DNA of 39,732 nt from Candidatus Pelagibacterales bacterium (GTDB lineage: Bacteria; Pseudomonadota; Alphaproteobacteria; TMED109), in NCBI GenBank assembly GCA_002715265.1, contig PAYS01000045.1, positions 1-39,732 on the forward strand, given 5' to 3'. A model generated the notes under the pieces. The model was not told the origin of the DNA. It did no database searches and saw nothing but the letters and a program-made list of their open reading frames with translations. Made by a program: the position numbers and the translations under genes. Positions 1-39,732 of this stretch are shown here, piece by piece. The stretch's first letter is position 1; each line of letters opens with the position of its first letter.

Positions 1-265
1 AGTATTCAATATCTCCATCCTGATCAATAGCTTCACAGTGACCTGAAATAGTTCCTTTTACAACATCTACCAAACATTTAGATGTAGCTTTATTACCATA
101 GGAATCTTCTGAAAAACCATTAACAGTTAAACTAATTATGCTTGAAGAATCTGTACTTTTTATCATATCCATATTATCAAACCGATAAACATTTTTTACT
201 GTATAGTCTGCATATGCAATACTAGACATAGAGATTAAAATAGTAATTATTAATCCTAATTTCAT
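1..265 (-). CDS. Secreted hypothetical protein, 3' part truncated by window edge
   Basis: Reverse-strand ATG at 263-265 with GGGGGAAAT-type RBS; translates MKLGLIITILISMSSIAYADYTVKNVYRFDN..., signal peptide then Cys-containing domain, open to window edge. Confidence 0.7.
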   Translation of the reverse strand, partial: MKLGLIITILISMSSIAYADYTVKNVYRFDNMDMIKSTDSSSIISLTVNGFSEDSYGNKATSKCLVDVVKGTISGHCEAIDQDGDIEY

Positions 266-402
266 AATATTTCCCCCTTATTTTATTATATTACAATATA
301 TAATTGTTATTAATTTGTTTTTCTGCAAGTAAATTATTTATTATTAATTGTCTAATTTTATTACAATATTGTTGTAATAGTTAATATTTGATAAATTAAA
401 TT

Positions 403-1242
403 ATGATTAAATTTGATTTAAAAAATATTAAAGCCGAATATGAATTAAACGGCGCTGTTGTTATTAGAAATGCCATTAGCCAAAAATGGCTAGATGATAT
501 GCAAAGAGCCATTGATTATATTTTAGAAAACCCAGGTTCTGCATCAATTGAATATACACCTTCTAATAAAAAAGGAAGGTATTATGGGGATTTTTTCATA
601 TGGATGAGAAATTCTACTTTTAAATCTTTTGCTTTTAATTCAAATTTACCTGAAATTGCTGCAAAATTGCTAAATAGTAAAAAGATAAATTTTTTTTATG
701 ATCAGTTATTAGTTAAAGAACCCAATACCTCAGAAATTACCCCTTGGCATCATGATTTACCTTATTGGCCTATTTCAGGCCAGAAAATAATTTCATTTTG
801 GGTGGCGTTTGATGAAGTAAACGAAGATTCAGGTGCAGTCAAATATATAAAAGGATCTCATAAGTGGAATAAATTCTATGCCCCTACCACATTTGGAAAA
901 AGCTCTGGTAATGTAGATTTGTATAACAAAATGGGACTTGAGACAATTCCTGATATAAATGCAAATTTGGATGATTATGATATTTTGTCTTGGGATTTAA
1001 AACCCGGAGATGCAATAATACACCATCCATTAACTATTCATGGTTCATCTGGTAATAAATCATTAAAAACAAGAAGGAGAGGCTTGGCATTACGTTATAT
1101 AGGAGATGATGTAATTTGGGATGACAGGCCAGGCACTTTTATTAATAATGAAAAAATTAAAAGTATTCTTCCAAATCTTGATATAAAAGGAGGAGATTCT
1201 CTCGATAGTGAAGTTTTTCCTAAAGTATGGGAATCAAAATAA
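403..1242 (+). CDS. Phytanoyl-CoA dioxygenase (PhyH) family Fe(II)/2OG oxygenase
   Basis: 279 aa; WHHDLPYWP (HxD) and distal HHPLTIHGS...RRRGLALRY motifs typical of PhyH family. Confidence 0.88.
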   Translation: MIKFDLKNIKAEYELNGAVVIRNAISQKWLDDMQRAIDYILENPGSASIEYTPSNKKGRYYGDFFIWMRNSTFKSFAFNSNLPEIAAKLLNSKKINFFYDQLLVKEPNTSEITPWHHDLPYWPISGQKIISFWVAFDEVNEDSGAVKYIKGSHKWNKFYAPTTFGKSSGNVDLYNKMGLETIPDINANLDDYDILSWDLKPGDAIIHHPLTIHGSSGNKSLKTRRRGLALRYIGDDVIWDDRPGTFINNEKIKSILPNLDIKGGDSLDSEVFPKVWESK

Positions 1243-1264
1243 ACATATATAATAATGTTTATAG

Positions 1265-1738
1265 CTATTGTGCATTATTTTGATAACTTCTCTGTGTGTC
1301 TCCCTTTTGAAGATCAGGTGGAGTATAATCAACATAAACTACGTCATAAGCTCCTGTGCCATCACCTGCAAGCCTGAATACTCTTTGAGCATAATCAGAG
1401 CCTTCATCTTGTAATCTTTGCATTGCTTCTCTATTTAAAACTATTTTATGCAATCTAGGAGAATTATTTGCATTTAAATCTTTAACTAGAATATAAATCA
1501 TAGAGTTTTCATAGTTTGGAACTATTGAGGTAATGATTTTAAACATTCCTTCTGGCCTTATATTCGTGGCATGTCCTAAGCTATCAAACATATTATATAA
1601 CGGCAACCATAATGCTAAACTTATAAGTAATACACACACACTTTTGTTAAAATACTTACTAGTAAGTAAATAAAAAATTGTTAAACATAAAATTATTATA
1701 GAAATTAGGGATATATTGCTTATCATGTTGCTTATCAA
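1265..1738 (-). CDS. Small membrane protein, two N-terminal TM segments plus soluble domain; unknown
   Basis: 157 aa; TTG start overlapping upstream stop (TTGA); possible alternative ATG four codons in; last gene of minus-strand operon. Confidence 0.7.
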   Translation of the reverse strand: MISNMISNISLISIIILCLTIFYLLTSKYFNKSVCVLLISLALWLPLYNMFDSLGHATNIRPEGMFKIITSIVPNYENSMIYILVKDLNANNSPRLHKIVLNREAMQRLQDEGSDYAQRVFRLAGDGTGAYDVVYVDYTPPDLQKGDTQRSYQNNAQ

Positions 1739-2262
1739 TTTGGTTTTGGGTAGTTAAAATTTTCTTCTTTAATATCTTGAGGCTCTTCCTCAATATCAGT
1801 AATTTGATTATTATTATCAAGAATAGGCTCGTCTTCAAATCTTTTGACAAAATTAAATTTATATTCTCTTATTTTATTAGAATCACTAACATGCATGGTC
1901 ATTTCTTTATATATACCATAATTTTCAGCAGCATTTTGTAAGTATAATGCTTTTTCAAGATCAAATGGTACTACTACATTAATAGGTTCGCTATTTTCAG
2001 GTATAATCATTAAGTATATAGATCTGTTAATTTCATCAATTTCCCAACCTTGGACTCGATGACTACCTGAAGGAGGATCTTGAGGATATCCTCTATATTT
2101 ATCATCAAAAATAACGATTAAAACTATTGATATAATAGATAAAATACCAACAAAAAACTTCATAAACTTATTATTAGCCTTAATAAATACTAGTCCAGTA
2201 AGAAATATTATGAGAGCTACAATTATTGAGTATGTTAGTAAGTTAATAAGAATGGTATGCAT
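1735..2262 (-). CDS. Small membrane protein, two TM segments plus soluble domain; unknown
   Basis: 175 aa; same layout as downstream gene; overlaps it by 4 nt. Confidence 0.72.
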   Translation of the reverse strand: MHTILINLLTYSIIVALIIFLTGLVFIKANNKFMKFFVGILSIISIVLIVIFDDKYRGYPQDPPSGSHRVQGWEIDEINRSIYLMIIPENSEPINVVVPFDLEKALYLQNAAENYGIYKEMTMHVSDSNKIREYKFNFVKRFEDEPILDNNNQITDIEEEPQDIKEENFNYPKPN

Positions 2263-2263
2263 T

Positions 2264-2866
2264 TTATCGAAGGCTTATTATTGATTTATATAAATTGTGA
2301 ATACTATCTTGAACTAATTTTTTATTATTATCTATTGTAAATCTAGCTACTGTAACTTCTTCTTTATTATTAGACAGCATTATTTCACCAGAAAAAATTA
2401 TTCCAATATCTCCTTTTCCAGTTATTTTAACTGTAACGGGAACAGGTAAATCATCTCCATAAGGACCATACAAATGCAAATTTACTATATATTCTCCTGG
2501 TTCTAAATTTCTAATAGAAGTCCATTCATAATTTAAAGGAGAATTATCATTTATTTTTCCTCTATCATCTCTCTCTAAATTTAATGAAGGTCCATCAGAA
2601 AATAGTCCCCATCCTACTGGAATGTTATCTGGCCCCATAGCCCATAAGTCAATATCGTGAGCAGCGCCTGTAGGCCAGGTTGCCTCAATTAAAATTTCTG
2701 TTCTAAGTGGAATTTCTTGCGGTTTGTTTACCGGGTTAATTAAAAAAGTTAAAATAAAAATAATAACTATTAAACTAAATACCATAAGAAATAGCATGTC
2801 TCTAAATACAGTACTTGTATTATTATCATTATTTGAATTGTATTTTTGTATCATATTACTTTTCAA
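2264..2866 (-). CDS. Single-TM membrane protein with ExbD/TolR-like topology and periplasmic beta-sandwich-like (DUF2135-like) domain
   Basis: 200 aa; TVFRDMLFLMVFSLIVIIFILTF TM with Asp at its start, followed by ATWPTGAAHDIDLWAMGPDNIPVGW; overlaps 11 nt with the TolQ-like gene. Confidence 0.7.
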   Translation of the reverse strand: MKSNMIQKYNSNNDNNTSTVFRDMLFLMVFSLIVIIFILTFLINPVNKPQEIPLRTEILIEATWPTGAAHDIDLWAMGPDNIPVGWGLFSDGPSLNLERDDRGKINDNSPLNYEWTSIRNLEPGEYIVNLHLYGPYGDDLPVPVTVKITGKGDIGIIFSGEIMLSNNKEEVTVARFTIDNNKKLVQDSIHNLYKSIISLR

Positions 2867-3518
2867 TATTTGGTATTATTTCAGACTCAACTTTTTCTAT
2901 TACATTAATTACAAATTTTTCAATAAAATTTGATAATATTTCGTAATGTAATTGAAGCCAAATTCCGCCAAATATGCTTCCCAACAATGTTGTAAATAAC
3001 GCCACTCCCATACCATTTACTATTTGGCCTAAAACCGTTTGCACTCTTGATAAATTTTGCCCACCAGCCAGACTGTCGCCTAACCCTCCTACAGCTATAA
3101 TAAAACCTATTACAGTCCCAATTAAACCCAATAATATTAGAAGGTTAGCTGTATAGGATATATATTTTATTTTTAAATATAATTTAACTTGAAATGTGTT
3201 GGCTAATAATGAATGGTCGTAAGATATGGATTTATTTCCAGAAAATTTCTTTCTTACAAGGTCTACATATTCACTAGCAAATCCTATTTGTTTATTTTCA
3301 TTTAAATAAGATATTTCTTTATTAATCCATAATGCTGCGTAAATACTCATTATCCATATTATAAAAAATATTAAACATATTACGTAGCTTAAATAACTAC
3401 TATCACTAGTAAATACTTGTTGTATCCATCCTAATAAATAAGCAGAATATAGCAATAGACAAAAGAATGAATTGATAAGTAAAAAAGTATAGATTAAAAT
3501 ATTTGCATTTTTTTTCAT
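2856..3518 (-). CDS. MotA/TolQ/ExbB proton channel family protein
   Basis: 220 aa; LLGLIGTVIGFIIAV...GMGVALFTTLLGSIFGGIW is the classic family signature. Confidence 0.88.
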   Translation of the reverse strand: MKKNANILIYTFLLINSFFCLLLYSAYLLGWIQQVFTSDSSYLSYVICLIFFIIWIMSIYAALWINKEISYLNENKQIGFASEYVDLVRKKFSGNKSISYDHSLLANTFQVKLYLKIKYISYTANLLILLGLIGTVIGFIIAVGGLGDSLAGGQNLSRVQTVLGQIVNGMGVALFTTLLGSIFGGIWLQLHYEILSNFIEKFVINVIEKVESEIIPNIEK

Positions 3519-3537
3519 TTTAAATCCTTAATTAAAG

Positions 3538-4605
3538 TTATTTTTTATCTTCAACAGTAATCATAGGCCCACCCCCTGAAGAGTCGTTTATAGAGTTTAA
3601 TTTCTTTCTAAGTGCCGCCTCTTCTTCTTTATGTTTCTTTACTCCGGGAATAATATCTATATATATGCCCATTTGTTCCGCTTTTCTGTACTCTCGTTTA
3701 GCTTTTGCTTCAAACCTTACTACGTCCTGTATATATCTTGGCCCAGCCTCATTAGGAAGTTTGGGCATTTTAGATCTTAAATAAAATATATCTCCAAGCA
3801 TTCTATGTATTCTAGCATTTTGCACTGGATCAATATTTCTTGGAATTAATTCCAAAGCATTCTCCATACTATTACTTGCATTTTTTAAATTTTTTCTTCC
3901 TTGTTCAATAGATGCAAGTTTTACATATCCTAAAGATAAATTTATATATGATTTACTTAAATGAATATTATTATTGGTCTTTAATAATTCAGTAATATTG
4001 TATTTTAAATATTCAATTGCCTCGTTTTTATCATTATATTTTTTTTCTAGCTCATATATATCTAATAAATTCATAGCTATTAAATAGTAAATATCACTAT
4101 TATTTAAATTATTTTCTTTATCAATAACAATAGCTTGCTCTAAATACTTATTGCTATTTTCTAAATTAATTTTTTTATTTTTATTAATTGCTTTATATGA
4201 TTCTGCTATTCTAATTAAACCTAATGTTTTTATATTAGTATTACTAGAATTGAGAATTTCTTTTAAGTTTGTTATTGAATCAATAATTTCATTATCTTTT
4301 TCATTTAATATTGCTAATTTCGATTCGGAAGAAAATTTTAATAATTTTAGTATTTCTATATTTTTTGTATTCATTTTACTTAAATGAGAAGTCAATAAGT
4401 AATGAGATGACTCTTTTGCATCTTTATAAAGACTTTTATTGTAACTATTTTGAATTATTTTAATTTCATTATTTATTCTTTCTTGCATTTTAGCTTCTTT
4501 AGCAGGCAAAATATTATTGTTAATAAAGCTGCGTAAATAAAAAGCTGTGCAGGCAAAAGAAATGCATATTAAAGTAATAATTATTTTATGAATATTATTA
4601 TACAT
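3538..4605 (-). CDS. N-terminally anchored TPR-like helical repeat protein
   Basis: 355 aa; N-terminal TM, repeated helical segments (NSNKYLEQAIVIDKE, KNASNSMENALELIPRN), charged C-terminus. Confidence 0.65.
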   Translation of the reverse strand: MYNNIHKIIITLICISFACTAFYLRSFINNNILPAKEAKMQERINNEIKIIQNSYNKSLYKDAKESSHYLLTSHLSKMNTKNIEILKLLKFSSESKLAILNEKDNEIIDSITNLKEILNSSNTNIKTLGLIRIAESYKAINKNKKINLENSNKYLEQAIVIDKENNLNNSDIYYLIAMNLLDIYELEKKYNDKNEAIEYLKYNITELLKTNNNIHLSKSYINLSLGYVKLASIEQGRKNLKNASNSMENALELIPRNIDPVQNARIHRMLGDIFYLRSKMPKLPNEAGPRYIQDVVRFEAKAKREYRKAEQMGIYIDIIPGVKKHKEEEAALRKKLNSINDSSGGGPMITVEDKK

Positions 4606-4607
4606 AT

Positions 4608-5150
4608 TTATTTTACAGGAACATCAATTAAAATATTAATAGGTATTACTCCCGTAGCACCTCTCATAATCATTGTTACCCAATTACTTACAAAATATGC
4701 TTTATCGATTTCTACATTTCCTATATTAAAAGTGAAAATTGCTGTTTTACCTTTATTTTTTTCAACGTTAGTGAATGCATCTATTGTTATACCTTCAATA
4801 TTAATTGCTTCAAATATTTTATTGCTATGAAATGATTTTAATATTGCTGCAGGTACATCGGTATTAGGCGCTGGATTTGATTCCACAGAGCCTTCATCGT
4901 TTATACTAGTGATAGCTTGCGTACTGCCTTGTGCTAAAAATATAGGTCTTCTATAGGCACCTTTATTACTATACCTAATTGATATCTTTAATATATCATT
5001 TATCCTTTCTATTTTTTTCAGTCTAAAGTTCCAATGACTGTCTTTTAAAAAAGTTTTATTAATTTTAACACTTTTTTGTGTTTCATTTGAATAAGACAAA
5101 TTAGTAAAATTAAAAAAAAGAATTGATATTATAAATAAGGTTTTAAGCAT
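4608..5150 (-). CDS. Secreted hypothetical protein
   Basis: 180 aa; signal peptide MLKTLFIISILFFNFTNLSYSNE then beta-rich domain. Confidence 0.65.
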   Translation of the reverse strand: MLKTLFIISILFFNFTNLSYSNETQKSVKINKTFLKDSHWNFRLKKIERINDILKISIRYSNKGAYRRPIFLAQGSTQAITSINDEGSVESNPAPNTDVPAAILKSFHSNKIFEAINIEGITIDAFTNVEKNKGKTAIFTFNIGNVEIDKAYFVSNWVTMIMRGATGVIPINILIDVPVK

Positions 5151-5167
5151 TTTATATATTTCAATAT

Positions 5168-5686
5168 TTACCTTTGATATTCATTAAGATAGTTAAGACC
5201 ACCTTCGTTAGTTTGATCATCAATTTTTCCATCTTCATTCCTATCAATACCTACATAAATTGTTTCAAATTGTTCAGAAATTCCTTCGGCATAATATTGT
5301 ACTCCTACAGGATTTGCTCCACCTAGTATCATATCTGTTTTATCATGAATTGATTCAACTAATGTATTGATATTTATTATCGCAAATTTAATCTCTTCAG
5401 GAATATTTGATTCATTTATTTTATTAGATATTTCATTCAAAATTGGAAGAAGATTTGTATCTAAATACATTCGTAAATCTGATGTTACGTGTTTAATATT
5501 ATCTATGTCATCAATATTTAATAACGATTCATCAGATAAATTTTTAGCCTCTTTAATGAAATTATTTAGAGTAAAAATATATGAATTATTATTTTTATAG
5601 TTTTCGTCTAAAACCATAGATTGAACATTAAAAGAAACAAAATATATGAAAATAATAATTAAAAATTTATTATATTTTATAGTCAT
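5168..5686 (-). CDS. Secreted hypothetical protein with EF-hand/dockerin-like Ca-binding loop
   Basis: 172 aa; signal peptide; C-terminal DRNEDGKIDDQT; stop/start overlap with upstream cytochrome c gene. Confidence 0.65.
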   Translation of the reverse strand: MTIKYNKFLIIIFIYFVSFNVQSMVLDENYKNNNSYIFTLNNFIKEAKNLSDESLLNIDDIDNIKHVTSDLRMYLDTNLLPILNEISNKINESNIPEEIKFAIININTLVESIHDKTDMILGGANPVGVQYYAEGISEQFETIYVGIDRNEDGKIDDQTNEGGLNYLNEYQR

Positions 5687-6078
5687 TATTCTTCATCTTC
5701 CCAATTTGCTCCTTCTTTAGCCATAGTCTCTAAATAAGCACCAATAGCATTTATTTGCTCATATTCTAATGGACCCATGCCTCCCCACGCCGGCATTCTT
5801 TTATATCCATTTACTACAGCGCTAACAAAAGCAGTATACCCTCTCTTAAATTTTCTTAAATTTGCAGATTTTGGTAGTCCTCTGCCCTTTCCATTTGCCC
5901 TAAGACCGTGGCAGTAAGCACAATTCGCGCGATACAATGTCTTTCCCTCTTCTATTGCTGTTGCATCACCAGAAATAGGGTTAGAAGATTTGACTGATTC
6001 AGTCCCGACTGCATGTGCAGATATAGAAGTAAATGTATACAACAAAATAACTATTATATAATTAAGCAATTTATTCAT
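5686..6078 (-). CDS. Class I cytochrome c (monoheme)
   Basis: 130 aa; signal peptide, CAYCHG heme motif, distal RMPAWGGMG Met region. Confidence 0.9.
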   Translation of the reverse strand: MNKLLNYIIVILLYTFTSISAHAVGTESVKSSNPISGDATAIEEGKTLYRANCAYCHGLRANGKGRGLPKSANLRKFKRGYTAFVSAVVNGYKRMPAWGGMGPLEYEQINAIGAYLETMAKEGANWEDEE

Positions 6079-6105
6079 TATTCCACCCTTGATTGATTAA
6101 AAAAA

Positions 6106-6139
6106 AATCTCATAGAAAGTTTTAACCTTCTATGAGATT
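6106..6139 (-). terminator. Rho-independent terminator-like hairpin between PQQ dehydrogenase and cytochrome c genes
   Basis: AATCTCATAGAA / TTCTATGAGATT 12-bp perfect stem, 10-nt loop; A-run at 6099-6107 gives a U tract on the minus strand. Confidence 0.75.
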
Positions 6140-6150
6140 AATTTTGGTAT

Positions 6151-7842
6151 TTATTTTACACTTAGACTGACTATTACGCCTCCGTTGTTAACAGGGTTAG
6201 ATGATCCAGCTGTACCAAATTGAGGAAGTCCCCCAAAAGTGAAAGCAATATGTTGTTTACCATTTGCTAAGTAGGTAACTGCTGCAGCATCAGAGTTAGA
6301 GTTAGTGTCAAAAGTGTAAAGGATCTGACCTGTAGTAGCATTAACCACATTTATTTGACCACCTTGAGTAGAGAATATTGTCAAATTACCCGCTGTGGTT
6401 AGCATTCCTCCAGAGTCTCCACCTTTATTAACTTCTGTCCTCCAAGCTTCAGATCCATCTTTAATGTTATGAGCTGAATTTACTTGTTTATCAACATCAT
6501 CAGGTCCTATTTCAAAAGCTGCGCCTAGGTTTCGTACATTACTAGTAACCTGAACTTTTTCTAATGTATAAGCCATAGGAGCCTCTCTTCTAGGAAGATA
6601 AATCATTTCAGTTTGAGGATTATAAGCTGCTGGTGACATGTTTACAGAACCTAGTAATGAAGGCCAAACTATTACTTCTACACCTTCTTGTGGTACTGCT
6701 TGTGACCAAATTGGGTTACCATCAGTATCATAACCATTAGCCCATGTAATTTTATCAGCTATTTGAGGTGCTTGTAAGAATTTTCCAGTAACAGCATCAA
6801 GATAATGCATATAACCAGTCTTATTTGCCTGGACCACTGTTGTTTGGTTATTGATATCTACTAGTATAGGAGTATGTTGTGCATCATAATCCCATGGATC
6901 TCCAGGAACTACTGTATATCTCCACTTAACTTTACCAGTATCAGTATCTACAGCAACGATAGCTGCAGCTCCAACATTTGCGTTATTTCCTTCACTTCCT
7001 GCACCTTGGCGTTCACCATAAGGATTCCATGGATATGCATTTGCTGTTCCTGTAAAGTAGGTTTTTAATTCATGATCATAAGTGCCAGCCATCCATGGTC
7101 CTGCACCACCATAAATTCTACTGTCTCCTGGCCATGTATCTGCTCCTGGCTCACCTGGTTGAGGTATCATTGGAGCTGCCCATAGTCTTTCACCGGTTTC
7201 TAAACTATGTGCATGCACATATCCTTGTAAACCTCCTGTATCGGTAGCATTCATTGGAACAATTAATTTTCCAGGAATTGCTACAGGGTTAGATGTACAA
7301 AAATAGCCATTTCCGTCTGCAGTCGTTTCAAATTGTCTTGGATATGGTCTATCTATTTTATATGAATATACTTCATCGCCAGTTTTATAGTTTAATGCCA
7401 CTATAGAACATTCAGTAGATAACATATAAACAGTTGAACCTGCTATTGCTACGCCTCTATGTTTTCCAGTAAAGAATGGATTAAATTGACCTCCAAAATC
7501 CTCTGGAATTTCATGGTCATATCTCCAAATATTCATTCCTGTTATAGCGTCTATAGCATGAAGTTGATTATCTTGAGCATAAAATAGCATATTATCATGT
7601 TCAATTACTGGACCTTGAGCATTAGTTTGTCCACCAGTTGAATAAATCCAATCTATTGATAAATTTCCAGCATTACTATCATTTATTTGATTTAAAGGAC
7701 TAAATCTATGTGCTGCATGATTGCCGTTAGTATGCAACCAATCATCACCTGGTTCTGCTAACAAATCATTATTTGTAACATCAGCATTTGCCTTTGTTAA
7801 AAATGACAAGAAGATTAGCATTGATAAGATAACTTTAATCAT
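6151..7842 (-). CDS. PQQ-dependent (quinoprotein) alcohol dehydrogenase family, periplasmic
   Basis: 563 aa; signal peptide; repeated beta-propeller W-motifs (LHAIDAITGMNIWRY, IVAVDTDTGKVKWRY, INVVNATTGQILYTF), PWDYDAQH active-site region. Confidence 0.88.
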   Translation of the reverse strand: MIKVILSMLIFLSFLTKANADVTNNDLLAEPGDDWLHTNGNHAAHRFSPLNQINDSNAGNLSIDWIYSTGGQTNAQGPVIEHDNMLFYAQDNQLHAIDAITGMNIWRYDHEIPEDFGGQFNPFFTGKHRGVAIAGSTVYMLSTECSIVALNYKTGDEVYSYKIDRPYPRQFETTADGNGYFCTSNPVAIPGKLIVPMNATDTGGLQGYVHAHSLETGERLWAAPMIPQPGEPGADTWPGDSRIYGGAGPWMAGTYDHELKTYFTGTANAYPWNPYGERQGAGSEGNNANVGAAAIVAVDTDTGKVKWRYTVVPGDPWDYDAQHTPILVDINNQTTVVQANKTGYMHYLDAVTGKFLQAPQIADKITWANGYDTDGNPIWSQAVPQEGVEVIVWPSLLGSVNMSPAAYNPQTEMIYLPRREAPMAYTLEKVQVTSNVRNLGAAFEIGPDDVDKQVNSAHNIKDGSEAWRTEVNKGGDSGGMLTTAGNLTIFSTQGGQINVVNATTGQILYTFDTNSNSDAAAVTYLANGKQHIAFTFGGLPQFGTAGSSNPVNNGGVIVSLSVK

Positions 7843-8050
7843 TGTTTTTCCTCCCTTAGAATTTTGATTAAAGTTAAATTATAACAATACTATTTTATAT
7901 ATATCTATATAAAATTAATAACCCTTAATAACCGCTATATTATCAGTAATTATTATAGTAAATATTACCGAATTTATTATCTATATAGTAATTAATAAGT
8001 AATATTTTAAAGTAGTGTAAAAAATATAATACTATTTATTATTCTACTAG

Positions 8051-8341
8051 TTATTCAAGACCTTCAACTAACACAGAGGAGTTATTTCCTGCTTCTAGTC
8101 TAAGACTTTTTACCGGAGCGTATTCTTCAGAATAATAAAAATTTTCAGCTGATTCTTTATTAGGAAATTCAACTACTACCATTCTATGTTTAAGAGCATT
8201 TCCCTCGAGAACTTTCAAATCTCCTCCTCTAACAATATATTTACCATTAAATTTTTCTATTATTTTAGGAACTAATTCTCTATATTTTTGCATTAATTCT
8301 AAATTAGTAACCTCTATATGGGCTATCATGTATACTTTCAT
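8051..8341 (-). CDS. DUF1330-like small protein
   Basis: 96 aa; MKVYMIAHIEVTNLE...GKYIVRGGDLKVLEG...VVVEFPNKESAENFYYSEEYAPV pattern. Confidence 0.8.
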   Translation of the reverse strand: MKVYMIAHIEVTNLELMQKYRELVPKIIEKFNGKYIVRGGDLKVLEGNALKHRMVVVEFPNKESAENFYYSEEYAPVKSLRLEAGNNSSVLVEGLE

Positions 8342-8491
8342 TAATTTTCCATTTTTAATTTTAGATTGTTTATATTAAAGCAAATATTTTGTTAAATCAC
8401 AATTACAATAAGATAATTATTAAGTTTAATTATTATATGAATAATAAAAGATATTTGATAGTATAATATAATTATTAAGGAAGGCTTAAAT

Positions 8492-9697
8492 ATGAAAAAT
8501 GATACAGATAAGAAAAATTTAACATATAATCGTAGAAAAATAATACAATCTTTAGGGGCAGGAACAGCAAGTACTTTTATAGGAGGATTTCCTTTAGCTA
8601 TAGCTAATAACAGTACTTCAGTAAATATTGGTATTCTTTTGCCAATAAGCGGTGAAGCTAGTAATATTTTAGAACAGATGAAGGTTGGAATTGACGTAGG
8701 CATAGAAAAGCTTAATTCTAATGGAGGCATACTAGGAAGAAAAGTTAAGGCAGTATTTAGAGATTCTGAGGGGCATCCTAACAATTTAGAAAAAACATGT
8801 CATGAATTAGTTAAATCAGATAAAGTTTCAGGTATAATCGGGCCATTTATTGCTGCAGGGCGGAAATTCGCTTCTAGGCATTTAAAAAGTTTAGATGTTC
8901 CATTGATTAGTGCTACTAATCATGAAGGTAGATATTGTCACCCAAATTTTTTTACGTTAGGTCCTACTCCAGCTCAAGATGTTAAACCTCTTATTGATTA
9001 CGTAGATGGAGGAAAAGGAAGGAAGTATTTTATAGTTGGTTCATATCCAAGTTGGCAAAATTCTATGTTTAGGCAATCTAGATTTTATATTTATCCAACT
9101 GATGGTAAGGTAAGAGGACAAGCCTTAACTGATTTAGGTGAAGAAAAATTTGAACCTATTTTAAAGTGGATATCAAAGACCGATACTGAGGTTATTCTTT
9201 TTTGTATACCAAGAAGCAATGGCACTTTATTTATTAAACAAGCAAATAATATGGGACTTTTAGATAGGCTTAATTTTGCATGGATAGGGTTTAACGAAAT
9301 GCATCATATGTCCTTATCTAAAGAAGAAAGAAAAAAAATAATTACTTGTTCATCTTTTATTATGTCCGATGATAGAAATGAGGCTAAAGATTTTGTGAGA
9401 TACGTTAAAAATATTAAAGGATCAAATTTTCCTGTAACTTATTATGCTCATAATCATGCTAGTGCAGTATTAGCTTTAGGGGAAGCTTTTAACAAGGCTG
9501 GTGAGATTTCTGGTGTTGCGGCTTTAAGGTCTCTTCCTGGATTGAGTTATAAATCTATATCCGGAAATATAGAAACTATAGATGCAGTCAGTCATCATAG
9601 TTCATTAGATTTAGTAATAGCTAAAGGGGGCAAGAAAGATTTAAATATTATAAAAAGAATAGGTTCAGTTAAAGCTGACCCTGGTTGTAAGGTTTAA
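8492..9697 (+). CDS. ABC-type periplasmic binding protein (urea/amide/branched-chain type), Tat-like signal
   Basis: 401 aa; NRRKIIQSLGAGTAS signal; NIGILLPISGEASNILEQMKVGIDVGIEKLNSNGGILGRKV; no adjacent permease. Confidence 0.83.
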   Translation: MKNDTDKKNLTYNRRKIIQSLGAGTASTFIGGFPLAIANNSTSVNIGILLPISGEASNILEQMKVGIDVGIEKLNSNGGILGRKVKAVFRDSEGHPNNLEKTCHELVKSDKVSGIIGPFIAAGRKFASRHLKSLDVPLISATNHEGRYCHPNFFTLGPTPAQDVKPLIDYVDGGKGRKYFIVGSYPSWQNSMFRQSRFYIYPTDGKVRGQALTDLGEEKFEPILKWISKTDTEVILFCIPRSNGTLFIKQANNMGLLDRLNFAWIGFNEMHHMSLSKEERKKIITCSSFIMSDDRNEAKDFVRYVKNIKGSNFPVTYYAHNHASAVLALGEAFNKAGEISGVAALRSLPGLSYKSISGNIETIDAVSHHSSLDLVIAKGGKKDLNIIKRIGSVKADPGCKV

Positions 9698-9729
9698 TAG
9701 CTCAATTAATTAAAGTTTATAGATTAAAT

Positions 9730-9769
9730 TTATAATGCCTTATTTATAAATTAAAATAAGGCATTATAA
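9730..9769. terminator. Bidirectional terminator hairpin between convergent genes
   Basis: TTATAATGCCTTATTT / AAATAAGGCATTATAA perfect 16-bp stem, 8-nt loop, between convergent CDSs. Confidence 0.8.
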
Positions 9770-9795
9770 TAATAACTTTAAAAAAATTAATTATT

Positions 9796-11358
9796 TTAAA
9801 GATTACCTTTTTTCAGCTCGCTTACTAAATATTCACCTTGTCTAATAGCAAGAGCAGTAATAGTTAGAGTTGGGTTAGCTGCTGCGCCTGTTGTCATTAT
9901 AGAGCCATCAGAAACAAATAAATTTTTGATATCATGCGTTTGTCCCCATTTATTAACAACCCCATCTTCAGGTCTAGCACTCATTCTGTTAGTACCTAAA
10001 TTATGAGTAGAAGGATACGGCGGTGTTCTAAAAATTTGTACTGCCCCAACTGAATTATATAATGCTTCAGCCTTTTCATAAGCATAATTTCTCATTGCTA
10101 TATCATTAGGATGATCATCAAAATGAACATTTGGCGCTGGCATTCCATATTGGTCTTTTATTGAATCAGATAAAGTAACCCGATTTGTAGCTTGAGGCAT
10201 ATCTTCTCCAACTAACCACATACCCGCAATATTTGAATAACCATCCATCATTTTTGCAAAATCAGCTCCCCAAGCTCCTGGGTCTAAGAAACTAGATAAA
10301 AATGCTGGTCCTAATGCTAAGGTTTCCATATAGTAACCACCTACAAACCCTCTAGAAGGATCATTTATAACTTCATCACCAATAAAACCAGCCATAGTTT
10401 CACCACGATAAAAGTTAACTTCTTTTTCAAATCTCGCATAGACAGATCCTGTCATATGTCTCATGTAGTTTCTTCCAACTTGATCTGAACTGTTTGCAAG
10501 TCCTCCAGGAAACATATTAGAAGCACTATTAAGTAATAATCGAGGAGATTCTATAGAATTACCAGCAACACAAATTACTTTAGCAGCTTGTCTCTGAATA
10601 TCTCCATTAGCATCAACATATATTACCGCATCAACTAAGCCTGATTTATTATGAGTAATTTGCACTACATGAGATTGAGGTCTTAAATCAAGTAATCCTG
10701 TTTTAAGTGCTTTTGGTATTTCGCTTACGGCTGTACTCCATTTAGATGAATTTTTATCTCCTTGAAAGTTAAAACCATCTTGGATGCTACCAGGTCTACC
10801 ATCATAAGGTTCTGCATTAGTTCCGTAAGGTCCAGTAGCATAATATTTGTAACCTACTCTCTCTGCACCATTAGCAAATACTTTATAATTATTATTTGCA
10901 GGTAAGGCGGGTCTACCATGTCTATGAGTAGAGCCTATAGCTTTTTCAGCCTTATCATAATATGGTTCCATATCTTTAAGAGAAATAGGCCAGTCAAGTA
11001 AAGAAGCTCCTTCTACATCTCCATAAGTAGTACGAGTTTTAAACTCATAGTCTAAAAATCTTGGAGTTGCTCCGGCCCAGTGAGTAGTAGTCCCTCCTAC
11101 GGCTTTAACTAACCAAGTAGGTAAACCAGGGAAATCTTTATTTACTCTCCAAGATCCACTAGTTCCTCTCGCATCAAGCCAAGCCATTTGTAAAAATGCA
11201 CTCCATTCGTCATTAGAGTAGTCTTCTGGTTTAAGGAATGGACCAGCTTCTAAACATACACATGGTATTCCTTCTTTAGTTAATTGATAAGCCATTTGGC
11301 CACCACCTGCTCCTGAGCCAATAATAACAATGGCATTTTCATTTTTATCTATATTCAT
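9796..11358 (-). CDS. GMC-family FAD dehydrogenase (gluconate/polyol dehydrogenase large-subunit type)
   Basis: 520 aa; GSGAGGG FAD motif, KAVGGTTTHWAG, C-terminal STHNLGTNRMSARPEDGVVNKWGQTHDIKNLFVSDGSIMTTGAAANPTLTITALAIR. Confidence 0.9.
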   Translation of the reverse strand: MNIDKNENAIVIIGSGAGGGQMAYQLTKEGIPCVCLEAGPFLKPEDYSNDEWSAFLQMAWLDARGTSGSWRVNKDFPGLPTWLVKAVGGTTTHWAGATPRFLDYEFKTRTTYGDVEGASLLDWPISLKDMEPYYDKAEKAIGSTHRHGRPALPANNNYKVFANGAERVGYKYYATGPYGTNAEPYDGRPGSIQDGFNFQGDKNSSKWSTAVSEIPKALKTGLLDLRPQSHVVQITHNKSGLVDAVIYVDANGDIQRQAAKVICVAGNSIESPRLLLNSASNMFPGGLANSSDQVGRNYMRHMTGSVYARFEKEVNFYRGETMAGFIGDEVINDPSRGFVGGYYMETLALGPAFLSSFLDPGAWGADFAKMMDGYSNIAGMWLVGEDMPQATNRVTLSDSIKDQYGMPAPNVHFDDHPNDIAMRNYAYEKAEALYNSVGAVQIFRTPPYPSTHNLGTNRMSARPEDGVVNKWGQTHDIKNLFVSDGSIMTTGAAANPTLTITALAIRQGEYLVSELKKGNL

Positions 11359-11373
11359 TTTTTTTCTCCTAAC

Positions 11374-11949
11374 CTACTGATTTGCATTAGTTTGTTTAGC
11401 GGCTAATTTATTTTGTGTAGCTACAAAAAAATTAGCATGGTCAGGATGTTCTTCTATTCTTGGTTCAGGTAGCCAATCAAGATCATTAAATCCACGATTT
11501 ACATAGCCTCCTTTATCAAAACTAGCGCCTTCATAACCAAGTACATCCCAAACTTCTTTATCATTATATAATGTCACTACACTTGTGCCGCGAACATGAT
11601 TAAAGAATGGTGAACCTTCAATACTCTTAAGGTATTTAGTTGCTTCGTTAAAGCTAAGATCCCCAAAAGAGTTTTTTTCTAAGTCTCTTAGTCCATCTCT
11701 CATCATTAACATTTTGCCTGCATCAGCATTGCCTTTATTGATGACATCTTCCGTAGTTCTGTCATAAGGTCCATTTGGAAATGTATTATGTGGATATAGT
11801 GTTCTTACCATTTTATCTAATAGTTTACGTTCTTTATTACTAGAACCTGCAACTATTTTGGCTTCTGCAACGTTTAATGCTGCCCACATTTTTATTAGAG
11901 CAGTAGAAGATGCTGTTCCAAGTAAGAAATTTCTTCTTGTAAATTTCAT
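11374..11949 (-). CDS. Gluconate 2-dehydrogenase subunit 3 (gamma) family protein, Tat-exported
   Basis: 191 aa; TRRNFLLGTASSTAL Tat signal; LDKMVRTLYPHNTFPNGPYDR; directly upstream of the GMC subunit. Confidence 0.85.
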   Translation of the reverse strand: MKFTRRNFLLGTASSTALIKMWAALNVAEAKIVAGSSNKERKLLDKMVRTLYPHNTFPNGPYDRTTEDVINKGNADAGKMLMMRDGLRDLEKNSFGDLSFNEATKYLKSIEGSPFFNHVRGTSVVTLYNDKEVWDVLGYEGASFDKGGYVNRGFNDLDWLPEPRIEEHPDHANFFVATQNKLAAKQTNANQ

Positions 11950-12036
11950 TAAACCCTCCCTTTATAAAAATTTACGAATACTATTTTAATTTTTAATTTA
12001 AGCCTCTCTTCATAAATTAAATGTTAAAATAGTTAT

Positions 12037-12061
12037 GATAATGAGTTTGATTCTCATTCTC
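12037..12061. promoter_or_regulatory. Fur-box-like operator candidate
   Basis: GATAAT GAGTTT G ATTCTC ATTCTC resembles F-F-x-R-R arrangement of the GATAAT hexamer; lies upstream of the gamma-subunit/GMC genes. Confidence 0.4.
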
Positions 12062-12116
12062 ATATATAGCTAACAATAAAATGAGATATAAAGCAAATAA
12101 AATATTTTAAAATAGC

Positions 12117-12476
12117 TTATTTATTCCATTTTAAATTATTACTATTTAAACTTTCTATATAAGAAGCCAACTGATCAATTTGAATACTATCAAGTTTGCC
12201 CATACCTCCCCATGCAGGCATTCTAGAATATCCACTAACTAAAACATCAATAAAAGCAATATATCCTCTCCTATACTTACTTAGGTCTGGTGTTTTAGTA
12301 TGTCCATTATTTATACCTTTAGCTTTAGGACCATGACATTTTGAACATTTAATATTATATAGTTTTTTACCCGAATTTATTGCTTCCAGGTTTCCTGATA
12401 ATGGGTTTAATGAATCAGCAAAGGAAAAAGATATAGATATGTAAAAACAAAATATTAAAATAAGAATTTTATTCAT
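12117..12476 (-). CDS. Class I cytochrome c (monoheme), paralogue of the 5686-6078 protein
   Basis: 119 aa; CSKCHG heme motif; NPLSGNLEAINSGKKLY...RRGYIAFIDVLVSGYSRMPAWGGMG parallels the first cytochrome. Confidence 0.9.
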   Translation of the reverse strand: MNKILILIFCFYISISFSFADSLNPLSGNLEAINSGKKLYNIKCSKCHGPKAKGINNGHTKTPDLSKYRRGYIAFIDVLVSGYSRMPAWGGMGKLDSIQIDQLASYIESLNSNNLKWNK

Positions 12477-12520
12477 AAACTTTAAAAATAGTATAATAAT
12501 TGTTCAATTCCCAAATACAG

Positions 12521-12595
12521 TGGTATCCCCTAGGGGAATCGAACCCCTCTTTCCAGGATGAAAACCTGGTGTCCTAACCGATAGACGAAGGGGAC
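12521..12595 (-). tRNA. tRNA-Glu (anticodon TTC), CCA encoded
   Basis: Reverse complement GTCCCCTTCGTCTATCGGTTAGGACACCAGGTTTTCATCCTGGAAAGAGGGGTTCGATTCCCCTAGGGGATACCA folds as cloverleaf; anticodon loop TTTTCAT. Confidence 0.97.
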
Positions 12596-12745
12596 ACAAT
12601 TTATGATATATAATCACAATTTTAACTAGTCAATATTAAATTATTTATATTTTAAAAATACAAAATTTATAAGTAACTTATTAATTCACTTTAGAAGAGA
12701 AAAATAGTATTACTTACACATGTTATTTCGAACATTGGAGGAATT

Positions 12746-13936
12746 ATGAACATGATAAGCTTTTTATTTAGGTATTTTAAATTGCTAATTACATTACCAT
12801 TCTTGTTTTGTGTGGCAAATGCTAATGATAAAAATATTATAAAAATAGGAACTTTATTGCCTTATTCAGGAGTGTACACTGTTCTCGGAGAAGAAATAAC
12901 AAATGCTATGAAATTAGCGTTTGAGGAGCAAGAGGATATCTTTGATAAAAAAATTGAAGTTATAAGAGGAGATACAGAAGTTAAACCAAATATTGCATTA
13001 CAAAAAGCTAGAAAGTTAATATCTTCCGACAAAGTAGATATTCTTGTTGGGCCCGTCTCTTCTTCTGTAGCTTTAGCAATAAGAGATGTTGTAGTACAAA
13101 CAAAAACTCCTTTAATTATTCCAAATGCTGGTGCAAATGTATTAACTAGAGAAAAATGTTCAAAATTCATAACCCGTATTTCATTTTCAAATCATCAAAT
13201 AAATGCTCCAATGGGAACTTGGATGGCAAATCAAGGTATAAAGACTGCATTTTTATTAGCACCTGATTATGCAGCAGGCAAAGAAATGATGTCAGCATTT
13301 AGGGATAATTTTGAAGCAGGTGGCGGAAGTATTTTAGGTGAAGAATACACGCCATTTCGTAAAACAAAAGATTTTGGACCCTATTTAGCAAGAATAAAAA
13401 ATAGTGGTGCTGAGGCATTATATGTTTTTTATGCAGGTGGAGAAGCTATAAACTTTATTAAGCAGGCTCATTCTTTTGGACTAGGCGACATTATGAAAAT
13501 TACTGGTGCAGGATGGACTACATCTCCCCTATTTCTTCCAGCTCAGAAAGATGCGGCCTTAGGTTTTATTGGAAGCTTAAATTATGTTCCGTCTATTGAT
13601 AGTGTTGAAAATAATAATTTTAAAAAAGCATACATAGATAAGTATGATAGAGTCCCATCAGAATTTGCAGTGCAAGGTTATGACACTGGAAAAGTTATTA
13701 TTGAAGCTGTAAAATCTCTTTCGGGTGACATTTCAAATAAAGAAAAATTAGCTAGTGCAATTAATAATATATCTGTTACTGGTCCCAGAGGACCTTTAAC
13801 AATAGATAAAAAATCAAATAATGTAATTCAAAATATTTATATTTTTGAAGTAGTAAGTGGCGATAATATTCCTGAGTTAAAAATTTTAGATACTATTCAA
13901 GCTGTTAAAGATCCAGGATCTGGCTGTAATTTATAG
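12746..13936 (+). CDS. Branched-chain-type ABC transporter substrate-binding protein (candidate aromatic acid binder)
   Basis: 396 aa; signal peptide; IKIGTLLPYSGVYTVLGEEITNAMKLAFEE; first gene of a 5-gene ABC operon. Confidence 0.9.
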   Translation: MNMISFLFRYFKLLITLPFLFCVANANDKNIIKIGTLLPYSGVYTVLGEEITNAMKLAFEEQEDIFDKKIEVIRGDTEVKPNIALQKARKLISSDKVDILVGPVSSSVALAIRDVVVQTKTPLIIPNAGANVLTREKCSKFITRISFSNHQINAPMGTWMANQGIKTAFLLAPDYAAGKEMMSAFRDNFEAGGGSILGEEYTPFRKTKDFGPYLARIKNSGAEALYVFYAGGEAINFIKQAHSFGLGDIMKITGAGWTTSPLFLPAQKDAALGFIGSLNYVPSIDSVENNNFKKAYIDKYDRVPSEFAVQGYDTGKVIIEAVKSLSGDISNKEKLASAINNISVTGPRGPLTIDKKSNNVIQNIYIFEVVSGDNIPELKILDTIQAVKDPGSGCNL

Positions 13937-13942
13937 TATATT

Positions 13943-14791
13943 ATGTATTTAATTCAATTTTTTAATGCTCTACAATTTTCTATGACGTTATTTCTGCTAT
14001 CGGCAGGATTGACTATAATTTTTGGACTAATGAAAATTGTCAATTTAGCGCATGGAAGCCTATATATGATTGGAGCTTATATAGGTTTATCAATATGGAC
14101 AATAAGTACTTCTTTTTGGTTAGCTTTAATTTTAGCTCCATTATTTACAGCACTTATTGGTTATTTATTATATCAAGTTTTATTTCGCCATATTCAAATT
14201 GCTGACCCAATGAGACAAGTACTTTTAACATTTGGTTTAATATATATAGGATTAGATAGTGTTAGACTATTTTGGGGCACAATGAGTCATTCAATTTCAG
14301 CACCAAATATTTTATCTAATTCAATAATAGTATTAGGAGAATCTTATCCAAGTTACAGATTATTTGTTATTTTTATTGGAATTTTGATTGCTGCTTTACT
14401 TTATATCTTTTTAGAAAAAACAAAAATAGGGGCTAAAGTGAGAGCTTCAGTAGATGACCCGGAAATGGCAAAATTATTAAGAATAGATACTGATAAAATA
14501 CTTATATATATGTTTGCATTAGGTTGTGGATTAGCAGGATTGGCAGGAATTACTGTTGCACCTATTTTAGGTGTGGAGCCTGGAATGGATATGGAAGTTT
14601 TAGTTTTAACTTTAATAGTTGTAGTTGTAGGAGGGCCTGGGAGCCTAAAAGGAGCTTTAATTGGTTCATTATTAATTGGTTTTGTAGATAGTTATGGAAA
14701 GGTTTATATTCCAGAAATAGCTCAAATTATAATATACGCGGTAATGGCTGTAACATTATTATTAAAACCAAATGGATTATATGGAAGATAA
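13943..14791 (+). CDS. LivH-type ABC permease
   Basis: 282 aa; AGLTIIFGLMKIVNLAHGSLYMIGAY; VVVGGPGSLKGALIG. Confidence 0.93.
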   Translation: MYLIQFFNALQFSMTLFLLSAGLTIIFGLMKIVNLAHGSLYMIGAYIGLSIWTISTSFWLALILAPLFTALIGYLLYQVLFRHIQIADPMRQVLLTFGLIYIGLDSVRLFWGTMSHSISAPNILSNSIIVLGESYPSYRLFVIFIGILIAALLYIFLEKTKIGAKVRASVDDPEMAKLLRIDTDKILIYMFALGCGLAGLAGITVAPILGVEPGMDMEVLVLTLIVVVVGGPGSLKGALIGSLLIGFVDSYGKVYIPEIAQIIIYAVMAVTLLLKPNGLYGR

Positions 14792-14792
14792 A

Positions 14793-15764
14793 ATGAAGGC
14801 AGTAAATTATAACCCTAGACTAAGATTGCATTTATTTATAGTACTTGTAGTAAGTGCATTGATATCGATCTTTTTTGGAGGATATTTTACCAGGTTTTTT
14901 ATAGCTGAAATTGCTATATTATCTATATTTGCAATGAGTTTAGATTTTTTAGCTGCTAGAGGAGGTCTTGTATCATTAGGTCATGCAATGTTTCTAGGTA
15001 TAGGTGCCTATAGTACAACTATTTTCATTTTAAATTTAGGAATAAGCCCTTTTATAGCCACAATTTTATCTCTTCTAATTGGATGTTTCATAGGATTATT
15101 AATTTCTTATTTTATAGTAGTTTTAAATGGTATCTTTTTTATAATGGTCACTTTAGCACTAGGAGAAATGTTTCACGCTTGGGTATTTACATCAGAACTA
15201 TTAGGTGGATCAGATGGTATATCAGGCATTATTAGACCAGATATTTCATTTATGGGTATTGATATGAATGACCCATTTATTTTTGCTATTTATTCATTAT
15301 TATGGATGTCATTAATATATTTTATTTTATCACGTATAACTGATTCTCCTTTAGGAAGAAATTTGGACGCCTTAAGACAAAATCATATGAGATTATCTGC
15401 CATTGGAGGTTATGCAAAGGTTTATAAAATTATAGCATTCACAATATCAAGTGGAGTTGCATCTATTGCCGGCTCATTATATGTGCAGTTAAATGGATTT
15501 ATATCTCCTGAATTAACGCATTGGACAGTATCTGGAGAAGGCTTGATTATGATTATTGTAGGAGGAATAGGATCTATTTCTGGTGCAATACTGGGTGCTA
15601 GTGTGGTTTATATATTACAACATGAATTATCTAATTTTATTAGTTGGTGGATGCTAATAGTAGGATTGCTGTTTATTTTAGTAGTTTTATTTATGCAAGA
15701 TGGATTATGGGGATTAATTGAAAAACTAAGATTGCGTCTACTAAAAGGTAAAAATAAAATATGA
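14793..15764 (+). CDS. LivM-type ABC permease
   Basis: LDFLAARGGLVSLGHAMFLGIGAY; ORF opens at 14772 but ATG at 14793 just after the LivH stop is the likelier start. Confidence 0.92.
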   Translation: MKAVNYNPRLRLHLFIVLVVSALISIFFGGYFTRFFIAEIAILSIFAMSLDFLAARGGLVSLGHAMFLGIGAYSTTIFILNLGISPFIATILSLLIGCFIGLLISYFIVVLNGIFFIMVTLALGEMFHAWVFTSELLGGSDGISGIIRPDISFMGIDMNDPFIFAIYSLLWMSLIYFILSRITDSPLGRNLDALRQNHMRLSAIGGYAKVYKIIAFTISSGVASIAGSLYVQLNGFISPELTHWTVSGEGLIMIIVGGIGSISGAILGASVVYILQHELSNFISWWMLIVGLLFILVVLFMQDGLWGLIEKLRLRLLKGKNKI

Positions 15765-16504
15765 TATTGGAACTAAAAAAATTATCTAAAAGCTTTGGAT
15801 CTATTAAGGTATTAAAAAATATAAATCTTAAAATAGACAATAATGAATGTGTAGGAATTATAGGTCCGAATGGAGCCGGTAAAAGTACTTTATTTAATGT
15901 AATTGCAGGGCATCTTAAACATGATATAGGAGATGTTATATATAAAAACATCAATATAAATAATAAATCAAATGAACAACGGGCAAGGTTTGGTATTGTT
16001 CAAAGTTTTCAAAAGAATTCAATGTTTCCTGAAATGACAGTATTAGAATCAATAATGCTTGCAATAAGCCACAGATTAAATATCACCTTCCAACTATTTA
16101 CTAATTTAAATTCAAATATAAGAATTCTTAATGAAGCATTTGAAATTATTAAAAATATTGGACTAGATAAATATTCAAATTCTCGATCAGATGCTTTGTC
16201 TTACGGATTGCAAAGACAATTAGAAATTGGAATTGCTATAGCTTGTAGTCCTACTCTATTACTGTTAGATGAACCTACTGCTGGAATGAGCCCATTAGAA
16301 ACTAAAAATATTATTAGACTTATTAAGAACCTATCTAAAAATTATACAATTGTAATAGTAGAACATGATATGGAAGTAATATATAATTTAGCACATCGTA
16401 TTTATGTATTAGATAGAGGAAAAATAATTTTTAATGGAGAATCAGAAGAAATTAAAAATTCTAAATTAGTACAAGATAAATATTTAGGTATTGAAAATGT
16501 CTAA
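15761..16504 (+). CDS. LivG-type ABC ATPase
   Basis: GPNGAGKST Walker A; LSYGLQRQLEIGIA signature; LLLLDEPTAGMSP. Confidence 0.93.
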   Translation: MILELKKLSKSFGSIKVLKNINLKIDNNECVGIIGPNGAGKSTLFNVIAGHLKHDIGDVIYKNININNKSNEQRARFGIVQSFQKNSMFPEMTVLESIMLAISHRLNITFQLFTNLNSNIRILNEAFEIIKNIGLDKYSNSRSDALSYGLQRQLEIGIAIACSPTLLLLDEPTAGMSPLETKNIIRLIKNLSKNYTIVIVEHDMEVIYNLAHRIYVLDRGKIIFNGESEEIKNSKLVQDKYLGIENV

Positions 16505-17204
16505 TGTTTTATTGAATGTTGAAAATTTAAACACTTATTATGGAAAAAGTCATATTCTTCAAGGAATAAGCTTTAGCCTCTCTGACAATGATTGTATGGC
16601 CATTTTAGGAAGAAATGGTGCGGGCAAAACAACTACTCTAAGATCATTAGTTAATCTTTCAAAACCAGATTCTGGAAATGTTATTTTTATGGATGAAAAT
16701 TTAAAAAATATAAAACCATATTATATTGCTGAAAAAGGAATGACATTAGTACCAGAAAATAGAGGAATGTTTCCTTCGCTAACTGTAGAGGAAAGTTTAA
16801 GTATTATTTCACAATATAATTCAAATAATTTATGGACTTTACCTAAAATATTTGAATTGTTCCCTTCTTTAAAGCATAGACTTAAAAATAAATCTAATGA
16901 ATTTTCTGGAGGTGAACAACAGATGCTAGCTATCAGTCGAGCTTTATTAACAAACCCAAAATTACTGCTTTTAGATGAGCCTACACAAGGTTTAGCACCT
17001 AATATAGTTAATGAATTATTTAAAGCATTATCAAGCCTGCTGAAATCAGGTTTAAGCATAATAATTGTTGAACAAAATATTAAAATGGCATTAAATCTTG
17101 CTAATAAAGTCTCTGTAATTGGTAAAGGAAAGACTAAATGGACAGGTTCAAAAAGTAAGTTTCAAAATAATACAGGTGTGCAGAAAGAGTGGTTAGGTAT
17201 TTAA
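16497..17204 (+). CDS. LivF-type ABC ATPase
   Basis: GRNGAGKTT; FSGGEQQMLAISRAL; LLLLDEPTQGLAP; ORF opens at 16491, ATG at 16497 also plausible. Confidence 0.92.
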   Translation: MSNVLLNVENLNTYYGKSHILQGISFSLSDNDCMAILGRNGAGKTTTLRSLVNLSKPDSGNVIFMDENLKNIKPYYIAEKGMTLVPENRGMFPSLTVEESLSIISQYNSNNLWTLPKIFELFPSLKHRLKNKSNEFSGGEQQMLAISRALLTNPKLLLLDEPTQGLAPNIVNELFKALSSLLKSGLSIIIVEQNIKMALNLANKVSVIGKGKTKWTGSKSKFQNNTGVQKEWLGI

Positions 17205-18632
17205 TTATTGCACTATGTCCACATATTTATAGTCAATACCTAGGTTGTTAATACCTCTTATTGGAGATGCAATCCAACTTGCAGTTTTATCAGGATCCGT
17301 TACTTGAACCATTAAACTATTAATAAACTCTTTATCACCGTTTGAAGGCAACCAATCATTAATATTATTATTCATATCATCTTTTGATATTATCTTTCCA
17401 TTCGGATCTGTATTAATATTTGCCCACATACCAATATTTCTTCTAAACCTTGTACTCGGAAGATTTAAAGTTATGTCGTAACCAGCTTTGTTTATTAACC
17501 TATTCCATCGTTTTAATCCAATTTCACAATCCTTGACATATGCTTGCCGAGTAATTTCATTCATTGCATTTCTTGTAGGAACCTCTTGGTCTATTATTTT
17601 GTTGTCAACAATACCTTCTAATTTAAAAATAGAATCTTTTTCGGAATTATCATCATACCTAGCCTCGTCAGGTCTACCTTTTAAACCATTTGCAAATGAT
17701 GTTGCCGCATTAGAAGATATTTCAGAACCAAATAAGTCTAAAGACGAAGAAAACCAAAAATTTATATACTTCTGTAATGTTTGTAAGTCTATAGCTCCAG
17801 CATTTCTAATAGCTTCTATTGAATCTGTATTTAATTTTTTCATTGTATCTAAAGATTTTTGAACCATTCTGGTTATACCAGTTTCTCCAACTTGCATGTG
17901 ATGAGCTTCTTCAGTTAACATAAATTGGCAAGTTCTTGCTAAAGGATCAAAACTACTTTCCGCTAAAGACTTTAACTGATATTTTCCATCTCTATCTGTA
18001 AAGTAGGTAAACATAAAAAAACTTACCCAGTCCGTTATAGGTTCATTAAAAGTTCCCAATATTCTTGGGTTATCTTGATCTCCTGAATATCTCTCTAACA
18101 ATCCTTCCGCTTCCTCTCTACCATCTCTTCCAAAATAAGCATGAAGAAGGTAAACCATTGCCCATAAGTGTCTTCCTTCTTCAACATTTACTTGAAATAA
18201 ATTTCTTAAATCAAATAGTGAAGGACAAGTTTTGCCTAAAAGACGTTGCTGTTCAACTGATGCAGGCTCTGTATCACCTTGAGTAACTATTAATCTTCTT
18301 AATATAGATCTATAATCTCCAGGAACTTGTTGCCATACTGGTTGGCCTATATTGTCACCAAAATGTATTTTTCTATCTTTTACTTTATCATTTAAGAATA
18401 TTCCCCATCTATACTCAGGCATTTTTACTTTTCCATATGATGCCCAACCTGCACTGTCTACAGATATGGCAGTTCTAAGGTATACATCAGCTGACTGAAA
18501 CCCCTCGGGTCCCATTTCTTGCCACCAATTTTTAAATTTAGGTTGCCAATGCTCTAATGCTCTTTGTAGAGATAAATCATTACTTAAATCTACATTATTA
18601 GGTATTCTTTCTTGGTAATTAAGTACACTCAT
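17205..18632 (-). CDS. boxB: Benzoyl-CoA 2,3-epoxidase subunit B (di-iron oxygenase)
   Basis: 475 aa; MGPEGFQSADVYLRTAISVD..., NVEEGRHLWAM and LTEEAHHMQVGETG di-iron ligand motifs. Confidence 0.95.
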   Translation of the reverse strand: MSVLNYQERIPNNVDLSNDLSLQRALEHWQPKFKNWWQEMGPEGFQSADVYLRTAISVDSAGWASYGKVKMPEYRWGIFLNDKVKDRKIHFGDNIGQPVWQQVPGDYRSILRRLIVTQGDTEPASVEQQRLLGKTCPSLFDLRNLFQVNVEEGRHLWAMVYLLHAYFGRDGREEAEGLLERYSGDQDNPRILGTFNEPITDWVSFFMFTYFTDRDGKYQLKSLAESSFDPLARTCQFMLTEEAHHMQVGETGITRMVQKSLDTMKKLNTDSIEAIRNAGAIDLQTLQKYINFWFSSSLDLFGSEISSNAATSFANGLKGRPDEARYDDNSEKDSIFKLEGIVDNKIIDQEVPTRNAMNEITRQAYVKDCEIGLKRWNRLINKAGYDITLNLPSTRFRRNIGMWANINTDPNGKIISKDDMNNNINDWLPSNGDKEFINSLMVQVTDPDKTASWIASPIRGINNLGIDYKYVDIVQ

Positions 18633-18634
18633 TT

Positions 18635-20284
18635 TTACACCCTTTTATTATCAAACTTCGCTTTACTCCCGGATCCGAATAATTTTAAGGCACCCTTATC
18701 ACTGGAGGCATTAGGTCTATTAAATATCCAGTTTTGCCATGCAGAGAGTCTTCCAAAGATTTTAGTTTCACATGATTCCTTTCCAGGAAATCTTAAATTT
18801 GCCTCTAATCCAGTTAATGCATCGGGAGAAAATGTTGTTCTTTCTTCTATGCTTAACCTAATTTCCTCATCCCAATCCAAATCATCAGGTATTACTGTAA
18901 TTAAACCATGCTGAAATGCTTCTTCTGCATTTAATTTTAAACCAATAATATCTTTTAAACTTTTTAATTTATCTTTATTTGAATTAAATCTAGTCTCTAA
19001 TCTAGTTTGACCGTTTACCATATGCAAAAAATTAAAATTTAAATTAGATAAACTAATAAAAGGACCATTCTTATTTTTATTTAACAGTTCATTATTTAAC
19101 ATATATGATCTATCTGCGCAAAATAGAAGTTCTGATAAAATGCCACCGAAACAACTATCATTATCAATAATTGTAAAAATTGACCGAGAGGAAATATCAA
19201 GTCTTGAAAAAGTTCTTCTGATATGTCCAATAATTTCGTTAATTAACCAATTTTCTTTATTATCGTATAAAATATTACTTAAATTGTTTATGCAATCTAG
19301 CGATCCTTTTGATTTAATAGTTAATACACCAATTTCTAATTCATTTGTCCTTAATAGAAGAATTAGATCATCTAATTCTCTAATAAATTTTAAGGCCCAC
19401 CATTCACAACCTATTTTATTGATTTCCTCAATATTAAGTATGTCTTTTTCACTTGGTCCATTAATTATAATTTCTGCCGTTCTATCATTTCTGTTTAATG
19501 AACATGAAATTGTGTCGTATTCAATTTTATTATCTTTAATACTACAGTTTAGTTTAGATAATGATATGCCATTATTACCGTTTCTTAATTTGACCTCTTC
19601 ACACAATTTATCAGCTCTTTTTTCAATAAGATCAGAAAATTGTGATGGAGGAGCAATATAATCAACTAAATTCCATTCAATAGCTTTCTTGCCTCTAACA
19701 CCATCAGCATTTGTGCAAAACATATCTGCTATATCTTTTCTAACATTTCTTTTGTCTACTAACCTAGTAACACCTCCAGTGCCTGGTAATACTCCTAAAA
19801 GAGGCACTTCAGGTAGGCTAACTGTGCTAGATCTATCATCTACTAATAATATTTCGTCACAGGCAAGGGCTACTTCATATCCACCACCAGCACATATTCC
19901 ATTAATTGCTGCAATAAATTTAATTGAGCCAGATTTACTAGAATCTTCAAAACCATTACGAGTCTCATTGGTGAATTTACAAAAGTTAACTTTCCATGAA
20001 TGTTCAGACATACCTAACATATATATATTTGCACCAGCTGAGAAATTTTTTTCTTGTTTTGAAGTAATAATTACAACTTTTATATTTGGATGTTCAAACC
20101 GCATTCTTTGGATAATATCATTAAGTTCAATATCTACACCGAGGTCATAAGAATTTAGTTTTAATTCGTAGCCTGGTTTAATTCCATCTTTTTCAGAAAC
20201 GTTTAAATATAAATAAGCTCTATCTGATTTATATTCAATCTCCCAATGTTTATAGTTCTTAGGTAATCGTTCAAAAGTTATCAA
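18635..20284 (-). CDS. boxC: 2,3-epoxybenzoyl-CoA dihydrolase (BoxC, crotonase superfamily)
   Basis: 549 aa; double crotonase-like; NGICAGGGYEVALACDEILLVDDRSSTVSLPEVPLLGVLPGTGGVTRLVDKRNVRKDIADMFCT. Confidence 0.95.
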   Translation of the reverse strand: MITFERLPKNYKHWEIEYKSDRAYLYLNVSEKDGIKPGYELKLNSYDLGVDIELNDIIQRMRFEHPNIKVVIITSKQEKNFSAGANIYMLGMSEHSWKVNFCKFTNETRNGFEDSSKSGSIKFIAAINGICAGGGYEVALACDEILLVDDRSSTVSLPEVPLLGVLPGTGGVTRLVDKRNVRKDIADMFCTNADGVRGKKAIEWNLVDYIAPPSQFSDLIEKRADKLCEEVKLRNGNNGISLSKLNCSIKDNKIEYDTISCSLNRNDRTAEIIINGPSEKDILNIEEINKIGCEWWALKFIRELDDLILLLRTNELEIGVLTIKSKGSLDCINNLSNILYDNKENWLINEIIGHIRRTFSRLDISSRSIFTIIDNDSCFGGILSELLFCADRSYMLNNELLNKNKNGPFISLSNLNFNFLHMVNGQTRLETRFNSNKDKLKSLKDIIGLKLNAEEAFQHGLITVIPDDLDWDEEIRLSIEERTTFSPDALTGLEANLRFPGKESCETKIFGRLSAWQNWIFNRPNASSDKGALKLFGSGSKAKFDNKRV

Positions 20285-20299
20285 TTTATACTCCTTAAT

Positions 20300-20317
20300 T
20301 ATGCAATATATTGCATA
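20300..20317. promoter_or_regulatory. Candidate BoxR operator upstream of boxC
   Basis: Perfect 18-bp palindrome TATGCAATATATTGCATA containing TGCA-N6-TGCA, just upstream of the boxC RBS. Confidence 0.65.
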
Positions 20318-20325
20318 TATAATTA

Positions 20326-21231
20326 TTATCCAATATTTAAATTTATTTTATTTTTAAACTCTTTAAATGTCGCTCCTACATCCATATTTTCAGTGTTTAT
20401 GACTAAATCAGCTTGTGCATATAAATGCTGTCTTTCTTTTAATATATTATAAAGATCATCCATAGCTTTAGGATTAGAATTCATTGGCCGTGAGTCTCCT
20501 TGTTTAATTACTCTATCCATATGCTCTTTAGGATTTGCTTTTATCCATATGGTGTAAAAGTTATTTAATAAAAAATTAAATGTTTCTTTTTCAGAAACTA
20601 TACTACCTCCAGTGGATATAATGAGTTTATTACTCTTCTTATACAATTTATGAATAGCATTAAATTCTAATCTTCTATACATTTCTTGTCCGCCTAACTC
20701 AATAATTTCACTTATATTCATACCTCCAAGTTTTTCAACTTCATTAGTAACTTCAAACATAGGTATGTTATTTTCTTTGCTATACATGCCCCCAAGTGTT
20801 GACTTCCCTGCTCCTCTTAAACCAATTAATGCAATTTTATTTTTTTTTTTCTTTTTATTTTCTATATCTATTTTATTTAAAAAATTAACGATTTTGTTTA
20901 TTTGAGAGTTATTATATTGATCAAATTTTCCTTTAATCATTTCAATTTTAGTATCCTTATTTGATTTTAAGAATAATAAATTAGATAGTGTAATATTTAA
21001 GGAATAAGCAATATTTTTTAAAATTGCCAAGGTAGGGTTTCCTCCACCACTTTCTAATTGAGCTAGGTATCTCATAGAAATTCCAGATCTATTAGCTAAA
21101 ATTTGTCTACTCATTCCTCTTTGTGATCTGTAACTTCTTATTACTGACCCTATATCAGATAAAGTTAACTTTTCTTTCTCAATATCCTTAAGAGAGTTCA
21201 GTGAAAACTCTGATTCTTTTAAATTTGCCAT
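20326..21231 (-). CDS. boxR: BoxR/BzdR-type regulator: XRE HTH domain fused to shikimate-kinase-like domain
   Basis: 301 aa; RSYRSQRGMSRQILANRSGISMRYLAQLESGGGNPTL + IALIGLRGAGKSTLGG Walker A. Confidence 0.94.
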   Translation of the reverse strand: MANLKESEFSLNSLKDIEKEKLTLSDIGSVIRSYRSQRGMSRQILANRSGISMRYLAQLESGGGNPTLAILKNIAYSLNITLSNLLFLKSNKDTKIEMIKGKFDQYNNSQINKIVNFLNKIDIENKKKKKNKIALIGLRGAGKSTLGGMYSKENNIPMFEVTNEVEKLGGMNISEIIELGGQEMYRRLEFNAIHKLYKKSNKLIISTGGSIVSEKETFNFLLNNFYTIWIKANPKEHMDRVIKQGDSRPMNSNPKAMDDLYNILKERQHLYAQADLVINTENMDVGATFKEFKNKINLNIG

Positions 21232-21256
21232 TTACAATATATATCCTAAATGTTAT

Positions 21257-21276
21257 TTATGCATTATAGTGCATAA
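21257..21276. promoter_or_regulatory. Candidate BoxR operator between divergent boxR and flavodoxin genes
   Basis: TTATGCATTATAGTGCATAA: inverted repeat with TGCA-N6-TGCA, same spacing as the site at 20300. Confidence 0.65.
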
Positions 21277-21317
21277 TATCATATTAAATCAAATTTAATT
21301 TTAAGATTGGATGTTTA

Positions 21318-21776
21318 ATGTCGGGTAACTTAGATATTTGTGTTGCAACCATGACAGGCACTGCTTTGATGGTTGCTGAGGATATTGCAGATTTTTGTAG
21401 AGATAATGATGTAATTGCTAATATTATTGAAATGGAAAATTTAACCGTTGAAAATTTTATTGAGCTAAAGGGGCCAATCCTAATAACTTCATCTACTTAT
21501 GGACAAGGAGATGTTCCTGACAATGGGCAAGATTTTTATAAGAAGTTAGAAGAAATATCTCCAAATTTGTCGCATATCAAGTTTACTGTTTTTGGTTTAG
21601 GTGATATGACTTACCGAGATACATTTGCCTATGGAGGAAAAAAGTTTTTTCAGCTTTTGTCTGATTTAAAAGCAGAATTGATTGGAGCTCCTTATTATCA
21701 CGATGCTTCTGACGGTTCTTTGCCTGAAGAGGAAGCTGTAAATTGGTTTAAAGAAAATATAATTAATTTGCTATAA
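21318..21776 (+). CDS. Short-chain flavodoxin (MioC/CPR-type FMN domain)
   Basis: 152 aa; TMTGTA phosphate loop, SSTYGQGDVPDN, FGLGDMTY. Confidence 0.9.
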   Translation: MSGNLDICVATMTGTALMVAEDIADFCRDNDVIANIIEMENLTVENFIELKGPILITSSTYGQGDVPDNGQDFYKKLEEISPNLSHIKFTVFGLGDMTYRDTFAYGGKKFFQLLSDLKAELIGAPYYHDASDGSLPEEEAVNWFKENIINLL

Positions 21777-21790
21777 TATATAGGTATTTT

Positions 21791-23338
21791 ATGAAGGATA
21801 ACTTAAAAAATGAATATAATGCAGCATTTGACTTAATTGATAGAAATTTAAAGAATTATGCTGAAAAAATAGCTTTTGTGGATGATAATACAAGTATCAC
21901 CTATAAAGAATTATTTATAAATATTCAAAAAGTTTCGCATATACTTTTAGATCTTGGATTAAAAAAAGGGGATAAAGTAATTTTATGTGCATACGATTCT
22001 ATTTATTATCCTATTTGCTTTTTAGGAGCCGTATGGTCTGGAATAATTCCTATTTGTATAAATACTATGCTTCCAAAAAAAGATATAAAATATATGATAG
22101 AAGATTCAGAATCAAATGCTGTGATAACTTCTCCCGATTTATTAAATACTTTTGAGATTATTAAAGAAGAAATTAATGAAAAATTTTTAATTATTTGTGA
22201 CTCACATACTAATGAAAAGTATTTATCAATTCAAAATTTATTAAAAACTAATAAAAATAAAGTAATTAAACCAGCTATAACATATGAAAATGATGTATGC
22301 TTTTGGCTATATTCATCTGGTTCTACAGGTTCACCAAAAGGAACACTTCACATTCATAAAAACATAATTTCTACGGCAAACACTTATGCTAGAGAGGTTT
22401 TAAATATAAGCTCTTCAGATATTTGTTTTTCAGCTGCAAAATTGTTTTTTGCCTATGGTCTTGGTAATGCTTTAACATTTCCAATGAGCGTAGGTGCTAC
22501 TTCTATATTAATATCAAGTAGACCAACTCCAGATCTAGTAGCTTCAGTTATAAGTAATAATAATGTCACACTGTTTTTCGGTGTTCCTACGTTATATGCA
22601 GCAATTCTCAATTCTCGAGCTAATTCAGTAAATTTTGAATCTTTGAGACTTTCTATTTCAGCTGGAGAAGCTTTACCTGCACATTTGTGTGATAAGTGGA
22701 AATCTTTAACAAATACAAATGTATTAGATGGAATAGGCTCAACAGAAATGCTTCATATTTTTATTTCAAATAGAATAGATGAATTAACTCCTGGAGCTTC
22801 AGGAAGGCCTGTATCCGGTTATGAAGCAAGATTAATAAGTGATACAGGAGACACTATTTTGGAAAATAATGAAATTGGAGAACTGGAAATTAAAGGCCCT
22901 TCTAGTGCTATTTCTTATTGGAATAAGCCTGAAAAAAGCAAGATAACTTTCAGAGGAAAATGGACAAAAACAGGTGACAAGTATATTAAAGATGAAAATG
23001 GAATTTATACTTATTGTGGTAGAGCTGATGATATGATGAAAGTTTCAGGGCAATATGTTTCACCATTTGAGGTAGAAGCGGCATTGCAAAGCCATGACAG
23101 TGTGTTAGAAGCCGCAGTAGTTTCTAATAGAGACAAAGATGATTTAATAAAGCCTAAAGCTTACATAGTATTAAATAATGGATACAAAGCAGATAAGGAT
23201 TTAGAATTAGAACTTACTAACTATGTAAAATCAAAATTAACGCCATTTAAATATCCACGTTGGTACGAATTTATTAAAGAGCTTCCAAAAACAGCTACTG
23301 GTAAAATACAAAGGTTTAAACTGAGAAAAGATGATTAA
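21791..23338 (+). CDS. Benzoate-CoA ligase family (AMP-forming)
   Basis: 515 aa; YSSGSTGSPKGTLHIHKN, FFAYGLGNALTFPMSVGA, GRADDMMKVSGQYVSPFEVE, PKTATGKIQRF. Confidence 0.93.
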   Translation: MKDNLKNEYNAAFDLIDRNLKNYAEKIAFVDDNTSITYKELFINIQKVSHILLDLGLKKGDKVILCAYDSIYYPICFLGAVWSGIIPICINTMLPKKDIKYMIEDSESNAVITSPDLLNTFEIIKEEINEKFLIICDSHTNEKYLSIQNLLKTNKNKVIKPAITYENDVCFWLYSSGSTGSPKGTLHIHKNIISTANTYAREVLNISSSDICFSAAKLFFAYGLGNALTFPMSVGATSILISSRPTPDLVASVISNNNVTLFFGVPTLYAAILNSRANSVNFESLRLSISAGEALPAHLCDKWKSLTNTNVLDGIGSTEMLHIFISNRIDELTPGASGRPVSGYEARLISDTGDTILENNEIGELEIKGPSSAISYWNKPEKSKITFRGKWTKTGDKYIKDENGIYTYCGRADDMMKVSGQYVSPFEVEAALQSHDSVLEAAVVSNRDKDDLIKPKAYIVLNNGYKADKDLELELTNYVKSKLTPFKYPRWYEFIKELPKTATGKIQRFKLRKDD

Positions 23339-24104
23339 AGAAATTATAAACTATTTTGAGTTTGAAGGTAATAAAATTGAAGTTAAGAGCATAATTGATG
23401 AAAGCAATAAATTAACGCCTATTATTTTTTTACATGAAGGGCTTGGGAGTGTTTCTTTATGGAAATCATGGCCAAAAAAAGTCTCATTAACCTTGAAGCG
23501 AAACGTATATGTATATTCTAGGTTAGGCATGGGTAATTCATCGCCATTAATAGGGAAACGAAATGTAAACTATATGCATGATGAAGCTAAAAATGTTCTA
23601 CCCAATCTTATCGATTACTTGGGTATTAAAAGTCCAATCTTAATAGGGCACTCAGACGGAGCATCTATCGCATTAATATATGCTGGAAGTGGTTTTCAAG
23701 TAGAAGCTATAATACTAGAAGCTCCTCACGTTTTTGTAGAAGATTTATCAATTGAGGGGGTTATAGATGCAAAAAAAATGTGGAATAACAGTACTTTAAA
23801 AGAGAAACTCAGTAAACATCATAAAGATGTTGATGGTGCATTTAATGGATGGTCCGATGCATGGACTTCAGAAGAATTTAAAAATTGGAATATTGAGAAG
23901 TATCTTAAACATATTAATATTCCAACTATGTTAATACAAGGCTATGATGATAAATATGGAACTATGAGACAATTAGATTCAATTTCACGTCAAATTAAAT
24001 ATAATCCATTACGTTTGGAGATAAAAAACTGTGGGCATAGTCCTCATATTGAATACCCACAGTTGGTATTAGATAATATACAAAAGTTTATTAATAGTTA
24101 CTGA
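23331..24104 (+). CDS. Alpha/beta hydrolase
   Basis: 257 aa; [27 protein letters not shown] nucleophile region, terminal [10 protein letters not shown]; overlaps ligase gene end. Confidence 0.88.
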
Positions 24105-25519
24105 GATGATACTGACGGAAGATTAGCTAAGGCCATAGCTACTTCACTTTCATCATAGTCTTGGTCACTTAAATTACCTGCAAAATAATCGGTATATGCT
24201 TGCATGTCAAAATGTCCATGACCACATAAATTAAATAAAATTGTTTTACTTTTACCTTCATCTTTTGCCTTTAAAGCTTCCACAATAGCGCCTTTAACTG
24301 CATGATTTGCTTCTGGAGCAGGCAATATACCTTCAGCTTTAGCAAATTGCACCCCTGCATCAAAACATTCTACTTGTTTATATGATGTAGGTTCTATTTC
24401 TCCTTCTTCAGCCAAATGACTAACTAATGGAGACATACCGTGATATCTTAAACCTCCTGCATGAAACCCTGGAGGAACAAAAGAAGATCCTAATGTGTGC
24501 ATTTTTACTAATGGAGTTAAATGGCCTGTATCTCCAAAATCATAAGCAAATTTTCCTTTTGTTAATGTTGGGCAATTAGCTGGTTCTACGGCAATAATTT
24601 TTGTTTTGCTCTCTCCTCGTAAATTCCTTCCAATAAAAGGAAAAGAAATTCCCGCAAAATTAGACCCACCGCCAGTACAACCAACTATTACATCAGGTTC
24701 ATCACCAGCAATTTCTAATTGTTTTATTGCTTCTTGTCCTATTATTGTTTGGTGAAGCAATACATGATTTAGTACGCTACCAAGTGCATATTTAGTATCA
24801 TCTCTTTGTGCAGCTAATTCCACTGCTTCAGATATTGCAATACCTAGACTGCCAGTACTATCAGGTGTTTCTTTAAGTATAGCTCTACCTGATTCTGTTT
24901 CGTCACTTGGACTTGCTACACACCTAGCCCCAAAACTCTCCATTAAAGCTCTTCTATATGGTTTTTGTTGATAACTTACTTTAACCATATAAACATCTAC
25001 TTCTAAACCAAATATAGATCCAGCAAAAGCGAGAGAAGAACCCCACTGCCCTGCACCTGTTTCTGTTGTAAGCTTTTTAACACCTTCTTGTTTATTATAA
25101 TAAGCTTGAGGAACTGCAGTATTAGGCTTATGGCTTCCTGATGGGCTTACTCCTTCATATTTATAATAAATTTTAGCTGGCGTATCTAAAGCTTTTTCTA
25201 ACTTTCTAGCTCTATACAACGGACTAGGTCTCCATTGTCTATAAATATCCCTAACTTGATCCGGTATTTCTATTTCTTTTTCTGTACTTACTTCTTGCAT
25301 AATTAGTTCCATAGGAAATAAAGGAGCTAAATCTTCTGGACCAATTGGTTCTCCAGTTCCAGGATTTAAAGGAGGAGCTAATGGATTTTTTAAATCAGAA
25401 CAAATATTGTACCAATGGGTTGGCATATCTTTTTCAGGTAATACAATTTTAATTCTTTCATTCTTATAATTACTTTCATCTAAAGTAGATAATACTTCTT
25501 GTTCACCTTTTTTAAACAT
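24098..25519 (-). CDS. TrpB2-type tryptophan synthase beta-like PLP enzyme
   Basis: 473 aa; N-terminal TrpB2 extension ([21 protein letters not shown]), [24 protein letters not shown]-Lys motif, [13 protein letters not shown]; no trpA nearby. Confidence 0.92.
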
Positions 25520-25548
25520 TATTCTCTCCCCAAAAATTTAATACATAA

Positions 25549-26619
25549 TTATTTTTTAGACTTGACCCAAATATCTCTATCATGCATTAGTTTAATCTGT
25601 TTATCAATAACTTTTGACTTGTATTCTTTATGTTTCATAGGTTTATTTTTAAGATACAAATTTTTAGGATAAATAGGGTCTTTATACAATAATTGGTACA
25701 GCTCTGTTCTTACATCTTTTAACCAATTATCCCATTGAGCCCCTTCTCTATGATGTCTTAGAGCTTCTATATCAATTACACCAGATACATAAGTTGACGA
25801 CCCACCGTAATCCTGTTTTCCTACTATTCGTCCTTTATAATCTATTAAATAGGATCTACCACCAAAAGTATCAATTGGAGTATCTCCTTCTTTAAATAAA
25901 TAGTAAGTCCCCATATTTGGAGCTAAAACGTACATATTATTGTCTAGTGCACGCGCACGACTTTGTATCTCAAACATATCATTTCCTGTTGCAGGATGAG
26001 GATAAGACGCTCTGTAAACAACTTCTGCACCATTTAAAGCTAAAGCTCTGGCATTTTCAGGATAAGAACCCTCGTTAGCCATCATTATTCCTAATCGCCC
26101 AATATCTGTTTCAACTACTGGCCAAAATGCATCTAAATTATTTCCATATTTATCTACCCACCAATCGTATATATCATGAGGACAGACTGAATGTTCAACT
26201 GGAAATAATGGAGATACTTTATAATGTATTAAGATAACTTCACCATCAGGATCTATAATAAATCCACAATTAAAGAACCTATCTGGCCAATCAGGATGCT
26301 TAGCTTTGGCTTGAGCCATTATATATGTATTATATTCCCTTGCTATTCCACCAAGTACATCAGTTTCCCATCCAGGAATATCAATACAACAAGTATTTGC
26401 AAATTCTGAATGATCTGCGTCTAAAACCTCATCATTAAAACCCTGAATAGCTCCTTCTGGAACAGCTACTAATTTTACAGGCAAGTCAAGACTTGATAAC
26501 CATGAAGCCGCTTTAGTGAGATGTTTGATATGTGTTAAATTATGACGTATATCTTCTCTCTTCCTTATTCCTCTCACTGTAGGAATTAACCCTACTGCAG
26601 TATATGGTTTTATACTCAT
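25549..26619 (-). CDS. Nitrilase/amidase-fold (carbon-nitrogen hydrolase superfamily) protein, expected catalytic Cys absent
   Basis: 356 aa; AVPEGAIQGF (Glu), HYKVSPLFP (Lys), LGIMMANEGSYPENARALALNGAEVV where family members usually have Cys in place of Ala. Confidence 0.85.
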   Translation of the reverse strand: MSIKPYTAVGLIPTVRGIRKREDIRHNLTHIKHLTKAASWLSSLDLPVKLVAVPEGAIQGFNDEVLDADHSEFANTCCIDIPGWETDVLGGIAREYNTYIMAQAKAKHPDWPDRFFNCGFIIDPDGEVILIHYKVSPLFPVEHSVCPHDIYDWWVDKYGNNLDAFWPVVETDIGRLGIMMANEGSYPENARALALNGAEVVYRASYPHPATGNDMFEIQSRARALDNNMYVLAPNMGTYYLFKEGDTPIDTFGGRSYLIDYKGRIVGKQDYGGSSTYVSGVIDIEALRHHREGAQWDNWLKDVRTELYQLLYKDPIYPKNLYLKNKPMKHKEYKSKVIDKQIKLMHDRDIWVKSKK

Positions 26620-26710
26620 AATTTAATTCTCCTTAAAAATAAAAAGAAACGTGATTAAATACATTTTAGTCTCAAATGTCCATTAATATTTATAATTTCA
26701 AAAAATTATC

Positions 26711-27796
26711 CTAGTATTTTTTTTTAATAATATTAGATAAAGTATTTATAATACTATCAGTGGATGCACTGCCTCCTAAATCAGGAGTAAATGGACCTCC
26801 TTCTTTAGCATATATTTTAATTAAATTATATATTCTATTAGCACATTTTTTCTCCCCAAGATGTTCTAACATCATAGCACCACTCATTATAGCCCCAATA
26901 GGATTTGCAACATTTTTTCCAATTATATCAAAAGCGGATCCATGTATAGGTTCAAACATAGACGGTATATTTTTATTAGTGTTTATATTAGCTGTTGCTC
27001 CTATTCCTAAACTACCGGTCAATGCTGATGCTAAATCTGATAGAATATCTGCATGTAAGTTTGTAGCCACTATAACATCAAGTGTTTGTGGTTTAGAAAC
27101 CATTATTGCAGTTGCTGCATCTACCAACAATTTATTTACTTTTACATCTGGATAATGCTTACTCATCTCATAAAAAGACTCATCCCATAACTTCATACCA
27201 TGTTTTTGTGCATTAGACTTAGTTATAAGAGTTAAATGCTTTTTTCTTTTTCTAGCTAATTTAAATGCGTAATTATGTATTCTTTTACATCCCTCTTTAG
27301 TAAAAATTGCCAATTCACTTCCTATTTCAAGAGGTGTACCAATGTGAACAATACCTCCAGAACCAGAATACTCTCCTTCTGAATTTTCTCTAACTATTAT
27401 CCAATCTATATCTTTTGCAATATCATCTTTTAAAGGAGATTTAATACCAGGTAAAAACTTTGAGGGTCTTATATTTGCATACTGATCTAATTTTTGACAA
27501 ATCTCTAATCTTAAACCCCATAAAGTAATGTCATCTGGTATGCTTTTGTCTCCTACCGAACCAAAAAATATTGCATCATGCTTTCTTAATTGTTTTATTC
27601 CATTACTTGGCATCATCAAGTTATGTTTTTTAAAGTACTCACTCCCCCAAGGGTAAAAAGTTTCTTTTAAATAAATTTTTTCTAAATCTAATATTTGTTT
27701 AATAATAATTAAACTTGCTTTAATTACTTCAATTCCAATCCCATCTCCAGGAATAATAGCTATATCGTATTTATATTTTTTGTTTTTTTTATTCAT
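26711..27796 (-). CDS. Isocitrate/isopropylmalate DH family; D-malate/tartrate dehydrogenase type
   Basis: 361 aa; IIPGDGIGIEV, DDITLWGLRLEICQKLDQYANIRP, RENSEGEYSGSGG, NLHADILSDLASALTGSLGIGATANIN. Confidence 0.87.
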   Translation of the reverse strand: MNKKNKKYKYDIAIIPGDGIGIEVIKASLIIIKQILDLEKIYLKETFYPWGSEYFKKHNLMMPSNGIKQLRKHDAIFFGSVGDKSIPDDITLWGLRLEICQKLDQYANIRPSKFLPGIKSPLKDDIAKDIDWIIVRENSEGEYSGSGGIVHIGTPLEIGSELAIFTKEGCKRIHNYAFKLARKRKKHLTLITKSNAQKHGMKLWDESFYEMSKHYPDVKVNKLLVDAATAIMVSKPQTLDVIVATNLHADILSDLASALTGSLGIGATANINTNKNIPSMFEPIHGSAFDIIGKNVANPIGAIMSGAMMLEHLGEKKCANRIYNLIKIYAKEGGPFTPDLGGSASTDSIINTLSNIIKKKY

Positions 27797-27853
27797 ACTT
27801 TATTCTACTACATGCTATATTTTATAGCTATGAATTAATAAGGGGTTAGAAAA

Positions 27854-28606
27854 ATGATTAATTACAGTAAAGAATTTACAAATAAAGTTGTTATAATTAC
27901 AGGAGCAGGAAGCGGAATTGGGAAAGAAACAGCTAAAAGAATGATTGATAATGGAGCAAAAGTTGCTCTATGGGATTACAATAAGGATGCATTAATCAAT
28001 ATACAAAAATCATTAGGAGATAATAGTATTGCAATAAACGTAGATATTTCAGATGAATTTTCAGTAAAAGAGGCAGCAGATAGAGTTAGAAATGAAATAG
28101 GTTCACCTGAAATTTTAATAAATTGTGCAGGTGTTGCTGGAGATAATGCAACGGTTGAAAATACTGAAGTAGATGAATGGAGAAGAGTTATAAATATTAA
28201 TTTAACTGGAACTTTTATATGTTGTAGAGAAATTGTTTCAGATATGATAAAAAATAATTATGGAAGAATAGTAAATATAGCTTCTGTTGCGGGTAAAGAA
28301 GGAAATCCAAATGCCGCACATTATAGTGCTTCAAAGTCTGGCGTAATAACGTTTACAAGATCTTTAGGTAAAGAGCTAGCAAATACAGGTATTTTAGTAA
28401 ATTGTATTACTCCAGCCGTTATAGAAACTGAAATGCTTGCTCAAGTAAGTGACGAACATAAAGCTTATATGATATCAAAAATTCCTATGGGAAGAATGGG
28501 CCAACCTAGTGAAGTTTCCTCATTGATTTGTTGGTTAAGCTCTAAGGAGTGTTCTTATAGCACCTCGGCAGCATTTGATTTATCAGGTGGAAGATCTACT
28601 TATTAA
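27854..28606 (+). CDS. Short-chain dehydrogenase/reductase (FabG-like)
   Basis: 250 aa; ITGAGSGIG, NCAGVAG, YSASKSG active site. Confidence 0.93.
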   Translation: MINYSKEFTNKVVIITGAGSGIGKETAKRMIDNGAKVALWDYNKDALINIQKSLGDNSIAINVDISDEFSVKEAADRVRNEIGSPEILINCAGVAGDNATVENTEVDEWRRVININLTGTFICCREIVSDMIKNNYGRIVNIASVAGKEGNPNAAHYSASKSGVITFTRSLGKELANTGILVNCITPAVIETEMLAQVSDEHKAYMISKIPMGRMGQPSEVSSLICWLSSKECSYSTSAAFDLSGGRSTY

Positions 28607-28689
28607 GTAATATATGTTAAATATTTTTGCTTTTTAACAATTAATGTTGTAATAAATACATTATATACATTTTATTTGGGGCATAAAAT

Positions 28690-29013
28690 ATGAATTATAT
28701 AAAAAATATACTATGGATAGCTTTAATTGGTTTTAGCTTGATTGCTCTTTCAGGTTGTCAAAATGCACAAATGGCTTCTCAAGAAGCACTTAGTGCAACT
28801 GGTAATTCAGAAACACAACAAGATGAAGCTATAGCTGCTGCTCAAGCATCTGCTGATGCAGCTGCAATTAAAGCTAATGAGGCATTTCAAGCTGCACAAA
28901 CAGCGAAAAGAGTTGCAGATCGTGCGGTAGAAATGGCTAATCAAAATCAAGCAGCTCTTAGAGCTTTAAATGATAAGATTGATAGAATGTTTGAAACAAT
29001 ATCAAGAAAGTAA
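28690..29013 (+). CDS. Small Ala-rich Lpp/OprI-like outer-membrane lipoprotein with C-terminal Lys
   Basis: 107 aa; LSGC lipobox; AAAQASADAAAIKANEAFQAAQTAKRVADRAVEMANQ heptad coiled coil; ends ISRK. Confidence 0.8.
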   Translation: MNYIKNILWIALIGFSLIALSGCQNAQMASQEALSATGNSETQQDEAIAAAQASADAAAIKANEAFQAAQTAKRVADRAVEMANQNQAALRALNDKIDRMFETISRK

Positions 29014-29039
29014 GTTGTTTTAAATATTAATAAATAAAT

Positions 29040-29065
29040 AAGGCTTTTTCTATGTAAAAAGCCTT
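29040..29065. terminator. Bidirectional terminator between lipoprotein and L,D-transpeptidase genes
   Basis: AAGGCTTTTT-N6-AAAAAGCCTT followed by TTTATTTT; T-rich flank also on the minus strand. Confidence 0.85.
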
Positions 29066-29066
29066 T

Positions 29067-29987
29067 TTATTTTGAAATTTTATGAGGTATGCCTGTTGCT
29101 TCTTTTACAGCAAGTTTTACTTCATTCCAATTTACCTTCAAAATATCTACTCCGGCAGCTTTTTGAACAGATTCATACGCAATTGGTAATAAATTTTTAT
29201 CATTATTTGATGATTTTACACTATTTTCTCTTACATATTTTGGTAATTTATGAACTTCTATGTATAACTCACCATTCTTCCATCCTGCTTTAACAGGTTG
29301 ATCTATTATATTTACTTTAGTTCCTTTGTTAACTAGATCAAATAGCTCTTCTACATGTTCGGGATATAATCTAATACAGCCATGTGAAACTTTCATTCCT
29401 ACGCCGTAAGGTTTGTTTGTGCCATGAAGTAAATATGCTGGAATTGACAAATATATTGCCCTTGATCCTAGTGGGTTATTTGGGCCCGCTGCGACCACTT
29501 TTGGTAAATCGGGATCCTCTTCTCTAATTGACTCAGGAGGTATCCAAATAGGATCGATTTTTTTATCTATTATTATTGCTCTACCTAAAGGAGTCTCCCA
29601 TCCACTTCTTCCAATACCAATTGGATAAGATAAAACAGTATTATTTATAAATAAGTAAAGTCTCAAATCACCAATATTTATAATTATACCTTCTCTTTTT
29701 CCAAAAGGTAAAATATGCTCTTTAGGAATTATTAAATTTATGTCTTTACCAGGTATCCAGGGGTCTAAGTCTCCATTTATCGATAAAATATCGGCAAAGG
29801 ATATGCCATATTTTCTAGCAATATCTATTAATGTATCTTCATGCTTTGTTATATAATATTCATTAGAACCAATTAAATCATTTTGTTCTTGCACTATATT
29901 ATTATTTTCTAATATATTTTCTTCGCCCATAGAGGAAAAAGAATATAAAAAAAATATTGGATATAAAATGAATTTAAAAAGCCTCAT
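29067..29987 (-). CDS. LysM + YkuD L,D-transpeptidase (ErfK/YbiS/YcfS type)
   Basis: 306 aa; signal peptide, LysM-like YYITKHEDTLIDIARKYGISFADILSIN, catalytic SHGCIRLYPEHVEELF. Confidence 0.93.
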   Translation of the reverse strand: MRLFKFILYPIFFLYSFSSMGEENILENNNIVQEQNDLIGSNEYYITKHEDTLIDIARKYGISFADILSINGDLDPWIPGKDINLIIPKEHILPFGKREGIIINIGDLRLYLFINNTVLSYPIGIGRSGWETPLGRAIIIDKKIDPIWIPPESIREEDPDLPKVVAAGPNNPLGSRAIYLSIPAYLLHGTNKPYGVGMKVSHGCIRLYPEHVEELFDLVNKGTKVNIIDQPVKAGWKNGELYIEVHKLPKYVRENSVKSSNNDKNLLPIAYESVQKAAGVDILKVNWNEVKLAVKEATGIPHKISK

Positions 29988-30495
29988 ACGAACTATTCCT
30001 GATTATCCTAAGCAAGGTATAATATTTAGAGATATTACAACACTACTCTATAATGGAGAAGCATTAAAATATATAGCAAATAAATTTTATGATAGATACA
30101 AAGATAAAAATATAAATGCAGTTGCTGGAATTGAGGCAAGAGGATTTATATTTGGTGCATTATTAGCAGAAAAATTAAATATTTCATTTGTTCCATTAAG
30201 AAAGAAAGGTAAATTACCGTGCAAAGTAATTTCAGAAGAGTATGATTTAGAATATGGTAAGGACGCTTTAGAAATTGATATTTCTAGCATTAATCCAGGT
30301 GATAAAGTTATAGTCATAGATGATTTAATCGCAACAGGAGGAACTGCTATAGCTGCAGGTAATTTAATTAAAAAACTTAAAGGTAAGGTATATGAATATT
30401 GCTTTTTAATTAACCTACCAGAATTAAATGGTGAGAAGAAACTTATTGATAAAGGTAATAAAATATTTAGTTTAATTACATTTAGTGGAAAATAA
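29968..30495 (+). CDS. apt: Adenine phosphoribosyltransferase
   Basis: 175 aa; LIRTIPDYPKQGIIFRDITTLL, GIEARGFIFGALLAEKL, VIVIDDLIATGGTAIAA. Confidence 0.96.
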   Translation: MNLKSLIRTIPDYPKQGIIFRDITTLLYNGEALKYIANKFYDRYKDKNINAVAGIEARGFIFGALLAEKLNISFVPLRKKGKLPCKVISEEYDLEYGKDALEIDISSINPGDKVIVIDDLIATGGTAIAAGNLIKKLKGKVYEYCFLINLPELNGEKKLIDKGNKIFSLITFSGK

Positions 30496-30496
30496 T

Positions 30497-31615
30497 TTAT
30501 TCCTTATTATCTATATCTTTTTTCTTAGTTATATCCTTAAGTTTAGTATTGAATCTTTGATGTACTATATTTTTTAATGAAAATGCCCATTTATCTAGCT
30601 TCATATTTAATTTTAAAGCATCTTCTTTTACTTCATCTATACTTAGCATATCTGGCAACCCAACATTTATAGGGCCATCTTTAGGTAATTCTCTTCTTAA
30701 ACTATCATCATAAGTAATATCAAATGTTGCCCAGTTAAAACCATCAATTAGTTCTGTAACAATAGATATTTTTAATCCATCAAATGTAGTATAAGTAACT
30801 CTTACTGCTTGATCACTAAATGTAATATCAGATCTATATTTTATATCTACTAATCCTAATTGCTCTAATACACTTCCTATTTGATTTCCTACATATGGAT
30901 TCATAGGCAATGTATCTTCATTTAAATTCTGTATTTTAAAATATTGCTCAGCATAACTATCTCTTTGAATCAAAACTTTTTCATCTCTAGGATGGATTAT
31001 CTCAATATCTGCCGTTCTCCATCTTTCTATTTTGAATAAGGACTCATCTAACCAATCAATTTCATTTTTTGGTACGTCAAAATTTCTCCATACAAGCCAG
31101 CTTTGATTTTCATTAGGTTTTCTTACATATCTAGTTTCTTTACCAAATTTAGAATCTTTTCCAACCAATATATTTGCAACACTATCATTATCTACATTTA
31201 TTAATGATATAAAATTTGCAGAGTCATTTTCTGCATCGATATTATTTAATCCAAGTGTACCATGTAAATTTGGATTTTTAGTTTTAGGTTCAATAGTTTC
31301 TAATTGTGCTACACCAACTATAAGTTTTTTAATTTTATCTAGAGGTACGGGATAATTTGCAAGATTAGGAAGATACCAAATATCTTCATTTCGTTTTATT
31401 GAAAAATTTTCTTGATTATTGGCCACATTAATTTCTGCAATTTGATTTAAAATTTTTAAGCTATTTTCATTTGTTGCAACACTTAAATCTGGAAATAAAA
31501 ATCTTTCACCCTCATATCTTCTATTTTCTGCATCACGATACAAACTAATGAAAACAGTTATAATAAGAATTAAAATTGACAATATTATTACTGAATATGC
31601 TGTAGATTGTTTCAT
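30497..31615 (-). CDS. DUF4340 domain protein
   Basis: 372 aa; N-terminal TM, ...NFSIKRNEDIWYLPNLANYPVPLDKIKKLI; follows a GldG-like gene. Confidence 0.85.
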   Translation of the reverse strand: MKQSTAYSVIILSILILIITVFISLYRDAENRRYEGERFLFPDLSVATNENSLKILNQIAEINVANNQENFSIKRNEDIWYLPNLANYPVPLDKIKKLIVGVAQLETIEPKTKNPNLHGTLGLNNIDAENDSANFISLINVDNDSVANILVGKDSKFGKETRYVRKPNENQSWLVWRNFDVPKNEIDWLDESLFKIERWRTADIEIIHPRDEKVLIQRDSYAEQYFKIQNLNEDTLPMNPYVGNQIGSVLEQLGLVDIKYRSDITFSDQAVRVTYTTFDGLKISIVTELIDGFNWATFDITYDDSLRRELPKDGPINVGLPDMLSIDEVKEDALKLNMKLDKWAFSLKNIVHQRFNTKLKDITKKKDIDNKE

Positions 31616-31623
31616 AATAAACC

Positions 31624-33576
31624 TTAATTACTTTCTCTCATTGTTGCTAAATGTTTAATTCTTCTTCTGCGTCTATTAATAAAAACAAAAATTGCGGATA
31701 TAGATACTAGTATAGGCATTACCCATATATTATATATTTTTAATTTTAGTCCTAATTCTTCAATTTCTACTCTTAAATCTCTTCTTACATCTCTGAGTTT
31801 TTTTCTAATTGTTACAATTTGATCCTTAAATTCTTGTAATGTATCCGCTTGCTCTTTAGAAAGAATTGGTGCTCCATCTTGGGTTGCAATCGAAGCACCC
31901 CTTTGTAAATCTCTTAATTTTTCTTCTGTTACTCTAAGGTCTTCTTGTAGAGATTGTTCTGTCTCTCGATATTTTGTTTCTGCTTCTTTTTGAAGTTCTT
32001 CTACTATAATAAAGGGTCTTACTGCAGTGCCTCTTGTTCTTAAACTTATTAGTTCTCCCCCACCCGCTAAAGATTCCACGGCATTAATAACTAAAGAACC
32101 ATTATCTGCAATAGGATTGAATGTTTCTTTACCAAAATTATCTTGTTTCTGTGTCCAAGTATTATTTGCAAGTATATCAGTATCTGCAAATATAATTATA
32201 TTTCCATTAGATGTAGATGTTAAATGATCCTTATGAAGAGGAATGGGACTAGTATCTTCATTAACTGGTGCATTCTCAATATAAGCAGAATTAAATTTTC
32301 CTGATAACCTAACTGCAAAAGGTAAATTTTTATTTATTGGTTCAAATTCAGATAATAATAATGTGGGATCAGGTCTAAATTGTATCTTAAACCTTTCTAT
32401 TAACATAGAGTCTTGACTTGAGCTATATAATATTTCAAATAAAGACTCAGCCTCTTCAGATCTTATTATAGCACCTGGAGTATTTGTTAAAATACTCTCT
32501 AGTTCATTTGTTATTAGATTATTTGGATTCATATATTCATTTGATAAAGCAATCCATAATACATAAGTCGTGATTCTAGAATTAGAACCACGACCAATAG
32601 TTACTTTTCTTCCTGCAAGTCTGTCTCCTACAATCATTCCTGGTTCAACATAAGCTCCATAATTATTAAATAATGTATTCAAATTAGAACCGGGTATATA
32701 AGTTCTTCTTTGTTCAATTGGTAATGCATTTCTTTGAACCTCAGAATATGGGTCAACAAAAAAGATGGCACCTTTGCCTTTCATTACAAATTGGTCAATG
32801 GCATATCTTGTTTTAAATTTTATATCCTTAGGGTGAACAATCATTAATAAATCTATATCGTCAGGAATTCTGTCTAGTTCATTAGATAATGCAACTACTT
32901 CAAAAATTTCATTTAATCTATTGTATATTTCCCAAGGAGTAACATACTCTGATGATGGAGCATCTGGATAGGCTAATCCTCCATTTATAGGTAAAGTAGT
33001 TATTAAACCGAGTTTTTTCTTTTTTGGGTTAGCAAGATCATTAATGATCCTAGTTAAATCATATTCTAAATAAGTTTCTCTTTCTTGTTCAAAAAATGGA
33101 ATAATTGATATATCATCTGTAGAATTTGTAGCTACTAGTCCAAAGTAAAATTTTTCACCTGCTTGAGATATTTGCATTCCTTGTAAGCCATATAAAATAG
33201 CTAAATCTTCATTATCAGTAAATGGTTCAGGATCAACTCTTTCAATTATAATTTTACCATCTGATTTATTTTTATACTCTTCTATAATTTCTCTAACTCT
33301 TTGTCCGTACTCTCTCATCGGAGCAATATTTCTACTTAACTTGTCAGAAAAAAATAATTTTAATGTAATTGGTTCATCAATTGTTTTTAATATACTTAAT
33401 GTTCCATCATTAAGAGTAAATAGATCATTTTGAGTGAGATCTAATCGAGAAGAAGAAAATATTTGATTACTTAGAGTATTAATAGATAGAAATAGTATTA
33501 CTATTGAAACAATTACAGCATTAAATTCAATACCGGATGAAATTTTATCATTTTTTGTAATTTTAGAAAAAATCAT
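31624..33576 (-). CDS. GldG-like ABC-associated auxiliary membrane protein
   Basis: 650 aa; SRLDLTQNDLFTLNDGTLSILKTIDEPITLKLFFSDKLS; C-terminal coiled coil and TM. Confidence 0.9.
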   Translation of the reverse strand: MIFSKITKNDKISSGIEFNAVIVSIVILFLSINTLSNQIFSSSRLDLTQNDLFTLNDGTLSILKTIDEPITLKLFFSDKLSRNIAPMREYGQRVREIIEEYKNKSDGKIIIERVDPEPFTDNEDLAILYGLQGMQISQAGEKFYFGLVATNSTDDISIIPFFEQERETYLEYDLTRIINDLANPKKKKLGLITTLPINGGLAYPDAPSSEYVTPWEIYNRLNEIFEVVALSNELDRIPDDIDLLMIVHPKDIKFKTRYAIDQFVMKGKGAIFFVDPYSEVQRNALPIEQRRTYIPGSNLNTLFNNYGAYVEPGMIVGDRLAGRKVTIGRGSNSRITTYVLWIALSNEYMNPNNLITNELESILTNTPGAIIRSEEAESLFEILYSSSQDSMLIERFKIQFRPDPTLLLSEFEPINKNLPFAVRLSGKFNSAYIENAPVNEDTSPIPLHKDHLTSTSNGNIIIFADTDILANNTWTQKQDNFGKETFNPIADNGSLVINAVESLAGGGELISLRTRGTAVRPFIIVEELQKEAETKYRETEQSLQEDLRVTEEKLRDLQRGASIATQDGAPILSKEQADTLQEFKDQIVTIRKKLRDVRRDLRVEIEELGLKLKIYNIWVMPILVSISAIFVFINRRRRRIKHLATMRESN

Positions 33577-34311
33577 TTAAATACCTTTCCTAGAATTAAT
33601 AGATAAAATATTTAGAGATAAAGCTCCTATTATCAATGATAAAAAATAAATAATATTTCTTATATCTATTACTCCCCTCGTTAAATCTGTAAAATTTGAA
33701 ACAAAACTAAAAGAAGCAATAGTGTCGAGAAGAGCCTGAGGCGTCCAGCTTGAAAAAAAGTTCAAAACAATTGGTAATCCACTTACAGTAAATAAAAAAC
33801 ATACTGCAATGCTAACTACAAATGCTATTACTTGGTTTTTTGTGAGAGAAGATATGCATGATCCTATAGATAAATAACCTCCTGCCATTAATAAACTTCC
33901 TAAATAACTAGTTAATATCACTCCATTATCTGGATCTCCTAAGTAATTAACAGTAATCCACATTGGAAAGGTTAAAATTAAAGCTATACCAGTAAAAATC
34001 CACGCGGCTAAAAATTTACCAATTACTGTTTGACCTACACTTACTGGAAGAGTCATTAATAGTTCTATTGTTCCATTTCTTCTTTCTTCAGCCCATAGTC
34101 GCATTGAAATTGCAGGTATAAGAAATAAGTATAACCAAGGGTGCCAGTCAAAAAATGCAGATAAATCTGCTTGTCCTCTTTCATAAAAAGCTCCCATATA
34201 AAATGTAAACAAACCTGCCATAAGTAAAAATATTACAATAAATACATACGCAACAGGAGTTGAAAAATATCCATTAAGCTCTCTTTTTGTGATATTTATT
34301 ATTGTTCCCAT
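33577..34311 (-). CDS. ABC-2 type permease (GldF-like)
   Basis: 244 aa; NITKRELNGYFSTPVAYVFIVIFL; MRLWAEERRNGTIELLMTLPVS. Confidence 0.93.
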   Translation of the reverse strand: MGTIINITKRELNGYFSTPVAYVFIVIFLLMAGLFTFYMGAFYERGQADLSAFFDWHPWLYLFLIPAISMRLWAEERRNGTIELLMTLPVSVGQTVIGKFLAAWIFTGIALILTFPMWITVNYLGDPDNGVILTSYLGSLLMAGGYLSIGSCISSLTKNQVIAFVVSIAVCFLFTVSGLPIVLNFFSSWTPQALLDTIASFSFVSNFTDLTRGVIDIRNIIYFLSLIIGALSLNILSINSRKGI

Positions 34312-34319
34312 TTTAATAC

Positions 34320-35051
34320 CTATTTTTTACCTATAGTTAGAGTTCTAAAAACATCATCTAATGTTTCATTATTTGTACCAGTATCCAATAAAGCTTGAGG
34401 AGTTTTATCAACAATTAATTTACCATTTGCTATAATCATAGCTCTGGAACATACGGCATCAACTTCTTCTAATATATGTGTTGATATAATAATGGCCTTT
34501 GACTTTGACATTTCTGTAATTAGCTTTCTAACTTCATGTTTTTGATTTGGGTCTAAACCATCCGTTGGTTCATCTAATATTAATACATCTGGATCATGTA
34601 AAATTGCCTGTGCTAGACCTACTCTTCTTTTATAACCTTTTGATAGAGTTTCAATTTGTTGATATAATACTTTTTCCAAACCAAGTTTATCAATAGCATT
34701 GTTAATACTTTTCTCAATATATTCTTTTTTGATTTTTCTAATACTGGAGATAAATTTTAGAAAACTTATAACAGTCATTTCTCCATATAAAGGGGCACCT
34801 TCTGGTACATATCCTATTTTTTCTTTAACTGCTATCGGTTCTTTATGTACACTATTGCCACAGACTTTTATCGAACCCGAAGTTGCAGGAAGAAATCCTG
34901 TAATCATTCTCATGGTAGTAGTCTTACCTGCTCCATTTGGCCCTAAAAAGCCAAGAACTTCTCCCCTATTAAGTTTAAAAGTTATGTCGTCTACAGCCTT
35001 AAATGGTCCAAAACTCTTTGTTAATTGATTTACTTCAATTAAAACACTCAT
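34320..35051 (-). CDS. ABC ATPase (GldA-like)
   Basis: GPNGAGKTTTMRMITGFL; LSKGYKRRVGLAQAIL; LILDEPTDGLDPNQ; ORF opens at 35075 but MSVLIEVNQL at 35051 is the likelier start. Confidence 0.93.
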   Translation of the reverse strand: MSVLIEVNQLTKSFGPFKAVDDITFKLNRGEVLGFLGPNGAGKTTTMRMITGFLPATSGSIKVCGNSVHKEPIAVKEKIGYVPEGAPLYGEMTVISFLKFISSIRKIKKEYIEKSINNAIDKLGLEKVLYQQIETLSKGYKRRVGLAQAILHDPDVLILDEPTDGLDPNQKHEVRKLITEMSKSKAIIISTHILEEVDAVCSRAMIIANGKLIVDKTPQALLDTGTNNETLDDVFRTLTIGKK

Positions 35052-35176
35052 TAAAATAGGTCCTTGTCTAAGCATAAATTATTGCACATATTTAATATTT
35101 GTGGTCAATAGTTTCAAGTATTTAGTGAAAAAAATAATATAGTATCTTATAAAAGTATTTTAAATAGGAAAATTTA

Positions 35177-35719
35177 ATGTTAACAGAATCTCCAAATATA
35201 GATAAAAATTTTGTAGCAAAAGAGTTTAATCTTAAAAACATAGATGGAAAATTCTATAATCTTAATGATATTAGAGGTAAGAATGGTACATTAATATTTT
35301 TTATTTGTAATCATTGTCCTTATGTAAAAGCAATTGTAAAAAAATTAGTAAGAGATGTTTCTGAATTAAAGTTACTAGGAATTAATTCTGTAGGCATAAT
35401 GTCAAATGATTATGAATCTTACCCAGAAGATAGTTATGATAATATGAAAACTTTTTCAAAAATTAATAATTTTTCTTTTCCTTATTTAATTGATGAAACG
35501 CAAGAAATAGCGAAAAATTATAAAGCAGTATGTACTCCAGATTTTTTTGGATTTAATGATAAATTAAACTTGAAATATAGAGGTAGGTTAGATAGTTCTG
35601 CGTTAAAAAATGATGAATATGCTACTAGAGAATTATTTTATTCAATGAAAGCTATTTCTGAAAAAAAAGAAGTTCCATATAATAATCCAAGCATAGGTTG
35701 CTCCATAAAATGGAAATAA
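35177..35719 (+). CDS. Thioredoxin-like/peroxiredoxin-fold protein
   Basis: 180 aa; FFICNHCPYVKAIVKKLV (CxxC) and SNDYESYPEDSYDNMKTF. Confidence 0.88.
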   Translation: MLTESPNIDKNFVAKEFNLKNIDGKFYNLNDIRGKNGTLIFFICNHCPYVKAIVKKLVRDVSELKLLGINSVGIMSNDYESYPEDSYDNMKTFSKINNFSFPYLIDETQEIAKNYKAVCTPDFFGFNDKLNLKYRGRLDSSALKNDEYATRELFYSMKAISEKKEVPYNNPSIGCSIKWK

Positions 35720-35720
35720 A

Positions 35721-36716
35721 ATGAATGATAAAACTACATTAAAAATTCCTAAATATAATTTAAATTTAAAAATAAATAATAATAAGAATATAGTTCAAGC
35801 TGCACTAGAAGCTGGCGTAAAATTATCTTTTAGCTGCAGATCAGGAGTATGTGGAACTTGCAAAGCAAAAATAATTAATGGTAAAACAGATAATTCTAAA
35901 GGAATTACTCACAATCTAACAAATGAAGAAAAATCAAATAATATAATATTTACGTGTCAATCATTGCCTTTATCAAAAACATTAGAATTGGAATTTTTAT
36001 CTCCATTATCTAAAAGTCTTCTCGCAAACGATAATAAACCTAAAGAATACATAGTTGAAATATTAACTATAAATAAATTACATGAATCATACATAGAATT
36101 AATAACTTCTTTTCCAAAAAGAATATTTACATTTCTTCATGATGGAATGAAAATTCAGTTAAACATAGCAGGTAAACTAAGTGAAAATAAATATAATATA
36201 ATAACTCCTAAGTTAAATCCTGATGGAAGCAATAATGGGTTAATATCTATTTATATACCTATAAATGATAAAGAGATTTATCAAAATCTCTTTCCTGGTG
36301 AAACTATTACAATAATTGGGCCTCATAAGAATGATATACCTGTAAATGGTAAGCCTTATTTATTTATTACAAATAAAGAGAATTTAATTTCTTCATTGTC
36401 AAAAATTAAACAAATATTGTTTATCAATAATGATGCTAAAGTTATGCTAATAAGCTATTACGAGAATAAACATAAAATTCAATTTATGGATGAAATGCAC
36501 AAAATTCAAAATATATATAAAGGTTTCAACTATAAAATAATCATTACAAAAGAAAAAGTAGCTTCAAATACAAGATTTATTTTTGGTAAACCAGTAGATG
36601 TATTAAATAAGATAATATCAAATTTAAATAATCACATAATATTTATAGATAAGAAGAATGGCAAATTAATAAAAAAAATCATAGAGCTAGAAGGCTTAAA
36701 GGAAAATATATATTAA
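35721..36716 (+). CDS. 2Fe-2S ferredoxin domain fused to a divergent reductase-like C-terminal domain
   Basis: 331 aa; CRSGVCGTCKAK...FTC plant-type ferredoxin motif; C-terminal region lacks clear FNR flavin/NAD motifs. Confidence 0.8.
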   Translation: MNDKTTLKIPKYNLNLKINNNKNIVQAALEAGVKLSFSCRSGVCGTCKAKIINGKTDNSKGITHNLTNEEKSNNIIFTCQSLPLSKTLELEFLSPLSKSLLANDNKPKEYIVEILTINKLHESYIELITSFPKRIFTFLHDGMKIQLNIAGKLSENKYNIITPKLNPDGSNNGLISIYIPINDKEIYQNLFPGETITIIGPHKNDIPVNGKPYLFITNKENLISSLSKIKQILFINNDAKVMLISYYENKHKIQFMDEMHKIQNIYKGFNYKIIITKEKVASNTRFIFGKPVDVLNKIISNLNNHIIFIDKKNGKLIKKIIELEGLKENIY

Positions 36717-36717
36717 G

Positions 36718-37017
36718 TTATTTATCACTTTTATTATCATTATCATCTTCAATTTCAATATATTCTGCTTCTGTAAAGTTATTATTTTTTTTCTTAGAAT
36801 TTAAATCCATAAAAATTGCTGGAATAATTTTTTTTATTACTATGTATAAAATTAGTATTACAAATAATACTATTCCTATCCAAGAATCTATTAAAAAACT
36901 GAAAACCTGAACAAAACCAACTAATAAAATAATAATTATTGTGAGTAATGCTAGAAAAATACCTAAACAACCAAGTCTTATTCTCATAGGTATATTATGA
37001 ATACTATAGGGCTTCAT
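36718..37017 (-). CDS. Small membrane protein, hypothetical
   Basis: 99 aa; two hydrophobic segments and acidic C-terminus. Confidence 0.6.
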   Translation of the reverse strand: MKPYSIHNIPMRIRLGCLGIFLALLTIIIILLVGFVQVFSFLIDSWIGIVLFVILILYIVIKKIIPAIFMDLNSKKKNNNFTEAEYIEIEDDNDNKSDK

Positions 37018-37027
37018 TAAATAAGTT

Positions 37028-38158
37028 TTATTCTCCTAATTGGCTAAATTCATTTAAATAAAAATCTGAATTTCCTAAAAATGTATCAAGCATTGTTAGC
37101 CTTTTAAAATATTGGCCTATTTCCATTTCATCAGTAACACCCATACCTCCATGTAGTTGAACAGCTTCTTGTCCTAGTTTGCGTCCACCTAAACCAATAT
37201 TAATTTTTCCAGAAATTATTGCTTTTTTCCCATTTATAGTTTTATAGCCTTTTAGTGCTGACATATTAGATAATGAATCCATTTCATCACTTAAAATAAG
37301 CATTTCAACAGTTCTATGTTGAATTACTTGAAACCTACCTATATGCACACCAAATTGCTTTCTTGTTTTTATATATTCTAGTGTCATTTCATACATTTTT
37401 TGCATGATACCAGAAGCTTCAGCATTAGTTGCAACCAAAGTTTTATATATTGCCTCAGAGATAATTTGATTAGCGTTATTTTCTACACTAATTAAATTTT
37501 CCTTTGGAACTTCAACATTATTTAAAATTACTTCTCCTGCTCTAAAACCATCTACAGTTTGGTAATCCTGAATATTTAAGCCATTAACATCAGATTTTAT
37601 GCAGAAAAGAGAAATTCCTTCATTATGCATTCTATCGCCAGATGTTCGAGCAGAAACTATTACATAATTAGCCTGACCTACACCAAAAACTACAGACTTA
37701 TGACCATTAATTAACCATTTATCTTTTTTAAATTCAGCAGTTGTAGAAACATCAAAAAAATTAAAGCGAGAATTTGGCTCAGAAAATGCAAAAGAGATTA
37801 AAGACTGTCCTTCAATTATCTCTTTAATCAAATTTGATCTTAAATCCGAATTTGGACATAAAGACAATAATCCACCACTTAATACTACAGAAGATATATA
37901 GGGTTCCACTACTAAACCTTTACCAAAGGCTTTCATTATAATCATTAGATCTATTAAATCTCCTCCAAAACCACCATCTTCTTCCTTAAATGGAAGTGCA
38001 AGCCAACCTAATTCTGCAAACTGCTTCCATATGTCTTCGCTATAACCATTTTTACTATTAACAATTTTTCTTCTTGTTTCGGAGTCATAAGATTCTGCGA
38101 TAAATTTCTCAACAGAATTATTTATTAACTCTTGATCTTGATTGAATGATAAATCCAC
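37028..38158 (-). CDS. Acyl-CoA dehydrogenase, PimD-like small subunit
   Basis: 376 aa; ACAD fold; TRKQFGVHIGRFQVIQHRTVEM, AVQLHGGMGVTDEMEIGQYFKRL. Confidence 0.88.
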   Translation of the reverse strand: MDLSFNQDQELINNSVEKFIAESYDSETRRKIVNSKNGYSEDIWKQFAELGWLALPFKEEDGGFGGDLIDLMIIMKAFGKGLVVEPYISSVVLSGGLLSLCPNSDLRSNLIKEIIEGQSLISFAFSEPNSRFNFFDVSTTAEFKKDKWLINGHKSVVFGVGQANYVIVSARTSGDRMHNEGISLFCIKSDVNGLNIQDYQTVDGFRAGEVILNNVEVPKENLISVENNANQIISEAIYKTLVATNAEASGIMQKMYEMTLEYIKTRKQFGVHIGRFQVIQHRTVEMLILSDEMDSLSNMSALKGYKTINGKKAIISGKINIGLGGRKLGQEAVQLHGGMGVTDEMEIGQYFKRLTMLDTFLGNSDFYLNEFSQLGE

Positions 38159-38173
38159 TTTTATTTCCTTTAA

Positions 38174-39370
38174 TTATAATTCTAATACCATTTTGGCTAA
38201 AATATTTTTTTGTATTTCATTTGATCCACCATAAATAGTTGTTTTTCTTGTATTAAAATATTTAGGTGCTGAAGCCGTGCTCCAGTCAGGCCCAATTACT
38301 GGTTGATTGCTTCCAGTATCCATAGCGTTGGGCTGATAAGGATATGCATAATATCCACTAGCCTCCAAAACAAGCTCAGTTATTTCCTGCTGTATTTCAG
38401 AACCTCTAATTTTTAACATACTTGCTTCAGCTCCAGGAGGAATGCCTTTAGCGTCATTAGAAATTGCTTTTAATTCTGCATATTCCAAGGCTTGAAGCCT
38501 TATGTCACACTTAGTCACTTTATCCATAAAGCGTTGATCTTTATCTAATGTTTTATCACCGTTTTTTTGAGATTTCGCTATTTCTCTTACTTTTGCAAGA
38601 GATTTTTTAGATCTAGACACTGCCGCTATAGAAGTTCTTTCATGGCCAAGTAAATATTTTGCCACAGTCCATCCTTTATTTTCTTCATATATTAAGTTTT
38701 CTTCCGGAACAAATACATCTTCTAGGTATACCATATTAACTTCATGGCCACCATCTAGTGTAATTATTGGTTTAACCGAAACACCTGAAGATTTCATATC
38801 TAATAACATAAATGAAATTCCTTCTTGAGGTTTGCAATCAGAGTTAGTTCTTACAAGTACAAACATCATGTCCGCATAATGGGCCATCGTTGTCCATGTT
38901 TTAGTGCCATTTATTTTATAACCGCCCTCTACCTTTTCTGCCTTAGTAGACAATGAAGCTAAATCAGATCCAGATCCAGGTTCGGAGTATCCTTGACACC
39001 ACCAGTGTTCTGTAGACAATATTTTTGGTAAATAATAATTTTTTTGTTCTTCTGTTCCATATTTTATAATAACTGGGGCAACCATTGTTACGCCAAAAGG
39101 TAATACTGTTGGAGCAGAGGCAGCTCCACACTCTTCGTCAAATATATATCTTTGTGTTACACTCCAACCTGTACCTCCATATTCTTGAGGCCAACTCGGG
39201 GCCATCCATCCTTTTTTATATAATTTAGTTTGCCACTCAAACATTTCATCCTTATTAATATGATGCCCAATTTCTATTTTTTTCTTAGTAGAAGGATTCA
39301 AATTTTCATTAATAAAATTTCTAACTTCTTCTTTAAATTTAAGATCTTCATTACTAAAATTTAAATTCAT
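38174..39370 (-). CDS. Acyl-CoA dehydrogenase, PimC-like large subunit
   Basis: WWCQGYSEPGSGSDLASLSTKAE, TIYGGSNEIQKNILAKMVLEL; ORF opens at 39433 but MNLNFSNEDLKFKEEV at 39370 is the likelier start. Confidence 0.9.
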   Translation of the reverse strand: MNLNFSNEDLKFKEEVRNFINENLNPSTKKKIEIGHHINKDEMFEWQTKLYKKGWMAPSWPQEYGGTGWSVTQRYIFDEECGAASAPTVLPFGVTMVAPVIIKYGTEEQKNYYLPKILSTEHWWCQGYSEPGSGSDLASLSTKAEKVEGGYKINGTKTWTTMAHYADMMFVLVRTNSDCKPQEGISFMLLDMKSSGVSVKPIITLDGGHEVNMVYLEDVFVPEENLIYEENKGWTVAKYLLGHERTSIAAVSRSKKSLAKVREIAKSQKNGDKTLDKDQRFMDKVTKCDIRLQALEYAELKAISNDAKGIPPGAEASMLKIRGSEIQQEITELVLEASGYYAYPYQPNAMDTGSNQPVIGPDWSTASAPKYFNTRKTTIYGGSNEIQKNILAKMVLEL

Positions 39371-39485
39371 TAATATTACTCCTAGCTTTACAATATCCAC
39401 ATTAACAATAATTAATATTTTGGTAACTATCATGCAACCATTAAAAACGCATTATTACATCTAAAAAAAAAAAGGATACTTAAAA

Positions 39486-39732
39486 TTGAAAAAAATATTA
39501 ATTATTAGTTTATTAATACTAACCTATTTTCCATTAAATTTTACTTATGCTAATAACATTACTACCATCGCTCCTTTAATTAAAGATGTAAAAGACTCAG
39601 TAGTATCTATTAAGAATATTAAAAATAGTTCTAACACTAATACCCCTATTTCAGGTTCAGGTTTTATTATTAGTCAAGAAGGTTATATAGTTACAAATTA
39701 CCATGTCATAAAAGATTCTAAAAACATAAAAG
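39486..39732 (+). CDS. HtrA/DegP-like trypsin-family serine protease, truncated at window end
   Basis: TTG start with upstream AAAGGA; signal peptide; APLIKDVKDSVVSIKN...ISGSGFIISQEGYIVTNYHVIKDS. Confidence 0.85.
   Translation, partial: MKKILIISLLILTYFPLNFTYANNITTIAPLIKDVKDSVVSIKNIKNSSNTNTPISGSGFIISQEGYIVTNYHVIKDSKNIK

Follow-up and report, generated by a model that had tools for sequence, protein, structure and literature searches.

The window analysed here (39,732 nucleotides, positions 1 to 39,732 of contig PAYS01000045.1 from a Candidatus Pelagibacterales bacterium) contains a cluster of eight genes, cytochrome c followed by B to H, that may encode a previously undescribed kind of proton-driven membrane motor; its pairing with a PQQ dehydrogenase gene recurs across many bacteria, and the machine may serve this class of enzymes. 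Our leading, though tentative, reading is that E, F, G and H together build a proton-driven motor related to the 5:2 machines of MotA/ExbB type, its moving partner being of a new kind, and that it here loads or refreshes the metal and PQQ of a quinoprotein. The motor part is well supported, with E-F pairing and proton use predicted from the proteins' sequences. A periplasmic quinoprotein is probably the client, as suggested by gene neighbourhood, and metal or cofactor loading as the client step is the least certain part.

The eight co-directional ORFs of the minus strand nearly abut one another (Table 1), as originally described, with two starts corrected: F begins at ATG 2854 (196 aa) and not at TTG 2866, and H at ATG 1726 (153 aa). 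Successive gaps from cytochrome c to H were -1, 17, 2, 19, 1, 1 and 8 bases; since F begins at ATG 2854, E and F do not overlap. A PQQ dehydrogenase gene adjoins this operon. The two had been called fused, but a strong terminator lies between them, which puts the dehydrogenase outside the same simple transcript; 'adjacent' is thus the right word.

Table 1. Features of the eight-gene cluster and its boundary with the dehydrogenase gene (TM, transmembrane)
Feature	Positions	Strand	Evidence
PQQ dehydrogenase, 563 aa, signal peptide	6151..7842	-	TIGR03075 profile, alignment to 1kv9 and 6zcv (PedH), motif table
Intrinsic terminator, dehydrogenase/operon boundary	6106..6139	-	15-bp stem, 4-base loop, T-run
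Exported cytochrome c, 130 aa, single haem	5686..6078	-	PF13442 1.5e-13, PF00034 3.1e-8
B, exported, DxNxDG (EF-hand-like) loop near C-terminus	5168..5686	-	ATG overlaps cytochrome c stop
C, exported, no known family	4608..5150	-	no significant Pfam/NCBIfam match; conserved in cluster
D, 355 aa, single N-terminal membrane anchor and TPR-like repeats	3538..4605	-	hydropathy; TPR matches in homologue
E, MotA/TolQ/ExbB-type channel subunit, four TM helices	2856..3518	-	PF01618, profile matches, conservation, hydropathy
F, predicted partner subunit, one TM helix and periplasmic beta domain	2264..2854	-	96-row conservation, AF2, Foldseek
G, two TM helices and small beta domain, third core component	1735..2262	-	AF2 pLDDT 82; E>F>G order
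H, paralogue of G, found in clade of window	1265..1726	-	G/H cross matches, alignment

E is a four-helix MotA/ExbB channel, and this family-level identity, already recognised in the original prediction, is taken as established: it scored 36.9 bits against PF01618 (gathering cut-off 22.9; E-value 3.6e-9), and its best solved relatives by profile were MotA (8gqy, 5.5e-6) and ZorA. Of about 80 E proteins, almost all retained the pore glycine and threonine residues; among some 81 aligned sequences, T135 was conserved in 77, T176 in 77 and T177 in 80. ZorA was also the best NCBIfam match, yet it scored 20.5 bits where the cut-off is 500, and a Zorya defence system was rejected.

The original prediction saw no recognisable ExbD. 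This stands at the family level, since none of 18 F proteins matched PF02472 (ExbD/TolR) at E-values up to 3. At the functional level it misleads, and a channel lacking a partner is not supported: with its single Asp-bearing helix and a gene next to that of the channel, F is, judging from sequence, a partner of the ExbD/MotB type. The helix carries Asp19 (residue 23 counted from the TTG start) and resembles that of the genome's own ExbD (PLIDIVFLL versus VFRDMLFLM). This aspartate was present in 83 of 93 F proteins and replaced by valine in nine, all belonging to one clade. The periplasmic beta domain of F is a new partner domain for the MotA/ExbB motor family. It contains four acidic residues (D71, D73, D100 and E114) found in all 96 F relatives, and these look like a candidate Ca2+ or lanthanide site. 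The AF2 model of F (pLDDT 87) gave as best Foldseek match 2qng, a TerD-type protein (E 3.9e-5, with modest TM-scores of 0.46/0.53), followed by 2lge, a Ca-bound protein. F resembles TerD, a Ca2+-binding beta sandwich, in the order DxD, then D-D/N-R, then E (judged by eye), but it is predicted to be membrane-anchored and periplasmic and had no Pfam match to TerD (PF02342). Comparison by hhalign with one TerD and with an 11-row TerD alignment gave probabilities below 1%, so that homology was rejected and fold resemblance alone retained. The support for the putative metal site consequently comes from the residues and from a fold match of modest quality. DUF2135 was matched by 3 of 18 F proteins (best E 0.032), and this assignment was not accepted.

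As in ExbBD and TolQR, a PF01618 channel with pore Thr/Gly is encoded next to a one-helix Asp partner. Yet E is a four-helix protein, F carries in place of PF02472 an acidic-residue-bearing beta domain, and G is an extra core protein. TonB, TolA, TolB and Pal were all absent from the eight genes, as had been noted. An ordinary ExbB-ExbD-ExbD-TonB locus lies elsewhere in the genome, so the cluster is not a standard Exb system, and with its missing partner genes a standard Tol/Ton system was ruled out; the earlier view that these are not ordinary Tol/Exb orthologues was thus upheld. The four-helix channel is shared with MotAB and ZorAB, but the cytoplasmic loop of E is short, F has no peptidoglycan-binding match and other Zorya or flagellar genes do not occur in the cluster. 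Like MxaRSACKLD, to whose members A, K and L calcium insertion is attributed, the cluster could service a periplasmic quinoprotein; however, methanol-oxidation models matched only its cytochrome, weakly, and no MoxR or vWA gene was seen among its members. The closest precedent is provided by TolQ-like motors with vWA partners, where the partner keeps the Asp helix alone and the periplasmic domain is swapped (PMC12204202). These also have a TPR gene nearby, but differ in the domain itself (vWA instead of the beta domain of F), and PQQ is not mentioned there.

By profile score the dehydrogenase is related to TIGR03075 (PQQ methanol/ethanol dehydrogenases) but falls outside that named subfamily (339 bits versus a cut-off of 480). 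The active site is kept (catalytic Asp, metal-binding Asn and stacking Trp), together with a further Asp (DYD) of the kind typical for enzymes that depend on lanthanides. Phe-Phe occupies the place of the usual Cys-Cys pair, and a quinone contact is made by Lys in place of Arg. The genome makes its own PQQ (PqqE) and encodes a PedA1-type protein.

Conservation of the cluster beside PQQ dehydrogenases in relatives, which the original prediction called for, was borne out. The cluster was found at at least seven other loci in three arrangements (E and F identities of 47-67%), and is therefore not a chance assembly. The genes for F and E were neighbours in 81 of 85 loci, and the order E>F>G was conserved in 74 of 75, across numerous alphaproteobacterial families and a small number of others. 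Strong matches to the E-F-G module occurred in about 15% of the sampled alphaproteobacterial genomes (56/385). A PQQ dehydrogenase was encoded within 10 kb in 28 of the 85 loci, and genes of the PedA1A2BC type of lanthanide importer (representatives passing the cut-offs for TIGR03863, 3864, 3866 and 3861) were near seven further ones; PedA1A2BC is required for growth at low La3+ (PMC6839425). Quinoprotein-linked loci fell into at least four F clades with differing layouts; among random control regions, 1 of 37 showed such a link. At the genome level, F co-occurred with a PQQ dehydrogenase in 37/56 cases versus 69/329, counts that ignore kinship. Some of the linked dehydrogenases were of the lanthanide type (DxD) and others of the calcium type (DxT), so that no single metal accounts for them, and a strict lanthanide link was ruled out as a general rule.

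There is good evidence that the quinoprotein link is real, but it is not universal. More than half of the loci displayed none, including a stand-alone E-F-G clade of about 22 loci, mostly devoid of PQQ genes, where most tested genomes contained neither PqqE nor a PQQ dehydrogenase. The core function of E-F-G is therefore not quinoprotein-specific, a strict PQQ link is ruled out, and in genomes carrying the core without PQQ enzymes the client must be another one. The envelope machine for the quinoprotein that had been proposed thus survives as a recurring gene linkage and not as a specificity; its suggested role in maturation or uptake is putative.

In our preferred reading, E would form a channel ring in the inner membrane, into which F would insert one helix with its proton-binding Asp while holding the beta domain, with its putative Ca2+/lanthanide site, in the periplasm. 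Together with the anchored TPR protein D and the exported B and C, the motor would probably target the quinoprotein in the periplasm together with its cytochrome, and metal and PQQ would be loaded or refreshed in the dehydrogenase. A narrower and doubtful proposal is that E-F-G-H and B are a proton-driven metal insertase, in which the turning of a Ca2+/lanthanide-binding F loads metal (and PQQ) into quinoprotein dehydrogenases; if true, this would be a use to which rotary motors were not known to be put.

The same genes could instead form a general envelope motor, Tol-like and acting on cell-wall or outer-membrane lipoproteins, that lies near quinoprotein genes by chance. The stand-alone clade agrees with this, as do the E-F-G copy of the cultured strain Azospirillum brasilense Sp7, with no PQQ dehydrogenase within the stretch read, and a DUF3108-like lipoprotein gene adjoining E-F-G in about 12 loci. 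Chance proximity is at odds, however, with linkage in several F clades at a rate exceeding that of the control regions, and with nine components staying together despite rearrangement, and we consider this explanation unlikely. Outer-membrane uptake of a lanthanide chelate, PQQ or an alcohol substrate, driven as by ExbBD-TonB with B, C or G transmitting force, would fit the PedA1A2BC-like lanthanide importer genes that adjoin E-F-G at several loci and the TonB-dependent receptor gene near a second cluster (L038, 14549-16390), seen again in L045, L047 and L051. Yet the cluster encodes no TonB/TolA-like protein, an ExbB-ExbD-TonB system is already present elsewhere in the genome, and a receptor was absent from the window cluster and from the stretches read of close relatives, which leaves uptake rather improbable. 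Very improbable is a sensor in which proton flow or metal binding by F reports periplasmic Ca2+/Ln3+ to dehydrogenase regulation: sensor kinase and response-regulator genes occur near some loci (L075, L082), and a MotA/TolQ/ExbB pair of putative kinship to E-F is La3+-repressed with mxa in Methylomicrobium alcaliphilum (PMC6277846), but the window cluster has no regulator and E keeps its channel residues as in energy-converting motors.

The motor family gains a new partner domain with F. Delivery of Ca2+ or lanthanides to periplasmic quinoprotein dehydrogenases is poorly understood, and a conserved proton-motor module found repeatedly beside quinoproteins or a PedA1A2BC-type importer is a concrete candidate for metal supply. 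Such dehydrogenases are widespread in the ocean (PMC11996626). This cluster was not described in the ExbB/TolQ and PQQ literature covered, most subscription journals being outside its scope.

Among the accessory proteins, C had no significant match in Pfam or NCBIfam, and weak matches such as those to a retron effector, holin or MtrB, seen with the small proteins, were discounted as chance. The AF2 fold search with G returned weak OB-fold-like matches alone (E 0.04 or worse). G and H are paralogues, and a D homologue in L011 displayed TPR matches (TPR_12, 3.8e-5). B homologues were fused to cytochrome c in five relatives (L006, L010, L041, L042 and L065), and, in favour of metal handling, an EF-hand-like DxDxDG-type loop, below the Pfam EF-hand cut-off, was found in all eight B proteins.

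The anatomy of E, F and G (the channel, its one-helix partner and the first of two small two-helix proteins) very likely places them among the MotA/ExbB-class proton motors, with F as a partner subunit of a new type. E matched PF01618 in Pfam and displayed four hydrophobic helices by hydropathy; a profile of 16 E proteins matched MotA (8gqy, 5.5e-6) and ZorA in the PDB, and the Gly-x-x-Gly-Thr and Ala-Leu-x-Thr-Thr motifs were retained by nearly all of ~80 relatives. F is composed of one helix starting F-x-D, resembling that of the genome's own ExbD (PLIDIVFLL), followed by a beta domain for which a Pfam search found no fitting family. G and H are paralogues; each combines two helices with a small beta domain. 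Of the 85 loci read, 81 had E beside F and 76 had G, while 74 of 75 kept the order E>F>G; E-F-G is thus a conserved three-gene core. At E up to 1e-5, F turned up in 64 of the 385 alphaproteobacterial genomes sampled, 56 of these matches being strong. In the phylum-wide sample it occurred in 18 of 399, not counting the window's own, and a few of those 18 lie beyond the class. Channels whose partner domain has been swapped are on record, namely those with vWA partners (PMC12204202) and varied 'generic ion transporters' (PMC12505986), so this kind of system is known; no description of the F partner, the G component or the quinoprotein link was found in the literature searched. Two near-identical ExbB-ExbD-ExbD-TonB loci (contigs C1 and C29), whose duplication may be an assembly effect, each adjoin a TonB-dependent receptor gene, and Asn replaces the transmembrane Asp in their second ExbD.

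Residues D71, D73, L97, D100, G103, E114 and G124 (counted from the TTG start) were invariant across 96 F proteins, and D101 (95/96) and D107 (90/96) nearly so. The transmembrane Asp (83/93) was less conserved than the acidic positions of the periplasmic domain. It is Val in one nine-member clade (L103, L106, L107, L108, L114, L115, L117, L120, L121), where a Lys follows a few residues later and the periplasmic acidic residues are retained. The AF2 model of F was good (pLDDT 87); its top fold match was 2qng (E 3.9e-5, TM 0.46/0.53), followed by 2lge, a calcium-bound protein. By sequence, 2qng is related to TerD; the TerD query aligned with 2kxt across its full length. Since F and TerD profiles gave no match, homology was rejected and the modelled domain would be TerD-like in fold at most; its metal site is putative. 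Two F paralogues beside a single E, encountered in seven loci (L038, L043, L044, L049, L050, L053, L054), suggest a partner heterodimer.

The window, an AT-rich contig, comes from a draft alphaproteobacterial genome of 1.67 Mb. The tight array of eight minus-strand genes announced by the original prediction was recovered, with distances from a 1-base overlap to 19 bases, which fits one operon; ATG 2854 and ATG 1726 are better starts for F and H, respectively. Its description as an operon fused to the dehydrogenase locus did not hold, since a 15-bp stem with a T-run separates the dehydrogenase and cytochrome c genes; the dehydrogenase probably has its own transcript, though some read-through is possible.

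Coordinates of the window features and of other loci
Source	Feature	Position	Strand	Remark
Window	Eight-gene cluster	1265-6078	minus	adjoins PQQ dehydrogenase
Window	PQQ dehydrogenase	6151-7842		Phe-Phe for Cys-Cys, lanthanide-type DxD
Window	GMC oxidoreductase, gluconate-dehydrogenase subunit-3-like protein, second cytochrome c	9796-12476		
Window	Box-type genes, branched-chain-type ABC transporter	17205-21231 and 12746-17204		by eye
L038	PQQ dehydrogenase	4212-5879		Phe-Phe for Cys-Cys, lanthanide-type DxD
L038	Two F paralogues per E	8424-12792		
L039	ExbB-ExbD-ExbD-TonB	2800-5273		
L040	ExbB-ExbD-ExbD-TonB	7166-9063		
L058	DUF3108-like lipoprotein	8165-8857		
L112	DUF3108-like lipoprotein	10636-11328		

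The window dehydrogenase is related to the methanol/ethanol family, yet falls under that model's cut-off. Alignment to PedH and 1kv9 showed the catalytic Asp, metal Asn and stacking Trp retained and the extra Asp of lanthanide enzymes present, with Lys replacing Arg and Phe-Phe the Cys-Cys pair; Phe-Phe is common to all dehydrogenases of the window clade and the L038-type paralogous cluster. The components of the window cluster were found again, in three arrangements, at L005, L006, L010, L011, L041, L042 and L065 (the last cut by a contig end). A second, diverged E-F-G set of the genome (G000:C18), with two F paralogues, neighbours another PQQ dehydrogenase, also under the cut-off, as well as a cupredoxin and a binding protein with weak similarity to MoxJ. 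Among the other operon proteins, D is anchored and of TPR type, C matched no known family, and B carries a Dx[D/N]xDG loop in 8/8 relatives; in five loci a homologue of B is fused to the cytochrome, which ties B to the transfer of electrons from the dehydrogenase.

Copies beside PQQ dehydrogenases probably serve those enzymes. A PQQ dehydrogenase lay within 10 kb of 28 of the 85 loci. Seven further loci (L114 solely through a permease match) have genes similar to PedA1A2BC, an ABC transporter required by Pseudomonas putida for growth at low La3+ (PMC6839425); their representatives exceeded the curated cut-offs TIGR03863, 03864, 03866 and 03861. In the class sample, 17/52 genomes were linked versus 1/37 arbitrary regions of such genomes (Fisher p 4e-4), and genome-level co-occurrence was 37/56 versus 69/329 (p 6e-11, kinship not corrected). 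On the F tree, a quick one with some long branches, the dehydrogenase link required at least five changes and turned up at four distinct points: the window clade, the same family's paralogue clade, a clade with L056-L104, and L116.

What the motor would do there is more tentative. Rival readings are energised uptake and a general role in the envelope. About 22 loci form one F clade without any quinoprotein link, the Azospirillum brasilense Sp7 copy is unlinked, and PqqE was absent from most stand-alone families tested and present in all three f34 genomes. The preferred step, conceivable rather than probable, is that the motor loads metal or cofactor into the dehydrogenase or refreshes it there. 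This preference rests on conserved acidic motifs of calcium type in both F and B, on some neighbour genes that handle lanthanides, and on the enzyme class's need for Ca2+ or Ln3+. By analogy, a MotA/TolQ/ExbB gene pair repressed alongside mxa genes on La3+ in Methylomicrobium alcaliphilum (PMC6277846) may offer a hint on the E-F role.

A DUF3108-like lipoprotein gene adjoins E-F-G in ~12 loci; its product may be the partner of the stand-alone motor at the outer membrane. In the window, BoxB-, BoxC- and BoxR-type regulator-like genes and the ABC transporter lie close to the quinoprotein gene; BoxB, BoxC and BoxR belong to the aerobic benzoyl-CoA pathway, and an aromatic alcohol is a possible substrate of the dehydrogenase. 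The GMC oxidoreductase group would be a second alcohol-oxidising unit, its cytochrome c being homologous to that of the eight-gene cluster.
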